From the IMG/VR virus record IMGVR_UViG_3300044611_001318, positions 40,179-104,178 of that record: DNA of 64,000 nucleotides; one strand, given 5' to 3'. Source of the DNA: a virus. Position 1 is the stretch's first letter. Every line of letters begins with the position of its first letter. Under the pieces are notes generated by a model that was given only the letters and a program-made list of their open reading frames with translations, did no database searches and had not been told where the DNA came from. Made by a program: the position numbers and the translations under genes. This document shows positions 1 through 64,000 of this stretch, one piece after another.

Positions 1-310
1 GATTGAAATGGCGGCAGATAGAGCACCATTTATTGACCAATCACAATCAATGAATATCTACATGTCAAACCCAACATTATCAAAAATTTCATCATCACAT
101 TTCTACGGATGGGAAAAAGGATTAAAAACACTTTGTTATTACGTTAGAACAAGAGCAATCTCAACGGGAGCTAAACACTTAGCTATGGACGTATCAAAAA
201 TTAACAAACCAAAACCAACACCTGAACCACCAAAGGTTGATTACAGTTATATGAATTTACCTCCAAAACCTGAGAATAGTGAATTTGATTGTTTTGGTTG
301 TTCATCATAA
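1..310 (+). CDS. nrdA: Ribonucleoside-diphosphate reductase large subunit, C-terminal end (partial)
   Basis: This is the 3' end of a gene that begins before the window; the reading frame enters at base 2. The product reduces ribonucleoside diphosphates to deoxyribonucleotides in the cytoplasm, supplying dNTPs for phage DNA synthesis. The visible part matches the C-terminal portion of class Ia alpha subunits: an [13 protein letters not shown] segment, then [20 protein letters not shown], which corresponds to the conserved barrel end. A flexible proline-rich tail follows, ending in a CFGCSS motif. The two cysteines two residues apart are the redox-shuttle pair that relays electrons from thioredoxin or glutaredoxin to the active site. 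The spacing is C-x-x-C as in eukaryotic-type tails, whereas E. coli NrdA has C-x4-C. A terminator follows at once. The ATG at base 8 is an internal Met, not the start. Confidence 0.93.
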
Positions 311-330
311 TTAACAATATCCGATGTGTT

Positions 331-356
331 ATCCCGAGCTAGGTCGGGATTTTTTA
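331..356 (+). terminator. Intrinsic terminator after nrdA
   Basis: A perfect 7-bp stem (ATCCCGA at 331-337 pairing with TCGGGAT at 344-350) with a 6-base loop is followed directly by TTTTTATTT. It lies 20 bases after the nrdA stop codon and upstream of a TATTTAT promoter-like motif, so it separates nrdA from the next unit. Confidence 0.85.
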
Positions 357-366
357 TTTAAAGAGG

Positions 367-373
367 TATTTAT
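367..373 (+). promoter_or_regulatory. Candidate late promoter element TATTTAT
   Basis: TATTTAT ends four bases before the ATG at 378 and just downstream of a terminator. It belongs to the family of identical motifs found in front of many virion genes in this window. No TTTG is present at the -33 position. If it acts as a -10 element, transcription would start at or next to the start codon. Confidence 0.5.
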
Positions 374-377
374 TATT

Positions 378-1145
378 ATGTCTAATATCATACAAGAAGA
401 AATTGAAAAAATAAGAAAAATGATGCTCTCAGAGAACATGGTTCAGGAGGGTGGTGAAAAAAAGTTAAAACAAACTTTAGACATTCTAAAAAAGAAAAAG
501 AAAGTTTTATTATTAAGTTGTTCAAATAGATATAATTGGGATGATAAAAATATTGATGTCCCTAAATCAAAAATCTTAGCAATGTATTTAAATGAAGAAC
601 TTGGGGATAAATCAGTTTTCATGGATGTTTCTGAATTAAAAATATTTCCTTGTGAAGGAAATGTGTCTAGAGAAGAAGGTAATAGTTGTGGACTTTTAAA
701 ATCTTTACTTAAAGATGATAAAAAAAATCCTTCAGGATACCATAGATGTTGGGCTAGTTTAAATAATAAGTCAGATGAACTATGGAAAGTATCTAAAGAA
801 CTTTTTGAAGCGGATGCTGTAATATTTTTTAGTTCAGTGAGATGGGGACAAGCAAATATGTTCTATCAAAATTTAATTGAGAGATTAACTTGGATTGAAA
901 ATAGACATGCTACTTTAGGTGAAAAAAATATAGTTGAAGGCATTGAGACAGGATTTATCTGTGTTGGACAAAACTGGAATGGTGAAGATGTAACTAAAAC
1001 CCAAATGAAAGTTCATGAGTTTTACGGATTTGAACCAAATAAGAAACTATATTGGAATTGGCAATACACAACAGATGTTTATGACGAAAGTAAATCTTCT
1101 TACAAAAAATCCCACAAAAAGTTTATTGACGATATGGGATTATGA
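378..1145 (+). CDS. Flavodoxin-fold NAD(P)H-dependent FMN reductase-like protein
   Basis: The protein has 255 residues if it starts at ATG 378. I chose this start because the frame extends upstream only through the terminator hairpin, and the TATTTAT motif sits 4 bases before this ATG. After a 40-residue charged N-terminal extension comes a flavodoxin-like core: VLLLSCSNRYN as the first strand and phosphate-binding loop, SKILAMYL as helix 1, and ADAVIFFSSVRWGQANMF as the second flavin loop region. This layout is typical of NADPH-dependent FMN reductase and iron-sulfur flavoprotein families, which transfer electrons from NAD(P)H to flavin. The N-terminal EEIEKIRKMMLSE segment is not part of that fold. 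It resembles short peptides in other proteins here (59705 and 61799 genes), and LSE fits a T4-type prohead protease site (L-x-E), so the enzyme may be packaged. The electron acceptor is unknown. Confidence 0.65.
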   Translation: MSNIIQEEIEKIRKMMLSENMVQEGGEKKLKQTLDILKKKKKVLLLSCSNRYNWDDKNIDVPKSKILAMYLNEELGDKSVFMDVSELKIFPCEGNVSREEGNSCGLLKSLLKDDKKNPSGYHRCWASLNNKSDELWKVSKELFEADAVIFFSSVRWGQANMFYQNLIERLTWIENRHATLGEKNIVEGIETGFICVGQNWNGEDVTKTQMKVHEFYGFEPNKKLYWNWQYTTDVYDESKSSYKKSHKKFIDDMGL

Positions 1146-1317
1146 AATTGGTTATTATAGGTACTCACCCAAAGGAAAACCAATAATTGATTGTATAAGT
1201 TACTACCCTATTAATGATTTTATAAACGAATATCTACTTAAACAAGAATTTGTAGAATTTGAATATGAAAATGAAACTCCAAAAACTATTGAGGGTAAAA
1301 TTATTGTTTTGATATAA
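1126..1317 (+). CDS. Small hypothetical protein (TTG start)
   Basis: This 63-residue ORF overlaps the end of the reductase gene by 20 bases and ends 26 bases before the gp25-like gene. Only a TTG is available as a start close to the junction; upstream ATGs in this frame lie deep inside the reductase gene. The sequence from WDYEIGYYRY onward has ordinary protein composition (aromatic, mixed charge) rather than shadow-frame composition, which is why I keep it. No family is recognised. An ATG at 1142 in another frame gives only about 14 codons and is rejected. Confidence 0.4.
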   Translation: MTIWDYEIGYYRYSPKGKPIIDCISYYPINDFINEYLLKQEFVEFEYENETPKTIEGKIIVLI

Positions 1318-1331
1318 ATTTAATTTTTCAG

Positions 1332-1338
1332 TATTTAT
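1332..1338 (+). promoter_or_regulatory. Candidate late promoter element TATTTAT upstream of gp25-like gene
   Basis: TATTTAT ends five bases before the ATG at 1344. A TTTTG lies 20 bases upstream (1307-1311), so this copy also resembles a host-type promoter. It would serve the baseplate operon beginning at 1344. Confidence 0.5.
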
Positions 1339-1343
1339 TTAAT

Positions 1344-1796
1344 ATGGCAAATGGTGTAACATACGGTATTACTTTTCCTTTTAAAGATTCGCTAAATGGT
1401 AAATTTTTGGATTTATCAGATACAAGTGAAGAAGAAATTAGAAGTAGTTTAATACATTTATTACTTACAAGAAAAGGTAGTAGATATTTTATGCCAAACT
1501 TTGGGACAAGATTATATGAGTTTATTTTTGAACCACTTGATAGTCCTACTTTTGACCAAATAGAGACAGAAATAAAAGAAGCGGTTGAAACTTACATACC
1601 AGGATTAACAATTACTTCAGTTAAAATTGAACCAGCGGTTGAGACTCAAGATACTTTACAAATAAATAATGAGTCGGCAACTGAATTTAATTTTACTAAT
1701 ACTCCTGAAATTGAATACACCGCAAAAGTAAGAATAAATTATAATATTACAAATAATGTATTTAATACCGCAGGATTTGTAATTATTAATATATAA
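1344..1796 (+). CDS. 25: Baseplate wedge protein, gp25-like
   Basis: This 150-residue protein matches the GPW/gp25 family (T4 gp25, a small baseplate wedge subunit with a lysozyme-inhibitor-like fold that helps join wedge to sheath). Family features visible are the RSSLIHLLLTRKGSRYFMP segment (residues about 32-51) and NFGTRLYEFIFEP right after it. Together these form the conserved helix, 'R.G.R' and 'P.fGt.l...lFe' signature. The length is close to that of T4 gp25 (132 residues). It is followed after 4 bases by the gp6-like gene, the order expected in a T4-like baseplate cluster. It is required in the virion and is presumably expressed late from the TATTTAT motif upstream. Confidence 0.93.
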   Translation: MANGVTYGITFPFKDSLNGKFLDLSDTSEEEIRSSLIHLLLTRKGSRYFMPNFGTRLYEFIFEPLDSPTFDQIETEIKEAVETYIPGLTITSVKIEPAVETQDTLQINNESATEFNFTNTPEIEYTAKVRINYNITNNVFNTAGFVIINI

Positions 1797-1800
1797 AACT

Positions 1801-3672
1801 ATGATATCATATACTACAAGGGATTTTCAGGCAATTAGATTAGAGTTAATAAATTATGTTAGAACTTATTATCCTGATTTAATTCAAAACGTAAATGATG
1901 CTTCTGTTTTTTCTGTATTACTTGACTTAAACGCTGCGGTTACTGATAACTTAAATTATCATATTGATAGAAGTTTACAAGAAAGTGTTTTACAATTTGC
2001 ACAACAACCAAGTTCACTTTATAATATTGCTCGAACTTATGGATTAAAAATTCCTGGAATGAGACCATCGATTTCATTGGTTGATTTTTCAATACAAGTT
2101 CCACCTTTTGGTGACGCTCCTGCTGTACAATCTAGTACAGGTACATTACAACCACCAGACTCTGCTTATTTTGGAATTTTAGCTAAAGGTAGTCAGGTAA
2201 TTGGTGCTGGTCAAACTTTTGAAACTTTATACGATGTTGATTTTGGTAATGATTTTAATAGTGAAGGAATGGTTAACAGAACAGTAATTCCTAACTTTAA
2301 CGCTAATAATATATTAATTAACTATACAATTACAAAAAGAGAAGTTGTTATTAATGGTATTACAAAAGTATTTAAGAGAGTTATTAATACTCCTGAAACA
2401 AGACCATTTTTTGAATTTTTCTTACCTGAAAAAAACGTATTGGGTGTAACTGGTGTAATCTTAAAAGACGGTACTAATTACAACAACATTCCTTCAGCAC
2501 AAGAGTTTATGGATACTACAAACTTAACTAATAAGTGGTTTGAAGTTGAGGCTTTAGCTCAGGACAATATTTTTATCGAAGACCCAACAAAACCACAGGA
2601 TGAAACAGGTATTAAGGTTGGTCGTTATTATAAAACAAACCAAAAGTTTATTACTGAATATACACCACAAGGATTTTTAAAATTAACTTTTGGTGGTGGA
2701 AATACATCCTCAGATGAACTATTAAGACAATTTACTACTAATGGTACTCCTTTAGACATATCGAAATATCAAAATAACTATTCTTTAGGTTCAACACTTA
2801 AAGGTAATTCAACATTATTTGTTCAGTATCGTGTTGGAGGTGGATTGGTAAGTAATCTTGGACCTGGTTCAATTACTCAACTTGGAACTGTGAACTTTAA
2901 TGTATATGGTAGTGACCAAAATAAAGTTACTGCAGTAATTAATTCTTTATCTTGTAACAACATATTACCATCAATTGGTGGTGCAAATTATCCAAGCATT
3001 GAAGAAATTAGAAATTTAATAACATTTAACTTTGCCGCACAAAACAGAGCGGTAACTATTAATGATTACGAAGCGATTATTAGAAAAATGCCTTCAAGAT
3101 TTGGAGCACCTGCTAAAGTTGCAATTACTGAGGTTGATAATAAAATAAACGTACAAATTTTGTCATACGATTCTACAGGAGCGTTAACTGAAGTAGTATC
3201 TGGTACAATAAAAAATAATATTGCAACTTATTTGTCAAATTACAGAATGATGAATGATTATATCCAAGTTCTTTCGGCTCAAGTAATTGATTTAGCGTTT
3301 GACATTTTTATTGTACTTAATAGTTCACAAAATCAGGGTGTTGTAATTTCAAATATAATATCAAGGATTAATACTTATATGAGTCCAAGTAATCGAGGTA
3401 TGGGTGAAAATCTTTATATATCACAATTAAGAGCGTTAATACAAAGTGAAGAAGGTGTTATTACTGTTGCATCTATAAATGTGTATAACCGAGTTGGTGG
3501 ATTATATTCATCATCACAAGTTTCTCAATCATATTCTAATACAACAACAAAAGAAATTAAGGTTATAGAAGATACTATTTACGCAGAACCAAATCAAATT
3601 TTTAATATTAGATTCCCTGATAAGGACATTAAAGTGTCAGTTAAAAATCTAACAACAGTTAATTTCAGTTAA
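1801..3672 (+). CDS. 6: Baseplate wedge protein, gp6 / baseplate J-like
   Basis: This 623-residue protein resembles T4 gp6 and the wider baseplate J family, which forms the wedge ring of contractile tails. The N-terminus (YTTRDFQAIRLELINYV, then DLIQNVNDASVFSVLLDLNA) is the typical gp6 opening, in which a helix pair precedes 'DLnayv.dnlnyhid'. The C-terminal half contains the J-like part: NRAVTINDYEAIIRKMPSRF followed by regular beta-alpha repeats. Its length is near the T4 protein (660 residues). It lies 4 bases after the gp25-like gene, so the two are likely cotranscribed. Confidence 0.9.
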   Translation: MISYTTRDFQAIRLELINYVRTYYPDLIQNVNDASVFSVLLDLNAAVTDNLNYHIDRSLQESVLQFAQQPSSLYNIARTYGLKIPGMRPSISLVDFSIQVPPFGDAPAVQSSTGTLQPPDSAYFGILAKGSQVIGAGQTFETLYDVDFGNDFNSEGMVNRTVIPNFNANNILINYTITKREVVINGITKVFKRVINTPETRPFFEFFLPEKNVLGVTGVILKDGTNYNNIPSAQEFMDTTNLTNKWFEVEALAQDNIFIEDPTKPQDETGIKVGRYYKTNQKFITEYTPQGFLKLTFGGGNTSSDELLRQFTTNGTPLDISKYQNNYSLGSTLKGNSTLFVQYRVGGGLVSNLGPGSITQLGTVNFNVYGSDQNKVTAVINSLSCNNILPSIGGANYPSIEEIRNLITFNFAAQNRAVTINDYEAIIRKMPSRFGAPAKVAITEVDNKINVQILSYDSTGALTEVVSGTIKNNIATYLSNYRMMNDYIQVLSAQVIDLAFDIFIVLNSSQNQGVVISNIISRINTYMSPSNRGMGENLYISQLRALIQSEEGVITVASINVYNRVGGLYSSSQVSQSYSNTTTKEIKVIEDTIYAEPNQIFNIRFPDKDIKVSVKNLTTVNFS

Positions 3673-3704
3673 CATCATTTATTTTTTGAAAATCGTGTGT
3701 AAAC

Positions 3705-3711
3705 TATTTAT
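3705..3711 (+). promoter_or_regulatory. Candidate late promoter element TATTTAT
   Basis: TATTTAT ends 12 bases before the ATG at 3724, in a 51-base intergenic gap. The motif is flanked by TGTGT (3696-3700) and ACACA (3718-3722), a weak inverted repeat that would enclose it. Confidence 0.45.
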
Positions 3712-3723
3712 TAAAAAACACAC

Positions 3724-6700
3724 ATGTCTTCATCTTACAGAATTAGAACAGAGTTAGGGATTGATAAAGTAATTCAGGTAAAACTTGAACAAAATTTTGA
3801 CACACTTGAATTATTGTCTTTATCAATTAATCCAAATGATACTTACATTAGAGCTTGTGCTGACTATGGGGTGGTTGTTGGTAGAGTTTTCTGCAATAAC
3901 GGATTTGGTTTACCTAACGCTAAAATATCTATTTTTATTGCTTTAGATGAGGCAGACATCAATGATACTGTAATTAGTACATTATATCCATACAGAACAA
4001 TTAATGACGTTAATGAAGATGGTTACAAATACAATTTATTACCTTATACACCCTCTTACACAGGACACATTCCTGTTGGGACTTTTCCTGATAGAAATGA
4101 CGCTTTAACTAATAAGTCGGTAATTCAGGTTTACGACAAGTATTTTAAGTTTGTTGTTACCACAAATGGTTCGGGTGACTTTATGATATTAGGTGTACCA
4201 CCAGGACAGCATACTTTATTTATGCAAGTTGATTTGTCCGATATTGGTGAGTTTTCATTTACACCTGCGGATTTAATTAGAATTGGTAGAGCAACTGAAT
4301 CACAAGTTAACGGGGCTCAGTTTAAGTTTTCTGAAAATTATAGTGAACTACCTCAAATTGTGACAATATCAAAAACAGTTCAAGTTGCACCATTTTATGG
4401 TGAACAAGAAACTTGTGATTATTATATTGCAAGAACTGACTTTGACTTAACTGCTGAAGCTCAAGTTACTATTTTACCTACAGCAGTTTTTATGGGTTCA
4501 TTGGTTTCAACAGTTGATGAAACTAAATTAGGGTATAATAATATCTATGACAAATGTAAAATCCCAAAAACAATGGGTGACTTGTGTGACTTGACTTCAG
4601 GTCCTGGGCAAATATTGGCGATAAGACAAAGTTATAGAACTGATAGTGACGGATTACCGATATTGGAAACAGTTGAATTAGAAAATGGTGGTAAAGTAAT
4701 TGATGAAAATGGAGCTTGGTTACTAGAAGTTCCAATGAACCTTGATTATGTTTATACCGATGAAGAGGGTAATCAACAAATAACACAAAATCCTGAAGTT
4801 GGTATACCGACAAAAGGTAAGTACAGATTTAAAGTAAAATGGGAACAAGGCCCTGAAATTTCCGAACCTACTAAAAGAGCTTATTTTTTAGTTCCAAATA
4901 TTAAAGAATATGGTTGGACTAATTCAGACGACCCATATTTGGATTACCAATTTAATGAACAGATTGGTATTCCTGTATCTATTTTCATACCATCAAATTC
5001 TCCAAATGAGAATGGTGAGTATGTTTATTTATCAGACGCAGGTTTAAATCCTAATGAAACTAATCGAGTGTATAGATTAACAGGTACGTTAAATGTTGAA
5101 AACTTTCAAATATATTACTCTGATGGTACTCAATATCTTTCACAAAATATATATCCGCAAGATTTTACATCTTTATATTTTGTTTATGATAGAATAGATG
5201 ATGGTTCAGATGCAATCATCAACTTCTTAAAAATTGATGAAGATAGATTTTTACTTGAACAGTCATATGCTTTTAGTTTAGATTGGACAGACTATGCTAA
5301 TGTGTCAGCCGCAATTAATTGTGAAGATACATTTATGGAACTTAAATATAATAAAGTTTACACTGTTAGTCAGTTAATGGATAGATATGTTTCGGAAAGG
5401 AGACCGTGGAATACAACAGGTATTAAAAATATTTTAGATGATAAATGTACAGGTGAATATAACAAATTTCCAACCAATGATGCATTTTTTAGAGTAAATT
5501 TTACATATATAGTGTACAACATATTCTTTGAAATTTTCAGATATATCGCAATGATTTTAATGATTATTGCTCACATTTTGGGATTTCTATGGTTAGTTGT
5601 CGGACCAATTTTGGCGACAATTGTTTCATTAATTCAAACTCTTGTTTATGGAATATGTGTTTCGTTAAATTGGATTAGAAGAAGATTTGGTAGACCTGAA
5701 AGAACATGTAATACACCAATAGATGTTAGTGCATTTTTTACAGGTAATCCTTTTAAAAATCTTGGTTTACCTTTATTATTGTATACTGAAGATGGTTGTG
5801 AAAGATGTAATTGTAGGTTAGATGACCAAAGAATTAATTTTGATTCTATTGGACAACCTAATTTATATACGTTACTTAATTCAAGTATTTTAATTGACTC
5901 AACCGATTTTACACTCTATCGTAGTGATAATGTTGAATCTGAGTATATATCTGGTTTATATGCTGGTGACGTAAATCCAAGTCAATATTTTGAGTATAAT
6001 AGATTTCCGTGGGTTATTGCTGAAATTGAAGTTGAAGTTGAGGTTAACAATAACGGAGATACTGATATTAGAACATTAACTAACTCTCATTTCTCAACGT
6101 CGCTACCTTATTCTGAATATTTAAATTCTTGGAACAATAAAGGTAGATATTTTGATGGTACTGATATTGAAACTGATTTTGGTCTTCCAACTGACTTTTA
6201 CGGTTCAACAAGAATGATAGTTTCAATTGAACCTGATTTTAACAATCCTCAAACAAAATATCATATGGATAATTTTACGGTATTGTTTATTGACCCGTCG
6301 GCTAGTCCGTTAGAAGCTGGTAAGATAGTATCATTTCAGGATAGAGATATGTCAATTGACCCGAATTATTTTTCTGAACAAAGACAAGTATATGCTACAG
6401 GTACAACAATTAATTTATCACATATTAATGTACAATGGACAAACCCTACAACGGGGCCTAACCAAGCTAGTCAAATGATGACAACGTATAATATACCAGG
6501 ATTTGATAGTTTACCTAAGACAACAGGTTTTCCATCTGACATTGAATATTTCCAAGTAATTACGGGATGGACAGTTGGTCAATATAAAGAAATTATAGGT
6601 AACCCTTTTGGTGGTAAATTTGGACTCTTATATAATTACAGTATGACTCATTATGAATATAGTACAGGTAATAATATTGCGGGGTATAATGGAAGAATTA

Positions 6701-9321
6701 GGAGATTTGAGAATCCACAAAACATTATTGGAATATCTAATTTAATATCAAATATTGATGATTATCAAATTGTTGTTTTAATGAGAGGTGTTGATGTTCA
6801 CTCACCTAGAGTAAAACAAAGAATTTATACTGACCCATTTTTTAATGCCTTTGGTTATGGTTATGGGTATGTTAATAACAATGGGTCTTTACCTCCATTA
6901 AATCAAGTTTTAGACAATCCAAGTGGTTATATTGAAGGTTATTACAAGTTAAATATACCCTTACAACCAAATGCGTATAATAATAAAACTTGTACAAGAC
7001 ATAATCAACTGGGTACTAATACTGACGCTGACCAATGGGGTAGTACTGTATTTTATGATAGTTACGCCTTTTTATATAATACTAATTTATTTTCAGCGTA
7101 TATTACTAATATGTTAAATTACTATTCGTCTTTTGATATAACCACGTTTGGTCAAAATGGTAGTAATAGTCAAATACCACCTCAGTTTTCCGATGGTAGT
7201 TACAATCCATTATACTTGAATTTTGATAATGGTTATACTAGAAATAGTACGTTAAATTTTATGGGAGGTTATTTTAGTGTACAACAACAAAATCCTGCGA
7301 GTGGGGCAGGAAACTGTAGTTTACCAAAACCGGTAACTCCCGTTTATACTTTAAATTATTGGAACTTTCCTGAGTTATATAGTGGGAATGGTTTAATTCC
7401 CTATCAAACATTAGAAGGACAGTCTTTGTATTATTTAAATATTGGTTATTCTTATTACAATTCAGATTGTGAATTTTGTAATGGAGGTCTCGGTGAACCA
7501 TGTAGTTTACTAGTTAATAGTTACAGTAGTTTCCAAAGAGGCTTTATTTCACCTTCATACAATAGTACAAATTCATATGCTAATTCTAACGCCAATGGAT
7601 ATACAATCTATTCAAGTATTAATATGAATAATAGTTCAAGAATTGTTGTAAGAACTGATAGGTTACCGACATCAACATCTGAGTCAATTAATGGTGGTAA
7701 TAGTTACTTGATGCACCAAAACCCAACATTTGCAATTTTCCAATACAACGACTCTGGTGAACAATCTGAACTAACTAATGTAACACAACAAGCATTTTCA
7801 ATTAATGATAGTACAAATCAATTTTTACCTTATGCTGAAGTCGCTGACTCTTTAGCTGATTGTGAAAAGGCGGTAATGTTAAAGTGTTATGAGTTAATTA
7901 ATGGAGTGCCCACTATAAAACCTGATTGTGAGGAATTAATGAACCCAACATCGAGCAATAAAAAATTCTTTAATTATGGTACAGGATGTTATAATTTAGT
8001 TTCAAAATTAATTGCAACTATTCCTGATGACATAAGGTCGATTGTTGAATGGTCACAAAGAGTTAAAGTTAATAATGCGGTATGTTTCAATGTGTTTTCC
8101 CATTCATTTTCAAATCAATGGATAAATGGTACTTTATACGCTTATCCATTCAACAATAAAAGAGTATTTACTGGTTCTGATAATAGACCGTACAGTATCT
8201 TTTGTAAGGATACAATATACTTCCATGAAACAAGTAATAATTTTTATTACAGAAGTTCTCCTTGGTCAGTGACTGAAGGATTTATTGGTAAAAATAATAC
8301 AACTTTTGGTAACACTATTGACTTTGGAAATTATAAATTTTTACAGTCACCTACAACAATTTTAGATTTAGGGCCTAAAGCTTATTTCATTCAGGAGTTA
8401 GTAAATAATGATGACTATGATGGTTATATTGTTTCTAAAATTAAATCTACAAGTTACAATAATGTTTCTGAAATTTTGAATTTGTTTATATTAAGTCGTT
8501 TAGTTAATCCAAATTTTTTACAATTTTTAATACCATCGACACCGGGTGTGAATGAAGGTTCGGACGACCCAACCGTAAGAGGTTTCTTTAAAAATAGAAG
8601 ATGGGAAAATAACAATACTAGTACATTACCTGCATTAGTTGATGCTGATTATGCTCAGATGATATCAATTAACTCTGAGTTTGGTATAATACCATTTAGT
8701 GTTTCTAATTACGCTCAAACAGTAGATTCAGTATACCAACCTGTAATTTTAGGTGACGAAAATAATTTCCCATTTTTTGGATTGTTATTAACAGGTATTA
8801 CCCAAGATAGAGATTATATATCACCAAGACGAACTATATGGAATCCACAGGCAACTATTGATACCCCACAACAATATAATTTTACTGAAATTCCTGTTAA
8901 GTCACAAGAAGTACCATTTTATTTATGGAAACTTATAAAAATGAATAATGAAGAGACTGGACAACCTATGGACTATGGGACAATTTTTGGTTCACAAAAT
9001 AATAATTGGGTGACAAACTATCCTGATTCAACAGGGGAGTTTAATAATTCATTCTTCCAATACAAATATCAAAAATTAGATAGATTTAATAATGCTAGTC
9101 GATATTTTCAGGTGGATGGAAACTTGGCGGCTAATTATAGAGGGACTTTAATAAACTTTGACTCAAATAATGTACCAACAGATACAATACCGACTCAAAA
9201 CTTTAATCCTCAATTTTTAGTAGGTGCTCCAAACCACTTCTATTTTGGATTAAAAAGAGGTGGAAGTGCGTTAGATAGATTTTTAATAAAATACGTAAAT
9301 ACAGAAGAAGTAATTGAATGA
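3724..9321 (+). CDS. Very large baseplate/tail structural protein with hydrophobic segment
   Basis: This 1865-residue protein lies directly downstream of the gp25- and gp6-like genes, where T4 carries wedge genes 7 and 8, so it is most likely a baseplate or tail component. I recognise no full-length family. Near the N-terminus, VCNNGFGLPNAKISIFIALD and the later SGDFMILGVPPGQHTLF look like a carboxypeptidase-regulatory or transthyretin-like beta fold. Residues about 598-648 form a strongly hydrophobic stretch (IAMILMIIAHILGFLWLVV and following) long enough for two membrane passes. A cysteine-rich turn (GCERCNC) comes about 50 residues later. The rest is Asn/Tyr/Ser-rich beta-type sequence, common in virion proteins. 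A hydrophobic belt in a tail protein suggests insertion into the host membrane during ejection, which is inference only. The gene end overlaps the next gene. Confidence 0.75.
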   Translation: MSSSYRIRTELGIDKVIQVKLEQNFDTLELLSLSINPNDTYIRACADYGVVVGRVFCNNGFGLPNAKISIFIALDEADINDTVISTLYPYRTINDVNEDGYKYNLLPYTPSYTGHIPVGTFPDRNDALTNKSVIQVYDKYFKFVVTTNGSGDFMILGVPPGQHTLFMQVDLSDIGEFSFTPADLIRIGRATESQVNGAQFKFSENYSELPQIVTISKTVQVAPFYGEQETCDYYIARTDFDLTAEAQVTILPTAVFMGSLVSTVDETKLGYNNIYDKCKIPKTMGDLCDLTSGPGQILAIRQSYRTDSDGLPILETVELENGGKVIDENGAWLLEVPMNLDYVYTDEEGNQQITQNPEVGIPTKGKYRFKVKWEQGPEISEPTKRAYFLVPNIKEYGWTNSDDPYLDYQFNEQIGIPVSIFIPSNSPNENGEYVYLSDAGLNPNETNRVYRLTGTLNVENFQIYYSDGTQYLSQNIYPQDFTSLYFVYDRIDDGSDAIINFLKIDEDRFLLEQSYAFSLDWTDYANVSAAINCEDTFMELKYNKVYTVSQLMDRYVSERRPWNTTGIKNILDDKCTGEYNKFPTNDAFFRVNFTYIVYNIFFEIFRYIAMILMIIAHILGFLWLVVGPILATIVSLIQTLVYGICVSLNWIRRRFGRPERTCNTPIDVSAFFTGNPFKNLGLPLLLYTEDGCERCNCRLDDQRINFDSIGQPNLYTLLNSSILIDSTDFTLYRSDNVESEYISGLYAGDVNPSQYFEYNRFPWVIAEIEVEVEVNNNGDTDIRTLTNSHFSTSLPYSEYLNSWNNKGRYFDGTDIETDFGLPTDFYGSTRMIVSIEPDFNNPQTKYHMDNFTVLFIDPSASPLEAGKIVSFQDRDMSIDPNYFSEQRQVYATGTTINLSHINVQWTNPTTGPNQASQMMTTYNIPGFDSLPKTTGFPSDIEYFQVITGWTVGQYKEIIGNPFGGKFGLLYNYSMTHYEYSTGNNIAGYNGRIRRFENPQNIIGISNLISNIDDYQIVVLMRGVDVHSPRVKQRIYTDPFFNAFGYGYGYVNNNGSLPPLNQVLDNPSGYIEGYYKLNIPLQPNAYNNKTCTRHNQLGTNTDADQWGSTVFYDSYAFLYNTNLFSAYITNMLNYYSSFDITTFGQNGSNSQIPPQFSDGSYNPLYLNFDNGYTRNSTLNFMGGYFSVQQQNPASGAGNCSLPKPVTPVYTLNYWNFPELYSGNGLIPYQTLEGQSLYYLNIGYSYYNSDCEFCNGGLGEPCSLLVNSYSSFQRGFISPSYNSTNSYANSNANGYTIYSSINMNNSSRIVVRTDRLPTSTSESINGGNSYLMHQNPTFAIFQYNDSGEQSELTNVTQQAFSINDSTNQFLPYAEVADSLADCEKAVMLKCYELINGVPTIKPDCEELMNPTSSNKKFFNYGTGCYNLVSKLIATIPDDIRSIVEWSQRVKVNNAVCFNVFSHSFSNQWINGTLYAYPFNNKRVFTGSDNRPYSIFCKDTIYFHETSNNFYYRSSPWSVTEGFIGKNNTTFGNTIDFGNYKFLQSPTTILDLGPKAYFIQELVNNDDYDGYIVSKIKSTSYNNVSEILNLFILSRLVNPNFLQFLIPSTPGVNEGSDDPTVRGFFKNRRWENNNTSTLPALVDADYAQMISINSEFGIIPFSVSNYAQTVDSVYQPVILGDENNFPFFGLLLTGITQDRDYISPRRTIWNPQATIDTPQQYNFTEIPVKSQEVPFYLWKLIKMNNEETGQPMDYGTIFGSQNNNWVTNYPDSTGEFNNSFFQYKYQKLDRFNNASRYFQVDGNLAANYRGTLINFDSNNVPTDTIPTQNFNPQFLVGAPNHFYFGLKRGGSALDRFLIKYVNTEEVIE

Positions 9322-11116
9322 TAATTTTCAAATATTAAAAGGTACCGCTAGGTATGCGAGTGCTCCCGACATTGATAGTAAAATCAATGTTACTTTAGAT
9401 AGTACTCTGAAGGAACTTACTGAGTATGACAGAAATTTAGGAATTGATTTAGCCTTCAGATTTGATACTGAAAGACAACAATCAACAATTTTTAATTTTA
9501 CCTGTAAGTTTACTCTTCTTTTTGAAAACGCTTATTCAGGATTAACACAACCAATTACAAATCCGTATTCACCAATCAATAGAAATTTATATTATGTAAG
9601 TCCTGAAACGTATAGAATTTTACAAAACAGTAATCCTGACCCTAGTTTTGAAATTGCTTGGGCTGGTTTACCACAATATCATGAGTTTGAGTTTATAAGA
9701 ACGGATTATAATGTTCCTGGATATACAACCATTCAAAATAACCAAACTCCACATGTACCATTTAATACTTTAGAGGCAACGTTTTACAATTGGTTTTTTT
9801 ATCTAACATATCCTTTTGAAAGTGATTATACAAAACAATTACAAATTTTATTAGATGATGGTAATACTTTTGATTGGATTATTGGGAATGGAATTCCATT
9901 TGTAGTAAGTAATGAATTTATAAATGGTAAACCTGTAATTCAATTTACGTGTCCATTTAATCATAATTTAAGTGAAGGTGATAGTGTTGAATTAACAATT
10001 TCTTGTAACACTAATAATACCTTTGATGTTTATACTTTAGGTGATTCATATGCGAATAATCAAGATAGAATATTCACAATATATAATTTAGGTTATGCTG
10101 ATTGTGGTAATTTTTATGATGGGGCAATTGGATTAATGAAACGAATTACAACTAAAGGTAATCCTGAATCAAAATCAAAATATTATGTAAGAAGACACAA
10201 AGTTATTACAAGTTATAATGATTCAGAATTAACAAAAACAGGTTTTGAAAATAATCCATTCGGTACAAACACAAAATATGAGTCAAAAGCTTTAACTCCA
10301 AATTTGAGTCCAAGAATTTCAATAAAAGAAGGTTCACAAAGTTATAACTTATCATTTAAAAACGATGTTGATATAAATAACCTTTTAGATAATTTAAATA
10401 GACCTGTTACTGAATTTTATACAACAGTAGTTAATAGAGGATATTTTGGATTTTTTAATAAACCAATTGTTAATGGGGTAGGGTTAAAACAGGGATGGGA
10501 GTTTAATCTTGGGCCAAATTTAAATACATGGTGGAACGATACAAACACGTTAGCGTTAACAAACGTTCAAACTAATTTCTATGATAAAACATCACCTGGT
10601 GGTACAATTTTAAGATTTTATTATAATTTACCATATAATGTTGGAGATACTCTTGATGGGGATATTTGTGAATGGAATGATATGACACAAACTGAAACTG
10701 TTTTGTCTGAATATTACCAAAAAATAAATTTTAATCAAAAAATATTTAGAACATCACCTATTGGTGAGTCAAATCCAAATACTGAAGGTTATTATTATAA
10801 ACCACACTATAAATTCCAAATAAGGGTTTTTTCAGATTATGTTGAACAAAGTGACGAAAGTAATCCTCAAAATTTTCCTTTAGTTAATTTACCTACTTAC
10901 GCTTTCTTTTCAAGTTACAATAATGATTTCAGATGGAGAGATATATATCCTTATGGTTTCATTGATGATATTGGACGAGGTGTTGATAGGCCTTTTTTAA
11001 ATAACAAACATTACGTACATGAAAACTTCATTTTTAGATTAATACCTGAAGGAAGTAATGTAACTAATATAAACACTACACAAGTTAACGACCCAATTAC
11101 AGATGGTTGTGAATAA
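9314..11116 (+). CDS. Virion structural protein, baseplate/tail region (TTG start)
   Basis: The predicted product has 600 residues and no recognised family. The start is TTG at 9314: an in-frame TAA sits immediately before it, no in-frame ATG occurs for a few hundred codons, and the TTG overlaps the stop of the preceding gene by 8 bases, which favours translational coupling. The N-terminus (NDNFQILK) matches that of the next gene (NNFKILK), so the two proteins share an N-terminal element, perhaps the part that docks on a common partner. Composition is Asn/Thr/Tyr/Phe-rich and beta-type, without signal peptide or membrane segment. It is presumably a late tail or baseplate component. Confidence 0.75.
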   Translation: MNDNFQILKGTARYASAPDIDSKINVTLDSTLKELTEYDRNLGIDLAFRFDTERQQSTIFNFTCKFTLLFENAYSGLTQPITNPYSPINRNLYYVSPETYRILQNSNPDPSFEIAWAGLPQYHEFEFIRTDYNVPGYTTIQNNQTPHVPFNTLEATFYNWFFYLTYPFESDYTKQLQILLDDGNTFDWIIGNGIPFVVSNEFINGKPVIQFTCPFNHNLSEGDSVELTISCNTNNTFDVYTLGDSYANNQDRIFTIYNLGYADCGNFYDGAIGLMKRITTKGNPESKSKYYVRRHKVITSYNDSELTKTGFENNPFGTNTKYESKALTPNLSPRISIKEGSQSYNLSFKNDVDINNLLDNLNRPVTEFYTTVVNRGYFGFFNKPIVNGVGLKQGWEFNLGPNLNTWWNDTNTLALTNVQTNFYDKTSPGGTILRFYYNLPYNVGDTLDGDICEWNDMTQTETVLSEYYQKINFNQKIFRTSPIGESNPNTEGYYYKPHYKFQIRVFSDYVEQSDESNPQNFPLVNLPTYAFFSSYNNDFRWRDIYPYGFIDDIGRGVDRPFLNNKHYVHENFIFRLIPEGSNVTNINTTQVNDPITDGCE

Positions 11117-11858
11117 TTTTAAAATATTAAAAACAAATATTGATAAGGGGATTAACATCCCAATCAATATAAATTGGGACTTTTTGGATAGGGAAGACGC
11201 TCTTAATTTGTATGAGGAACAAATTATTACTGAAATAATTGGTGAACCTGAAAATTATGAAACTGCAAGATTTTCATATCCATATCCTTTTAGGTATGTT
11301 TTTAATTTTAAAAACAGTGGTGATACCGATTGGGTAAATAGTTATGTTGAATCGGGTAGATTTACACAACCTCAAGTTTTAAATAAGACAACTGCGTTTA
11401 TGAAATCATTCTTCAAGATTGATTTTTACGATAGTCAAAATACTTTAAGAAGACGAAATTTTCTAACTGTTATTTTAAATAAAAAAAATGATACAACAGA
11501 TGTTGATTTGGGAAATAATCAAGGAACGGGTAAACTATCAATACCTCGATATAGTTTGAACCCATTAACTAATCCTGAAGGTTTTTATCTTTATTGGTTT
11601 GAAAATCCTGAAATATTAAATTTAACAAAATTGTATATGACTGTTAAATTTTTTGATGGTTCTGATGGGACATTTACAACGTTTACCACAAAAAAACAAA
11701 CCGATTCATCGACACCTTATCGATTGACTACTGATTATTTTATGAGAGAAGTTAATTTTAATTTTACTCAACAGACATATACAATAAATAATCTTAATTC
11801 ACAAATTCCACTTTCAACAAATAATTGGTACGAGTATAAAAATCCACCTACAGTATAA
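11103..11858 (+). CDS. Virion structural protein, tail region
   Basis: This 251-residue protein overlaps the preceding gene by 14 bases and ends 2 bases before the next gene. ATG 11103 is used here, but GTG 11109 would align better with the start of the preceding paralogous N-terminus (NNFKILK against NDNFQILK). That would make the junctions at 9314 and 11109 near copies of each other at DNA level. No family is recognised. The protein is soluble and rich in Asn, Phe and Thr. The shared N-terminus suggests both proteins attach to the same site in the baseplate or tail. Confidence 0.7.
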   Translation: MVVNNFKILKTNIDKGINIPININWDFLDREDALNLYEEQIITEIIGEPENYETARFSYPYPFRYVFNFKNSGDTDWVNSYVESGRFTQPQVLNKTTAFMKSFFKIDFYDSQNTLRRRNFLTVILNKKNDTTDVDLGNNQGTGKLSIPRYSLNPLTNPEGFYLYWFENPEILNLTKLYMTVKFFDGSDGTFTTFTTKKQTDSSTPYRLTTDYFMREVNFNFTQQTYTINNLNSQIPLSTNNWYEYKNPPTV

Positions 11859-11860
11859 AA

Positions 11861-12946
11861 ATGGAAATAATTAAAATTAAAATATCTCCTGAATTTTTAG
11901 AATCAGATATTGTACAAGTAACATCTAGCGGGTATACTTTTGGGGTATATACTGGATTGACAAGTATATTACAAGGTAATACTGGTGGAACGTCATTACT
12001 TACAGGACTTACATTTCCTATTTTATTAAAACAAAAGTATCAAGATATTGGTTATTATGATGGATTTGATGGGAATATTACACAACAAGTTATTTCTGCT
12101 AACTTTTCATTTACCTCGTCAACAGAAAGTCCGTATACCGTTAGTTTATTTAATAATTCAAGTGAGGGTGCAGTTTATTTAATTGATTCGACATATACGA
12201 TTGATTGGGGTGATGGAAGTTCACAAGTTATAAACTCTTTTTATCCTGACTTTATAAATCACACTTATGGAAATCCTTTACCTAACCCAACAAGTTATAC
12301 CATTACATTAAGACAAGAAAACATGTGGGGTACTGTTACAACAACTAAAACAGTTAATGTACCTTACTCACCTGTGGATAATTCAAACCCATACGGAACT
12401 GTGACTTTTGCAAATACAAGTGGAAGTTGGAGTGCTAGTCCTCAGACATATAATTTTATTTATACTGCAGATTCATATAATGAAATTGCGTATCAAATAG
12501 GTTCTTATTATGGACAGGTACCTTATTTTATTACAGGGGTAACAACGTCAAGATTAGAGGATTTATCATTGTATGGGCCAACACAATACCAAGTGGGTCA
12601 GACGGTTAATTTACCTGGAGGTGGGTATGGTGTTGTTAATTATTTAACATCACAACAAACAGGATATACTATAAACAATACAGACTATATTGACTTTTCG
12701 GGTGGGACATCAATTTTTGTCGTGGCTTCTTCAGGATTAACTTCAGATATGTTAGTTCAAAGTGCTATTACAAAGAATGAAGTTCTTATGAATGTAATAG
12801 ACCAACCTCAATTATTTTCAAGTGTTTTTGTTGAACGAGGTAAGAATTCCGCATTGGAAAACTTCAGAAGAATTGGTGAAGTTTCAACAATGTCAGATTT
12901 GGTAAATTACGGATATAATTTTTTCAACATACAAAACAGTCAATAA
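11861..12946 (+). CDS. PKD-domain virion protein
   Basis: This 361-residue protein starts 2 bases after the previous gene. Residues about 105-168 fit a PKD-type beta-sandwich: a YTIDWGDGSSQ strand with the WGDGS signature, then an HTYGNP turn, then paired strands ending TKTVNV. PKD domains are common in surface adhesins of Bacteroidota and occur in phage tail proteins, where they mediate protein or glycan contacts. The flanking regions are not recognised. There is no signal peptide. Position within the tail operon makes it a structural or adhesive tail component. Confidence 0.65.
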   Translation: MEIIKIKISPEFLESDIVQVTSSGYTFGVYTGLTSILQGNTGGTSLLTGLTFPILLKQKYQDIGYYDGFDGNITQQVISANFSFTSSTESPYTVSLFNNSSEGAVYLIDSTYTIDWGDGSSQVINSFYPDFINHTYGNPLPNPTSYTITLRQENMWGTVTTTKTVNVPYSPVDNSNPYGTVTFANTSGSWSASPQTYNFIYTADSYNEIAYQIGSYYGQVPYFITGVTTSRLEDLSLYGPTQYQVGQTVNLPGGGYGVVNYLTSQQTGYTINNTDYIDFSGGTSIFVVASSGLTSDMLVQSAITKNEVLMNVIDQPQLFSSVFVERGKNSALENFRRIGEVSTMSDLVNYGYNFFNIQNSQ

Positions 12947-12959
12947 AACTAAAAATTAA

Positions 12960-12966
12960 TATTTAT
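12960..12966 (+). promoter_or_regulatory. Candidate late promoter element TATTTAT
   Basis: TATTTAT ends 16 bases before the ATG at 12983, in the only gap of more than 30 bases between 3724 and 19031. The leader contains AAGGT, one of few Shine-Dalgarno-like sequences in the window, so this transcript would have a short leader. Confidence 0.45.
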
Positions 12967-12982
12967 ACTAATAAGGTAAAAA

Positions 12983-13888
12983 ATGGCAACAGGTAATTAT
13001 GGAACAGTAAGATTGGCGGATGTGAGTCCAGCTGATGTGGAAATAATAATGAATTATACACCATCAAGAGATTTCACTAATAATTTCATCTTGAAAAAAT
13101 TAGATGCTCTTGAGTTGTTACAACCTTATTTTAGTAATCCTGCTATTGGTGGGCAAACAAATGAAATTTTAGGTGGGATGTATAATTTAAAATTACCATC
13201 TTCAGAATTTAATAATCTTGGAATTTATAACCTATTAATTAGGCCAATTCAAATTAGAACTGAAATTCTTGATTGTGGTGTATTACAAGCACTACCAAAT
13301 GTTAAGGGTATCATTATTGATTTGACAAATGTACCCCAAGAATTTTTAAACAGATTTGTTCCACAAGGACTAGTGGGTTATCGAATAGAATATTTGAATA
13401 GTGATGGTACAAAAAATACTAATTTTTTTAGAATAATTACTTCTTCATTTTATTGTGAGGCGGTAGTTGCAAATACTAATAATACATCCGATAAAGCACA
13501 AAGATGGGTTTATAGTGATGGTGAAACTAATCTTTTATTTTGTACGGTTTCACCAAGTTCATCACCCTCAAACAAACCAAATGCAACACCTTATATTGGT
13601 GCTGCGGGACAAAATATTATTTTAACAAATACCTTTTTTGACCCAATAATGATTGAAGTTGAAATTGTTGAAAATGATATATCAACGTTAGCAATCGCAC
13701 TTTACGGGAATCAAACTAAATCTATTGAAGATGGTATATATACCATTTATGATACTAATAACAACATTTACAAACAATACAACTTATATGAAATTAGAAG
13801 TCAATTTAATGAGTTGTTATATGAGGTTAGACAAAATAGAGGAAGTAATCTTGATACAACTAAAATCTTTGATAATATCATAGCTTAA
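12983..13888 (+). CDS. Virion structural protein, tail region
   Basis: This 301-residue protein is of unrecognised family. Residues 1-60 are mixed helical (VSPADVEIIMNY, FILKKLDALELLQPYF); the remainder is beta-rich. It is the first gene of a three-gene run joined by one-base overlaps (stop TAA and start ATG share an A at 13888 and again at 16851), so all three are likely translated together. It probably belongs to the baseplate or proximal fibre attachment. Confidence 0.7.
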   Translation: MATGNYGTVRLADVSPADVEIIMNYTPSRDFTNNFILKKLDALELLQPYFSNPAIGGQTNEILGGMYNLKLPSSEFNNLGIYNLLIRPIQIRTEILDCGVLQALPNVKGIIIDLTNVPQEFLNRFVPQGLVGYRIEYLNSDGTKNTNFFRIITSSFYCEAVVANTNNTSDKAQRWVYSDGETNLLFCTVSPSSSPSNKPNATPYIGAAGQNIILTNTFFDPIMIEVEIVENDISTLAIALYGNQTKSIEDGIYTIYDTNNNIYKQYNLYEIRSQFNELLYEVRQNRGSNLDTTKIFDNIIA

Positions 13889-16851
13889 TGGCAACTTATA
13901 AATGTCCACCACAAAATAGAAATTTTTCCGATAATTTTGTTGGTTTACAACTGACTGATGGTGGAGGACTTACGCTTGGTGGTTTTGAATTCTCAACTAG
14001 TATTACCGAAAAGGTTAATAGAAATTTTGAAACTGGTACATTTTCATCATTATTTAATAATGATGATTTAAATTTAACACCCGAATTAGCTGCGTCTGTT
14101 TATAACAATAATTTCAGATTGTACCCAAATTTTGATGAAACTGATGTTACAAATTTTGTATCCTATGGTTCATTAAGTAAACGATTAGAAGTTGCAATTA
14201 ATAATGTCTTAAATTATTTTCCAGCGGCGTTAGAAATAAGAAATTTTACATCAGGGTCAACAACTGCAAATACTGCGGTTAATATTAGTTATAATGGTAA
14301 TTTAGATGAAACAGTATTAACAATTCCTTGGCAAACAATAAGTAATCCTTTCAATATTGATTATAGAATTAATGCAACTGTTTATATCAGTAGTTTAGGA
14401 TTTCCTGTTTCAAAATACAGAAACTTAACAAATCAATTTAGAAGTTATTCATTATTTCTTAGCGGACAAAGTTATGAACTAAATTATATTAATACAACCT
14501 CTGATTTTTCAACCGATTTAACAATATATGTTAAAGGTAATCCATTTAGTGGGTTAACAACATATTCTCAAAATTTTGTTGTTAGACCAAATGATACAAT
14601 AGTTAATGAAGTTTTCAATCTTGAGTTAGGAGAAATTGAAGAAGCGTTATTAAATAGATACTCTAACCCAATATATACGTACCAATATCAAACACCATCT
14701 GAATCGGATGATGGTTACATTTCAAATGTTGTACGTTCAATTACTTGGCCATTAGGTGGTGTATGGAATATAGATATTAGTTCTTTTGGATATGAAAATT
14801 ATATATCTGAATTACAGATATTAGGTACAAGTTATGATGAAAATAAAACAAATTTAGTATCTAGATTTTATACGACAAATGCGTTAAAGGAATTTGATAC
14901 TGTAGATGAAAAGGTTGATAAGACTTTAAAAATTTATGGTAGAAGTTTTGATGAAACAAAAAAATATATTGATGGAATACAGTATGTTAATTCTGTAAAT
15001 TACAATATTGGAAATGATATACCTTCAGGTTTAGTTACTAATTTGGCTCAAACACTTGGTTGGTCAATCAGGATGTCCCCAATTGCAAATGCTGACTTTT
15101 TAGAGTCGGTTTATGGTACTACGGATAATGCGTTTCCTGCTTATTCGACAAGTCAAACAAAACAAGATTTAAATAATCAATATTTTAGAAATTTAATTCT
15201 TAATTCATCTTATTTGTACAGGTCAAAAGGAACAAGAAAGTCGATTGAATTTTTATTGGGTTTTATTGGGGCACCTGAAGCTCTTGTTGAGTTTAATGAG
15301 AATGTTTATTTGGCGGACACAAATATTAATATAGAAAAATTTAATTTATTATATTCACAAATTTCAGGTGGAACATATACCCCACAGTTTACGGTTTTAA
15401 ATAGTGGTAATACCTATAATTTTCAGGGTGTAACATATACTGCATTTACACAATCAGGTGTTACAATTCCGACAAATACAACATTAACCGATTATCCTGT
15501 TGACAGTGAGGGTTATCCTGTAAATCCTGTGTTTACTCAAGGGACAACAAGTAGACCAAGTTTTTATTTTCAAAAAGGAGGTGGATGGATTGAGTCTACA
15601 GTACAACATAGAACACCTGAAGAAGTTAATTATAGTACTAGTATCTACACTGGACAAAATGTTAATATCCAAACTAATTTAGAACCATTCACATATGGTC
15701 AAAAATTCTTAGATAGATTTAGAAATTTCCCATTCATGGATATGGGTTTTAATCTTAAAAAAGTTCAGGATAATAAAAAGAGTTGGACTAATGAAGATAT
15801 CGGGTTGAGAAAAAACATTGATAATTTATTTAATGCTTATTACCCAATCTCAACAGATAGATTATTACTTAATGTTAAGAATGTTGAAATATTCTTAAAT
15901 CCTGCTCAAGCTCTTGCATATGATGTTTGGTATGTTTCGGCAACCAAAAATTACCCAATACCTTACACAGGATTATCTTCACCGTATCCACAGATAGGTG
16001 GTATTGATTGGACTTTTATTAATCCACAACCACAAAATAAAACTTTTTATGAGTTTTATAAAACTTTTTGGTTGAACATGATAAATGTTAGAAATCGACA
16101 ATTTTCATCCGATGGAAAAACAAGTGGTTACCCAACATTACAGTCACTATTTTGGAAATACCTTACGATGTACCAAGATACAGGATTAACTAATTACAAT
16201 TTTGGTTATCAAAATATGATTGAGTATATTAATGGACTAGGTGATTTTTGGATTAAATTAATTGAACAATTTGTTCCGGCAACAACTATTTGGAATACAG
16301 GAACAAAATTTGAAAATTCAATATTCCATAGACAAAAGTTTATTTATAGAAGACAAAGAGGTTGTCAGTTGGTACTACAAGAAGTTGTTGGGCCGGTTAC
16401 AACTGGTACTCTCCAAACTAATGGTTGTGACTCATTTACTTTTGATATTGATGTACCATCAATTCAAAATATTGGAGATGGTTTACATGATGATGCACAA
16501 GTATTGGCGACTGAACAAGGGTTTACTGATGGTTATACAATTGTCAATGCAAGTTATGGATTTGGTTTTACATTAACACACATTAATACTGGTGAAGAAT
16601 TTATATTTGAGTATAATAATGGGCCAACCTATTATTACCCAAATTTATACCCAACTCAAACACAATGGATAAATACTATAAATCAAGGATTAGTTTACTT
16701 TTCAAATAGTGGAATTAATAATCAAGCAGGTGTACAAATAGTTTATAACAGTAATACAAATCAATTACAATTAATATCGACAATATGTGGATTTGATGAT
16801 GTTGTTATAAGTGATATAGTCGTAATAAATGATATACAGATACAAGGATAA
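13888..16851 (+). CDS. Large virion structural protein, baseplate/tail
   Basis: This 987-residue protein has no family I can name. It starts at an ATG overlapping the preceding stop by one base. Mixed helical and beta segments are visible, for example a helical region around residues 320-380 (DEKVDKTLKIYGRSFDETKK), SKGTRKSIEFLLGFIGAP near residue 450, and a beta-rich C-terminal 130 residues. The segment LYRSKGTRKSIEFLLGFIG resembles parts of phage tail protein I-like baseplate proteins ('l...krGT..al...l...g'), so a role between wedge and fibre is plausible but unproven. There are no membrane segments. Confidence 0.7.
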   Translation: MATYKCPPQNRNFSDNFVGLQLTDGGGLTLGGFEFSTSITEKVNRNFETGTFSSLFNNDDLNLTPELAASVYNNNFRLYPNFDETDVTNFVSYGSLSKRLEVAINNVLNYFPAALEIRNFTSGSTTANTAVNISYNGNLDETVLTIPWQTISNPFNIDYRINATVYISSLGFPVSKYRNLTNQFRSYSLFLSGQSYELNYINTTSDFSTDLTIYVKGNPFSGLTTYSQNFVVRPNDTIVNEVFNLELGEIEEALLNRYSNPIYTYQYQTPSESDDGYISNVVRSITWPLGGVWNIDISSFGYENYISELQILGTSYDENKTNLVSRFYTTNALKEFDTVDEKVDKTLKIYGRSFDETKKYIDGIQYVNSVNYNIGNDIPSGLVTNLAQTLGWSIRMSPIANADFLESVYGTTDNAFPAYSTSQTKQDLNNQYFRNLILNSSYLYRSKGTRKSIEFLLGFIGAPEALVEFNENVYLADTNINIEKFNLLYSQISGGTYTPQFTVLNSGNTYNFQGVTYTAFTQSGVTIPTNTTLTDYPVDSEGYPVNPVFTQGTTSRPSFYFQKGGGWIESTVQHRTPEEVNYSTSIYTGQNVNIQTNLEPFTYGQKFLDRFRNFPFMDMGFNLKKVQDNKKSWTNEDIGLRKNIDNLFNAYYPISTDRLLLNVKNVEIFLNPAQALAYDVWYVSATKNYPIPYTGLSSPYPQIGGIDWTFINPQPQNKTFYEFYKTFWLNMINVRNRQFSSDGKTSGYPTLQSLFWKYLTMYQDTGLTNYNFGYQNMIEYINGLGDFWIKLIEQFVPATTIWNTGTKFENSIFHRQKFIYRRQRGCQLVLQEVVGPVTTGTLQTNGCDSFTFDIDVPSIQNIGDGLHDDAQVLATEQGFTDGYTIVNASYGFGFTLTHINTGEEFIFEYNNGPTYYYPNLYPTQTQWINTINQGLVYFSNSGINNQAGVQIVYNSNTNQLQLISTICGFDDVVISDIVVINDIQIQG

Positions 16852-19031
16852 TGGCGGAAAGTTCGTATTCAATAAGTTTAACAGGTGATTGTACAAATAG
16901 TTCATTAGGAGCTGCGCTAATTACTTTAGTTGGCTCAAGTCCGTATACAATCTATTGGGTAAATAATGTATTACCATCGGCAACTTTTTCAGGAAGTTCT
17001 TATTCTGTAACAGGATTAAGTACGGGTACTTACGGATTTAATATTACAGCTTCAACTATTCCGATTAATGAAGTTATAGGACCTGTATATTTTAATATAG
17101 TTTCAGCAAGTACTGCATATATTAACACATCTGATTTTGTAACATGTCAACCTGATAGTTCATATTTAACAGTTGTAACCACAGGAACGACTAATGGGGT
17201 AATTGACAATACTCAAGGAACATTTGTTGGGGCAACAATTAATTTATATAAAGACTATGTATACTATGCTTCCGCAACTTCGGTTAATACCGCATATTCT
17301 TTTATAAATTTATCTGAAGGTATGTATTACGCTCAGGTAACAGGGGATGGTAATTGCCCTTGTGAAACAGAATCTGTGATAATACATACTAATCCAAATT
17401 TACTTGATTTTGGATTATATACAATTGATAATCCAGCATGTTCACAACAAAGTGGTAAAATATACGTTACAGGTTTAACAGGTGTTTCACCATTCATTTA
17501 TCAGTGGTCACCTACTGTTGGTGGTACAGGTGATACATTTGTAACTGGGCTAACTCAAGGCTCGTACAATTTAACTGTTATAGATGCGAATGGGTGTAGT
17601 TTAACTAAAATAACAACTATTACAAATGCTGAACCGATATCGTTTATATCTTATACAACCACACCACCAACTTGTTTTAATGCTGATGGGAGTATAACGT
17701 TTAATATTACAGGTGGAACGGCTCCGTATTTTTATTTATTAAGTAATGGTGATTCAGTTACAACATATGGTACATCTGTAACATTTAATAATATTGGGTC
17801 AGGAAGTTATACTTTAACAGTTACGGATGTTTCGTTATGTAGTCTCTCAACATCAGTTGATTTCTTAGTTCCAAGAAGTTTTTCATTGGTATCTGAAACA
17901 GTTTCAAACTCACAATGTTCGTATAATAGTGGGTCAATAACTGTTACATTATTAGGTGGGACACCTCCATTTATATATTCATTAAGTAATAATAGTGGTG
18001 TGACAACAACTAATACGTCAACACTTCAAACCAATACATTTAACAGTTTAGAGTCGGGTACATATACTTTAACAATTAATGATAGTAGTAGTGCTTGTAC
18101 TTATACTAATAATATTACAGTATTAAATGATACATCATTTAATTTTTCTATTACAGGAAATAGTACTTATTGTGGTCTTAATGATGGTTCTATCAATATA
18201 TCTGTAACTCCAAGTTATACATCTTCAACATTTTATACGTATTCACTATCAAACGGGGCTAGCTCATACCCGACAACTTCAACGACATATACCTTTACTA
18301 GTTTACCTGCAGGTAATTACGATGTAACTATTGAAAATCTTTCAGGATGTACTCAAACTACATCAACTACAATTGATTATTTGGCACCTTATCAATTTGC
18401 GTTATATGGTACTGATTGTATAAATGGTAGTGGTGGTACGATAAGTGTTTTATTAAATGAAAGTACTGGGCCTTTTAACTTTATTTGGAGTGATAATGTT
18501 AATGGTCAAATTGGTACATATATTACAGGTTTAACTGCTGGTACTTATGTATTAACTGTTAGCGGTACAAGTAATTGTGAAACAACTAAATCAATTGATA
18601 TTAGTTGTAACCCATTAAGAACTGCTAGCTCAACTTACAAGTATACGATTGGTAATAAAACATATCTACCTTCATCAATATTTAATTTTACAAAAATGTT
18701 AAATGAGGGATATTCTTCATTAACAACAGGACATGAGGATTGTAAACTTAAATATGCTAAATTTAATTGTGATATAGAACTTGACGGAACGGTTTATTCA
18801 GGTACTTTCTTTACAACAACATCTTTATCTAATTCACCGACAGTAAACGCATTTAAGACAGTTATTGATGCATTAATCAATACTATACCTGATATTAAAT
18901 CTTATGAGGTTAATTTATTGACAAATACCATCAGTATTGAATCAGATGTTGTTGGTGGTGTTGAAGTTTATAAAGATGATGTATTAACTATATCGGTAAG
19001 AATGGATTATAGTATATCTTGTCGCACTTAA
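16851..19031 (+). CDS. Tail protein with SprB-type adhesin repeats
   Basis: This 726-residue protein contains about six repeats of roughly 80 residues between residues 85 and 585. Each has the pattern C-x-x-x-x-G-x-I-x-V-x-x-x-G-G-x-x-P-[FY]-x-[FY]-x-[WL]-S, followed by L-x-x-G-x-Y-x-[LV]-T-[VI]-x-[DN]-x-x-G-C. Examples are GVSPFIYQWSPTVGG with GSYNLTVIDANGCSL, and GGTAPYFYLLSNGD with GSYTLTVTDVSLCSL. This is the SprB repeat, known from the gliding-motility surface adhesin SprB and related proteins of Bacteroidota. The C-terminal 140 residues differ (YKYTIGNKTYLPSSIFNF onward) and may be an attachment or assembly domain. In the phage it is probably an elongated tail adhesin. The start overlaps the previous stop by one base. 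Confidence 0.8.
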   Translation: MAESSYSISLTGDCTNSSLGAALITLVGSSPYTIYWVNNVLPSATFSGSSYSVTGLSTGTYGFNITASTIPINEVIGPVYFNIVSASTAYINTSDFVTCQPDSSYLTVVTTGTTNGVIDNTQGTFVGATINLYKDYVYYASATSVNTAYSFINLSEGMYYAQVTGDGNCPCETESVIIHTNPNLLDFGLYTIDNPACSQQSGKIYVTGLTGVSPFIYQWSPTVGGTGDTFVTGLTQGSYNLTVIDANGCSLTKITTITNAEPISFISYTTTPPTCFNADGSITFNITGGTAPYFYLLSNGDSVTTYGTSVTFNNIGSGSYTLTVTDVSLCSLSTSVDFLVPRSFSLVSETVSNSQCSYNSGSITVTLLGGTPPFIYSLSNNSGVTTTNTSTLQTNTFNSLESGTYTLTINDSSSACTYTNNITVLNDTSFNFSITGNSTYCGLNDGSINISVTPSYTSSTFYTYSLSNGASSYPTTSTTYTFTSLPAGNYDVTIENLSGCTQTTSTTIDYLAPYQFALYGTDCINGSGGTISVLLNESTGPFNFIWSDNVNGQIGTYITGLTAGTYVLTVSGTSNCETTKSIDISCNPLRTASSTYKYTIGNKTYLPSSIFNFTKMLNEGYSSLTTGHEDCKLKYAKFNCDIELDGTVYSGTFFTTTSLSNSPTVNAFKTVIDALINTIPDIKSYEVNLLTNTISIESDVVGGVEVYKDDVLTISVRMDYSISCRT

Positions 19032-19045
19032 AATAGTTGAAAAAC

Positions 19046-19052
19046 TATTTAT
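19046..19052 (+). promoter_or_regulatory. Candidate late promoter element TATTTAT
   Basis: TATTTAT ends six bases before ATG 19059, in a 27-base gap. There is no TTTG at -33. Confidence 0.5.
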
Positions 19053-19058
19053 CATTAA

Positions 19059-20063
19059 ATGAGTTTAGTAACAATAAATAGTTTGGGAGGAATACCTCCT
19101 TATGTTATTTCAGTTTGTGACATATTTCAATACTCTTGTCAAACTGTGACAACAATATATGATTATATTCCACCATCTGTTAGTTTTAATATTCCGAGTC
19201 CATATTCATCGGCTCCAAAAGTTTTAATTAAAATAGTCGATTCTACAGGATGTATTTTCACACAAGAATATATGTGTGTAACACCTACTCCAACCCCAAG
19301 TATTACTCCAAGTGTCACCCCGACAATTTCTTTAACTCCTTCAAATACTCCAACACCAAGTATTACACCATCATTTACACCTACACCGAGTATCACACCA
19401 AGTATTACACCTACACAAACAGTTACACCATCACATACCCCAACACAAACAATTACTCCAACAGTTACAAGAACTCCAACACCTACAGTTACACCTGACA
19501 CTCCTATTTATGCTTATTTGTTCATTGAACCATACTCAGGTTCTGCTAGTGTTGGTTCTTACATGAATTCACTTGGTTCTAATTTTTATGGATTTACAAA
19601 TACTACTAAACCAAGTAGTTCGGCTAGTACATTTGATTTAGACATGAACAAATATGTTAACTTCTCAGGATGGACAACAGGATTATTTCCAAATATTATA
19701 AAACAATTAGTACCATCGGCAAGTAGTGGACTTGATTCATACGGTAACCCATATCTTAAATATAATTTCCCAACAACAAAAGTACCTGAAAATACGGTTG
19801 GATGTAAAGCTTGGTACACTTGGATAATACCAATTAGCAGAACCAATAATCAATACCAAGTTGAGATTGATTTGGGAATAGTTAATCCAAATGTCTTTAC
19901 AAGTGTAAAGACGGAACCGACAATTTACGCTAATACATTTACTTATACAGGTAGTACTATTGCAAATACAACATACAGGGTTTACACAACATACCCATCA
20001 AATACATTTGAATTGGATAATACTTATGACCTTTATTTTAGAGGAAGTAAGGTTGATATATAA
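19059..20063 (+). CDS. Tail adhesin with Thr-Pro linker (fibre unit A)
   Basis: The 334-residue product has three parts. Residues 1-74 form a small beta domain with two internal cysteine pairs ([24 protein letters not shown]) that also occurs alone in the genes at 42186 and, on the minus strand, 49859. Residues about 75-147 are a Thr-Pro-rich linker of imperfect P-S-I-T-P-T units. Residues about 148-334 form a domain ([15 protein letters not shown]) homologous to the C-terminus of the 30276 gene product. The linker is likely extended and is a plausible substrate for O-glycosylation, given the glycosyltransferase genes 5 kb downstream. It forms a unit with the fibre gene that follows. Confidence 0.7.
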
Positions 20064-20067
20064 TTAT
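20061..20067 (+). promoter_or_regulatory. Candidate late promoter element, TAATTAT variant
   Basis: TAATTAT, one base different from TATTTAT, overlaps the stop of the preceding gene and ends five bases before ATG 20073. The same spacing occurs with this variant at 42174 and 44499. Confidence 0.4.
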
Positions 20068-20072
20068 AGTAA

Positions 20073-22070
20073 ATGAGTTTCCCATATAAAAATCCAATAT
20101 CGTCTATCCAACTAAATGGAACACAAAGTGTACCAAGAAACAATACGTATGGTACTACTTTCAGTGTTAATAATACGGGTGGTTATATGGAGGTTTTCAG
20201 TTTATCTGACCTTTATTATACAATACCATCGGGAACAACGGGAAGTATTGAATATTCGGGTAATACTATTCCTATTGAGTTTACAAAAGGAACGGGAACA
20301 GCTTGGTCACCTGATGTAATTACTTTGGCTTCAGATAATATTTCATCAGGTAGAAGACGACTTGGTATGTTGGCTTATGTTTATGAGGTTGACCAAGTTT
20401 ACCAATATCATATTAATGATTACGAGACGTTATTTAATGCTGCGACTGCTAGTACGGGATGCGCTCAAGTATCTGATTTTGGAACAACGATAAATAATAA
20501 AACTGCTGCGGGTCAGTCGTTTATTAATTCTTGGACTGCTAACACTATTGAAGATGTTAGTGGTGCAACATATAGTACTGCGGCATGGAGAAAGTTTTCG
20601 ACAGGAACTGGAGGAGGTTCAGGATTTACGTCAGTTAGAATAAATAATGTTAGTCAATTTACGTCATCACCATATAGTTATATTAATTTTAGTGGTGTTA
20701 ATGTTGATATATCATCAGTTGGAAACAATACGATTGTATTATCGGCAAGTACTAGCGGAGGTGGTGGAGGAAGTGGTTCGTCAGGTAGTAGTGGTAGTTC
20801 AGGAACATCGGGAACTAATGGTAGTTCAGGTTCTAGCGGGATTAGTGGTTCTTCAGGTACTAGTGGTAGTTCAGGTTCTGCAGGAACATCGGGGAGTTCG
20901 GGTTCTACAGGTTCGTCAGGAACAAGTGGTAGTAGTGGAACTTCAGGTAGTTCTGGTACATCTGGTTCAAGTGGTAGTAGTGGTTCTTTAGGAACATCAG
21001 GAAGTAGTGGTACCTCAGGTAATGGTGGGTCATCGGGAACAAGTGGTTTAGATGGGATAAGTGGAACGTCAGGTTCTTCAGGGTCAAGTGGAAGTACTGG
21101 CTCTTCAGGAACTAGCGGAACATCAGGTTTAAGTGGTTCTTCAGGAACTTCAGGTAGTTCTGGTACATCAGGTTCATCGGGTAGTTCCGGTTCTGCCGGA
21201 ACATCAGGTACAGGATTTACCACAATCACAAGTCCGGGTAGTAATAGAGTATTAACATCTGATGGGACATCTAATGCTGCGGTTGCTCAGGCTAGAATGA
21301 CTTTTGATGGTACTACATTATCAGTTACAGGTAATACAAGTGTTAATGGTAATATAAGTACTACAGGTGTAACATCTTTTGGTAACGGAACATTTACAAA
21401 GGCGGGGTCAGCTACTGGTGATGTTCTTCTTGATAATAATAGTACAGATACTCCGGGTGTTTTGTTTTATTATGCTAATAATTCAAACTTTGGTATTGAT
21501 AGTTTTAATGGGTCATTTGATGTTCTAAGTGGACAGTTAGTTCGTATCACAAATAATTTAAATGAAGCAGGAGGTGCGGTAAAAATGGCTATAGATACCA
21601 CAGGTAATGTGGTATTTACAGGATTTATAAAGGCTAATGCGTGGAGAGCCGGTCAGGTAATTAACGATATTATTTTGAGTAATACTGAGGTAACTGTTAG
21701 TACTACAACTATAGCTACCAGTAATTCGGATACTGATTTTGTTACTTATAGTTATACACCATTAAGTTCTACAAGTTATTTAGTAATACATTATCATTTA
21801 GCATCTTTTGATTTTACTTCTGGTACAGGTAATGATTCATACATATCTAGAATAAAGGTTGATGGTGGTGAAATAACCTATTCAGTACAAAGCACGGTTA
21901 ATGGATTTCGTACAGGTGTTTTATTTCCATTAACGGGTAGATACACTAACTCTAATACTACCGCAAAATCGATAGTAGTTGCATGTCGTAGAAGTTTTGC
22001 GGATGATAATATCACAATAGTAAATTCATCTACTTCAATGTGGTTAAGAATAACAGAAGTTGCAAGATAA
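20073..22070 (+). CDS. Tail fibre protein with Gly-Ser/Thr collagen-like tract (fibre unit A)
   Basis: The product has 665 residues. Residues 1-225 form an N-terminal domain that is clearly paralogous to that of the giant fibre at 31515: PYKNPISSIQL against PYQNPISASQI, and ISSGRRRLGM against FSSGRRRLGM. Residues about 229-378 are Gly-X-Y triplets (GSSGTSG type). Residues 380-665 are a distal region with TGNTSVNGNISTTG shaft-type repeats and a beta-rich tip ending SMWLRITEVAR. The architecture (docking head, rod, shaft, tip) is that of a phage tail fibre, probably trimeric. The tip is a candidate receptor-binding domain. The gene ends with TAATG shared with the next gene. Confidence 0.8.
   Translation: MSFPYKNPISSIQLNGTQSVPRNNTYGTTFSVNNTGGYMEVFSLSDLYYTIPSGTTGSIEYSGNTIPIEFTKGTGTAWSPDVITLASDNISSGRRRLGMLAYVYEVDQVYQYHINDYETLFNAATASTGCAQVSDFGTTINNKTAAGQSFINSWTANTIEDVSGATYSTAAWRKFSTGTGGGSGFTSVRINNVSQFTSSPYSYINFSGVNVDISSVGNNTIVLSASTSGGGGGSGSSGSSGSSGTSGTNGSSGSSGISGSSGTSGSSGSAGTSGSSGSTGSSGTSGSSGTSGSSGTSGSSGSSGSLGTSGSSGTSGNGGSSGTSGLDGISGTSGSSGSSGSTGSSGTSGTSGLSGSSGTSGSSGTSGSSGSSGSAGTSGTGFTTITSPGSNRVLTSDGTSNAAVAQARMTFDGTTLSVTGNTSVNGNISTTGVTSFGNGTFTKAGSATGDVLLDNNSTDTPGVLFYYANNSNFGIDSFNGSFDVLSGQLVRITNNLNEAGGAVKMAIDTTGNVVFTGFIKANAWRAGQVINDIILSNTEVTVSTTTIATSNSDTDFVTYSYTPLSSTSYLVIHYHLASFDFTSGTGNDSYISRIKVDGGEITYSVQSTVNGFRTGVLFPLTGRYTNSNTTAKSIVVACRRSFADDNITIVNSSTSMWLRITEVAR
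20757..21206 (+). repeat. Gly-X-Y coding repeat, 9-base period, in fibre A
   Basis: About 50 tandem triplet-of-codon units encode Gly-X-Ser/Ala. The synonymous codons are scrambled, so the repeat is strong in protein but weak in DNA. It contains GLDGISGTSG, which recurs near the end of the giant tract at 38074. Confidence 0.85.
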
Positions 22071-23917
22071 TGCCAATCCCACCGAATAAAATAAAATACT
22101 CAACGTCCTTTCATCCTAATACGATTAAAGTTAAGGATTGGGTTTTGGGTATTAATGAAGGTGCGGAATACGGGCCAACAAGTGTTACAGGATTTTGGAA
22201 TTCTATTATACCACCATCAGGTGGTTATACCATGTATGGAAACAAGGCAGTTGCTGGACCATCCATAGTGGTTGCTCAAAACGACTCAGAACTTATTGGT
22301 TTTACACAAGGATTTGCGGGACAAACATTTAATACTGCTAACGAAGCGTTAGGATGGTACACAGGACAAACAGGTCTTATTTGTGTTAACCTTGATTACC
22401 CTGATATTATAACTGACGGATTAACATTATTACTTGATGCTGGTTATGTTTCATCATACCCAAGAAGTGGTTCACGATGGGATGATTTAAGTTTTAGTGG
22501 TAACAACGGAACACTAATTAATACTCCAACATTCAATTCAAGTAACAACGGATACCTCACATTTAACGGAAGTAATCAATATGTTAATGTTGCAGGTACT
22601 CCTGTTGGAATAACGGCATATACCAAAAACATTTGGTTTTATCTAAACTCAACGGCTGATAATAATTTATTAAGTAGTGATACTGGTGGACACTTTATGT
22701 TCTTTGCAGGTTCAAATAAATTATATTGTGGACATTCTGATTGGGGTAATTATACGGTTTTCCCATCGGTCACTAACTTTAGTAATGGGGTGTGGTATAA
22801 TGCGTGTGTAACTTTTGATACCATAAATGGATTTGTATTGTATGTTAATGGTGTTCAGGATAGTACATACACCACTCAAAAGACACCTATAGGGGGTAAT
22901 GGTTCAACAAGGATAGGAGCGTTTGGTGATGGAGGTAATCTATTAAATGGTAGGGTTTCAGTTGCTATGACTTACAATAGAGTATTAAGTTCTACTGAAG
23001 TATTAAAAAATTACAATTCATTTTCGTCAAGATTTATTTCACCATCACCTACTCCGACAACAACAATAACCCCTACACCTACAATGACAGTTACCCCGAC
23101 GATAACTCCAACAAATACTCAAACACCGACAAATACAATTACTCCAACACCTTCCATAACTCCGACTAGAACTGTAACACCTACCCAAACACAGACACCG
23201 ACAAATACGATTACTCCAACACCAACAAGTGTGGGTGGGGTAATTAGTGGTAATTTATTTATGAAGTTAGATGCTACTAATTATGTTAGTGGTACTTGGA
23301 CTGATGAAACGGGAAATGGAAATAATGCAACTATTAATGGTGCCACTTGGTTGTCTACTGACGGAGGTATTTTTGATTTAAATGGGACTAGTAATACAAT
23401 AAGTATACCTCATACTGCTAATCTTAGTTTAAATACTACAACCCAAAGAACAATACAAGTTTGGGTTAAATTTGACGTTTTACCTAGTTCAGGTCAACAA
23501 GTTCCGGTCTTTGGAAAACTATCCAGTTCATTTGGATTTGATGGGTATTGGGGTGGGTTATTCTCGAATGCTGGCGTTGTGAGGGTAGTTACAAATGGAA
23601 CGGGGGTTCAAAAAATATCCGACTCTACGTTAACCGTTTCAATTAATACTTGGTATTTATTTACATTTGTTTCACGAATTACCTCAACTGCTAATACCAC
23701 CAAAGTGTATATTAATAATACCGAATATATAACAACCGCTCATGGTACTGATACATATAGTGAAACTAACCCTCTTTATTTGGGTTACATTGGTACTGGT
23801 ATATCATCACTTTATTTAAATGGTAAAATAGGTGCCTGTTATTTTTATACCACAGGATTAACCGCCAGTGATGTAACAACAAACTATAATAATACTAAAT
23901 CAAAATATGGATTATAA
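22070..23917 (+). CDS. Tail adhesin with two LamG/concanavalin-like domains
   Basis: The product has 615 residues from ATG 22070, which overlaps the preceding stop by one base; an upstream GTG at 22040 is less likely. Residues 1-105 form an N-terminal domain of unknown type. Residues about 110-320 and 395-612 are two laminin-G/concanavalin-A-like jelly rolls, recognisable by GYLTFNGSNQYVNV, VLYVNGVQDSTY and GRVSVAMTYNRVLSSTEV in the first, and TNTISIPHTANLSLN, KVYINNTEY and GKIGACYFYTTGLTASDV in the second. A Thr-Pro-rich linker (residues about 324-386) joins them. Such jelly rolls bind glycans, so this is likely a host-polysaccharide-binding tail protein. Confidence 0.8.
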   Translation: MPIPPNKIKYSTSFHPNTIKVKDWVLGINEGAEYGPTSVTGFWNSIIPPSGGYTMYGNKAVAGPSIVVAQNDSELIGFTQGFAGQTFNTANEALGWYTGQTGLICVNLDYPDIITDGLTLLLDAGYVSSYPRSGSRWDDLSFSGNNGTLINTPTFNSSNNGYLTFNGSNQYVNVAGTPVGITAYTKNIWFYLNSTADNNLLSSDTGGHFMFFAGSNKLYCGHSDWGNYTVFPSVTNFSNGVWYNACVTFDTINGFVLYVNGVQDSTYTTQKTPIGGNGSTRIGAFGDGGNLLNGRVSVAMTYNRVLSSTEVLKNYNSFSSRFISPSPTPTTTITPTPTMTVTPTITPTNTQTPTNTITPTPSITPTRTVTPTQTQTPTNTITPTPTSVGGVISGNLFMKLDATNYVSGTWTDETGNGNNATINGATWLSTDGGIFDLNGTSNTISIPHTANLSLNTTTQRTIQVWVKFDVLPSSGQQVPVFGKLSSSFGFDGYWGGLFSNAGVVRVVTNGTGVQKISDSTLTVSINTWYLFTFVSRITSTANTTKVYINNTEYITTAHGTDTYSETNPLYLGYIGTGISSLYLNGKIGACYFYTTGLTASDVTTNYNNTKSKYGL

Positions 23918-23922
23918 ATAAA

Positions 23923-24786
23923 ATGGCAACATCACGACCTTTTGCATATAATACAGGCTCAACAATTTCAGGGACAGAACAAGTTGGAAGTATTGCTATT
24001 GGATACCCAACAAGTGGTTTTACATCCACAGGTTTAAGATGGTGGAATGGGCCTGATGAAGATTTGGGATATGTTATTGCTCACACCGTACCGTCAGGAA
24101 CACAACCAAATCCTGTTGGAGTTCCTGCTTATATCGGTTTTTGGAGAACACCAAGTAAGACAGATAATAACTTTATTAGTTTATCTCAGTATGTATCAAG
24201 TTTTACCGGAACACCACAAACATTTGCAAGTGCTTCAGCGGCTAAGACATGGTTAAACTCGGCGGGATATTGGACATCTTGGGATTTAAGTTATACTGCA
24301 GGAGTATTTAAAACAACTTATAGTGGGTACTTTAATGATAATGTTAATTTCTTTGCAACCGCAACTCCCGCATCAGTAGGTGGAAATCCTGCGACTTCAG
24401 TACAAACCACCGAGATAACAGAACCCCCAACCAGTGACGGTGAGAATTTCAGTTGTCAATGGTTAGGTTATTTCAAACCAACTACTACAGAAACTTACAC
24501 ATTCTTTACTTCATCTGATGATGCTTCCTATGTTTGGGTTGGTAGTAATAGTATTTCAGGATTTACAACAACAAACTCAACAGTTAATAACGGTGGATTA
24601 CATGGGACACAAGAACGTTCAGGTACAATTGCCTTAACTGCTGGTACATATTATCCGTTACGAGTACAATTTGGAGAACTAAGTGGTGGTGACGTGATGA
24701 CTTTTAGTTATTCAACTCCGACTATAACAAAAACAACCAACGTAACAGGTTTAATTTTTTATAATTTGGTAACAAGCGGATTTTAA
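23923..24786 (+). CDS. Tail adhesin with PA14-like domain
   Basis: The product has 287 residues. Residues 1-130 are an N-terminal domain (AYNTGSTISGTEQVGSIAIG) of a type frequent in tail-associated proteins. Residues about 150-285 match a PA14/GLEYA-type carbohydrate-binding fold: CQWLGYFKPTTTETYTFFTS, SSDDASYVWVG, then LTAGTYYPLRVQFGELSGGD. PA14 domains bind sugars in adhesins and glycosidases. It follows the LamG adhesin by 5 bases and is the last gene before the glycosyltransferase operon. It probably forms another receptor- or glycan-binding tip. Confidence 0.75.
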   Translation: MATSRPFAYNTGSTISGTEQVGSIAIGYPTSGFTSTGLRWWNGPDEDLGYVIAHTVPSGTQPNPVGVPAYIGFWRTPSKTDNNFISLSQYVSSFTGTPQTFASASAAKTWLNSAGYWTSWDLSYTAGVFKTTYSGYFNDNVNFFATATPASVGGNPATSVQTTEITEPPTSDGENFSCQWLGYFKPTTTETYTFFTSSDDASYVWVGSNSISGFTTTNSTVNNGGLHGTQERSGTIALTAGTYYPLRVQFGELSGGDVMTFSYSTPTITKTTNVTGLIFYNLVTSGF

Positions 24787-24812
24787 AAACTAAAACTTAT
24801 TAATTTATTTCT

Positions 24813-24842
24813 TTAATTTTTATTTAAAATTAATACTTTTTG
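24813..24842 (+). terminator. Weak AT-only hairpin with T run, possible terminator
   Basis: TTAATTTT (24813-24820) can pair with AAAATTAA (24826-24833) around a 5-base loop, followed by TACTTTTTG. The stem has no G-C pairs, so termination would be weak. It lies in the 70-base gap between the adhesin genes and the glycosyltransferase genes; nothing else is evident in this gap. Confidence 0.25.
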
Positions 24843-24856
24843 TGTAAAACATTTAC

Positions 24857-26101
24857 ATGAAAATTTTTATACAAGTTGCCTCTTACAGAGACCCCCAACT
24901 AATCCCAACTATACAGTCAGCATTGGAAAATGCTAAACGACCTGAAAACTTAGTTTTTGGTATTGCTCGTCAGTTTCATCCTGATGATAATTTTGATAAT
25001 TTAGATGAATATAGGAATGATGAAAGATTTAGAATAATCGATATTCCATACACCGAATCCAAAGGAGCTTGTTGGGCAAGAAATCAAATACAACAAGTAT
25101 ATGGTAAGGAAACTTACACTCTTCAAATTGACTCACACATGAGGTTTGCTCAAAATTGGGATGATGAGATGATTAAGATGGTTAAACAACTTCAAAAGAA
25201 AGGATATAAGAAACCTTTATTAACAGGTTATGTTTCATCCTTTGACCCTGACAATGACCCCAACCTACGTGTTAACGAACCATGGAGAATGGCGTTTGAT
25301 AGATTTATTCCTGAAGGTGCGGTTTTCTTTTTACCTGAAACAATTCCTGGTTGGCAAAATTTAACTGAACCTGTTACCGCAAGATTTTACTCGGCTCACT
25401 TCTGTTTTACTCTTGGAAAATTTGCTAAAGAAGTTCAACACGACCCTGAGTTTTATTTTCATGGTGAAGAGATTTCAATCGCTGCAAGAGCATACACTCA
25501 TGGATATGATTTATTCCACCCACATAAAGTTTTAATTTGGCATGAATATACTCGTAAGGGTAGAACTAAACAATGGGATGACGATAAACAATGGGTTGAT
25601 AAGAATAATTTTGCTCATAAGAAAAATCGTTCTCTATTCGGTATGGATGGTGAGGAAGATATGAATCACGGGAAGTATGGGTTTGGTAAAGTTAGAACTT
25701 TAAGAGATTATGAAAAATATTCAGGTCTTTTATTTTCAAAGAGAGCCGTTCAACAATATACGTTAGATAAAGGTTATCCACCAAATCCAAATAACTTCAA
25801 TTCAGAAGAAGAATGGTTAAAGTCATTTACATCGGTATTCAAACATTGTATTGATATTGGGTTTACTCAAGTACCTGAAAAGGATTATGACTTTTGGGTT
25901 GTTGCGTTCCATAATGAATTAGATGAAACCATTTACAGACAAGATGCTGATAAAGGTGAGGTTGATAGAATGTTAAGAGACCCTGATGGTTATTGTAAAG
26001 TTTGGAGAGAGTTCTTAACTGATTCAAAACCTAAATATTGGGTTGTTTGGCCTCACTCGGAATCTAAAGGATGGTGTGATAGAATAACAGGAAATTTATA
26101 A
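24857..26101 (+). CDS. Glycosyltransferase, GlcNAc-transferase (Skp1/Gnt1-like) family
   Basis: The protein has 414 residues. The N-terminus (IFIQVASYRDPQLIPTIQSA, then KGACWARNQIQQVYGKETY and LQIDSHMRFAQNWDDEMI) is characteristic of the family that includes the Dictyostelium Skp1 hydroxyproline GlcNAc-transferase (Gnt1) and bacterial relatives. It is a GT-A fold enzyme in which the D-S-H motif coordinates metal and sugar nucleotide. Further hallmarks are FYFHGEEISIAARAYTHGYD and IWHEYTR. It would transfer a sugar from a nucleotide donor to a protein or glycan in the cytoplasm. It is the first of five glycosyltransferase genes with gaps or overlaps of at most a few bases, sandwiched between tail-fibre genes, which suggests a virion or fibre substrate. 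Confidence 0.85.
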   Translation: MKIFIQVASYRDPQLIPTIQSALENAKRPENLVFGIARQFHPDDNFDNLDEYRNDERFRIIDIPYTESKGACWARNQIQQVYGKETYTLQIDSHMRFAQNWDDEMIKMVKQLQKKGYKKPLLTGYVSSFDPDNDPNLRVNEPWRMAFDRFIPEGAVFFLPETIPGWQNLTEPVTARFYSAHFCFTLGKFAKEVQHDPEFYFHGEEISIAARAYTHGYDLFHPHKVLIWHEYTRKGRTKQWDDDKQWVDKNNFAHKKNRSLFGMDGEEDMNHGKYGFGKVRTLRDYEKYSGLLFSKRAVQQYTLDKGYPPNPNNFNSEEEWLKSFTSVFKHCIDIGFTQVPEKDYDFWVVAFHNELDETIYRQDADKGEVDRMLRDPDGYCKVWREFLTDSKPKYWVVWPHSESKGWCDRITGNL

Positions 26102-26104
26102 GAT

Positions 26105-26815
26105 ATGAAATTTACATTTGCTACTTTTTGTTTTGGTGAAAGATATTATAACCAAGTTAATAGATTTATTGGTGATATCGTAGAATCGGATTATAAAACA
26201 AATTTGGTTGTTATTACCGATGACCCAAGTAAGATTAATAATCAAGAATTTGTTCACACTTTCAACATTAATGATTTTAATCCAAATTATTTGGAGTATG
26301 CTAAAAACTACTATGATTTTGATTTTTCAGTTAAGAGATATTCGTTAAGAGCTGCTTTAAGTATTGGTTTTACTAAAATGATTTTAGTTGATTGTGATAT
26401 GAGAGTTAACCCATCTTTCTTTAATGAAGAAAAGATTTTAGGAGCGTTTGATGAGAATTGTTTATCAGGGCCAGTAACATATAATTTTAACGAACAAGTT
26501 CATACCAATAGTGAATTAGGTAGACGATTACTTGAGTATGAAAAGTATTTCAATCATGAGGTTAATAAAGATAAGTTGGAGGTTATGCCTGAAGATTGTA
26601 TCCAATACTTGAGTATTGATGAAGATAAGTTTAATAGTTTTTTAGATACTTGGGACAAGTGTATCGAATATAAAAAAGAAAAAGGTTTGAGAAACATACC
26701 CGCAGGTAACATAGACGAGATGTGTTTCTCGGCGTTATCTAATGGAATTGAAATAAAAAATAACGCTTATAAAGCATCAAATATAATATACGCAGAACAT
26801 GACAAATGGTACTAA
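26105..26815 (+). CDS. GT-A type glycosyltransferase
   Basis: The protein has 236 residues. It opens with MKFTFATFCFGERYYNQVN, typical of small glycosyltransferases with an N-terminal nucleotide-binding beta strand. It contains MILVDCDMRVNPSFF at about residues 97-111, where DCD fits the DxD metal and sugar-nucleotide motif. The late segment AGNIDEMCFSALSNGIEI resembles the acceptor-side region of GT-A enzymes. Donor and acceptor are unknown. It overlaps the next gene by 17 bases, so the operon is translationally coupled. Confidence 0.7.
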   Translation: MKFTFATFCFGERYYNQVNRFIGDIVESDYKTNLVVITDDPSKINNQEFVHTFNINDFNPNYLEYAKNYYDFDFSVKRYSLRAALSIGFTKMILVDCDMRVNPSFFNEEKILGAFDENCLSGPVTYNFNEQVHTNSELGRRLLEYEKYFNHEVNKDKLEVMPEDCIQYLSIDEDKFNSFLDTWDKCIEYKKEKGLRNIPAGNIDEMCFSALSNGIEIKNNAYKASNIIYAEHDKWY

Positions 26816-27653
26816 AATAATTTCAGCAATTTATGAATTAAAATATGTTGAAGGGATTAATAGTGAAAGATATAAAAATTTTCCATTATTGGTTGCAACG
26901 ATTAAAAACATAATTTATCCTGAATATCGTTACGTAATTTATACTGACCAAAATTCATATGATAAGTTTAATTTAAAGTATGAATTTAATTTCCCAAATG
27001 TTGAATTTAAATTTAAAGAATTAAATACATCTGAAACTTGTGAATTAATTGACAGAATTAGAACTCAAGAATTATCAGGTGGAATTAACTATGATAGAAT
27101 TTATTGTGTAAACAATTATTTGGAAGTTGTTTTAAATAAACTTCAATTCTTAATTGATGAGTCACATGATTGTGATAATATCTTTTGGATTGATGCTGGT
27201 TTGATTGGAACATCTTGTCATGACGGGTGGAGAGATTATATGGCTCCGTTAATTAACTCAAAAAACTTTTTGGATAAGGTGGTTGATAAGATAAATCAAC
27301 ATGGATTTATCCATTTAAAAGGTAATTCAATTGTCATGAATTATGAAACGGTTGCTAAGTTTAACGACCTATTTGGTGTTGAATTAAAGGTTGTTCCTGG
27401 ATGTCTATTTGGTGGAACATCAGAAAAAGTTAGACATATTTTAGACGGATATTTAGACATTTTTAATCAATACTTAACCACACATAACCAACTTATTAGT
27501 GAACAAGAGGTTCTTACGGCTATTACAGGTAAACATTCGGATGAATGTCACGCTTTTGAATTTGGTGATTGGTTAGACTTACAAAAAGCGTTTTTAGACA
27601 TTTTAGACATTTATGATGAGACAAAATATGTAAGGGAGAAGTGTTATGTTTAG
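26799..27653 (+). CDS. HtrL/YibB-like putative glycosyltransferase
   Basis: The product has 284 residues. It carries the segments YRYVIYTDQNSYDKF and NIFWIDAGLIGT, and later GCLFGGTSEKV, which match the HtrL/YibB family associated with surface-polysaccharide synthesis loci. W-I-D-A-G-L occupies the place of the DxD motif. The same signature occurs in the N-terminal half of the fifth gene of this operon (FWIDAGLTNT), so the two are paralogous. Its role is inferred from family and context. Both ends overlap neighbouring genes by 8-17 bases. Confidence 0.7.
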   Translation: MTNGTKIISAIYELKYVEGINSERYKNFPLLVATIKNIIYPEYRYVIYTDQNSYDKFNLKYEFNFPNVEFKFKELNTSETCELIDRIRTQELSGGINYDRIYCVNNYLEVVLNKLQFLIDESHDCDNIFWIDAGLIGTSCHDGWRDYMAPLINSKNFLDKVVDKINQHGFIHLKGNSIVMNYETVAKFNDLFGVELKVVPGCLFGGTSEKVRHILDGYLDIFNQYLTTHNQLISEQEVLTAITGKHSDECHAFEFGDWLDLQKAFLDILDIYDETKYVREKCYV

Positions 27654-28209
27654 TCTTAACATTGTTTGTACTTCAATTGGGAGAGAAACTCTACCAAGAT
27701 TAATTGAGTCATTCAAAGACCAATTAGACCCAACAGATATTTTTACAATAATCTCAGATATTAATCACGACTTTGTTTCAGAAGTATTATCAAGATATGA
27801 GTTTAAATTCAAAGTTAATCACATATTAAATCAAGGGGAACAAAAATGGAAATACGGACATCCGTTAATTAATGAAAACATTAATTCATTAGAAGGTGAT
27901 TTTATAATGTTTGCCGATGATGATGATAGATACACTGAAGACGCATTTAAAGTAATCAAAGAAACTATTAAAGATAAAAACAAATTATACATATTCAAAC
28001 ACAATTGGTTAGGTGATATTAATTGGAGATTAAAAGATTTCACAAGAGGTAATGTAGGGAAATGTATGGGAGTGATTCCAAACACACATAATTTACCGAT
28101 GTTCCAAGAAGATGTTTTTGGGGATGTTATTTTTTATGAAGAGATAGGTCAAATGTTTGAAAGTGAATTTGTTGATTACATAATCTATAAAGTTAGACAT
28201 ACGGAATGA
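27646..28209 (+). CDS. Family 2-like glycosyltransferase
   Basis: This 187-residue protein is short for a GT2 enzyme. It shows LNIVCTSIGRETLPRLIESF at the N-terminus and GDFIMFADDDDRYTEDAF at about residues 84-101, where the acidic cluster serves as the DxD metal-binding motif of a GT-A fold. The acceptor-binding C-terminal part is minimal. Start ATG 27646 overlaps the previous gene by 8 bases, and its stop overlaps the next start (ATGA). Confidence 0.75.
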   Translation: MFSLNIVCTSIGRETLPRLIESFKDQLDPTDIFTIISDINHDFVSEVLSRYEFKFKVNHILNQGEQKWKYGHPLINENINSLEGDFIMFADDDDRYTEDAFKVIKETIKDKNKLYIFKHNWLGDINWRLKDFTRGNVGKCMGVIPNTHNLPMFQEDVFGDVIFYEEIGQMFESEFVDYIIYKVRHTE

Positions 28210-29876
28210 GTAATATTACATTAGTTACAGGATTGTGGAATATTGGAAGAGAAAATCTTGAAGAAGGTTGGTCTCGTTCTTTTTCACATTATTTAGAAAA
28301 ATTTGAACAACTATTAAAAGTTGAAGAAAACTTAATAATTTTTGGTGAAAAGGAATTGGAGGAATTTGTTTGGGAAAGAAGAGACCAAAGTAATACCCAA
28401 TTTATTTTAAGAGATAAGAGTTGGTTTGTTGAAAATGACTTTTACAATAAAATACAAGAAATTAGAAATAATCCTGAATGGTATAATCAATCAGGGTGGT
28501 TAAAAGAATCAACACAAGGTAGATTGGAAATATACAATCCACTTGTTATGTCAAAAATGTTTATATTAAATGATGCAAGGATTTTTGATAAGTTTAATTC
28601 AGAGTTTTTATTTTGGATTGACGCTGGACTTACAAATACTGTTCACCCCGGATATTTCACACATGATAAGGTGTTAGATAATTTAAGTAAGTATATAGAT
28701 AAGTTTACATTTGTTTGTTTTCCATACGATGCAAGTAATGAGATACACGGATTTTCATATCCAAAGATTAATCAGTGGGCTGAAGATGATGTAAAAAAAG
28801 TTGCTCGTGGTGGATTTTTTGGAGGTCCTAAAGAAACCATATCACAGATGAATGGTGAATACTATAACCTATTGAATGATACACTATCAAGTGGGTACAT
28901 GGGAACGGAAGAGTCAATATTTTCAATAATGGTTTATAAGTTAAGTGAATACATAAATTATTTTGAAATTGAATATAATGGTTTATTTGGGAAATTCTTT
29001 GAGGATTTAAAAGATGATGTTTTAGTTAAAAAGACAGAGTTTGTTAAAATTCAAAATGATTTAGATATAGATAAAGTTGCGTTGTATGTAATAACATTCA
29101 ATTCACCAAAACAATTTGAAACATTAATTAAATCTATGATTGAATATGATAGGGATTTCTTGGAAAAACCAAAGAAATTTTTATTGGATAACTCTACAGA
29201 TTTATCAACAACTGAAGAATACTTAAAACTTTGTAAAGAATATGACTTTGAACATATTAAAAAAGATAACATAGGTATTACAGGTGGAAGACAATGGACT
29301 GCGGAACACTTTGATGAAACGGGGTTGGACTATATGTTATTCTTTGAGGATGATATGTTTTTTTACTCACAAAAAAATGAAGTGTGTAGAAATGGGTTTA
29401 ACAGATATGTAAGTAATCTATATCAAAAAAGTTTAGAGATAGTTAACAAAGAAAACTTTGATTTTTTAAAATTAAATTTTTCAGAGTTTTATGGTGATAA
29501 TAGTACTCAGTGGAGTTGGTATAATGTTCCACAAAATTTCAGAGAACAACATTGGCCAAAAAATCCAAGATTACCTCAACAGGGTTTAGACCCAAATGCT
29601 CCAAAAACAAAATTCAACGAGATTAAAACACATAAAGGTTTACCATACGCTTCAGGTGAAATTTATTTGTGTAACTGGCCAATAATCCTTTCAAAAAGTG
29701 GGAGTTATAAATGTTATTTGGAAACAAAATATCAACACCCATATGAACAAACTTTAATGTCTCATAACTTCCAAAACACAATTAAAGGTAAATTAAAACC
29801 AGGTATTTTATTACTCACTCCTACCGAACATGATAGATTTGAACATTATGATAGTAATTTAAGAAAAGAATGTTGA
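28206..29876 (+). CDS. Bifunctional glycosyltransferase: HtrL/YibB-like plus GT2-like domain
   Basis: The product has 556 residues and looks like a fusion. Residues 1-270 match the HtrL/YibB type (LVTGLWNIGRENLEEGWSRS, EFLFWIDAGLTNTVHPGY, ARGGFFGGPKETI). Residues about 290-556 are a second GT-A domain (VALYVITFNSPKQFETLIKS, DNIGITGGRQWTAEHF, YMLFFEDDMFFY), where EDD fits the metal-binding motif. Two catalytic domains in one chain suggest sequential addition of two sugars. It closes the five-gene glycosyltransferase operon that starts at 24857. The following BppU-like gene has its own TATTTAT motif, consistent with a separate transcript. Confidence 0.78.
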   Translation: MSNITLVTGLWNIGRENLEEGWSRSFSHYLEKFEQLLKVEENLIIFGEKELEEFVWERRDQSNTQFILRDKSWFVENDFYNKIQEIRNNPEWYNQSGWLKESTQGRLEIYNPLVMSKMFILNDARIFDKFNSEFLFWIDAGLTNTVHPGYFTHDKVLDNLSKYIDKFTFVCFPYDASNEIHGFSYPKINQWAEDDVKKVARGGFFGGPKETISQMNGEYYNLLNDTLSSGYMGTEESIFSIMVYKLSEYINYFEIEYNGLFGKFFEDLKDDVLVKKTEFVKIQNDLDIDKVALYVITFNSPKQFETLIKSMIEYDRDFLEKPKKFLLDNSTDLSTTEEYLKLCKEYDFEHIKKDNIGITGGRQWTAEHFDETGLDYMLFFEDDMFFYSQKNEVCRNGFNRYVSNLYQKSLEIVNKENFDFLKLNFSEFYGDNSTQWSWYNVPQNFREQHWPKNPRLPQQGLDPNAPKTKFNEIKTHKGLPYASGEIYLCNWPIILSKSGSYKCYLETKYQHPYEQTLMSHNFQNTIKGKLKPGILLLTPTEHDRFEHYDSNLRKEC

Positions 29877-29884
29877 TTTTTTGA

Positions 29885-29891
29885 TATTTAT
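29885..29891 (+). promoter_or_regulatory. Candidate late promoter element TATTTAT
   Basis: TATTTAT ends 14 bases before ATG 29906, right after the glycosyltransferase operon. It restarts transcription of virion genes. Confidence 0.5.
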
Positions 29892-29905
29892 TTAAAAAAC
29901 TATTA

Positions 29906-30274
29906 ATGGAATTTTTTATTAACAAAGGTGCAACACTGCCTGTTCTTAAAATGCAAGTGGTTAAAGATGGTATTGCTGACATAACAGAGTTTATGTCATT
30001 AATAGAAAACTCGTTGATTTATTTTTCCATGATAGATGTTAAAACGGGAGGTTACAAGATTCTGAATAAGAAAGGAGGGTTTGTTGAAAAGACATTTATT
30101 GACCCAAACGCTGAGACAGAGTACTATGTTTATTATAAATTCACTTCAAGCGATACAAGTAGAGAGGGACTTTATGAAGGAGAGTTTGTTTTTATCACTG
30201 ATACAGGAACTTATATTTTACCAATCAGAGAAAAACTTACGATAAAAATTGGTAATAGTTACGTATCTATTTAA
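29906..30274 (+). CDS. Small tail/baseplate protein, BppU N-terminal-like domain
   Basis: The product has 122 residues. The whole protein corresponds to one beta domain of the form F-x-x-x-[GN]-x-[ST]-L-P-V at the start, a central YYVYYKFTSSDTSREGLYEG, and a closing ILPIREKLTIKIGNS. This layout resembles the N-terminal domain of BppU-type baseplate proteins, which anchor adhesins. It is paralogous to the N-terminus of the next gene (MEFFINKGATLPVL against MEWFIKKNSTLPVF), so it looks like a stand-alone copy of the docking domain. The pair is separated by one base. Confidence 0.6.
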   Translation: MEFFINKGATLPVLKMQVVKDGIADITEFMSLIENSLIYFSMIDVKTGGYKILNKKGGFVEKTFIDPNAETEYYVYYKFTSSDTSREGLYEGEFVFITDTGTYILPIREKLTIKIGNSYVSI

Positions 30275-30275
30275 T

Positions 30276-31484
30276 ATGGAATGGTTTATTAAGAAAAATT
30301 CAACGTTACCAGTTTTCCAAGTTGAGATATCAAAAGACGGAAGAAGTGATTTTGGTTTAGATGAAAATATTTCGGGTAATACAATTTTAATTTCGGTATA
30401 TGATGAAGTTAATAAGAAATATATTGTAGCGTCTAAAGAATGTTATATTACAACAAGTGCGTCTACTGTTAATCCTTTAGATATTACTTATTATGTAAAC
30501 TATCAATTTACAAGTAGAGAAACTAAAAATGAGGGTAAGTTTTTAGTTCAGTTTTTAAAACAATCATCTCAGGGTATTGTTATTATACCATTACCTCAAA
30601 AAATTTATGTAAGTGTTCTTAGTAGTTTTAGTTTAAACTCTTACTCTTATCCGACTAATAATCCTTACATTATTGATAGACCATGTTGTAACGCACCAGC
30701 TCTACCTGCAACACCTACACCAACACCATCTATTACTCCAAGTGTTACTCCAACAATGTCTTTAACACCATCACTAACTCCAACTCTCACACCTACAACA
30801 ACTACAACACCTACATTTACTCCTACACCATCTATTACAACACCACAATATTATGCTTATGTATTCGCAGAACCACAAGATTCTTCGGCAAGTGGTTCGT
30901 TGTATGGATTAGGAAGTTATATGTATTACTTATCGGATGGTATAACACCTGATACTAATGTTAATTGGTACGGATGGGGTAACTCGGGAGCTCTTCCATT
31001 ACCAACAAATCCAAACTACAGTTATATGATGAACAAATACTCATCATACTCAGGATTTACAGGTGGAACAGGAAACTTTGTTAAACCTACAGACTTAAAA
31101 GGTGCGTTAAATCAATTCCCAAATACTATCAATGATAGTTTTGGATGTTTAATTAACCAATACACTTTTGAAACAATAGAAGTTAATAATAGTGATATTA
31201 ACACTAGTTTACAGTACATGTATACGATTTGGATACCACTTGATGGTGTCGGAGGAACTTTAAATAATATGAGTGTAAATGTTGGTTATCAATCACAACC
31301 TTGTGACTTTGATATTTTAGCAACTCCTGACCCTAAAATTTCGGTTGGGGATATTACAATAACTCCAGGTGGAGCGATACCTGCGGGAACTTATAGAGTA
31401 TTATACTTATCAAACGATGGATTGTTACCTCCAAAACTTCCTGATAATAACAATTATTATTTCAAAGGGGTGTATAAAACCTAA
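30276..31484 (+). CDS. Tail adhesin: BppU-like domain, Thr-Pro linker, adhesin domain (fibre unit B)
   Basis: The product has 402 residues from ATG 30276; an upstream TTG at 30249 would overlap the preceding gene and is less likely. Residues 1-130 are the docking domain shared with the preceding gene. Residues about 146-190 are a Thr-Pro linker ([16 protein letters not shown] type). Residues 190-402 are homologous to the C-terminal domain of the 19059 gene (YAYVFAEP against [21 protein letters not shown] against [13 protein letters not shown]). Together with the giant fibre gene that follows, it repeats the order of unit A (19059 then 20073). Confidence 0.7.
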   Translation: MEWFIKKNSTLPVFQVEISKDGRSDFGLDENISGNTILISVYDEVNKKYIVASKECYITTSASTVNPLDITYYVNYQFTSRETKNEGKFLVQFLKQSSQGIVIIPLPQKIYVSVLSSFSLNSYSYPTNNPYIIDRPCCNAPALPATPTPTPSITPSVTPTMSLTPSLTPTLTPTTTTTPTFTPTPSITTPQYYAYVFAEPQDSSASGSLYGLGSYMYYLSDGITPDTNVNWYGWGNSGALPLPTNPNYSYMMNKYSSYSGFTGGTGNFVKPTDLKGALNQFPNTINDSFGCLINQYTFETIEVNNSDINTSLQYMYTIWIPLDGVGGTLNNMSVNVGYQSQPCDFDILATPDPKISVGDITITPGGAIPAGTYRVLYLSNDGLLPPKLPDNNNYYFKGVYKT

Positions 31485-31492
31485 AAAAAAGA

Positions 31493-31499
31493 TAATTAT
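31493..31499 (+). promoter_or_regulatory. Candidate late promoter element, TAATTAT variant
   Basis: TAATTAT in the context GATAATTAT ends 15 bases before ATG 31515. The same GATAATTAT precedes the gene at 44511. Confidence 0.35.
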
Positions 31500-31514
31500 T
31501 AGTAAGTAAAAAAA

Positions 31515-34500
31515 ATGGCAATACCGTATCAAAATCCAATAAGTGCGTCCCAAATTACAGGACCTTTCAGTGTAGCGAGAACAAGTCCATACGGAACCAA
31601 TTTTAATGTTTTAAATGTTGGTGGATGGCAAGAGGCGGCATACCTTACTAATTTAGGTTTAACATTTAGTGGGCAAGGACAACAACAATTAAGTGTTAAT
31701 AATATACCTATTAATATTAACATTGGTAACGGTACATTTTCTCCAACATATTTAACTTTAAATTCTGACAATTTCTCTTCGGGTAGAAGAAGATTGGGTA
31801 TGATTGTTTGGGTTAATGAAACTGAAACGGCATATCAATATCAAATAGACAATTACAATGATTTATGGGATGCTGCAGTAAGTGCTAATTCTGTAACTCA
31901 ATTATCTTACGAAACTATTATAAAGAATAATACACCTGAAGGTCAGGCATTTATTAATGCTTGGACAGGCTCAACTATTGAAGGTGTTAGTGGTGTTACA
32001 AGAGAAAATGCGAGATGGAGAGTTTTTGCTCAAGGTACTGAATTAACGGGTGGTACTTATTTTTCAGGTACAAGTACATTAGAATTATATAATAGTGATG
32101 GAACTATTATTTCTGTAACAGGTATTACGGCATCTGGTTCTAATGGTAGTTCTGGAACATCAGGTTCTGCGGGTACAAGTGGTTCTTCAGGAAGTGCTGG
32201 TTCTTCAGGTAACTCTGGTTCTTCAGGTTCAGCAGGTACAAGTGGAACTTCAGGTAGTTCTGGTTCATCAGGTAGTTCTGGTTCTGCGGGTACATCAGGA
32301 ACAAGTGGAACGTCTGGTTCATCAGGGGATAGCGGTTCTTCGGGAAGTGCTGGAACTAGCGGTAGTTCAGGTAGTGCTGGAACATCAGGTATTAATGGTG
32401 TTGATGGTGCAAGTGGAACATCAGGTACAAGTGGTTCATCAGGACTATCAGGTACTGGAGGTTCTTCGGGTACATCAGGAACATCTGGCTCCTCAGGTTC
32501 ATCAGGTTCTTCAGGAAGTGTGGGAACAAGTGGAACGTCAGGTTCTTCGGGAAGTTCTGGTACAAGCGGAACTTCAGGAACTTCAGGTTCAAGTGGTTCA
32601 TCGGGAAGTTCAGGTTCAAGTGGTTCATCGGGTACATCAGGTAGTACTGGTACTAGTGGTAGTAGTGGAACAAGCGGAACGTCGGGTTCATCAGGTTCTG
32701 CGGGAAGTAGTGGTTTATCAGGTAGTGTTGGAACATCTGGCTCAAGTGGTAGTTCAGGTAGTTCTGGTTCATCAGGTACATCTGGCTCAAGTGGTAGCTC
32801 TGGTTCAACAGGTTCGTCAGGTAGTAGTGGTATAACTGGGTCTTCAGGTACGAGTGGTAGTTCTGGCACATCAGGTTCATCTGGTAGTTCAGGTTCTTCA
32901 GGTTCATCTGGTAGTTCAGGTTCTTCAGGTAGTACTGGTTCATCAGGAACTAGCGGAACATCAGGAACATCAGGTACAAGTGGTAGTTCAGGTTCTACAG
33001 GAACATCGGGTTCTACAGGAACATCGGGTTCATCAGGTAGTAGTGGCTCAAGTGGAAGTTCAGGATTGACAGGTTCATCAGGAACATCGGGTTCATCAGG
33101 GACATCGGGTTCATCAGGTAGTTCTGGTTCAAGTGGTAGTAGCGGAAGTACAGGGTCTTCGGGCACAAGTGGTAGTTCTGGTACATCAGGTTCATCAGGA
33201 AGTTCAGGTTCATCAGGTTCTAGCGGTAGTGTTGGAACTTCGGGAACAAGTGGTTCAAGTGGAAGTTCAGGTTCTTCAGGAAGTGTAGGAACATCAGGTA
33301 CAAGTGGAAGTTCAGGTTCGTCTGGCTCAAGTGGAAATACAGGTTCAAGTGGAACGAGTGGTTCATCAGGTACATCTGGCTCAAGTGGTAGTTCAGGTTC
33401 GTCTGGCTCAAGTGGTTCAAGTGGAAGTTCAGGTTCATCTGGAAGTGTAGGAACATCAGGTACAAGTGGTAGTTCAGGTTCTTCAGGTAGTTCAGGTGTT
33501 AATGGTTCTTCAGGGACTAGTGGTAGTTCGGGAACATCTGGTTCTTCAGGAAGTTCGGGTTCATCAGGTTCTAGTGGTAGTTCAGGAACATCTGGCTCAA
33601 GCGGGTCTTCTGGTTCAAGTGGAAGTACTGGTTCTTCAGGAAGTGCAGGTACATCGGGTAGTGTAGGAACTAGCGGTAGTTCTGGTTCATCTGGTTCTTC
33701 AGGTAGTACTGGCTCAAGTGGTACTTCAGGTTCTTCGGGAAGTTCTGGTACTAGTGGTTCATCAGGTAGTGTAGGTACTAGTGGTTCATCAGGTAGTTCT
33801 GGTTCAAGTGGTAGTAGCGGAAGTACAGGGTCTTCTGGTACAAGTGGGAGCTCAGGAACATCTGGTACAAGCGGTAGTTCTGGGTCATCTGGTTCAGTTG
33901 GTACAAGCGGTTCATCAGGTAGTGTTGGAACATCTGGTTCATCAGGTTCTGTTGGTACTTCAGGAACATCGGGTTCATCAGGTAGTACTGGTTCAAGTGG
34001 AAGTTCAGGAAGTAGTGGTAGTGTAGGAACAAGTGGTTCTTCAGGGACATCTGGCTCAACAGGTACTTCAGGAACATCAGGTTCAAGTGGGTCTTCAGGT
34101 AGTTCGGGTTCATCAGGAAGTTCAGGTACAAGCGGAACATCAGGTTCAGTAGGAACAAGTGGTTCATCGGGAAGTTCAGGGTCAACAGGAACTTCAGGTT
34201 CAAGTGGGTCTTCAGGTAGTTCAGGAAGTAGCGGAACATCTGGTTCTAGTGGAAGTGTTGGAACTTCTGGTACATCAGGAACAAGTGGTTCATCGGGAAG
34301 TTCTGGTTCTGCCGGTACAAGTGGAAGTGTAGGAACAAGTGGTACTTCAGGTTCATCTGGCTCAAGTGGAAGTTCAGGTTCAACAGGTAGTTCAGGTACT
34401 AGCGGTTCATCTGGAAGTTCTGGTTCTGCAGGTACAAGTGGAAGTTCTGGTTCTTCAGGTAGTACGGGTTCAAGAGGAACTAGCGGAACATCAGGAAGTT

Positions 34501-37500
34501 CTGGTTCTGTTGGAACTAGTGGAACGTCTGGTTCAGTAGGAACTAGCGGAACATCTGGAACAAGTGGTTCATCAGGTTCTAGCGGTAGCGCTGGAAGCTC
34601 AGGAACGTCAGGTTCTAGCGGTAGCACAGGTTCAAGTGGTTCTACTGGCACGTCAGGTTCTTCAGGAACAAGTGGTTCTGTAGGTACAAGCGGAACATCT
34701 GGTTCCTCAGGAAGTGTAGGTACTTCAGGTACTAGTGGAAGCTCAGGAAGTGTAGGAACATCTGGTTCAAGTGGTACTACTGGTACCTCAGGAACATCAG
34801 GTAGTTCAGGTTCTAGCGGAAGTTCAGGTTCAAGTGGAACTAGTGGTAGTTCAGGAAGTTCTGGTTCATCGGGTAGTAGCGGTAGTTCTGGTAGTGTAGG
34901 AACATCTGGTTCTTCAGGAAGTTCTGGTTCAAGTGGTTCATCCGGAAGTTCAGGTTCTACAGGTTCAAGAGGAACATCGGGTACTTCAGGAACTAGCGGT
35001 TCAAGTGGAAGTACAGGAACTAGTGGTACATCAGGTTCAACGGGGACTTCAGGAACAAGTGGTTCAACTGGAACATCAGGTACAAGTGGAAGTACAGGGT
35101 CTTCAGGAAGCTCTGGTACGTCGGGTAGTGTAGGTACTAGCGGTAGTTCAGGCTCTAGCGGAAGTACAGGAACTAGTGGAACCTCTGGTTCAACAGGGAC
35201 TAGCGGTTCATCAGGTAGTTCAGGTTCAAGTGGAAGTTCAGGTAGTAGTGGTAGCGTTGGAACTTCTGGTACATCAGGTTCAAGTGGTTCTTCAGGAAGT
35301 GCAGGTTCTAGTGGAAGTACTGGAACCTCAGGAACATCAGGTAGTTCTGGTTCTTCAGGTAGTTCAGGTTCAAGTGGTAGTGTTGGAACATCAGGTTCAT
35401 CGGGTAGTGTAGGTACTAGCGGTTCTTCTGGTTCAAGTGGAAGTTCAGGTTCTAGCGGAAGTACAGGGTCAAGCGGAACTAGTGGTAATTCAGGTTCGTC
35501 TGGTTCAAGTGGAAGTTCAGGTTCATCTGGAAGTGTAGGAACAAGTGGAACCTCAGGTTCAGTAGGTACAAGTGGTACATCAGGAAGTTCAGGCTCAAGT
35601 GGTAGTACGGGTTCATCTGGTACTAGCGGCTCTTCGGGAAGTACTGGGTCATCTGGAAGTTCAGGTTCAACAGGAACTAGCGGTTCTTCAGGAACATCAG
35701 GTAGTAGCGGTTCTAGTGGTAGTGCTGGAACAAGTGGTAGTTCTGGTTCTGTTGGTACATCTGGGTCAAGCGGAAGTAGTGGTTCATCGGGAAGTGTAGG
35801 CACATCCGGTTCTTCAGGCTCTAGCGGTAGTGCTGGAAGTTCAGGAAGTGTTGGTACATCAGGGACTAGTGGTAGTTCAGGTTCTTCTGGTTCAAGTGGT
35901 AGTGTTGGTACATCAGGTACTAGCGGTTCATCAGGTACTAGCGGTTCATCAGGGTCAAGCGGAACTAGCGGTAGTTCAGGTTCTAGCGGTTCTTCAGGAA
36001 GTTCTGGGTCATCTGGCTCTTCAGGTAGTACAGGTTCAAGAGGAACTAGCGGTACTTCAGGAACTAGTGGTAGTGTAGGTACATCCGGTTCTTCAGGTAG
36101 TTCGGGAACATCAGGAAGTAGTGGAAGTTCAGGTTCTGCAGGTACAAGTGGAAGTGTAGGAACATCTGGAACTTCTGGTTCAAGTGGGTCATCAGGTTCA
36201 AGTGGTAGTGTTGGAACTAGCGGTTCATCAGGAACAAGTGGTTCGTCAGGTTCTAGCGGTAGTGCTGGAAGCTCAGGAAGTACTGGTTCATCAGGTTCTG
36301 CGGGAAGTGCTGGTACATCAGGGGTTAATGGTTCTTCAGGAACATCAGGTTCTGCTGGCTCAAGTGGAAGTTCAGGTTCTTCAGGTAGTTCGGGTTCAGT
36401 AGGTACAAGCGGAACTTCAGGTTCATCAGGTAGTGCTGGCTCGTCAGGGTCTAGCGGTTCTGTTGGTACTTCAGGTAGTAGTGGAACATCTGGAAGCTCT
36501 GGCTCAAGTGGTAGTGCGGGTTCATCAGGGAGTAGTGGAACTTCAGGTTCATCAGGAAGTTCAGGTTCAAGTGGTAGTACGGGGTCTTCAGGAAGTTCTG
36601 GTTCAACAGGTTCTAGAGGAACTAGCGGAACATCAGGTTCATCTGGAAGTGTTGGTACTTCAGGAACGTCAGGTTCAGTAGGTTCGTCTGGTTCTTCAGG
36701 AACTTCAGGTTCAGTAGGTACTAGTGGAACATCTGGAAGCTCTGGCTCAAGTGGTAGTGCGGGGTCATCAGGGAGTACTGGTACAAGTGGAAGTTCGGGT
36801 TCAACTGGTACTTCAGGTTCAAGTGGAAGTAGTGGCTCATCAGGTTCTTCAGGGAGTACTGGTACAAGTGGAACATCAGGTTCTAGTGGAAGTAGTGGTA
36901 GTTCAGGGTCATCTGGTTCTGCAGGTACATCAGGAAGTAGTGGAAGTTCAGGGTCTAGCGGTAGTTCTGGTTCATCAGGTACATCGGGAACTAGCGGAAG
37001 TTCAGGAACTTCAGGTAGTAGTGGGTCATCAGGTTCAACGGGTAGTTCAGGAAGTAGTGGAACAAGTGGTTCATCTGGTACTTCAGGTTCATCTGGCTCA
37101 AGTGGTAGTACGGGTTCTTCAGGAAGCTCAGGCTCAAGCGGAAGTTCTGGTTCAACAGGTTCTAGAGGAACAAGTGGAACTTCTGGTTCGTCAGGAACTA
37201 GCGGAACGTCAGGAACATCAGGCTCAAGCGGAAGTGTTGGAACATCTGGTTCGTCAGGAAGTACAGGAACATCAGGTAGTGCTGGTTCTTCTGGCTCAAG
37301 TGGTAGTTCAGGTTCAAGTGGAAGTACTGGAACATCAGGTTCATCAGGTTCTAGCGGTAGTACTGGAAGCTCAGGAACGTCAGGTTCTGTAGGTACAAGC
37401 GGGACATCAGGAACTTCGGGAAGTACTGGTTCTAGTGGTAGTTCAGGAAGTTCTGGTTCATCGGGTAGTACAGGTACTTCAGGAAGCTCAGGTTCAAGTG

Positions 37501-38822
37501 GAACTAGTGGTTCTTCAGGGTCTAGCGGTTCATCGGGTTCTAGTGGAAGTTCAGGGTCATCTGGTAGTACAGGTTCAAGAGGAACTAGCGGTACTTCAGG
37601 AACTAGTGGTAGCTCAGGAACATCTGGTTCTTCGGGTACATCAGGGTCAGGTGGTTCTTCAGGAAGTAGTGGTAGTTCTGGAACTTCAGGTTCTTCAGGA
37701 ACAAGCGGAAGCTCAGGAACATCAGGTTCAAGTGGAAGCACGGGTAGTTCAGGCTCGTCAGGTAATACTGGAAGTTCTGGTACATCGGGTTCTTCGGGTA
37801 CAAGTGGTTCTTCTGGGTCATCAGGCTCAAGTGGGAATACTGGTTCTTCGGGAACTTCTGGTTCATCAGGAACTAGCGGTTCTTCAGGAAGTTCAGGTTC
37901 AAGTGGTAATACAGGTTCTTCGGGTACTAGCGGTTCATCAGGTTCTTCTGGCTCATCAGGTTCAAGTGGAAGCTCAGGTTCTTCAGGTATTACAGGAAGT
38001 AGTGGAACTAGCGGTTCTTCAGGAAGTGCTGGTTCATCAGGTAGCTCAGGTTCAGGTTCATCAGGAACAAGCGGATTAGATGGTATTAGTGGAACATCTG
38101 GTTCATCAGGTACATCTGGCTCAAGTGGTAGCTCTGGTTCAACAGGTTCGTCAGGTAGTAGTGGTATAACTGGGTCTTCAGGTACGAGTGGTAGTTCGGG
38201 AACATCAGGTTCATCGGGAACAAGTGGTTCTAGTGGAAGTTCGGGTTCTTCAGGTAGTTCGGGGTCTAGCGGAAGTACGGGTTCAAGAGGAACAAGTGGT
38301 TCATCAGGCACATCAGGTAGTCAAGGTAATAAAGGTGGTCTTCAATACCAATACGGTGGTGGGACAGGAGGTGCACCTGCTTCAGGTCAATTTACTTATC
38401 AAGGAGCGGGTGTAGCGGTGTATGATTTGAAATTTGACGTAGTAACTGCTGACTCAGCAGATTTAAGTGATTATTTTTTAAACTTAGTTGGAACACAAGG
38501 GATTGTATATTTAATTTTTAATTTAAATGGTTCAAATAAAATTGATATTTACTACTTCAACAATGTAAGTGTAAGTGGTAGTGATTATTTGTTTACAGGT
38601 GCATTATATACAAATGGTGGTGATACAACACTTACAGTAAATGACGTATGTGCAGTTACTATTATTGTTAACGGTACATCTGGAACATCAGGTTCATCAG
38701 GTACTTCAGGTTCATCGGGTATTACTGGTTCATCAGGTACCTCAGGAGCTGCAGGAGCTGCGGGTGGAACATTCACATTAGGACTTGTTTATACAACAGC
38801 AAACAATTTTAACTTTATATAA
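31515..38822 (+). CDS. Giant tail fibre protein with ~680 Gly-X-Y triplets (fibre unit B)
   Basis: The product has 2435 residues. Residues 1-205 are the docking head shared with the fibre at 20073 (PYQNPISASQI, FSSGRRRLGM). Residues about 208-2267 are nearly uninterrupted Gly-X-Y triplets in which X and Y are almost only Ser, Thr, Ala or Val. There is essentially no proline, and the only charged residues are a few Asp and seven Arg in GSTGSRG. Residues 2270-2385 are a globular beta domain (YDLKFDVVTADSADLSDYF). A second short Gly-Ser tract and a hydrophobic C-terminal tail follow. A collagen-type trimer of about 680 triplets would be a rod of roughly 0.55-0.6 micrometres, assuming collagen rise; this is inference. 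High Ser/Thr content makes it a possible O-glycosylation target. The long open frame on the opposite strand is an artefact. Confidence 0.85.
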   Translation: MAIPYQNPISASQITGPFSVARTSPYGTNFNVLNVGGWQEAAYLTNLGLTFSGQGQQQLSVNNIPININIGNGTFSPTYLTLNSDNFSSGRRRLGMIVWVNETETAYQYQIDNYNDLWDAAVSANSVTQLSYETIIKNNTPEGQAFINAWTGSTIEGVSGVTRENARWRVFAQGTELTGGTYFSGTSTLELYNSDGTIISVTGITASGSNGSSGTSGSAGTSGSSGSAGSSGNSGSSGSAGTSGTSGSSGSSGSSGSAGTSGTSGTSGSSGDSGSSGSAGTSGSSGSAGTSGINGVDGASGTSGTSGSSGLSGTGGSSGTSGTSGSSGSSGSSGSVGTSGTSGSSGSSGTSGTSGTSGSSGSSGSSGSSGSSGTSGSTGTSGSSGTSGTSGSSGSAGSSGLSGSVGTSGSSGSSGSSGSSGTSGSSGSSGSTGSSGSSGITGSSGTSGSSGTSGSSGSSGSSGSSGSSGSSGSTGSSGTSGTSGTSGTSGSSGSTGTSGSTGTSGSSGSSGSSGSSGLTGSSGTSGSSGTSGSSGSSGSSGSSGSTGSSGTSGSSGTSGSSGSSGSSGSSGSVGTSGTSGSSGSSGSSGSVGTSGTSGSSGSSGSSGNTGSSGTSGSSGTSGSSGSSGSSGSSGSSGSSGSSGSVGTSGTSGSSGSSGSSGVNGSSGTSGSSGTSGSSGSSGSSGSSGSSGTSGSSGSSGSSGSTGSSGSAGTSGSVGTSGSSGSSGSSGSTGSSGTSGSSGSSGTSGSSGSVGTSGSSGSSGSSGSSGSTGSSGTSGSSGTSGTSGSSGSSGSVGTSGSSGSVGTSGSSGSVGTSGTSGSSGSTGSSGSSGSSGSVGTSGSSGTSGSTGTSGTSGSSGSSGSSGSSGSSGTSGTSGSVGTSGSSGSSGSTGTSGSSGSSGSSGSSGTSGSSGSVGTSGTSGTSGSSGSSGSAGTSGSVGTSGTSGSSGSSGSSGSTGSSGTSGSSGSSGSAGTSGSSGSSGSTGSRGTSGTSGSSGSVGTSGTSGSVGTSGTSGTSGSSGSSGSAGSSGTSGSSGSTGSSGSTGTSGSSGTSGSVGTSGTSGSSGSVGTSGTSGSSGSVGTSGSSGTTGTSGTSGSSGSSGSSGSSGTSGSSGSSGSSGSSGSSGSVGTSGSSGSSGSSGSSGSSGSTGSRGTSGTSGTSGSSGSTGTSGTSGSTGTSGTSGSTGTSGTSGSTGSSGSSGTSGSVGTSGSSGSSGSTGTSGTSGSTGTSGSSGSSGSSGSSGSSGSVGTSGTSGSSGSSGSAGSSGSTGTSGTSGSSGSSGSSGSSGSVGTSGSSGSVGTSGSSGSSGSSGSSGSTGSSGTSGNSGSSGSSGSSGSSGSVGTSGTSGSVGTSGTSGSSGSSGSTGSSGTSGSSGSTGSSGSSGSTGTSGSSGTSGSSGSSGSAGTSGSSGSVGTSGSSGSSGSSGSVGTSGSSGSSGSAGSSGSVGTSGTSGSSGSSGSSGSVGTSGTSGSSGTSGSSGSSGTSGSSGSSGSSGSSGSSGSSGSTGSRGTSGTSGTSGSVGTSGSSGSSGTSGSSGSSGSAGTSGSVGTSGTSGSSGSSGSSGSVGTSGSSGTSGSSGSSGSAGSSGSTGSSGSAGSAGTSGVNGSSGTSGSAGSSGSSGSSGSSGSVGTSGTSGSSGSAGSSGSSGSVGTSGSSGTSGSSGSSGSAGSSGSSGTSGSSGSSGSSGSTGSSGSSGSTGSRGTSGTSGSSGSVGTSGTSGSVGSSGSSGTSGSVGTSGTSGSSGSSGSAGSSGSTGTSGSSGSTGTSGSSGSSGSSGSSGSTGTSGTSGSSGSSGSSGSSGSAGTSGSSGSSGSSGSSGSSGTSGTSGSSGTSGSSGSSGSTGSSGSSGTSGSSGTSGSSGSSGSTGSSGSSGSSGSSGSTGSRGTSGTSGSSGTSGTSGTSGSSGSVGTSGSSGSTGTSGSAGSSGSSGSSGSSGSTGTSGSSGSSGSTGSSGTSGSVGTSGTSGTSGSTGSSGSSGSSGSSGSTGTSGSSGSSGTSGSSGSSGSSGSSGSSGSSGSTGSRGTSGTSGTSGSSGTSGSSGTSGSGGSSGSSGSSGTSGSSGTSGSSGTSGSSGSTGSSGSSGNTGSSGTSGSSGTSGSSGSSGSSGNTGSSGTSGSSGTSGSSGSSGSSGNTGSSGTSGSSGSSGSSGSSGSSGSSGITGSSGTSGSSGSAGSSGSSGSGSSGTSGLDGISGTSGSSGTSGSSGSSGSTGSSGSSGITGSSGTSGSSGTSGSSGTSGSSGSSGSSGSSGSSGSTGSRGTSGSSGTSGSQGNKGGLQYQYGGGTGGAPASGQFTYQGAGVAVYDLKFDVVTADSADLSDYFLNLVGTQGIVYLIFNLNGSNKIDIYYFNNVSVSGSDYLFTGALYTNGGDTTLTVNDVCAVTIIVNGTSGTSGSSGTSGSSGITGSSGTSGAAGAAGGTFTLGLVYTTANNFNFI
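32763..32863 (+). repeat. 101-base exact direct repeat, copy 1
   Basis: These 101 bases are identical to 38097-38197, 5334 bases (1778 codons) downstream and in the same frame. Elsewhere in the tract, repeated peptides use different synonymous codons, so an exact match of this length stands out. Both copies encode the rare GITGSSGTSG unit. Confidence 0.9.
38097..38197 (+). repeat. 101-base exact direct repeat, copy 2
   Basis: Second copy of the repeat at 32763-32863. Recombination between the two would delete about 5.3 kb in frame and shorten the rod to roughly 95 triplets. Confidence 0.9.
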
Positions 38823-38829
38823 TATTTAT
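38823..38829 (+). promoter_or_regulatory. Candidate late promoter element TATTTAT
   Basis: TATTTAT starts at the first base after the giant fibre stop codon and ends 29 bases before ATG 38859. The spacing is longer than for most copies. Confidence 0.35.
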
Positions 38830-38858
38830 AATAAACTAAATTAAATTATTATAATACT

Positions 38859-39278
38859 ATGCCAGCAAATACAGCACCAATTTTTACACTAAGACCTGAG
38901 ATTATGTGGAATGTTAGCATTACGGCTGCGAATAATACGGGAGATTTAACCTCAGGTACAGTTTATCCTGTTTTTACCGCAGGTACCGAAGGGAGTTATG
39001 TACAAAAAATAAGATTTAGACATACAGGTGCAAATTCGGCGGCAACTGTTGGTCGTGTTTGGATTAATAATGGTTCAACAACTACTACCGCAGCTAATAA
39101 CACTTTATTTGATGAAATAACAATTGCGGCAAATGCAACATTTGTTACCAACGCAGCGTCAACCAACTATGAATTACCACTTATGTTTGCTTTACCTCCT
39201 AATTATATAATTTATGTAACAATCGGTGCCGCAGCCGCTGGTGGTATTGACGCAACGGTTATAGGAGGGGACTACTAA
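38859..39278 (+). CDS. Small tail-associated beta protein
   Basis: The product has 139 residues, is Ala/Thr/Asn-rich and beta-type (YVQKIRFRHTGANSAATVG, VWINNGSTTTTAANN, YIIYVTIGAAAAGG). Proteins of this look are common near tail-fibre genes of marine phages, but I cannot name a family. It overlaps the next gene by one base, so it is probably coexpressed with the glycine-rich adhesin set and may cap or attach them. Confidence 0.6.
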   Translation: MPANTAPIFTLRPEIMWNVSITAANNTGDLTSGTVYPVFTAGTEGSYVQKIRFRHTGANSAATVGRVWINNGSTTTTAANNTLFDEITIAANATFVTNAASTNYELPLMFALPPNYIIYVTIGAAAAGGIDATVIGGDY

Positions 39279-39463
39279 TGTTAATATATCAATTAATACA
39301 ATTTGACTATGGTTCGCCAGTATCTATGGGATATATGGAAATAGATTGGATGGCAGGACAATGTTTAAGATTAACCGATTTAGACGGTAATACTTTAGAT
39401 TTGACAATAAATTTCGGATACCGAGTTGTTGATTCAAACCCTCCAAGACCATCATGGGCTTAA
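39278..39463 (+). CDS. Small hypothetical tail-region protein
   Basis: The product has 61 residues and is not recognised. ATG 39278 overlaps the preceding stop by one base, and the ORF ends 6 bases before the next gene. Composition is balanced (YGSPVSMGYMEIDWMAGQ, then LRLTDLDGNTLDLTINFGYR), which supports a real gene. Tight packing suggests a role in assembly or attachment of the glycine-rich proteins that follow. Confidence 0.55.
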   Translation: MLIYQLIQFDYGSPVSMGYMEIDWMAGQCLRLTDLDGNTLDLTINFGYRVVDSNPPRPSWA

Positions 39464-39469
39464 AAAAAT

Positions 39470-40372
39470 ATGATTGACTATTACAATTTAGCTGACAATC
39501 AATATCACAATCAAGTCTATACTGGACCAATAGGTACCAGTGCCTCTTTAAGTACTTTTTATTGGGTTAAACCAAGAGGTATTACTATGGTACATATTAC
39601 CGCTATTGGTGCCGGAGGTGGAGGAGCTTCGGGTAACCAATCTACGGGTACTGCGGCTTCAGGCGGTAGTGGTGGTGGTTCGGGGGCAATAACTCGATTA
39701 ACAATACCTGCTATTTTATTATCTGAAAGTTTAAAAGTAACTGTTGGTGCTGGAGGTACGGGTGGTACAGGAGGTTCAGGAGGCACGAATGGTGCGTCGA
39801 CATATGTTGATATCGCAAGAGGGGATACGACTGCTATCCAAACTCGTGTAGTATTCGCGGCCGCGGGTTCCGGTGGAAACGTAGGTTTGGCTGGTGGAGC
39901 CTCTGCCGGTGGAGGTGCAGGAGCAATTGCAACTCAAGGAAACGCAATTTATCTAACAATGGGTACTTTTGTGTCTATCGCTGGACAAGCAGGTGCGGGA
40001 GGTGTCAATGCTGCCGCTGGAGGTTCAATAACTGTTACGTCGTCAGGATTACCAATAACAGGTGGGGCTGCCGGTGGTGGAAAAAGTGCCGCTGACGGGA
40101 ATTTTGCTGGTGGTAGTATAACTGGAAGTGGAACAATACCTACAATCTCAGGAGGTGCTGGTGGTGCGACAAATAATGGGGCAAGTGGTATTTTTATAAA
40201 CTTACCTTTTTTCTCATTAGGAGGAGCTGGTGGTGGTTCTTTTGCTCTTGGAACTGCTGGTAATGGTGGAAAAGGTGGAATTGGTTGTGGAGGAGGAGGT
40301 GGGGGTTCAGGAACCACACGTGGTAGTGGTGGAGATGGAGGACCTGGGATGGTAATAATAACTTGTTGGTAA
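39470..40372 (+). CDS. Glycine-rich tail adhesin, paralogue 1
   Basis: This 300-residue protein is the first of three tandem paralogues. The pattern is an N-terminal beta segment (IDYYNLADNQYHNQVYTGP), then ITMVHITAIGAGGGGASG, then alternating glycine-rich blocks and short hydrophobic strands, ending GMVIITCW. Glycine-rich domains of this kind occur in phage tail fibre tips; the T-even/S16 gp38 adhesin packs such motifs as polyglycine-II helices and carries variable loops that bind the receptor. Homology to gp38 itself is not claimed. The C-terminal C-W is conserved in all three. Confidence 0.7.
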   Translation: MIDYYNLADNQYHNQVYTGPIGTSASLSTFYWVKPRGITMVHITAIGAGGGGASGNQSTGTAASGGSGGGSGAITRLTIPAILLSESLKVTVGAGGTGGTGGSGGTNGASTYVDIARGDTTAIQTRVVFAAAGSGGNVGLAGGASAGGGAGAIATQGNAIYLTMGTFVSIAGQAGAGGVNAAAGGSITVTSSGLPITGGAAGGGKSAADGNFAGGSITGSGTIPTISGGAGGATNNGASGIFINLPFFSLGGAGGGSFALGTAGNGGKGGIGCGGGGGGSGTTRGSGGDGGPGMVIITCW

Positions 40373-40384
40373 TTTGTATGTAAT

Positions 40385-41257
40385 ATGAGTTTTGTATATG
40401 ATTTAGCGGATACTAGTTATAAGACACAAGTGTTCTATCAGTCGGGAAGTTGGATAAAACCTCAAGGTATAACTATGATATCCATTACTGCTATTAGTGC
40501 TGGTGGTGGGGGAGCTGGTGGTGCTACTAACTCATCTGCAAATAATAGGTCAGGAGGTGGAGGTGGTGGAGGTGGATGTTTAACTAGATTAATTATTCCT
40601 GAAATTTTTATAACAGATTCTTTGATAATAAATGTAGGTACTGGAGGTGCTGGGGGAGTATCGAGTGGAGGAGCTGGAAGTAATGGAGGTCCTACATTTG
40701 TTGATATGCCTGTTCCTGGTAATACTGATATATATACACGTATTATAACCACTTCAGGTGGTACTGGAGGTAATGGAGCAACTGCTGGTAATGGAGGCTC
40801 CACCGCTAACGTTGCAGACGCATTATACTCAACGATTGGAGTTTGGACAACAATTGCAGGCCTTGGTGGAGGTGCAGGGACAACAACTAATGGAACTTCA
40901 CTTACATGGGGTTCTCTTGGTATGTTATATGGGGGTGCTGGTGGAGGGGGTATGGCGGCAGGAGCTACCACACCAACAAATGGAGGAAATTTAACAGGTG
41001 CAGGTATAGTCCCTACAAATACTGGAGGACAGTCAGGTGGTGCAGGTAGTGTAGGGGTATTTTCATTAACCCCATTCTATTCTATTGCAGGAAGTGGTGG
41101 TGGAGGAGGTGGTACTACACCTGCTTCAGGTGGAGCAGGTGGTGATGGAAACATTGGTACTGGTGGTGGAGGTGGTGGTGCTGGTACCACACCTACAGGT
41201 GTTGGAGGGACAGGAGGACGTGGAGGTGATGGTTTAGTAATAATACAGTGTTGGTAA
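40385..41257 (+). CDS. Glycine-rich tail adhesin, paralogue 2
   Basis: The product has 290 residues and the same layout as its neighbours: VYDLADTSYKTQVFYQSGSW opening, ITMISITAISAGGGGAGG, glycine blocks with different intervening loops, and GLVIIQCW at the end. Loops between the glycine blocks differ most from the other copies, as expected for diversified receptor-binding loops. It lies 12 bases after paralogue 1 and 10 bases before paralogue 3, and no TATTTAT motif is seen, so the three probably share a transcript. Confidence 0.7.
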   Translation: MSFVYDLADTSYKTQVFYQSGSWIKPQGITMISITAISAGGGGAGGATNSSANNRSGGGGGGGGCLTRLIIPEIFITDSLIINVGTGGAGGVSSGGAGSNGGPTFVDMPVPGNTDIYTRIITTSGGTGGNGATAGNGGSTANVADALYSTIGVWTTIAGLGGGAGTTTNGTSLTWGSLGMLYGGAGGGGMAAGATTPTNGGNLTGAGIVPTNTGGQSGGAGSVGVFSLTPFYSIAGSGGGGGGTTPASGGAGGDGNIGTGGGGGGAGTTPTGVGGTGGRGGDGLVIIQCW

Positions 41258-41267
41258 AAATTTAATT

Positions 41268-42176
41268 ATGGATTTTGCATATAATTTAACAAATAACGCT
41301 CACAAAACGCAAATATATTATACTGCGGGTCAATATGCTTACACTTTACCTAAAGGTATAACTATGGTCTATATCTTATGTATGGGTGCAGGAGGTGGAG
41401 GAGGAGGTGGATTTACTCGAGCCGCTGGTTCAGCTGGTGGTGGAGGTGGAGGTGGAGGAACAGGTGCTCTTACTCGTGTAGTTATACCTAAAATTTTTCT
41501 ATCAGATAGTTTACTCATATTGGTTGGTACGGGAGGACCAGGTGGTGCTGGTGGTAATCCTGCAACTGCGGGTACTGCTGGTGGTCAATCAATTGTTAGT
41601 ACTAACTTAGGTGGTACGGTGGCATTAAACAATTTATATATTGCTCAGGCTAATGGTGGTAGTGCCGGAAATCCTGGAACAGGTGCTGCGGGTGGTACAG
41701 GAGGTGCGGGAGGTACCGCGACAACTAATACAGGTATGGGTATGGTGTCATTAGGAACATTTACAAATAGAATTGGTATAACAGGTGGAGATGGTAACGC
41801 AACTGCTTCACCACTTGCTGGTGTATATGGAACAGGTTCTATACCATTTTCTGCTGGACGAGGTGGAGGTGGTATAAATGCGGCAAACCCTGGTACAAGT
41901 GCAAATGGTGGGTCAATATCGGGTAGAGGTTTTGTTGTTGATGTTGTTGGAGGAGCCGCGGCTGGTGGGGCAGGTGTTAATGGAATGTTTATGATGAAAC
42001 CATTTGTTAGTCTTGGAGGTACAGGTGGTGCTAGTAACAATGCTGGTGTGGGAGGTGTTGGTGGTAAAGGGGGTCCTGGGTGCGGAGGTGGGGGAGGAGG
42101 TGCTGGAACATCTCTATCTGCTGGTGGTGCTGGAGGTCCTGGTGGTGATGGTTTAGTAATTGTAACTTGTTGGTAA
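41268..42176 (+). CDS. Glycine-rich tail adhesin, paralogue 3
   Basis: The product has 302 residues: AYNLTNNAHKTQIYYTAGQY opening, ITMVYILCMGAGGGGGGG, glycine blocks, and GLVIVTCW at the end. The third copy carries the longest glycine runs. Three adjacent diverged copies suggest duplication with diversification of binding loops, or assembly of a hetero-oligomeric tip. Confidence 0.7.
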   Translation: MDFAYNLTNNAHKTQIYYTAGQYAYTLPKGITMVYILCMGAGGGGGGGFTRAAGSAGGGGGGGGTGALTRVVIPKIFLSDSLLILVGTGGPGGAGGNPATAGTAGGQSIVSTNLGGTVALNNLYIAQANGGSAGNPGTGAAGGTGGAGGTATTNTGMGMVSLGTFTNRIGITGGDGNATASPLAGVYGTGSIPFSAGRGGGGINAANPGTSANGGSISGRGFVVDVVGGAAAGGAGVNGMFMMKPFVSLGGTGGASNNAGVGGVGGKGGPGCGGGGGGAGTSLSAGGAGGPGGDGLVIVTCW

Positions 42177-42180
42177 TTAT
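42174..42180 (+). promoter_or_regulatory. Candidate late promoter element, TAATTAT variant
   Basis: TAATTAT overlaps the stop codon of the preceding gene and ends five bases before ATG 42186. Confidence 0.4.
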
Positions 42181-42185
42181 ATAAT

Positions 42186-42407
42186 ATGACATACGTTGAA
42201 ATTTCAAATATTAATGGTGTACCACCCTTTCAAATTTACTTATGTGATTTTGCGGAAAACAATTGTTCTTTAGTTCAGACAGAGTATGACCCTGTTTATT
42301 GGCCCGTTATTGTTAATTTACCTGTATCCCTTACAGGTTCAACTACAGTGTTTTGTAAAGTAGTTGATGGTAATTCTTGTGAGACAACTCAAATACTTTC
42401 ATGTTAA
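42186..42407 (+). CDS. Small adhesin-like module (stand-alone)
   Basis: This 73-residue protein equals the N-terminal domain of the 19059 gene product and the minus-strand gene at 49859. Shared features are NxxGxxPFxxYxC near the start, a central strand pair around proline, and K-V-V-D-x-N-x-C near the end. It resembles a minimal SprB-like beta-sandwich unit with conserved cysteines. As a free protein it may decorate or cap other tail adhesins. It starts 9 bases after the third glycine-rich gene. Confidence 0.6.
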   Translation: MTYVEISNINGVPPFQIYLCDFAENNCSLVQTEYDPVYWPVIVNLPVSLTGSTTVFCKVVDGNSCETTQILSC

Positions 42408-42441
42408 ATGAATTAACTGTGTATAAAAACAGATTTTTTGT

Positions 42442-42448
42442 TATTTAT
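42442..42448 (+). promoter_or_regulatory. Candidate late promoter element TATTTAT
   Basis: TATTTAT ends five bases before ATG 42454 in a 46-base gap. Confidence 0.5.
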
Positions 42449-42453
42449 AAGTA

Positions 42454-44484
42454 ATGGCTTTAGGATTTCAAAATTGTTGTGACATTGAGGACTATTTTTA
42501 TGTAAATGGTATTCCTGGTTCTGTTTCAGAATATGAGATATATTATATTGAAACAACACAAGGTGATACGTTATGTGGAACATATGTTGAATTACCTGAA
42601 TTATTTTATGAACCTTTGGTTTATGATTTAGTTGGAATGACTGGACAAACAAGTTGTACTACTTGTAAATTATTAAATCCTTGTCCTACAGGTATTACTA
42701 TTGATTTTAGTAGTCAGAGTACAGGTATTTTTACAACAGTAAATGAATGTACTATTAAAACAATTTTTCCATTCTATGTTGAATGTGATAGTGTGTTCCC
42801 AACATTAGATGAGTCAACAACTGGTTCAGTTAGTTTATTTGTCACGGGTGGTACACCACCATATAGTTTTTACAGTGCGGGAACTGAAACTCAAATTGGT
42901 CAAGCTATAGAACCAACAAATAATACTTATTTGTTGTATACTGACGTTATACCTGGTACATATTCAACAACTGTTGTTGACTATTATGGTGATAATGTAC
43001 AAGATATTGACTGTGTTATTCCTGAACTACCTGATTATATTTATGCTGAGTGTCAGGTTACAAATCCAACTATTAATGGATTTAATGATGGTAGTTTAAC
43101 ATTGTATGTAACAGGTGGAACACCACCATATAATTACTATTATTCAGGTTCTTCAATAACATTACCACTTACTAATTTAAGTGCTGGGACGTACAACATT
43201 ACAGTTGTTGATAGTGGAGTTGGAATTTATTCACAAACTGCAACAACATCTTGTTTAGTTGAAAATCCTGCTGAAATAATTTATCCTAATAAATTATGTA
43301 TGAATTTTGATTATTGTGGTGTTGAATTTTATTTAAATTTTACAAGTGCGTCAACCTACAATTTAAGACCGTTATATACTCTTGATAATCCTTCTGAGAT
43401 TTCTGTCACAGGAATGAGTTTATTTTGGAATACAAGTTGGGTAAGTTCAGTTGAAAATCACAATTCACCATTACCAATACCAACACAATGTCAACAAGAA
43501 CAAACTTGTTCATTTACTATTCAAAATCCTTTTGCAATTAAACCACAAGACAGTGGTTGGTACGGTTCAGGTACATTTACACCTGGACCAAGTATATCAT
43601 CAATTATTGTAACTTCAGGTGTTTGTTCGGCGATAACACCAACATTAACAGTACAAGTTGAAAATTATTGTGATAATTCAACACAGTGTCAAGGAGGTGT
43701 AACTTTAATACCTAGCTCATCATTTGGTGGGCCATACACGTATTTTGTTGATGATGTTGAACAAAACTCACCTGTATTTTTTGGATTATGTAGTGGAGGT
43801 CACACGGCACAAGTAATAGATGGCGATGGTAATTTAAGTGATATTGTTTCATTTAATATTACATCAACAACACCCTCAACTATTGGTTATTCAAATTGTG
43901 TATTTTCTGCTGGAGATATTGTTAATTTAAATTCAGGTGGTAATAAAAAATGGAATTTTAAAACTGTAATATCTAATATACCGTCATCATGTCAACTAAT
44001 TGGTAAAGTTAGAATAACTTATCAATATCTTTTCTCAGGTGTGACGGCAAATATTGGAATATCTCCAATATTACCATCGGGTACTTGGAATTTAATTATT
44101 AACCAATTAACAACACAACCTGCGGTTGGTAATTGTCCGGCATATGTTATTTATACTCAAGTTTACGAGTCAACAAATTATACTATAAATGTGTTTTCAT
44201 CTACAATACAAATAAATAATTGTGGGTTCAGTTGGTTTTTTAATAATCCAGTAGGATTATGTACTAATAAAGATGTACGAGGTATTGTGACAGTTCAAAT
44301 GTATTCAATCACTCCTAGTGGAGCTCAGTGTTGTATAACTATACCTCCGACTTATACTATTGGAACGTCTACTGTCCATATTAGATATAATAAAACAACA
44401 CCGCCATCTGAAATTACATTAACTAATACAAGTCTTCTATGTAATCCAAGTACACCTTCACCACCGGCAGAAAACATACAATAA
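42454..44484 (+). CDS. Tail adhesin with SprB-like repeats
   Basis: The product has 676 residues. Residues 1-85 are a Cys-rich N-terminal domain (FQNCCDIEDYFYVNG ... CTTCKLLNPC) also found at the start of the minus-strand gene 47380-49854 (GCCSGTTF ... [10 protein letters not shown]). Residues about 105-275 hold two SprB-type repeats (GSVSLFVTGGTPPYSFYSAG, GSLTLYVTGGTPPYNYYYSG, with GTYNITVVD). The remaining 400 residues are beta-rich with many cysteines and no named domain. It is likely an elongated tail adhesin. Confidence 0.7.
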   Translation: MALGFQNCCDIEDYFYVNGIPGSVSEYEIYYIETTQGDTLCGTYVELPELFYEPLVYDLVGMTGQTSCTTCKLLNPCPTGITIDFSSQSTGIFTTVNECTIKTIFPFYVECDSVFPTLDESTTGSVSLFVTGGTPPYSFYSAGTETQIGQAIEPTNNTYLLYTDVIPGTYSTTVVDYYGDNVQDIDCVIPELPDYIYAECQVTNPTINGFNDGSLTLYVTGGTPPYNYYYSGSSITLPLTNLSAGTYNITVVDSGVGIYSQTATTSCLVENPAEIIYPNKLCMNFDYCGVEFYLNFTSASTYNLRPLYTLDNPSEISVTGMSLFWNTSWVSSVENHNSPLPIPTQCQQEQTCSFTIQNPFAIKPQDSGWYGSGTFTPGPSISSIIVTSGVCSAITPTLTVQVENYCDNSTQCQGGVTLIPSSSFGGPYTYFVDDVEQNSPVFFGLCSGGHTAQVIDGDGNLSDIVSFNITSTTPSTIGYSNCVFSAGDIVNLNSGGNKKWNFKTVISNIPSSCQLIGKVRITYQYLFSGVTANIGISPILPSGTWNLIINQLTTQPAVGNCPAYVIYTQVYESTNYTINVFSSTIQINNCGFSWFFNNPVGLCTNKDVRGIVTVQMYSITPSGAQCCITIPPTYTIGTSTVHIRYNKTTPPSEITLTNTSLLCNPSTPSPPAENIQ

Positions 44485-44498
44485 AAATGAAACGAAGA

Positions 44499-44505
44499 TA
44501 ATTAT
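44499..44505 (+). promoter_or_regulatory. Candidate late promoter element, TAATTAT variant
   Basis: TAATTAT in the context GATAATTAT ends five bases before ATG 44511. Confidence 0.4.
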
Positions 44506-44510
44506 AAACA

Positions 44511-46682
44511 ATGGGATATATTATAAAAGAAAATCAAGGATTATTAATTACAAGATTAACGGACACTGGACGTAAAAAAATATCTGAAGGTAATTTTAAT
44601 GTTTCTTATTTTCAAATTGGAGACAGTGAGGTTAATTATACCTCAATTGCAAATTACGATATATCTAGTTTTCAAATACTTGAACCATCATATAACGCTC
44701 AAAATTCAACAGGAGTTCCTAACTCAACTAAAAATAATGTTAAATATCCTTTTTATTTACAAGGCTCTTCAGGGTTAACTTATGGTATTCCATTTATGGC
44801 ATCTTCGGATGAGTCAGTATTTAATACTGCGTCACCTAACGGTTTCTTTGTAACCGCGAGTACTGCATCTACTTGTTTTAGTCCTTATCATACAAGTGCA
44901 TACACTTACAACTCACAATATGTTGTTAATTTATCAGGATTAACTGGTAACACTTCAGTTTTAACACTTATTTCCAATCCTTGTCCTGATTCTGTATCAG
45001 CGACAACTATTTCTGCGGGAACTCTTGTAACTATTTTTATGAGTGGTGGAAGTTCATGTGGATGTATCGATTCTTGTTATCCTGTATTAACTTACCAAGT
45101 TCAGAGTTGGAATTCAGGAACAACACAACTTGTTGTTGATAGACTATTACCTAATTTATCAGGTAATACTGGTCAAGCTAGATTATTTTTCTACCCATCA
45201 GGTATGACAGGTTATGATTTACCGACACCTATGAACTATTGGAGTGATAGTGTTATTAATTATGAATCAGTTTGTACACCTGAAGATGGGTTAGTTAAAA
45301 TTTGGAATATGAATATTCCGTGGTCTGAAAGTCCTGCGGGATTAATTTCGACATTATATAGTCAATATGGTGAATTTGGTTCCAAAGATTATATCAGTAC
45401 AAAAGAATACTACGGATATATGTCGTCAAGTGGACAAACAGATACATCAGGTGTTACATATTATAATTCATACGGTGAACAAATATTAGTGACCCCTGAA
45501 GAACAAAAAGCAATTTCAATTGTTCACTACACAAACAATACAATAATTAATTTTTATGGTGAAAAATTTGCTTGTGAAGCATATGACACAACAAATCCTG
45601 GTGATACAGGACAAGCAAGAAATTTTACAATTAACCTGCCTTGGTTAATGTGGCATAAAAATCCAATTAGTTGTTGTAGTGGTGAAACATTTTGGATTGA
45701 CCCACCTGGATTTAATGGGTACGATTTATTAACACCATACTATATTCAATCAAATGAAAATCTTGATATGAATAATCCGGGTATTAGATATTTTCATTTA
45801 TATGATACTCACCCAAATCCTGATGGACGACCAAGTAGGGTTGGTAAAGTATTTCCTGATGATAAGGTAATTGTTTTTGATGATGAGGAAATTATTGCCG
45901 CAATGACTTATGTTGCTAATAGAAACTATACACTACCTGCCCCAAAACTTGGATATAGTGCACCTGGACTTTGTAACGATACATCAACTGATGGATTACT
46001 TGATAATGATAACCAATGTGTGTGGGTAACTTATGGTTTTGATGGGCCTTGGACTGGAATGCATTGTAATTATTATCAGAAAATAATTGGCCCTGTAACA
46101 GGTTGTAGTTTAACTGAACAAAACGTAACAGTTAAATTCGGAAATGAATTTAAATGTATGAAAACAGGTACTACACAAGGATTTTCAGCGACTGACTTTT
46201 ACATTTTAGCACAAACAGGAACAACATCACAGAATAGACCTAATCCAAATAATTGGGTTAGAATGAATTATTCTACCGCATTATCAGGTGGTTATATTAA
46301 TCCATCAGGTCTTACGGCAACAACATTTACAATTACACCTACAACTTATGCTAATGGAACAACATATAATTTAGGTAATCAATTAGAGTTACCAACTATT
46401 AGTAGTAGTTCATCAACATTATATTTTGGTGATGAATATTTCTTCTACGGGAATGTTAATACTGATATTCAGGCAACAATTTACGAAATGAGATATCTTA
46501 TAAATTTACCTAACGCACAATTTGTAAATTCATCAAATCCTACTTGGACACAAGGTATAACTCCTTATATGTCTGAAATAGGATTATATGACGCTAATAA
46601 AAACTTACTTGTATTATCTAAATTCCAATCACCTCAAGTTAGACAAGGTATACAACAAGCGGTTGTTAAGTTAGATTTCTAA
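44511..46682 (+). CDS. Large virion structural protein, tail/fibre attachment candidate
   Basis: The product has 723 residues. The N-terminus (YIIKENQGLLITRLTDTGRK, then ISEGNFNVSYFQIGDSEVNY) looks like the conserved opening of a phage virion protein that attaches to the tail ('lTd.Gr..ia.g.l....f..GDs.V.y'). The middle and C-terminal parts are beta-rich with repeated Trp and Pro turns. Near the C-terminus, EYFFYGNVNTDIQATIYEMR and SEIGLYDANKNLLVLSKFQS resemble tail-collar or fibre-connector proteins, in which the last segment describes orientation of strands near the trimer base. I cannot name the family. It closes the plus-strand tail module. Confidence 0.65.
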   Translation: MGYIIKENQGLLITRLTDTGRKKISEGNFNVSYFQIGDSEVNYTSIANYDISSFQILEPSYNAQNSTGVPNSTKNNVKYPFYLQGSSGLTYGIPFMASSDESVFNTASPNGFFVTASTASTCFSPYHTSAYTYNSQYVVNLSGLTGNTSVLTLISNPCPDSVSATTISAGTLVTIFMSGGSSCGCIDSCYPVLTYQVQSWNSGTTQLVVDRLLPNLSGNTGQARLFFYPSGMTGYDLPTPMNYWSDSVINYESVCTPEDGLVKIWNMNIPWSESPAGLISTLYSQYGEFGSKDYISTKEYYGYMSSSGQTDTSGVTYYNSYGEQILVTPEEQKAISIVHYTNNTIINFYGEKFACEAYDTTNPGDTGQARNFTINLPWLMWHKNPISCCSGETFWIDPPGFNGYDLLTPYYIQSNENLDMNNPGIRYFHLYDTHPNPDGRPSRVGKVFPDDKVIVFDDEEIIAAMTYVANRNYTLPAPKLGYSAPGLCNDTSTDGLLDNDNQCVWVTYGFDGPWTGMHCNYYQKIIGPVTGCSLTEQNVTVKFGNEFKCMKTGTTQGFSATDFYILAQTGTTSQNRPNPNNWVRMNYSTALSGGYINPSGLTATTFTITPTTYANGTTYNLGNQLELPTISSSSSTLYFGDEYFFYGNVNTDIQATIYEMRYLINLPNAQFVNSSNPTWTQGITPYMSEIGLYDANKNLLVLSKFQSPQVRQGIQQAVVKLDF

Positions 46683-46708
46683 ATTATTTACAATTAAGTT
46701 AATTAATT

Positions 46709-46735
46709 TAATATTATGACTAATAACTAATATTA
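46709..46735 (+). promoter_or_regulatory. Pair of TAATATTA palindromes, possible operator
   Basis: Two identical 8-base palindromes TAATATTA lie at 46709-46716 and 46728-46735, 19 bases apart, immediately upstream of ATG 46739. Spacing near two helical turns suggests a dimeric regulator site. High AT content makes chance occurrence possible. Confidence 0.25.
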
Positions 46736-46738
46736 GAT

Positions 46739-47332
46739 ATGGCAAAAAGTATTAAAAATTCACCTAAAATTTTGGGTTTAGACGTTTCAACCAAAACAAT
46801 TGGTGTAGCATTGTTTGATTTATCTTCAAGGGATTTATTGGAATTAACTCATGTTTCACCACAACCAAAACCAACACCTGAAACCAAGATTGAGGAAATG
46901 TTATTAAAATCTGCAACATTCAGAAAGAAATTGGAGGAATACAAAGGAGTTGGTGTCGTTAGATGTGTAATTGAAGAACCTTTGTTGAATAGTAATAATG
47001 CTTATACTATCGGAACACTATTGAGATATAATACATTGATTACTAAAGAAGTTTATGATGTGTTGGGTATTGTTCCTGAATATGTTTCAACATATAACTC
47101 AAGAAAAGAAGCGTGGCCTGAATTGGTAAAGAAAAACGAGAAAGGTAAATATGTTTTGTTTGGAGGTTATCCTAAAGATTGTGATAAAAAGATGATTATA
47201 TGGGAACTTGTTGCTAAAAGAGAACCTCAAATTAATTGGTTGTATACAAGAAACAATACATTAAAGAAAGAAAACTTTGATATGACAGATGCTTATACTG
47301 TTGTATTAAGTTATCTAAATGCTAAAAAATAA
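46739..47332 (+). CDS. RuvC-like Holliday junction resolvase
   Basis: This 197-residue protein has an RNase H fold of the RuvC type. It opens with KILGLDVSTKTIGVALFD, where Asp15 is the first catalytic acid; RCVIEEPLLNSNN provides Glu79/Glu80; and NFDMTDAYTVVLSYL near the C-terminus provides Asp181/Asp184. It would cut Holliday and other branched junctions before packaging, the role played by gp49 (a different fold) in T4. It stands alone, with its own upstream region containing a pair of palindromes and a terminator after it, between the tail module and the minus-strand adhesins. Confidence 0.82.
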   Translation: MAKSIKNSPKILGLDVSTKTIGVALFDLSSRDLLELTHVSPQPKPTPETKIEEMLLKSATFRKKLEEYKGVGVVRCVIEEPLLNSNNAYTIGTLLRYNTLITKEVYDVLGIVPEYVSTYNSRKEAWPELVKKNEKGKYVLFGGYPKDCDKKMIIWELVAKREPQINWLYTRNNTLKKENFDMTDAYTVVLSYLNAKK

Positions 47333-47354
47333 TAAGATTTTTATTTTAAAATTT

Positions 47355-47378
47355 AAGGTGTCGTTTGACACCTTTTTT
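47355..47378 (+). terminator. Intrinsic terminator between convergent genes
   Basis: An 8-bp stem (AAGGTGTC at 47355-47362 with GACACCTT at 47367-47374) and GTTT loop are followed by a T run to 47378. It ends the resolvase transcript. It lies 1-2 bases from the stop of the minus-strand adhesin gene and, in that direction, is followed by AAATTTTAAAAT, so it may act both ways. Confidence 0.85.
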
Positions 47379-47379
47379 G

Positions 47380-49854
47380 TTATGTACATAATACCACTAC
47401 ACTACCTGATATACCATTACTTGCATAAACTTTAGTAGTTGTGGTATCATAATCAATACCTGATGCTCCACCACCAATACTACTTATTGTTTTAACAACT
47501 GTATTAGTTGTTGTGTTAATTACACTTATAGTAGAATCAAATGAATTTGTAACATATAATCTATTAGACGAATCTATTGTCATATCATATGGAGCACTAC
47601 CCACTGAAATTGTTGAACCTGTTGATAATGTTATTGTGTTAACAGGGACAATTAAATCACTATTTTGAAGTGCTACGTACACTGTATTATTTGATATATT
47701 GACTTTACATGTTCTTGGATATAACGAACCTGGTAAACCAACAAACGAAACTGTTGAAATTACAGTATTTGTGAATACATCAATAACTGACATAGTGTTG
47801 TCGTTAGCATTTGGTACAAATACTCGACCTAATGTTGGGTCAAATGATGGGTTAATTGGAGCATTACCAACAGATATTGTTGATGTTATTGTGTTAGTTA
47901 AAGTGTTAATTACGCTAACATTTGCAGTATTAAAGTTTGTCACATACATTTGATTATTAATAGAATCAAAACATATTCCTACTGGACCACCCGCACCAAT
48001 AATTGTTGTTATTGGTGAATTTGTGTCACCATCTAATACGACAATAGTTGATGAATTATAATATGTGATATAAATATTGTTATTCAAAGTATCTAGAGCC
48101 ATTCCTTGAGGACCAATTTGTCCTGTTGAAATACTCAAATATGATGTATTATTTGTTTTGTCAATAACTTCAATATTGTTGAAAGGTGTGCTTGAAACAT
48201 ATGCGTAATCTGTTGATGGGTTTGATAACATATTATATAATGTGAAACCAGGTGTTATTGAAATTGTTGTTGTAACAAATGGACAATAAGGTGTTGTTGT
48301 TGGTGTCGGAGTAGGTGTTGGAGTAGGCGTTGCAGTTGTAACTGGGATACAAAATTCACAATCAAATAAATTACCACTCTCAATAGATTGGAGTGTGTTA
48401 GTAGGTGAACCTAAAATATCTGAATTGTAAGTTACACAAACAGATTTAAAGTCAATCACAGCACTAAATGTTGAACCTGTGTTAAACGGTATTATTTCAC
48501 CAACAATATATTTTTCGGGTGAGTTACAATCCAAAAGTAATTTTGAATATAAACTTGTAAATTTAGATGAGAATGTATCATAAGATACTGAACCACTTAC
48601 AACAACACTTTTAACAGCATTTGTTGGAGTAACACTTGGTGTTGGTGAAGGACCTGGATAACTGTAATTAACACCACTAAACGATAATGATTTACCGTTA
48701 CACAATGGTGTAGGTGTTGGGGTAGTTGTTGGTGTTAATGTCGGTGTTATACTAGGTGTTGGTGTTGGAGTTGCTCCTGAAGTAATATTACAATCAAATA
48801 CTGCTGTAAAATCAAAAGTATTACATGCGTCAGTGTTTGATGGTGTTGGTGTAGGACATGAAGACCCAAAATATGTTACGTCTAAATCAGGACAAACAGT
48901 ATTACTTCCTGTTGGACCAAATAATTTACACTCACCATTTACACAAGTTGATAAACACCACTTTGTTTCACCAGTGTTGTAATATATGTAATAAGGATTA
49001 GTTACGTCTGGCTTATAAAAAACATTTCTTCCTCCAAATACTCCATAGTTGTAATAAGTTCCATCATAATTTGTATAACCGTCTAAATTTGTGAATACAC
49101 AATAACTTGATTGAGGACATGCGGTATAAGTTGGCGTTGCCGTTGGTGTTGTTGAAGGTGTTTGTGAAATACTTGGTGTTGGCGTATTACAAAATGTTGG
49201 TAGTGGGGTCTTTGTAATTGTTGGAGTTGGAGTTGTGGTTGGTGTTATTGATAATGTAGGGGTTGGAGTTGATGTTGTTGTCGGTGATGGTGTAATAGTT
49301 GGTGTAATACTTGGAGTAGGTGTAACCGTTCTTGTTGGAGTATGTGTTGGAGTAATACTTGGAGTTGGAGTATTTGTTGAGGTAACGGTAACTGTTGGTG
49401 TTATGGTTGGAGTAATACTTGGTGTTGGTGTTATGGTTGGTGTAACACTTGATGTTGGTGTTTGAGTTTGTGTTTTTGTTGGAGTATTTGTTGGTGTTTT
49501 TGTTGGAGTGGTACTTGGTGTAACAGTTTTTGTTGGAGTGTTTGTTGGTGTTTTTGTTGGAGTAGCACTTGGTGCAGGTGTTGAAGTAGGTGTTGGTGTT
49601 GGGCCAGGAACACAAGGGTTCACGGTTGTACATGCGGTACAAGATGAATATGATGTTAAATTTATTGTTAATATGTTATAGATTGGAGTACCTGTAACAA
49701 ATCCTGTTGTTAAATGTTGAGAACAACCTGAATAAAAATCAGTCTCCAAATAATAAGAGTTTCCGACAGTAAATGTTCCTGCAGAGTAAGTTGATTGAAT
49801 TTGAAACGTAGTTCCACTACAACAACCTGAAAATGAATACCAACTTAAAGCCAA
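47380..49854 (-). CDS. Tail adhesin with Thr-Pro linkers and YVTN-type beta-propeller (TTG start)
   Basis: The product has 824 residues and lies on the minus strand, opposite to its neighbours. The start is TTG at 49854, supported by alignment with the ATG-started paralogue at 42454 (MALSW against MALGF) and by the lack of any Met for several hundred residues. Residues 1-85 are the shared Cys-rich domain. Residues about 86-218 are a long Thr-Pro linker, with shorter linkers near 360 and 505. Residues about 525-824 form a YVTN-type beta-propeller: repeated blocks such as [37 protein letters not shown] and [20 protein letters not shown]. Such propellers occur in surface-layer and cell-surface proteins. 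It is presumably a host-binding tail protein. Confidence 0.75.
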
Positions 49855-49858
49855 TTTT

Positions 49859-50080
49859 TTATATACTTGTGCAACCTGTTATTATGCAACCATTTGCATC
49901 TACAACCTTCATACAATAGTGTGAAAACATTTCTATTGGAGAAGGTACTGTAAAATTATATGGTAAACTACCACTTCCAATACTTGTAATATAATAACAT
50001 GGACTACCACCTGAAAGACATATATAAACGTCAAACGGAGTGGAACCTGTAATATTATTAACCGTAATTGTTGTTGGCAT
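49859..50080 (-). CDS. Small adhesin-like module (stand-alone), minus strand
   Basis: This 73-residue protein is paralogous to the 42186 gene and the N-terminus of the 19059 gene ([24 protein letters not shown]). It is followed after 4 bases by the propeller adhesin, mirroring the plus-strand pair at 42186 and 42454, which also places this small module just before a Cys-rich-domain adhesin. A TATTTAT motif ends 5 bases before its ATG, so the pair has its own late promoter. Confidence 0.65.
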
Positions 50081-50085
50081 ATGAT

Positions 50086-50092
50086 ATAAATA
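50086..50092 (-). promoter_or_regulatory. Candidate late promoter element TATTTAT, minus strand
   Basis: Read on the minus strand, TATTTAT ends five bases before the ATG at 50080. This copy shows that the motif follows gene orientation and keeps its spacing. Confidence 0.5.
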
Positions 50093-50117
50093 TAAAAGGG
50101 ATTAAAACTTTGTGAAG

Positions 50118-50149
50118 TTTGACAACAATAAGTTTTTATCTTATTATTA
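50118..50149 (+). promoter_or_regulatory. Candidate early/middle promoter for primase operon
   Basis: TTTGACA (50118-50124) is followed, 20 bases after the TTG, by TATTATTA (50142-50149). This also reads as TTGACA-N17-TATTAT. The -10 element ends five bases before ATG 50155. It diverges from the minus-strand late promoter. Confidence 0.5.
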
Positions 50150-50154
50150 AGGTA

Positions 50155-51051
50155 ATGGACGAAGACGAAATTTTACTTGAAATTATTAGGGACTTATTTG
50201 GTAAAGAGAAACATTATTATGCTTCCAAAGGTCAGATTTCAATAAATTGTCCGTATTGTGATGAGGGTAGAAACAAAGGTAACCTTGAAATTAATATCAA
50301 CGAACACGTATATAAATGCTGGTCGTGTTCAGACTCAAATGGAACACACGGAGTTTTAGGTAAGTTAATTGATATTTTTGGAACCAAAAACCAAAAGAAA
50401 ACTTACGATATATTTAAACCCGAAGAACATAAGTCAAAACATGTTGAACTAAAAAAGTTAAAACTTCCCAAAGAATTTATTTCAATTAAAGATGCTAATC
50501 CCCTTCATATACCACACAGAGAAGTTTTAAAATATATTAAAACACGTGGTATTACTGATGAGATGATTGATAAGTTTAATATTGGATTTGCAACCGATGG
50601 TGACTACGGAGGTAGGATTATTATACCTTCATATGGTATGGACGATGAGATTAACTACTTCATATCAAGGGCGTGGTTTAAAACGAAGAACAAGTATAAA
50701 AATCCTGAATACCCAAAGGAAACAATTATATTCAACGAGAAGTTGATTGATTGGGAAAAACCAATTTACCTATGTGAGGGTGCTATTGACGGGTTCTTTA
50801 CACCCAATCCAGTTGTTCTACTTGGGAAGGTATTACATGAATTATTGTTTGAAACGATATATACCAAGGCTAAGTCAGATGTTATTATATGTTTGGATGC
50901 TGATGCTTGGAAAGATGCTCAAAAACTTTACAACCAACTAAATGGTGGGAAGTTAAGGGGACGAGTGAAGATTCTAAAATTACCAAAAGACTCTGATATT
51001 GCAGATTTGAAAGGTAAGATAGATGATTATTTTTATGAAATGAGTTATTAA
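50155..51051 (+). CDS. DNA primase (DnaG/T4 gp61-like)
   Basis: This 298-residue protein starts at ATG 50155; a TTG at 50119 lies inside the promoter. The N-terminal zinc ribbon has Cys32, Cys35, Cys55 and Cys58 (CPYC and CWSC), which recognises template DNA. The TOPRIM catalytic core has Glu208 in PIYLCEGAIDG and Asp248/Asp250 in VIICLDADAWKDA. It synthesises RNA primers for lagging-strand replication. At about 300 residues it lacks a fused helicase and is similar in size to T4 gp61 (342 residues), so a separate helicase must be encoded elsewhere. It heads a block of replication/recombination genes with spacing of 1-31 bases. Confidence 0.88.
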   Translation: MDEDEILLEIIRDLFGKEKHYYASKGQISINCPYCDEGRNKGNLEININEHVYKCWSCSDSNGTHGVLGKLIDIFGTKNQKKTYDIFKPEEHKSKHVELKKLKLPKEFISIKDANPLHIPHREVLKYIKTRGITDEMIDKFNIGFATDGDYGGRIIIPSYGMDDEINYFISRAWFKTKNKYKNPEYPKETIIFNEKLIDWEKPIYLCEGAIDGFFTPNPVVLLGKVLHELLFETIYTKAKSDVIICLDADAWKDAQKLYNQLNGGKLRGRVKILKLPKDSDIADLKGKIDDYFYEMSY

Positions 51052-51052
51052 A

Positions 51053-51907
51053 ATGGAATTAAAAGAAATTGCTTTAGAATTACGAGAAATTTTAGAGAAC
51101 AAAAGACAAGAGTTGGAGTTAACCTTTATTGAGGATACCCACACGTATTTTATGAAAGATGTGGATGGTGTTGTTAAAAACAATTTCCCATCAGTATCAA
51201 AGGTGTTGAAGAAGTTTTACCCTGAGTTTCCAACTGACGAAGCTGCTGAAAGGAAATCAAAAGGAAACCCTGTAATTAAACAATCACTGATTGAAGAATG
51301 GGCAGCCGCTGGTGATTATTCTACCAATATGGGTAGTAGGGTTCACTTCTTTTTGGAGAAGAAGTTGATTGAAAGTAGTGGAAGTTATAAAGAAGTCCGT
51401 CAACCAATTTTTGATTGTGATGTTACACAGATTCTAAAGGGTGATAGTATGATTACCGCTGGTTCCAAATTTCTAAAACTAATGAAGGAACGTGAAGTTG
51501 TTTTGTTGGATACAGAGATTGTTTTGGGTCATCCTGAATTAGGATATACGGGACAACCCGATAAGGTGTGGTTGGTGATAAACAAGAAGAAAGATGGGTT
51601 TGGGTTATTAATAACTGACTGGAAGACAAACAAACCTAAAAACTTTGAAAGTAATAGTTTTACAAAACCTATGTATAAACCATTCCAAAACCTACCAAAT
51701 ACCGCTCTTGGACACTACTATGTTCAACTACCTTTATACGGTAAGTTAATCTTAAAAATGTTGGAAGGAACAAAATACGAAAACATGAAATTATATGGAT
51801 GTATTGTCGTATTATTGCAAGAGGATTCAGAGTTCAAAGAGTTCAGAGTACCACAAGATGTGATAGATACTGTGATGACTATGAATGTAAAAGACTATCT
51901 GAATTGA
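51053..51907 (+). CDS. PD-(D/E)XK nuclease (RecB/Cas4-like exonuclease fold)
   Basis: This 284-residue protein shows the motifs of the PD-(D/E)XK superfamily: an N-terminal helical MGSRVHFFLEKKLIES with the G-x-x-x-H signature (residues about 93-108), GYTGQPDKVWLV with the first catalytic Asp, and LLITDWKTNK with the D-W-K triad. A tyrosine-rich YYVQLPLYGKLI follows, matching the 'Q...Y' motif IV of RecB-type nucleases. Length and layout are like phage single-domain exonucleases that process DNA ends in recombination. It follows the primase by 1 base. Confidence 0.8.
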   Translation: MELKEIALELREILENKRQELELTFIEDTHTYFMKDVDGVVKNNFPSVSKVLKKFYPEFPTDEAAERKSKGNPVIKQSLIEEWAAAGDYSTNMGSRVHFFLEKKLIESSGSYKEVRQPIFDCDVTQILKGDSMITAGSKFLKLMKEREVVLLDTEIVLGHPELGYTGQPDKVWLVINKKKDGFGLLITDWKTNKPKNFESNSFTKPMYKPFQNLPNTALGHYYVQLPLYGKLILKMLEGTKYENMKLYGCIVVLLQEDSEFKEFRVPQDVIDTVMTMNVKDYLN

Positions 51908-51934
51908 CAACAAACAAAAAAAATACTATATTTG
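51904..51934 (+). promoter_or_regulatory. Bacteroidota-type promoter
   Basis: TTG (51904-51906, within TTGACA) is followed after 20 bases by TATATTTG (51927-51934), a full match to TAnnTTTG. The element ends four bases before ATG 51939, so the transcript would be leaderless or nearly so. It drives 51939 and the gp47/gp46 genes downstream. Confidence 0.75.
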
Positions 51935-51938
51935 AACT

Positions 51939-52136
51939 ATGATAAAACTAACATTTAACACAACAGACAAAACAGTAAGCGTTGATTTAGGTCAACTTCA
52001 TTTTGAGGATTACTTAAACGTATCAACAGTACAGGTGAGAGAAGGTTACTACGAAGTAATGACTAAAACTGATGAGAAATCTAAACCAGTACTTAGAGTA
52101 CCGATTAGTAATACAATAATGTTTATACAAGAATAA
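51939..52136 (+). CDS. Small hypothetical protein
   Basis: The product has 65 residues (IKLTFNTTDKTVSVDLGQLH ... YLNVSTVQVREGYYEVM) and is beta-rich, of unknown family. It is the first gene after a host-type promoter and one base before the zinc-ribbon gene, so it is likely an early or middle product. No function is proposed. Confidence 0.65.
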   Translation: MIKLTFNTTDKTVSVDLGQLHFEDYLNVSTVQVREGYYEVMTKTDEKSKPVLRVPISNTIMFIQE

Positions 52137-52137
52137 T

Positions 52138-52371
52138 ATGCAATTAGAAAAACCAAAAATTAATTTAAGAGACATGGACTTCATTGTCTGTGACAAATGT
52201 GAACATAACGAGTTCAAAGAAATTACGTATCTAAAACGAGTACCAAAGTTATTAACTGGTTCACCTGACGATACCGTTGTTCCATTCCCAACATACGCTT
52301 GTTTGGCTTGTGGACATGTGAATGAAGAGTTAAACCCATTTCATACTGAATCTCCGAAATTAGAACTATGA
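52138..52371 (+). CDS. Small zinc-ribbon protein
   Basis: The 77-residue product has two C-x-x-C pairs (CDKC at about 18-21 and CLAC at about 55-58) separated by a strand-rich linker, which fits a zinc ribbon. It may bind nucleic acid or RNA polymerase. It overlaps the gp47-like gene by 4 bases (ATGA), suggesting a link with recombination or transcription control. Confidence 0.65.
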   Translation: MQLEKPKINLRDMDFIVCDKCEHNEFKEITYLKRVPKLLTGSPDDTVVPFPTYACLACGHVNEELNPFHTESPKLEL

Positions 52372-53147
52372 TAAAAAAGTTAGTTCATTTTTCTGATTTA
52401 CACATTAGGTTGTTTAAAGACCACCAGTTATATAAAACAATATTGGAGGATGCATTTAAACAATGGAAAGATATTGCACCTGATAGAATTGTATTTACGG
52501 GGGATTTGGTTCACTCAAAGAATCAGATGACACCTGAACTTGTTGAGTTTATCGCTTGGGTATTGACAGAGTGTTCAAAGATTGCTAAGACGGTATTAAT
52601 ACCTGGTAATCACGACTTCCTTGAAAATAACATGGAACGATTGGATGCTCTAACACCTGTGGTTGATTCACTTAAAAATGACATGGTAGTTTACTACAAG
52701 AACAGGGGTGTGTATCAGGATGAAAATATTGATTGGTGTGTGTATTCACTTATGGACCATAACATCCCACCTACGATTGAAAAATCTGATAGAGTTAAAA
52801 TTGGATTATTTCACGGACCAGTTCAGGGACTTACAACCAACTTAGGATTTAAGTTTGAAGATGGGTTTGAAACATCAAAGTTTGATGGATGTGATTTGGT
52901 ACTATGTGGTGATATTCATAAGAGACAAATCTTTGATATACCGGGTGGTAAGAAGGCTTACATGATTGGTTCAACCGTTGGACAGAACTATGGTGAAACG
53001 GTAACCAAACACGGATATGGAATTTATGATGTGGAAAAGGATGAGTATACGACAGTGGATTTATTCAACCCAAAACCTTTCATATCATTTAGAATAAACT
53101 CATACGAAGATATTGAAAATGGAACAGAAAAATTCGTTAACTATTGA
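52368..53147 (+). CDS. 47: Recombination nuclease subunit, gp47/SbcD/Mre11-like
   Basis: This 259-residue calcineurin-like phosphoesterase shows motifs in order: SDLHIR (Asp10, His12), FTGDLVHSKN, IPGNHDFLENN, IGLFHGPVQG and LCGDIHKRQ, the last followed by YMIGSTVGQNYGE. These are the Mn-binding motifs of Mre11/SbcD and T4 gp47. With gp46 (54138 gene) it forms the nuclease/ATPase complex that resects double-strand ends for recombination-dependent replication. It lacks the long C-terminal capping region of cellular SbcD. Two small genes and a membrane protein gene separate it from gp46. Confidence 0.9.
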   Translation: MIKKLVHFSDLHIRLFKDHQLYKTILEDAFKQWKDIAPDRIVFTGDLVHSKNQMTPELVEFIAWVLTECSKIAKTVLIPGNHDFLENNMERLDALTPVVDSLKNDMVVYYKNRGVYQDENIDWCVYSLMDHNIPPTIEKSDRVKIGLFHGPVQGLTTNLGFKFEDGFETSKFDGCDLVLCGDIHKRQIFDIPGGKKAYMIGSTVGQNYGETVTKHGYGIYDVEKDEYTTVDLFNPKPFISFRINSYEDIENGTEKFVNY

Positions 53148-53571
53148 GTTAACCAAACAAGACGTTGAAGACTTCAATTCATTCTGTAAGATTAATGAAA
53201 TAACCGACCCTAATGGTTTTGTTAAACTATGTTTCCGTAAAGGATACTATATTGAAAAATATGGTTTATTGAATCAGGGTAATCTTCCTGAGGTTATTGA
53301 CAGAGAATTTGAAAAGGAAGTTATTGTTGAAGATAACTCAAAGATTGAAGAACTACAAAATGAAATTTACATTCTTAAAGGTAAATTGGAAGATAAAAAG
53401 GAAGTGGAATGTGGTAAACTACAAGAAACCCTTTTTGAACTAAACAGACAATTAAGTGATAAAAATAACACAATAAAAGAATTAACAAGAAAGGTGAATG
53501 AGCTTGAAGATATGACAAAAACTTCTTATGCTTTCTACCTACAGAATTCAAACTTAAAAAACAGAATATGA
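53119..53571 (+). CDS. Coiled-coil protein of unknown function
   Basis: The product has 150 residues from ATG 53119, overlapping the gp47-like gene by 29 bases. Residues 1-50 are globular (TIELTKQDVEDFNSFCKINE, then FVKLCFRKGYYIEKYG), a pattern seen in small phage proteins. Residues about 65-140 are a charged coiled coil (heptads around IEELQNEIYILKGKLEDKKE). It may be an accessory of the gp46/47 complex, judged from position only. Confidence 0.6.
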   Translation: MEQKNSLTIELTKQDVEDFNSFCKINEITDPNGFVKLCFRKGYYIEKYGLLNQGNLPEVIDREFEKEVIVEDNSKIEELQNEIYILKGKLEDKKEVECGKLQETLFELNRQLSDKNNTIKELTRKVNELEDMTKTSYAFYLQNSNLKNRI

Positions 53572-53918
53572 CACAGTTAGTATTATTTATGATTTTAGCC
53601 TACGGGTTTTCAACAATTATGGTTTATGGAACCATCTTCAAAGGAATGAGAGATTTCATCAAAGCTTATGGAAACTCCGATTTAATTTTTTCAAACACAT
53701 TCAATTTCATTTCAGGTATTTTATCCTGTATGATGTGTTGTTCCACTTGGATAGGGTTCTTCTTAGGAACAGTTTTATTCTCACCGACTTATCAGTTTTT
53801 CGGAACAAGTCCATACATTTCATGGTTCTTTGATGGGTTATTCGCGTCAGGAGCGGTATGGGCAATCAACGCTTTCATTGAATGGTTTGAAGTAAACCGA
53901 CCAGCTAAAATAGATTAA
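53568..53918 (+). CDS. Small membrane protein, three predicted segments
   Basis: The product has 116 residues and three hydrophobic stretches: residues 3-25 (LVLFMILAYGFSTIMVYGTI), about 44-72 (ISGILSCMMCCSTWIGFFLG) and about 82-105 (WFFDGLFASGAVWAINAFIE). The CMMCCSTWIGFFLG motif resembles the 'C..C...W.G' segment of small phage membrane proteins of unknown role. It overlaps the previous gene by 4 bases. Confidence 0.65.
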   Translation: MTQLVLFMILAYGFSTIMVYGTIFKGMRDFIKAYGNSDLIFSNTFNFISGILSCMMCCSTWIGFFLGTVLFSPTYQFFGTSPYISWFFDGLFASGAVWAINAFIEWFEVNRPAKID

Positions 53919-53938
53919 TTTAAAAACCAAATAAATAT

Positions 53939-54121
53939 ATGCCAAAGTCAAGATTAAGACCAAACCACAAGCAGAAGGTTGCTGCGTGGAAATTAAAAAA
54001 CGCTCATGCTGAAAGACGCTACCAAAGAACAATGTCAGATTTGTTTGAAAAGATGAGACAAACAGCTTCTGAAAAGACAGAAGAAGTAGAAACAAATGAA
54101 CCTGTTCAGCCCGCAAATTAA
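53939..54121 (+). CDS. Small basic protein
   Basis: The product has 60 residues with a basic first half (PKSRLRPNHKQKVAAWKLKN) and an acidic tail. It could bind nucleic acid. It is preceded by AATAAATAT rather than TATTTAT. Family unknown. Confidence 0.55.
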   Translation: MPKSRLRPNHKQKVAAWKLKNAHAERRYQRTMSDLFEKMRQTASEKTEEVETNEPVQPAN

Positions 54122-54137
54122 TTTCACAAAAGTTAGA

Positions 54138-56465
54138 ATGATAAAAGATTTAGATTTTTCAAAACTTGAAAATCCTTACGTACAAGTAGTATGGGAAGAT
54201 ACCCCAGAGAATTTTACACAAGAAAAGTTAAAAAGTGTGAAAGCGTACTTTCAAAAAAAGTATTCAACTACAAGCGTAAATGTTATTACCAAGTTAAAGA
54301 AAACAGAAGAGGTACAAGACAATGTTGATGTTACTATCAACATTATGGACGAGAACTATCAACACGATTTGATTAAGTCCATCCTTCAATCTAAATCCCA
54401 AGAAAACCTTTACGAAGATATACTGAAGATTGACTCAGCGGTAAATAATAAGATGATTGCCGAACAAGATGAGATTGCTTCATTTAAGAAGTGGTATATT
54501 AAGAAGATTGAGTTTTCTAACTTTCTATCTTATGGTGAAAACCAACATATAAACTTTGAAAAGTTGGGTGGGATTACTGTAATTGAATCAGACCCACCTA
54601 ACTTTGGAGGTAAAACTGTGTTGTCTGTGGATTTGTTGATGTTCTTGTTTTTTAATACAACAACAAAGACAAACAAAGCTGAAGAAATATTTAACAGATA
54701 TTCTGACAAAGATAAAGTATCTGTTAGAGGGGAAATTGTTATTGATGGTGAAGATTACATTATTGTTCGTGAACTTGAACGTAAGAAATCTAAGTCAGGT
54801 GATTGGAATGTTAAAACAGAATTAGACTTCTTTAAGAAGTTTCCTGATGGTTCATTGGTTAAATTTACAGGTGAACAACGACGTGAAACTGAAAAGTTTA
54901 TTAAGACATCAATTGGAAGTTATGAAGACTTCTTGATGACGATATTAACCACTGGTACTAACCTTGAGGACTTGTTGGAAGCAAAACCAACAGCTCGTGG
55001 ACAAGTCTTATCAAGATTTTTAGGTTTAGATTTTCTTAAAAGAAAAGAAGAGACTGGTAAAGAAATCTATTCAGAGTTCTCCAAGTCAATGATTTCAAAC
55101 ATTTACAATACTGAAACATTGAAGAATGAGAACGAAGAACTATTGGTTAAAAACCAAGAGTTTGATAAGAATATTGTAGAAAGTGAAGTTAAAATTGAAG
55201 ATGTTAAGGGTAGGATTGTTAAAGGACAAGAATATCGTGATAACCTTTTAAAATCAAAGGTTGTTGTTGATAGAGAAATTTCATTACTTAATCCTGACAA
55301 TACAAAGAAAGAAGTGGGAAACTTTGAACACCAAATCAAACAGAATGTTCAGTTAAGAGATGGTGTTAAGATTGTTGAACCTTCAGAGTTTTATTATGAA
55401 AATGAACATGATAAGGTTAAGGAAGAGTACCAAAAGACTTACAAACAAAAGGTTGAGTTAGATACTAACATATCATCCATCCAAAAATTAAAGAGTTCAG
55501 TAAGTGGTGGAATTAAGTGTGAACATTGTGGCATTGAACTTATGAACGCAACAATTACACAATCAAGAATTGCGGAACTTGACGGACTTATCGGGCAAAA
55601 AACCAAGATTGAGGGGTTAATACAAGAATTATCGGACAAAGAACAAGGTTTTGTTAAACTTAAAAAAGACTTTGACGAGTACGAAAGAAACAAACTTGTC
55701 TATGAAAAATACCAAGCAACAATTGAAAACTTTGAATTGAAGAAAGAAAGTTTGTTAGATAAGTTAAAAAGATATGATGATGTACAAGATGTAATCAAAT
55801 CTAACGAACAAATTGAAAGTCAAATCATTAAGGCTAACTTACGATTGGAAGATTTAAAACGAGAGGAACAACTTGTCCAACAGGAAGTGACCAATTCAAG
55901 ATTTAAGATAACTAATAATCTTGAAAAGATTAATTCTAATAACAACTTAATTATTAAAATTTCTGAGGAACAACAAAAGGAAGTTAAGTATAAAGTTTAT
56001 TTAGAGTTGTTTGGCAAGAACGGTATCTCAAAAAGAATTATGAAGAGTATGATGCCTTTGATTAACTCCGAACTTCAACGACTATTACAGGATTCTTGTT
56101 ACTTCAGATTGGAAATTCGTATTAGTGAAAAGAATGAGGTAGAATTTTGGATGATAGACAATAATACTCAAATTGAAAAGTTAATGACTTCAGGTTCGGG
56201 ATATGAGAAGACAATTGCTTCACTGGCACTAAGAGCGGTGATGGCTAAAGTGTGTTCATTACCTAAACCAAATATTACAGTATTTGATGAGGTGTTCGGT
56301 AAGATTTCTAATGATAACTTGGAAATGGTTTATGAGTTCTTTATTAAGATTAAAGAATACTTTGAAAACATACTTGTTATTACTCACAACCCTATGATTT
56401 CAAACTGGTCTGATAACATTATCAAGATTACGAAAACTGACAACATTTCTAAAGTTTCACATTAA
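54138..56465 (+). CDS. 46: Recombination ATPase subunit, gp46/SbcC/Rad50-like
   Basis: The product has 775 residues from ATG 54138; the frame is also open from ATG 54096, which would overlap the previous gene. It is an ABC-type SMC-like ATPase: FSNFLSYGENQHINFEKLGG opens the head domain, the P-loop region reads ESDPPNFGGKT (about residues 150-160), a long coiled coil carries a zinc hook CEHCG at about 461, SGSGYEKTIASLALRAV is the signature motif, and ITVFDEVFG is Walker B. Two features are odd. About 130 residues precede the head domain, whereas T4 gp46 begins with it. The first Walker A glycine is replaced by proline. It works with the gp47-like nuclease in end resection. Confidence 0.88.
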   Translation: MIKDLDFSKLENPYVQVVWEDTPENFTQEKLKSVKAYFQKKYSTTSVNVITKLKKTEEVQDNVDVTINIMDENYQHDLIKSILQSKSQENLYEDILKIDSAVNNKMIAEQDEIASFKKWYIKKIEFSNFLSYGENQHINFEKLGGITVIESDPPNFGGKTVLSVDLLMFLFFNTTTKTNKAEEIFNRYSDKDKVSVRGEIVIDGEDYIIVRELERKKSKSGDWNVKTELDFFKKFPDGSLVKFTGEQRRETEKFIKTSIGSYEDFLMTILTTGTNLEDLLEAKPTARGQVLSRFLGLDFLKRKEETGKEIYSEFSKSMISNIYNTETLKNENEELLVKNQEFDKNIVESEVKIEDVKGRIVKGQEYRDNLLKSKVVVDREISLLNPDNTKKEVGNFEHQIKQNVQLRDGVKIVEPSEFYYENEHDKVKEEYQKTYKQKVELDTNISSIQKLKSSVSGGIKCEHCGIELMNATITQSRIAELDGLIGQKTKIEGLIQELSDKEQGFVKLKKDFDEYERNKLVYEKYQATIENFELKKESLLDKLKRYDDVQDVIKSNEQIESQIIKANLRLEDLKREEQLVQQEVTNSRFKITNNLEKINSNNNLIIKISEEQQKEVKYKVYLELFGKNGISKRIMKSMMPLINSELQRLLQDSCYFRLEIRISEKNEVEFWMIDNNTQIEKLMTSGSGYEKTIASLALRAVMAKVCSLPKPNITVFDEVFGKISNDNLEMVYEFFIKIKEYFENILVITHNPMISNWSDNIIKITKTDNISKVSH

Positions 56466-56466
56466 G

Positions 56467-56497
56467 TTTGGTAAATTAAAAAATTGTATTATCTTTG
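56467..56497 (+). promoter_or_regulatory. Bacteroidota-type promoter
   Basis: TTTG (56467-56470), 19 bases, TATCTTTG (56490-56497): a full match to the Bacteroidota vegetative consensus TTTG-N19-TAnnTTTG. The -7 element ends seven bases before ATG 56505. It would drive the next gene and the sigma factor gene coupled to it. Confidence 0.8.
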
Positions 56498-56504
56498 TAA
56501 GACT

Positions 56505-57059
56505 ATGATTATGAATTATATATTATTTGCATTCGGGGAATATAAAGAAAACCCACAGGCTTTAAACCTTTTAACTGAAACGGTATCACAAATATCAAAA
56601 GGTGATATAAAATTCCAACATGGAGACAGTGGTGTCATAATAACATTTGGCACGAAGTTGGATTGGGAAGATATAGACGACTATATGAAAAAAAATATTG
56701 TTAAATTAACGGCAATGTATTTTGTTTTCCCTATTGAATCTGACATGATATATTCTATGGACGAAGATATTAAAAAACATTTGTTTGAAAACACTGACAT
56801 TTTGACAGAAAATGAAGAATTAAATCAGACTAGATACGTAAGTGATAATACAGGAGTTCCTGAATTTTTAAAGGGTATACATATTCACAGGGGTAGTCCT
56901 TTTGATGATATTCTTAAAATTCTTAATGAAGAAGTTATTCAAGATGTACCAGTTATGACACTTAATGATTTATTGGATAAGATAAAAGAAAAAGGTATAG
57001 ATAGTTTGTCAGAAATTCAGTTAAAACAATTAGAAATTTACTCAAAACAAATAATATGA
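56505..57059 (+). CDS. Hypothetical protein, coupled to sigma factor gene
   Basis: The product has 184 residues (ATG 56505; ATG 56511 also possible). It is mixed alpha/beta and acidic (MNYILFAFGEYKENPQALNL ... ITFGTKLDWEDIDDYMKKNI), with a helical C-terminus. No family is recognised. Its stop overlaps the start of the sigma factor gene (ATGA), so both are made from the host-type promoter upstream. It could be a regulator or partner of the sigma factor, which is inference from coupling alone. Confidence 0.65.
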   Translation: MIMNYILFAFGEYKENPQALNLLTETVSQISKGDIKFQHGDSGVIITFGTKLDWEDIDDYMKKNIVKLTAMYFVFPIESDMIYSMDEDIKKHLFENTDILTENEELNQTRYVSDNTGVPEFLKGIHIHRGSPFDDILKILNEEVIQDVPVMTLNDLLDKIKEKGIDSLSEIQLKQLEIYSKQII

Positions 57060-57856
57060 TGGAAAAAAACCAAGTTATCCCGATTAATCAAGACGAAGTA
57101 CAAATCTACCTTAAAGAACTTAGACGTATTAAGGTAATGACTCCTGAAAGAGAAAGGGAACTGTCGGCTAAGATGCAAACCCCCGAAACATCTGATAGTG
57201 AAAAGGCACGTATTTGTAAAGAATTGTTAGAGGGTAACCTACGATTTGTCATCACTGTTGCTAAACAGTATCAGGGACAAGGTGTTGATTTCAGTGATTT
57301 AGTTGCGGAAGGGAATATCGGACTTATGAAAGCTATTCAAAGTTTTGATTGGACAAAGAACCTTCGTTTTATATCATACGCAGTGTGGTGGATTAGACAA
57401 TCTATTCTACAGTCTTTGAACGAACACTCAAGAACAATCCGTATCCCTGTGAATGTTATTCAAGACCTATATAAAGAGAAGAAACGAACAGACAAGACAG
57501 GTGAGAGAATTGATGACCGATTTGCTAATCTACCATCAACAATTAACCTACAAACTCAGATTAATGAAGATGGTGATACACTGATTGATTTGATTGTAAA
57601 CAAAGACAGTGATATGCCTGATGAGGTATTCAATAATGGAGAACAACTTAAAGACGGATTATTCAACATCATGAATATTTTGGATGAACGTGAAAGACAG
57701 ATTATTGAAGACTACTATGGTATCTCAGGTACCCCAAGAACACTTGAAGATATAGGTTCAGATTTCAGTTTAACTAAAGAAAGAGTTAGACAAATCAAAG
57801 AAAAAGCTCTTCGTAAGTTACGTAATGAGAGTGTTACCTTGTTCGATTATATGTAA
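57056..57856 (+). CDS. RNA polymerase sigma-70 factor, RpoD-like
   Basis: This 266-residue protein has clear sigma-70 regions: 1.2 (VQIYLKELRRIKVMTPERE), 2.1-2.2 (GNLRFVITVAKQYQGQGVDF and DLVAEGNIGLMKAIQSFD), 2.3-2.4 (LRFISYAVWWIRQSILQSLN), 3.0 (HSRTIRIPVNV), a shortened region 3, and 4.1-4.2 (LDERERQIIEDYYGI, then LTKERVRQIKEKALRKLR). Its length is close to the RpoD of Bacteroidota (about 287 residues) and it is far more cell-like than T4 gp55. It would redirect host RNA polymerase, perhaps to the TATTTAT class. The start ATG 57056 overlaps the preceding stop; ATG 57059 is also possible. Confidence 0.9.
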   Translation: MMEKNQVIPINQDEVQIYLKELRRIKVMTPERERELSAKMQTPETSDSEKARICKELLEGNLRFVITVAKQYQGQGVDFSDLVAEGNIGLMKAIQSFDWTKNLRFISYAVWWIRQSILQSLNEHSRTIRIPVNVIQDLYKEKKRTDKTGERIDDRFANLPSTINLQTQINEDGDTLIDLIVNKDSDMPDEVFNNGEQLKDGLFNIMNILDERERQIIEDYYGISGTPRTLEDIGSDFSLTKERVRQIKEKALRKLRNESVTLFDYM

Positions 57857-57861
57857 TCAAC

Positions 57862-57868
57862 TATTTAT
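57862..57868 (+). promoter_or_regulatory. Candidate promoter element TATTTAT
   Basis: TATTTAT lies 6 bases after the sigma factor stop and 38 bases before ATG 57907. A TTG sits 20 bases upstream (57839-57841). The long spacing makes it less certain than other copies. Confidence 0.35.
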
Positions 57869-57906
57869 TGTTATAAATTTAATTTTAAATTAGATAAAAA
57901 AACATT

Positions 57907-58185
57907 ATGGAAAAATTACAGAAATACTTTATTCCCGCGATTTTGGTAATCGTATTATTATCCTTCTTTAAAGGATGTGGAACCTCAACCCAAGTTAAAA
58001 CGACTGAAAAACAGGTTGAGTTATTAACAAAGAAAGTTGACTCTTTAAGTACTATCGTAGTATCTCAAGATAAACTAATTACTATCATTAAAGAAACTCC
58101 AAGTTGGAAGACTTTAGAAATTGAAGAATTGTCGGATAAGAACCATATGCCCATAAACCATTACAAGAATGAGTTGGGACAATGA
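57907..58185 (+). CDS. Small membrane-anchored coiled-coil protein
   Basis: The product has 92 residues with an N-terminal hydrophobic segment (YFIPAILVIVLLSFF), then KGCGTS, then a coiled coil (QVELLTKKVDSLSTIVV). The Cys after the hydrophobic core could be a lipobox cysteine, but Lys at -2 is unfavourable, so a simple signal anchor is as likely. It precedes a membrane protein and the endolysin gene and may be a lysis or envelope component. It overlaps the next gene by 4 bases. Confidence 0.6.
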   Translation: MEKLQKYFIPAILVIVLLSFFKGCGTSTQVKTTEKQVELLTKKVDSLSTIVVSQDKLITIIKETPSWKTLEIEELSDKNHMPINHYKNELGQ

Positions 58186-59123
58186 AAAATTGGTTTAGTA
58201 GAAATTTAACAAACATAATTTCTTTAGCCTTTGTTATTCCAATACTACTCGTAGCGTTTGTGTCAATATCACACGTTACGAGTTTTTATGGTTTATCTAA
58301 TCCTTTTACTTGGGCTATATATCTTTCAGTAGGTATTGAAATTGCAGCATTATCAGCCTTGGCAGCTGTGTCAGTTAACATGGGTAGATTTGTTTATTTC
58401 CCATTTATTATCGTAACATTTATTCAAATGTTGGGAAACATATTCTTCTCATTTACATACATTGATGAAACATCACAGACATTCCAAGATTGGATTTCAA
58501 TGGTTGGTGGATTACTTGAGAATATGGGTATTGAGAAGACTGATTTAAATACTCACAAGACGGTACTTGCGTTTTTAACTGGCGGATTACTACCAATCAT
58601 CTCTCTTACATTTGCCCACATGTTGGTTAAGTTTACTGAAAAGAATAAAGAAGTAGTTGAAGATGATAAAACAGATTTAACTGAGGAGGACATTCAAAAA
58701 ATTATTGAATTACAGGTTGAAGAAAAAGAAAAAGAAAAGTGGACACCTTCTAATGAAGATTTGGAAAAGTTAGAAAAAATATTACAAAATAATCATCCTG
58801 TTAAATTAGATGTTGAACATAAACCTTACACTCCGTCAGAAGAAGATTTACGTAAAATTGAAGAAGTTTTAAATGGGTATACTGAAATTGTTGAAGAAAA
58901 TATTAATGATAACAATGAGGTAATAACTGAAGACATTGTTGAGGAATCTGTGGAAGAAGTTAAACCGATTACTGAAGAAAGTCAGTATGACAATACTGTT
59001 TACATGGGATTACTTAAAAAAGAGGAAGATATACAACCTGAGGAGGTTGAAAAAAAAAATGATATACTCACCGAAACAGGTGAAGATTACAAGGTTTTAA
59101 ACTACAGAAAAAGGGATGCTTAA
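58182..59123 (+). CDS. Membrane protein with four segments and acidic C-terminal tail
   Basis: The product has 313 residues. Four hydrophobic segments lie at residues about 12-33 (ISLAFVIPILLVAFVSISHV), 43-66 (WAIYLSVGIEIAALSALAAV), 70-93 (VYFPFIIVTFIQMLGNIFFS) and 128-150 (TVLAFLTGGLLPIISLTFAH). A Glu/Lys-rich cytoplasmic tail of about 160 residues follows, with two copies of an L-x-K-[IL]-E-x-[IV]-L element (PSNEDLEKLEKIL and PSEEDLRKIEEVL). No family is recognised. Location beside the amidase allows a holin-like role, but the long tail is atypical for holins. Confidence 0.65.
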   Translation: MKNWFSRNLTNIISLAFVIPILLVAFVSISHVTSFYGLSNPFTWAIYLSVGIEIAALSALAAVSVNMGRFVYFPFIIVTFIQMLGNIFFSFTYIDETSQTFQDWISMVGGLLENMGIEKTDLNTHKTVLAFLTGGLLPIISLTFAHMLVKFTEKNKEVVEDDKTDLTEEDIQKIIELQVEEKEKEKWTPSNEDLEKLEKILQNNHPVKLDVEHKPYTPSEEDLRKIEEVLNGYTEIVEENINDNNEVITEDIVEESVEEVKPITEESQYDNTVYMGLLKKEEDIQPEEVEKKNDILTETGEDYKVLNYRKRDA

Positions 59124-59718
59124 TATTAAAAAATATGGAAAGTTTCCTAAATTTGAAAAAAATAAGAAAAAAAAACAAATAATCCTTTGTCATAGTTTTC
59201 GTCCTGCTGAAAATTTTCTTAATTCATTAAAATATCGTAAAAATGGTTCTTACGATAAAATACCAAACTATTTTATAACAAAAGAAGGGAATATTTTAAA
59301 TCTAATTTCAGATGATAGTTATACTAACTATTTTGACGACCAAGAGGTAAATCGAAATTCTATAATAATTTGTTTAGAAAATCTTGGATGGTTACAAAAA
59401 ACACCATTAGGTTTATCGTATTCTAATTGGATTGGAGATATTTATAGTAAATCTATTTTTCAAAAAAAATGGAAGGATAAAATATATTGGGAACCATATA
59501 GTGAAGAACAATTAAATTCACTAATTGAACTCTCAAAAAAATTACTTGTAAAGTTTTCAATAGATAACAAGTTTATTGGACATAATACAAAAGTTGATGG
59601 TGTTAAATTATTCAACGGTATTGTATGTAGAAGTAATTATAATAGTAGATATACTGATATAAGTCCGGCATTTGATTATGAAAAATTTAAAAATTTAATA
59701 GAAAATGATGAGAGATAA
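59116..59718 (+). CDS. Endolysin, N-acetylmuramoyl-L-alanine amidase (amidase_2-like)
   Basis: This 200-residue protein matches the type-2 amidase/PGRP fold. IILCHSFRP supplies His26, YFITKEGNILNLI is the core strand pair, SIIICLENLGW has Glu88, FIGHNTKVDG has His156, and RYTDISPAFDYEKF places Asp181 at the third zinc-ligand position. It would cleave the lactyl-Ala bond of peptidoglycan at lysis. There is no signal peptide, so it needs a holin or similar for export. It overlaps both neighbours by 8-14 bases and lies in a block with membrane and spanin-like genes. Confidence 0.75.
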   Translation: MLNIKKYGKFPKFEKNKKKKQIILCHSFRPAENFLNSLKYRKNGSYDKIPNYFITKEGNILNLISDDSYTNYFDDQEVNRNSIIICLENLGWLQKTPLGLSYSNWIGDIYSKSIFQKKWKDKIYWEPYSEEQLNSLIELSKKLLVKFSIDNKFIGHNTKVDGVKLFNGIVCRSNYNSRYTDISPAFDYEKFKNLIENDER

Positions 59719-60316
59719 CCAAGACATTAAAGACCAAATCAAAAAAATGAGAGATTTGGTGAATAGCAATAATTCTATTGTTAAAGAACATATCCAAGAG
59801 ATAAAAAAAACTTACTTGTTTGAACAATCTGAACGACCTGAAGTTGATACAATTGCTACGAAGTATAATGTACCAACCGCAGTTGAAGATGATATACAAG
59901 ATGATGAAGAGAAAAAAAATGAAATTGAACAAGGTTATAGAATTTCAGGTGGTATTTTAACTATACATGGAAAAGATAGAAAAGATGTTGAATTAACAAC
60001 TGATGATAAGAAAGCTTTCCAAGAAACTATGGATGAATTTGTTTCGGAAGTGTCAGATTTAGTTAACTTTAATCAATTAAATGTTTACCAAAACAACGTT
60101 GATTGGAGTGGTAAAATTGTTGATTTTGACATTGAATTCTATTTCACTATTGGTGAAAATAACGGATTATATATTAGTGGTGATATGGTAAAGGTTGATG
60201 AGAACTTTACTGAGGCTATCAGTAAACTAAAAACCTATTATGAGAAGTTCAAATCTAAATGGGCTAAAATAATTGCTAGTAGAAAGAAAACAAAACCTGA
60301 TACAAATGAACAATAA
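59705..60316 (+). CDS. Hypothetical protein, possible head-associated protein
   Basis: The product has 203 residues. The first 45 residues are helical and charged (DIKDQIKKMRDLVNSNNSIV, then IQEIKKTYLFEQ). DQIKKMRDLV resembles the peptide found at the N-terminus of the 378 gene and the C-terminus of the 61799 gene. Residues about 78-190 form a compact alpha/beta domain (GGILTIHGKDRKDVELTTDD ... WSGKIVDFDIEFYFTIGENN). No family is recognised. The start overlaps the amidase gene by 14 bases. Confidence 0.6.
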   Translation: MMRDNQDIKDQIKKMRDLVNSNNSIVKEHIQEIKKTYLFEQSERPEVDTIATKYNVPTAVEDDIQDDEEKKNEIEQGYRISGGILTIHGKDRKDVELTTDDKKAFQETMDEFVSEVSDLVNFNQLNVYQNNVDWSGKIVDFDIEFYFTIGENNGLYISGDMVKVDENFTEAISKLKTYYEKFKSKWAKIIASRKKTKPDTNEQ

Positions 60317-60650
60317 GAATAATATAATTGGAATTTTATTTTTAATTATTATTGGTTTGTTTGTGTGCAATATTATTACAACAAACCAAATTAAAACTGA
60401 TGTTGAAAAATATCAAACGTCAATTGATAGTATCCAAACAAAGATTGACTCGGTATCAATTTTAAATAAAGAATTGGATAATAAATTAGCGGAACTTGAT
60501 ACAAATATATTAGAAATAACTCAAGAAATACAATTGGTTGATAACAACATAAACGTAATTAAAAAGAAAACAAATGAAAAAGTTGCTTCTGTTGATAATC
60601 TCGGTAATGATGACCTTCAACATTTTTTCACAGACAAATACGGTAAGTAA
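60306..60650 (+). CDS. i-spanin-like (Rz-type) membrane coiled-coil protein
   Basis: The product has 114 residues from ATG 60306, overlapping the previous gene by 11 bases. It has an N-terminal membrane anchor (IIGILFLIIIGLFVCNIITT) and then a periplasmic coiled coil (IDSIQTKIDSVSILNKELDN and onward), ending DDLQHFFTDKYGK. This is the layout of an inner-membrane spanin subunit. The next gene starts inside it in another frame (77-base overlap), as is typical of Rz/Rz1 pairs. Together they may fuse inner and outer membrane at lysis. Confidence 0.65.
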   Translation: MNNKNNIIGILFLIIIGLFVCNIITTNQIKTDVEKYQTSIDSIQTKIDSVSILNKELDNKLAELDTNILEITQEIQLVDNNINVIKKKTNEKVASVDNLGNDDLQHFFTDKYGK

Positions 60651-60996
60651 AGATACTACTAAGGTTGTTATCAGTTCTGAAGTAGCTAGAAAGATTGCTA
60701 AAGATTTGATTAGGTTGGATGGTTGTATTGAAGAAAACCAGCAATTATATTCTAAAATCTCTTTATTGGAAAAGAGGGAAGGTGATAAAGATAAGAAAAT
60801 TGAAATTTTAGAAGAAAAAGATAAAAACAATCAAATTATTATTGGTGAGAAAGACAAACAAATTGGTTTATATGTTAATATGACTGATGACTTAAAAGAT
60901 GAGATTAAAACCAATAACGATAAAACTAAATGGTGGAAAGTCGGAACCTATGCGGGTGGAGGATTAACACTTTTATTATTAATACTTGCTTTTTAA
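60574..60996 (+). CDS. Exported coiled-coil protein with C-terminal membrane segment, spanin-like partner
   Basis: The product has 140 residues. The N-terminus is a signal peptide ending in IFSQ, the form common in Bacteroidota. A region with SSEVARKIAKDLIRLDGCIE, then a charged coiled coil (ISLLEKREGDKDKKIEILEE), then WWKVGTYAGGGLTLLLLILA as a C-terminal membrane segment follow. Signal peptide plus membrane segment differs from lipoprotein o-spanins, so it could instead be another lysis or envelope factor. The overlap with the Rz-like gene supports a joint role. Confidence 0.6.
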   Translation: MKKLLLLIISVMMTFNIFSQTNTVSKDTTKVVISSEVARKIAKDLIRLDGCIEENQQLYSKISLLEKREGDKDKKIEILEEKDKNNQIIIGEKDKQIGLYVNMTDDLKDEIKTNNDKTKWWKVGTYAGGGLTLLLLILAF

Positions 60997-60997
60997 A

Positions 60998-61240
60998 ATG
61001 GCATTTAACCAAACTGAAAAAAACGAAATTGAAAAAATTGTTAAATCTGAAATTAAAAGTTTTTTAGATTCACAAACTGTTAAGCAATTTGAAAATAAAA
61101 TGTTAGATTTAATTGCTAAAGAAATTGAAAGAGGTAAATTAGAAAAAAACATAAGAGAATTGGTTGTTAAATCATTCAGAGATTTCTATGAATATATGTG
61201 GATGAATAGAAGTACTTGGGAAACAAAATTAAAAAGATAA
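60998..61240 (+). CDS. Small helical hypothetical protein
   Basis: The product has 80 residues from ATG 60998, one base after the preceding stop. It is entirely helical and charged (EKIVKSEIKSFLDSQTVKQF, then ERGKLEKNIRELVVKSFRDF), ending WMNRSTWETKLKR. Small proteins of this look occur among phage head or tail accessory genes. No family is recognised. Confidence 0.6.
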   Translation: MAFNQTEKNEIEKIVKSEIKSFLDSQTVKQFENKMLDLIAKEIERGKLEKNIRELVVKSFRDFYEYMWMNRSTWETKLKR

Positions 61241-61245
61241 TAGAA

Positions 61246-61767
61246 ATGGAAAACTTGAAACAAAATTTAATGAAGGCGATTAAGTCAAATTATACGACAA
61301 AAGATTCGGATTCAGTTCGAGATTTCAATAAATTCTCAGAAGAACTGAGTGAAAAAAAAGAAGAAAATACTGAAGCAACTGGTGCCGGAAGTGCTGGTGG
61401 TTTTGAAAGTCCTTTATTTGGGGGTAAAATGGAAGAAGAAAATTCTGATGACATTAAAAAAGTTGAGGCAACTGAAGCAACAGGGGCGTCTTCTGCTGGA
61501 CAATATTCAGGCCCATCATTCTTAGCAAAATCCCAAAGTAAAAAAGATTGGAGAGGTGCCGCAAAACCTTTGTATAAGGGTGGTAAGTTTGTTAAAATTA
61601 AAAAGAAATGTTTAAAATACCCATACTGTAATCAAGGGGATATTAACGCTTTAAAATTAACTGAATTAGATATTTTTGAAAGTTTACTTGAAAAATTATC
61701 AAAGGAATATCAGATTGATAAAAATATTTTAAGTAAAATAATTAAAGAAGATATTTTAAAAAACTAA
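61246..61767 (+). CDS. Possible virion/head-associated protein with duplicated motif
   Basis: The product has 173 residues from ATG 61246. It holds two copies of a motif T-E-A-T-G-A-x-S-A-G (ENTEATGAGSAGGFESPLFG at about 46-65 and EATEATGASSAGQYSGPSFL at about 80-99). A basic segment (GGKFVKIKKKCLKYPYCNQG) and a helical C-terminus (LTELDIFESLLEKLSKEYQI) follow. The C-x5-C pair in CLKYPYC could bind metal. This combination looks like a phage structural protein, but the role is unknown. It precedes another charged protein driven by a TATTTAT motif. Confidence 0.55.
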   Translation: MENLKQNLMKAIKSNYTTKDSDSVRDFNKFSEELSEKKEENTEATGAGSAGGFESPLFGGKMEEENSDDIKKVEATEATGASSAGQYSGPSFLAKSQSKKDWRGAAKPLYKGGKFVKIKKKCLKYPYCNQGDINALKLTELDIFESLLEKLSKEYQIDKNILSKIIKEDILKN

Positions 61768-61777
61768 ATTAATTAAG

Positions 61778-61784
61778 TATTTAT
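61778..61784 (+). promoter_or_regulatory. Candidate late promoter element TATTTAT
   Basis: TATTTAT ends 14 bases before ATG 61799 and supports late expression of the following gene. Confidence 0.5.
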
Positions 61785-61798
61785 ATATAAAAACATAA

Positions 61799-63292
61799 AT
61801 GTCAAAATTTGATGAAATAATAAAAAGTTTAGTTAATGAAAGTTTAACTGAAAGGGCTAACGAAATTACTAGTACTATTAACAAAAAAATTGAATCAAAT
61901 GAAGATGTTGATAAGTATGATTTAGAGGTTGGTATTGATTATGGTTTTGACGACGATGACGAGGATTATACGTTTATGAGAAGGGGTAAAAATTCGTCAC
62001 ACGGACCATTTCATTTTAAAAGAAATAAAAGAGGTAGTGAAACTGCCTTTGGAGAAAAACAAATAGCAAACATGAAAAAAAGAATTAAAGAAGACCAAGA
62101 CACTGATTTAGCATTAGCGTTAGATTCTAAAGATGTAAGAAGTGAAACAACTGAAAGACTGCATGGTGGTCAAAAAAAATTAGATGTTGCAGAACCTAAA
62201 GGTAAACTGACTAAAGCGGATTTTTTAAAATTACAAAAAATGGAAGAAGAAGTAGAAGAAGGAAACGCTTTTACTGGAGCTTTATCGAAGGCTAAAAAAG
62301 AAGGTAAAAAATCTTTTAAAGTTGATGGTAAAGAATTTGAAGTGACTGAAGATTTAGGTGGTATGGGATTAGGTATGGGACATGATGATTTTGAAGATAT
62401 AAATCTATCTGATGATGAAAATCCAAGAGTTCAATCTTTAAAGAAAAAGTATATGAGAAATTACCCTGAAGAAATTGACCAAGAAGTTGATTTTGTTTCA
62501 GGTAATGAAGAACCGATTAATTATAGAATTAAGATGGGTGATGGTGATTTCCTTGACTTAGCAGAATCTGAATTAATTGACATGATTGAAGAATTAGTTC
62601 TTGAAGAAAAAACCAAAGACAACCTTAAGAAGACAGGTAAATCTGCAGGAATGGTTCAATATGATAGAGTTTCTAAAAGAGAAAAAAATGAAAACTTAAG
62701 GGCTAATAAAGAGTCGTTCAAAAAAATGGCGGATTATGTTAAGGATGGTTCTAAAGGTAAGTTTGAATCTAATCCTGTAATGTTCCCAAAGGGTAACGGT
62801 GAGATTAAGAAAATGGACAAGAAAGCATATGTTCCATCAGAATATGTTGATGAATATGTTGACGCATTTGCTTACCCTGGTCAAACAAACCTTAGATATG
62901 ATGAAGTAAAACCAAATGATGAGTGGATTGAAATGAATCTTAAAGGTCATTCTAAGACTGGAAACGCTCAAGTTGATAAAGATGGTAATCCATTAGGTAA
63001 TGTTGTACCGACAAAGACAGGTGAAAGAATGTACAAAAATTTTGAAGAAAATTTATATGGGGCAGAACAAGCTGAAGCGTCATATAAAAGACAATCACAA
63101 CCTGTTGATATTGCTGGTGAAACAACTCAAAAAGGTGGTTTAAAGAGAAAAGGTTCAAAAACCTCGTCAATCCAAAAGGCTGATAAAATTTTAAATAACC
63201 TTGGTGAGTCAACTGAAAATGAATCAAGTAAGTTGTTAAACGAAGAAATGGAAAGTATGAAAAAGTTAATTGGTTATCAGTATAAAAAATAA
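61799..63292 (+). CDS. Charged virion-core candidate protein
   Basis: This 497-residue, highly charged (Lys/Glu/Asp) protein has no recognised family. The N-terminus (FDEIIKSLVNESLTERANEI) is an amphipathic helix similar in style to T4 capsid-targeting sequences. A segment GNAFTGALSKAKKEGKKSF, then KVDGKEFEVTEDLGGMGLGM, is a short folded element. The C-terminus ends NEEMESMKKLIGYQYKK, resembling the tag-like peptide in the 378 and 59705 genes. Low hydrophobicity and high charge fit an internal or scaffold-type head protein, which is inference. A TATTTAT motif precedes it and a terminator follows. Confidence 0.55.
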   Translation: MSKFDEIIKSLVNESLTERANEITSTINKKIESNEDVDKYDLEVGIDYGFDDDDEDYTFMRRGKNSSHGPFHFKRNKRGSETAFGEKQIANMKKRIKEDQDTDLALALDSKDVRSETTERLHGGQKKLDVAEPKGKLTKADFLKLQKMEEEVEEGNAFTGALSKAKKEGKKSFKVDGKEFEVTEDLGGMGLGMGHDDFEDINLSDDENPRVQSLKKKYMRNYPEEIDQEVDFVSGNEEPINYRIKMGDGDFLDLAESELIDMIEELVLEEKTKDNLKKTGKSAGMVQYDRVSKREKNENLRANKESFKKMADYVKDGSKGKFESNPVMFPKGNGEIKKMDKKAYVPSEYVDEYVDAFAYPGQTNLRYDEVKPNDEWIEMNLKGHSKTGNAQVDKDGNPLGNVVPTKTGERMYKNFEENLYGAEQAEASYKRQSQPVDIAGETTQKGGLKRKGSKTSSIQKADKILNNLGESTENESSKLLNEEMESMKKLIGYQYKK

Positions 63293-63320
63293 TTAGTTAC
63301 TTTAAAATATTTTAATTTAT

Positions 63321-63352
63321 AATTCTCCATATAACTATGGAGAATTTTTTTT
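63321..63352 (+). terminator. Terminator hairpin overlapping the next start codon
   Basis: AATTCTCCAT (63321-63330) pairs perfectly over 10 bases with ATGGAGAATT (63337-63346), with loop ATAACT, followed by a run of T to 63352. The 3' arm contains the ATG and first codons (Met-Glu-Asn) of the next ORF, so the hairpin both fits an intrinsic terminator and would hide the start codon in RNA. Confidence 0.75.
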
Positions 63353-63810
63353 CTTATATATCTAAGCCAGTAACTGATGAAGAACTACAATTTTGGATTG
63401 ATAGTAATGACATTTGTTATCAAAAATTAGAGTTGTTTGAAGACTTTGTTAAATCTTTAGTTTCCTTAGTATATAAAACTTATTTAGGTGACCCAGAAGG
63501 TCAAGAAACTAATATAAACATAACATACGATGATAATATTAAACACTTTGAATGGTGTTGGGATAAAACAATTGAAAATTTTAACAAAGAGGGTATCTTT
63601 TTTGGTGAAAAGGGAGACCATAAAGATTTTATAAAAAGTTTTTTAGAGGAGACTTTTTATAGACAAAAGATTAAAGAAGTTAAAATGTCTTTGAATAAGT
63701 TTTTTGATGAAGTTTTTAATCTTGATAAATTACCAACAAAATCCGATTTAGATTTATTAACATCAATTTATAAATCATTAGATAAATCTTTGAAATTAAG
63801 TTTACAATAG
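63337..63810 (+). CDS. Hypothetical protein whose start lies in a terminator hairpin
   Basis: The product has 157 residues, acidic and helical (TDEELQFWIDSNDICYQKLE, then FVKSLVSLVYKTYLGD; FEWCWDKTIENFNKEGIFFG). No family is recognised. ATG 63337 is the only plausible start: the next in-frame ATG is near the C-terminus. Because the hairpin covers the ATG, expression would need read-through transcription and melting of the stem, or a start inside the T-rich segment. Confidence 0.6.
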   Translation: MENFFSYISKPVTDEELQFWIDSNDICYQKLELFEDFVKSLVSLVYKTYLGDPEGQETNINITYDDNIKHFEWCWDKTIENFNKEGIFFGEKGDHKDFIKSFLEETFYRQKIKEVKMSLNKFFDEVFNLDKLPTKSDLDLLTSIYKSLDKSLKLSLQ

Positions 63811-63827
63811 ATAAATAATCCTTACTC

Positions 63828-63858
63828 TTGATAGTGTAATAAACAAATTTTATATTTA
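63828..63858 (+). promoter_or_regulatory. Bacteroidota-like promoter
   Basis: TTG (63828-63830), 20 bases, then TATATTTA (63851-63858), one base off TAnnTTTG. It ends five bases before ATG 63864, the same spacing as the promoters at 50118 and 51904. Confidence 0.5.
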
Positions 63859-63863
63859 AGAAA

Positions 63864-64000
63864 ATGGAAACAGGAGACAAAATCAAAGAATTGACTGAAT
63901 CTCTTTCTGTTGATGCTGGTAAATTTTATAGCGGTAACAAGAGTGCCGGTACTAGAGCAAGAAAAACTGCTCAAGAATTGAAAGCGATACTTCAACAGTT
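63864..64000 (+). CDS. Histone H1-like (Hc1-type) DNA-binding protein, N-terminal part
   Basis: The gene runs off the window; 45 codons are visible. The translation contains SVDAGKFYSGNKSAGTRARK and then TAQELKAILQQ. This matches the start of the H1/Hc1-like proteins of Bacteroidota ('D...KFY..gN.aAGTR.RK..Q.LK'), small basic proteins that compact DNA. A phage copy could help condense or protect phage DNA or alter the host nucleoid. A host-type promoter directly precedes it, suggesting early or constitutive expression. Confidence 0.75.
   Translation, partial: METGDKIKELTESLSVDAGKFYSGNKSAGTRARKTAQELKAILQQ

What the first reader, a model, noticed from the sequence alone, without database searches (positions are those of the whole stretch)
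24857..29876. Five-gene glycosyltransferase operon inside the tail-fibre region
Five adjacent, overlapping genes encode a Gnt1-like GlcNAc-transferase, two small GT-A enzymes, an HtrL/YibB-like protein and a two-domain fusion (six or so catalytic domains). They lie between two fibre units rather than among DNA-metabolism genes. Nearby tail proteins have long Thr-Pro linkers and thousands of Ser/Thr residues in Gly-X-Y rods. The family founder Gnt1 modifies hydroxyproline in a protein. A phage-encoded system that glycosylates its own fibres, as BclA-type collagen-like fibres are glycosylated on spores, is a reasonable hypothesis. Alternatives are capsid glycans or host envelope modification.
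Basis: inference. Interest (0 to 1): 0.75.

Follow-up and report, generated by a model that had tools for sequence, protein, structure and literature searches.

The report
Swappable phage fibre-glycosylation gene cassette
A large aquatic virus of bacteria carries a set of sugar-attaching enzymes whose first and last members are fixed while those between are swapped from virus to virus, most likely to put varying sugar chains on the threonine-proline linkers of its own tail fibres.

Summary
The five genes are where stated, under purifying selection, and encode about six GT-A-type domains. Relatives reveal a cassette with fixed ends: GT1 (PF11397, GT60-like) first, GT5 (HtrL_YibB plus a second GT-A domain) last in 190 of 190 complete cassettes, with a replaceable middle (58 architectures among 92 distinct GT1 sequences). 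The window and a sister phage are 94.7% identical to GT1's stop, unrelated through GT2-GT4, and 94.6% identical again from GT5's start codon.

Middle genes include fucosyltransferases, methyltransferases, carbamoyltransferases and sugar-nucleotide enzymes, with almost no membrane proteins. No hydroxymethylase or TET gene was found. The steady partner is not the Gly-Ser/Thr rod (absent from 13 of 24 carriers) but Thr-Pro linkers: 39 of 39 carriers against 0 of 11 control phages. Contigs picked only by a Thr-Pro pattern carried GT1 in 14 of 27, arbitrary ones in 1 of 50. GT1-GT5 also lies beside Thr-Pro proteins in two bacterial genomes. XacN1, which has the cassette, is reported to contain virion glycoproteins.

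Glycosylation of the phage's own fibres is favoured, at Thr-Pro linkers rather than rods or hydroxyproline. Host-envelope modification is the main rival. No chemistry was tested.

The parts
24857..26101 (+). GT1, fixed first gene: PF11397 (GT60-like) glycosyltransferase, invariant D92-S93-H94
26105..26815 (+). GT2, variable middle: GT-A fold nearest GT6, invariant D96xD98
26799..27653 (+). GT3, variable middle: related to the HtrL-like half of GT5
27646..28209 (+). GT4, variable middle: small GT2-family enzyme (PF00535)
28206..29876 (+). GT5, fixed last gene: HtrL_YibB domain fused to a second GT-A domain
26105..28205 (+). exchangeable block, replaced in L006, L007 and L012 while both flanks stay 92-95% identical
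29906..30274 (+). 122-aa protein related to the N-terminus of TPfib2; a homologue follows GT5 within three ORFs in 157 of 174 cassettes with any ORF visible there
30249..31484 (+). TPfib2: fibre protein with Thr-Pro linker (pattern matches 30711-30793), candidate acceptor
19059..20063 (+). TPfib1: paralogue with Thr-Pro linker (pattern matches 19281-19411), candidate acceptor
22040..23917 (+). Laminin-G-like protein with Thr-Pro linker, candidate acceptor
23923..24786 (+). PA14/GLEYA-domain protein just upstream of the cassette, probable fibre part
20073..22070 (+). short Gly-Ser/Thr rod protein (rodS)
31515..38822 (+). long Gly-Ser/Thr rod protein (rodL), not a constant partner of the cassette
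47380..49854 (-). 824-aa Thr-Pro-rich protein on the other strand, further candidate acceptor

Best explanation
The cassette is a cytoplasmic protein O-glycosylation locus of a large tailed phage that acts on the phage's own fibre and adhesin proteins, mainly at Thr/Ser of their Thr-Pro linkers, without a lipid carrier. GT1 attaches the first sugar, probably a HexNAc, to the polypeptide; the two domains of GT5 build or extend a conserved core; the enzymes between them (here GT2-GT4) add a strain-specific outer part. Whole middle blocks are exchanged between near-identical phages, so the fibre glycan switches type much as an O-antigen does. Shown here: gene order, the swap, the association with Thr-Pro linkers, enzyme families and folds, purifying selection. 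Inferred: acceptor, sugars, order of action and benefit (protecting flexible linkers, or changing what the fibre binds or is bound by).
For: Fixed ends: 190 of 190 complete cassettes end in GT5; GT5 is in 35 of 35 GT1-positive records tested; GT1 and full-length GT5 occur in the same 3 of 50,697 phage records. Swap at gene boundaries. After GT5: a homologue of the 122-aa protein in 157 of 174 visible cases; in 12 of the other 17 the next ORF is a 700-950-aa Thr-Pro protein. Thr-Pro pattern in 22 of 22 and 17 of 17 carriers, 0 of 11 phages without GT1. Reverse test: 14 of 27 records chosen by Thr-Pro alone have PF11397 against 1 of 50 arbitrary ones. Adjacent ORFs enriched in Thr-Pro. GT1-GT5 beside Thr-Pro proteins in L278 and L284. 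Membrane helix candidates in 2 of 144 middle proteins. XacN1, whose ORF334 is the GT1 homologue, has at least two virion glycoproteins according to PMC5852040 (passages).
Against: No biochemical evidence. 13 of 27 Thr-Pro-selected records lack GT1, and 15 of 18 GT1-negative records of the window's lineage have the pattern, though most are fragments and one begins within GT5. Only 2 of 9 dereplicated cellular GT1+GT5 loci, and 5 fewer than all 16 dereplicated viral loci (11 of 16), have an adjacent Thr-Pro ORF. GT1 relatives without GT5 sit in other settings, such as T6SS/fimbrial loci. The XacN1 glycoproteins are not tied to ORF334 or to Thr-Pro proteins, and that paper reports no visible tail fibres.
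Confidence: 0.58

Rival explanations
1. The enzymes remodel the host's envelope polysaccharide during infection, masking receptors to exclude other phages or to free progeny; variability follows host surface variability.
For: Polymorphic glycosyltransferase clusters of cyanophages are read this way by Iyer et al. (PMC7824862, passages). Middle genes include GT25, GT10, FkbM, a UDP-galactopyranose mutase and a UDP-GlcNAc 2-epimerase, which also occur in polysaccharide loci. HtrL/YibB itself lies in the LPS core region of E. coli (recalled).
Against: Almost no membrane proteins in the middle (2 of 144). The cassette is followed by fibre genes and tracks Thr-Pro linkers in distant phages, which this rival does not predict. 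GT1-GT5 sits beside Thr-Pro proteins in two cellular genomes.
Confidence: 0.17
2. The virion is glycosylated, but mainly on the Gly-Ser/Thr rods, the capsid or the small 122-aa protein rather than on Thr-Pro linkers.
For: A homologue of the 122-aa gene is the commonest neighbour (157 of 174). Rods supply many Ser/Thr in the window. Capsid and tail-tube glycans are described for mycobacteriophages (as cited in PMC12619734, passages).
Against: Rods absent from 13 of 24 carriers. In XacN1 and RAS14 the large protein near the cassette has a Thr-Pro linker and the rod pattern is found nowhere in either genome.
Confidence: 0.13
3. The enzymes glycosylate hypermodified phage DNA, and the outer glycan varies to escape restriction.
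For: The GT5 C-half weakly resembles phage HMC glucosyltransferases (phrog_842, 5e-5) and TAGT (E 0.031, under its cut-off). Moraphage authors mention DNA glucosylation for their GT genes (PMC12619734, passages).
Against: Thymidylate-synthase-family genes in 8 of 21 records, all best matched by thymidylate synthase rather than a hydroxymethylase. TET/JBP in 0 of 21, but nothing rang in the controls, so this is weak. Many records are incomplete.
Confidence: 0.07

Closest known systems
GT60 / PF11397 polypeptide GlcNAc-transferases (Dictyostelium Gnt1, Trypanosoma cruzi mucin enzymes; enzymology recalled)
   Same: GT1 scores far above the Pfam cut-off and has an invariant DSH; the T. cruzi enzymes act on Thr-rich mucins (recalled)
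   Different: Phage-borne, coupled to GT5 and a variable middle; donor and acceptor untested; no sign that hydroxyproline is needed
Phage virion glycosylation in mycobacteriophages (Freeman 2023; not held, cited in PMC12619734) and the XacN1 glycoproteins (PMC5852040)
   Same: Phage-encoded glycosyltransferases thought to modify the virion
   Different: Here a multi-gene cassette with fixed ends and exchangeable middle, tied to Thr-Pro linkers; acceptors not shown
Bacterial O-antigen, capsule and flagellin glycosylation loci
   Same: Conserved outer genes, replaceable middle, decorated glycans
   Different: In a phage; almost no membrane proteins; next to fibre genes
Cyanophage glycosyltransferase clusters (Iyer 2021, PMC7824862, passages)
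   Same: Polymorphic phage GT clusters
   Different: Interpreted there as host-surface polysaccharide modification; no GT1-GT5 frame named in the passages seen
HtrL/YibB
   Same: GT5 N-half matches PF09612 above cut-off
   Different: Below the NCBIfam equivalog cut-off (60.6 against 264.9 bits); fused to a second GT-A domain

Membership tests
PF11397 / GT60 | Profile match over the curated cut-off | tested here: met
   232.4 bits against 21
PF11397 / GT60 | DxH-type metal motif (recalled) conserved | tested here: met
   D92 S93 H94 invariant in 20 of 20 aligned proteins
PF11397 / GT60 | Transfers GlcNAc to a polypeptide hydroxyl | not testable with these tools
   no assay
HtrL_YibB | PF09612 over its cut-off | tested here: met
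   49.7 bits against 24.1, GT5 residues 3-254
HtrL_YibB | NCBIfam equivalog TIGR02192 over its cut-off | tested here: not met
   60.6 bits against 264.9
TET-associated / HMC DNA glycosyltransferases | PF20691 over its cut-off | tested here: not met
   14.6 bits against 27.5
TET-associated / HMC DNA glycosyltransferases | Gene making hydroxymethylated bases in the same genome | tested here: inconclusive
   TS family 8 of 21, all thymidylate synthase by PHROGs; TET 0 of 21 without a positive control; records partly incomplete
O-antigen / serotype-conversion loci | Membrane flippase, polymerase or lipid-sugar transferase | tested here: not met
   Hydropathy scan: 2 of 144 middle proteins with a marginal candidate helix; none of these families in the 25 of 53 shown
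BclA-type collagen-like glycoprotein system | Gly-X-Y rod partner in carriers | tested here: not met
   rod pattern in 11 of 24 GT1-bearing records
Phage virion glycosylation systems | Glycan demonstrated on virion proteins | not testable with these tools
   Reported for XacN1 in main text only; supplementary figure not seen

The most novel reading that the evidence does not exclude
A general, lipid-independent Thr-Pro O-glycosylation system with a fixed GT1-GT5 core and swappable outer-glycan modules, used by distant groups of large phages to give each strain its own fibre glycotype and shared with bacteria that coat secreted Thr-Pro proteins: a phage counterpart of O-antigen switching.
Probability: 0.45. 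Interest if true: 0.88.

Novelty: new variant of a known kind. Interest (0 to 1): 0.76.

Why it matters
Few cases of phage virion glycosylation are described, and the Thr-Pro linkers of aquatic phages have no assigned role that I found. If right, one widespread locus explains both, predicts the acceptor sites, supplies about a hundred mostly uncharacterised enzyme families that build diverse glycans on a simple repeat, and shows phages switching a surface glycan by cassette exchange. It also gives a marker pair (GT1, GT5) for finding such phages.

Tried and rejected
Hydroxyproline route: PF13640 in 3 of 23 carriers; not pursued, though all three also have rods. Rods as the general acceptor: rejected. 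Thr-Pro test inside the window's lineage: not decisive (22 of 22 against 15 of 18, p 0.08), because GT1-negative records are mostly fragments and one begins within GT5. PDB sequence search with GT1 alone and as a profile: nothing. NCBIfam: no match over a cut-off for the five. Literature searches (listings, with passages of three papers read) showed no description of a fixed-end GT1-GT5 cassette or of Thr-Pro linker glycosylation in phages; they cover only the open-licence library. Two papers central to the rivals (Pyle 2024, Freeman 2023) are not held. Moraphages (PMC12619734) have four core GT families; whether these are the same was not checked.

Limits of the counts. The 209 loci come from three overlapping scans, so contigs recur; the 92 distinct GT1 sequences are the better denominator. 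Antisense ORFs under 250 aa were skipped when walking a cassette, and ORFs were called mechanically. A first count of '157 of 157' for the gene after GT5 left out loci with fewer than three ORFs remaining; the recount is 157 of 174 visible, 16 with nothing visible. The 39 carriers with Thr-Pro include near-identical records. In the Thr-Pro-selected test 27 of the 80 loci listed were used: every record of 100 kb or more (17) and ten of 59-92 kb; L454, L500 and L503, also over 59 kb, were left out without a reason, as were the shorter ones. Of 80 arbitrary contigs the 50 longest were tested and only 11 were 55 kb or more; the single positive is the contig of L007, a sister of the window. The 11 control phages were chosen from memory, not at random. 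Some 'cellular' loci, such as L286 and L308, look like phage contigs in MAGs. The DxH motif, the twin-arginine reading and the E. coli place of YibB are recalled.
Full report
What is there. The window is part of a 104,178-base virus record. GT1 is a PF11397 enzyme, GT4 a small GT2-family enzyme, and GT5 starts with an HtrL_YibB domain. GT2 and GT3 have no Pfam match. A model of GT2 (pTM 0.90) has a GT-A fold closest to GT6 enzymes, with invariant D96 and D98. The GT5 model (mean pLDDT 82.7, pTM 0.59) has two GT-A domains: Foldseek ranks first enzymes with two such domains (LH3, LARGE1, chondroitin polymerase, COLGALT1), and the second look aligns residues 1-268 with GT6 enzymes and residues 283-556 with B4GALNT1, GnT-I, POMGNT1 and GalNAc-T2, Z about 13-16. 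All five genes are under purifying selection (omega 0.03-0.06 against L005 and L008).

A cassette with fixed ends. GT1 has hundreds of relatives in IMG/VR (400 confirmed stretches, 80 kept). The gene after GT1 is often unrelated to ours, yet the last gene is the GT5 fusion. In the window plus 208 loci from three overlapping scans, 190 cassettes are complete in the fetched stretch and all 190 end in GT5; in 6 GT5 is cut by the edge and 13 run off. The six loci that ran off belong to records that all have GT5. Next after GT5, a homologue of the 122-aa protein lies within three ORFs in 157 of the 174 cassettes with any ORF visible (145 immediately next). In 12 of the other 17 the next ORF is a 700-950-aa Thr-Pro protein, and in 5 only antisense ORFs are visible. 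The 190 cassettes show 58 middle architectures, 103 middle families at 40% identity and 92 distinct GT1 sequences. Among 50,697 phage records GT1 occurs in three (XacN1, RAS14, CM1) and full-length GT5 in the same three; XacN1 has a carbamoyltransferase and two further genes between them. Of 53 records tested, 36 have GT5: the 35 with GT1, and one GT1-negative record in which GT5 begins 20 bases from the contig end.

The middle is swapped. Against L007 the window is 94.7% identical over 23918-26104, ending three bases after GT1's stop; 26105-28205 has no detected similarity; identity returns at 94.6% from 28206, GT5's start codon. L012 behaves the same (92.5% and 91.8%), as does L006. L005, L008, L011, L013, L015 and L026 keep the same middle. 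Of 29 pairs of GT1 proteins at 95% identity or more, 16 have the same middle and 9 share no middle family.

What the middle encodes. From 361 middle proteins, 144 representatives (60% clusters) gave FkbM methyltransferase 11, GT25 9, GT10 9, other methyltransferases, GT11 3, PLOD-type GT 3, DegT aminotransferase 2, and single UDP-galactopyranose mutase, UDP-GlcNAc 2-epimerase and carbamoyltransferase matches (first 25 of 53 families shown). Two of 144 have a marginal candidate membrane helix. This suits an elaborate, decorated glycan built without lipid-carrier machinery of its own.

Which acceptor? (a) DNA: TET/JBP in 0 of 21, but no control rang; thymidylate-synthase family in 8 of 21, all best matched by thymidylate synthase; the TAGT match of GT5 is under its cut-off. 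(b) Gly-Ser/Thr rods: pattern in 11 of 24 GT1-bearing records, absent in 13, among them the complete XacN1 and RAS14. (c) Hydroxyproline: PF13640 in 3 of 23, all rod-bearing. (d) Thr-Pro linkers: a strict DNA pattern for TP[ST]xTP[ST]xTP has 20 matches in the window and none in 100 shuffles. It is in 22 of 22 GT1-positive records of one set and 17 of 17 of another, 39 different records with much redundancy, including XacN1 (29 matches) and RAS14 (25). It is absent from 11 of 11 phages without GT1, among them RaK2-like relatives of XacN1 (their lack of GT1 rests). In the window's lineage 15 of 18 GT1-negative records have it too; most are short and one demonstrably begins within GT5, so that contrast is weak (p 0.08).

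Reverse test. Of 27 records of 59-311 kb tested, 14 carry PF11397, and 12 of all 17 of 100 kb or more. The 12 GT1 proteins fetched are 35-78% identical to ours. Of contigs taken by an arbitrary 14-mer, the 50 longest gave one, the contig of L007, and the 11 of 55 kb or more gave none. Fisher p is 0.0026 for the size-matched contrast. Thr-Pro linkers thus predict GT1 well beyond the window's close relatives, though 13 of 27 lack it.

Neighbourhoods. In 16 dereplicated viral cassettes 16 of 56 adjacent ORFs are Thr-Pro-rich against 3 of 66 farther ones (p 3e-4); in 61 dereplicated loci from genome assemblies 10 of 223 against 6 of 524 (p 0.0095). The best cellular cases are L278 (Saprospiraceae MAG) and L284 (Jiulongibacter sediminis): GT1 and GT5, in L284 with a carbamoyltransferase and an FkbM domain, run divergently from a protein with an RR-type N-terminal signal (recalled motif) and a long Thr-Pro region, in L278 with a Por secretion tail. 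The other 7 of 9 GT1+GT5 cellular loci have no adjacent Thr-Pro ORF. In XacN1 the opposite-strand block facing GT5 holds annotated baseplate wedges and a 3,313-aa protein with a Thr-Pro linker near its end; RAS14 has a similar 3,138-aa protein. Other GT1 relatives lack GT5; in L301 (Paraburkholderia) GT1 follows a fimbrial adhesin and a T6SS ImpA_N protein, so the family is not confined to Thr-Pro proteins.

Experimental hint. [quoted passage not shown] passages and one section read; supplementary figure not seen). It does not tie them to ORF334 by experiment and reports no visible tail fibres.

Mechanism proposed. GT1 primes Thr/Ser in Thr-Pro linkers in the cytoplasm, GT5 extends, the exchangeable enzymes finish. 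GT1 and GT5 with no gene between them in L278-L280 suggest that these two make the minimal core. The benefit is open: protease protection of linkers, stiffening, or changing what the fibre sticks to or is bound by. Exchange of the middle between near-identical phages suggests selection for difference. The main rivals are host-envelope modification, as Iyer et al. propose for cyanophage clusters (PMC7824862, passages), another virion acceptor, and DNA.

Verdict. Observation confirmed. Interpretation partly supported: the likely acceptor shifts from Gly-X-Y rods and hydroxyproline to Thr-Pro linkers, and the locus proves to be a fixed-end, swappable-middle cassette, which I did not find described in the searches made.

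Noticed in passing
window:47380-49854 (-): A fourth Thr-Pro-rich gene, on the other strand: 824 aa with 179 Thr and 88 Pro.
   Followed up: partly
L301:7720-11383; L293:8714-11353: In Paraburkholderia (L301) a PF11397 gene follows a fimbrial adhesin with MrkD-like receptor domain and a T6SS ImpA_N gene; in a Neisseriaceae genome (L293) it follows a fimbrial protein. A glycosyltransferase of this family may modify fimbrial adhesins there.
   Followed up: partly
L286:7502-9265; L308:3321-5246: Contigs binned in MAGs that look like phages: GT1 with Thr-Pro proteins nearby; the L286 protein carries a crAss muzzle C-terminal domain.
   Followed up: partly
window:31515-38822; L003, L008, L014: The number of Gly-Ser/Thr repeats counted in the long rod gene differs widely among close relatives (633 in the window; 354-407 in fetched stretches that may cut the gene short).
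   Followed up: no
window:39470-42176: Three adjacent paralogous Gly-rich proteins of about 300 aa; homologues lie just upstream of GT1 in some relatives (L029, L044, L047, L055).
   Followed up: no
L054, L055, L071, L076, L077 cassettes: Some middle genes are very large (1,067 aa) or recur as neighbours (145 + 455 + 220 aa), which suggests sub-modules that move together.
   Followed up: no
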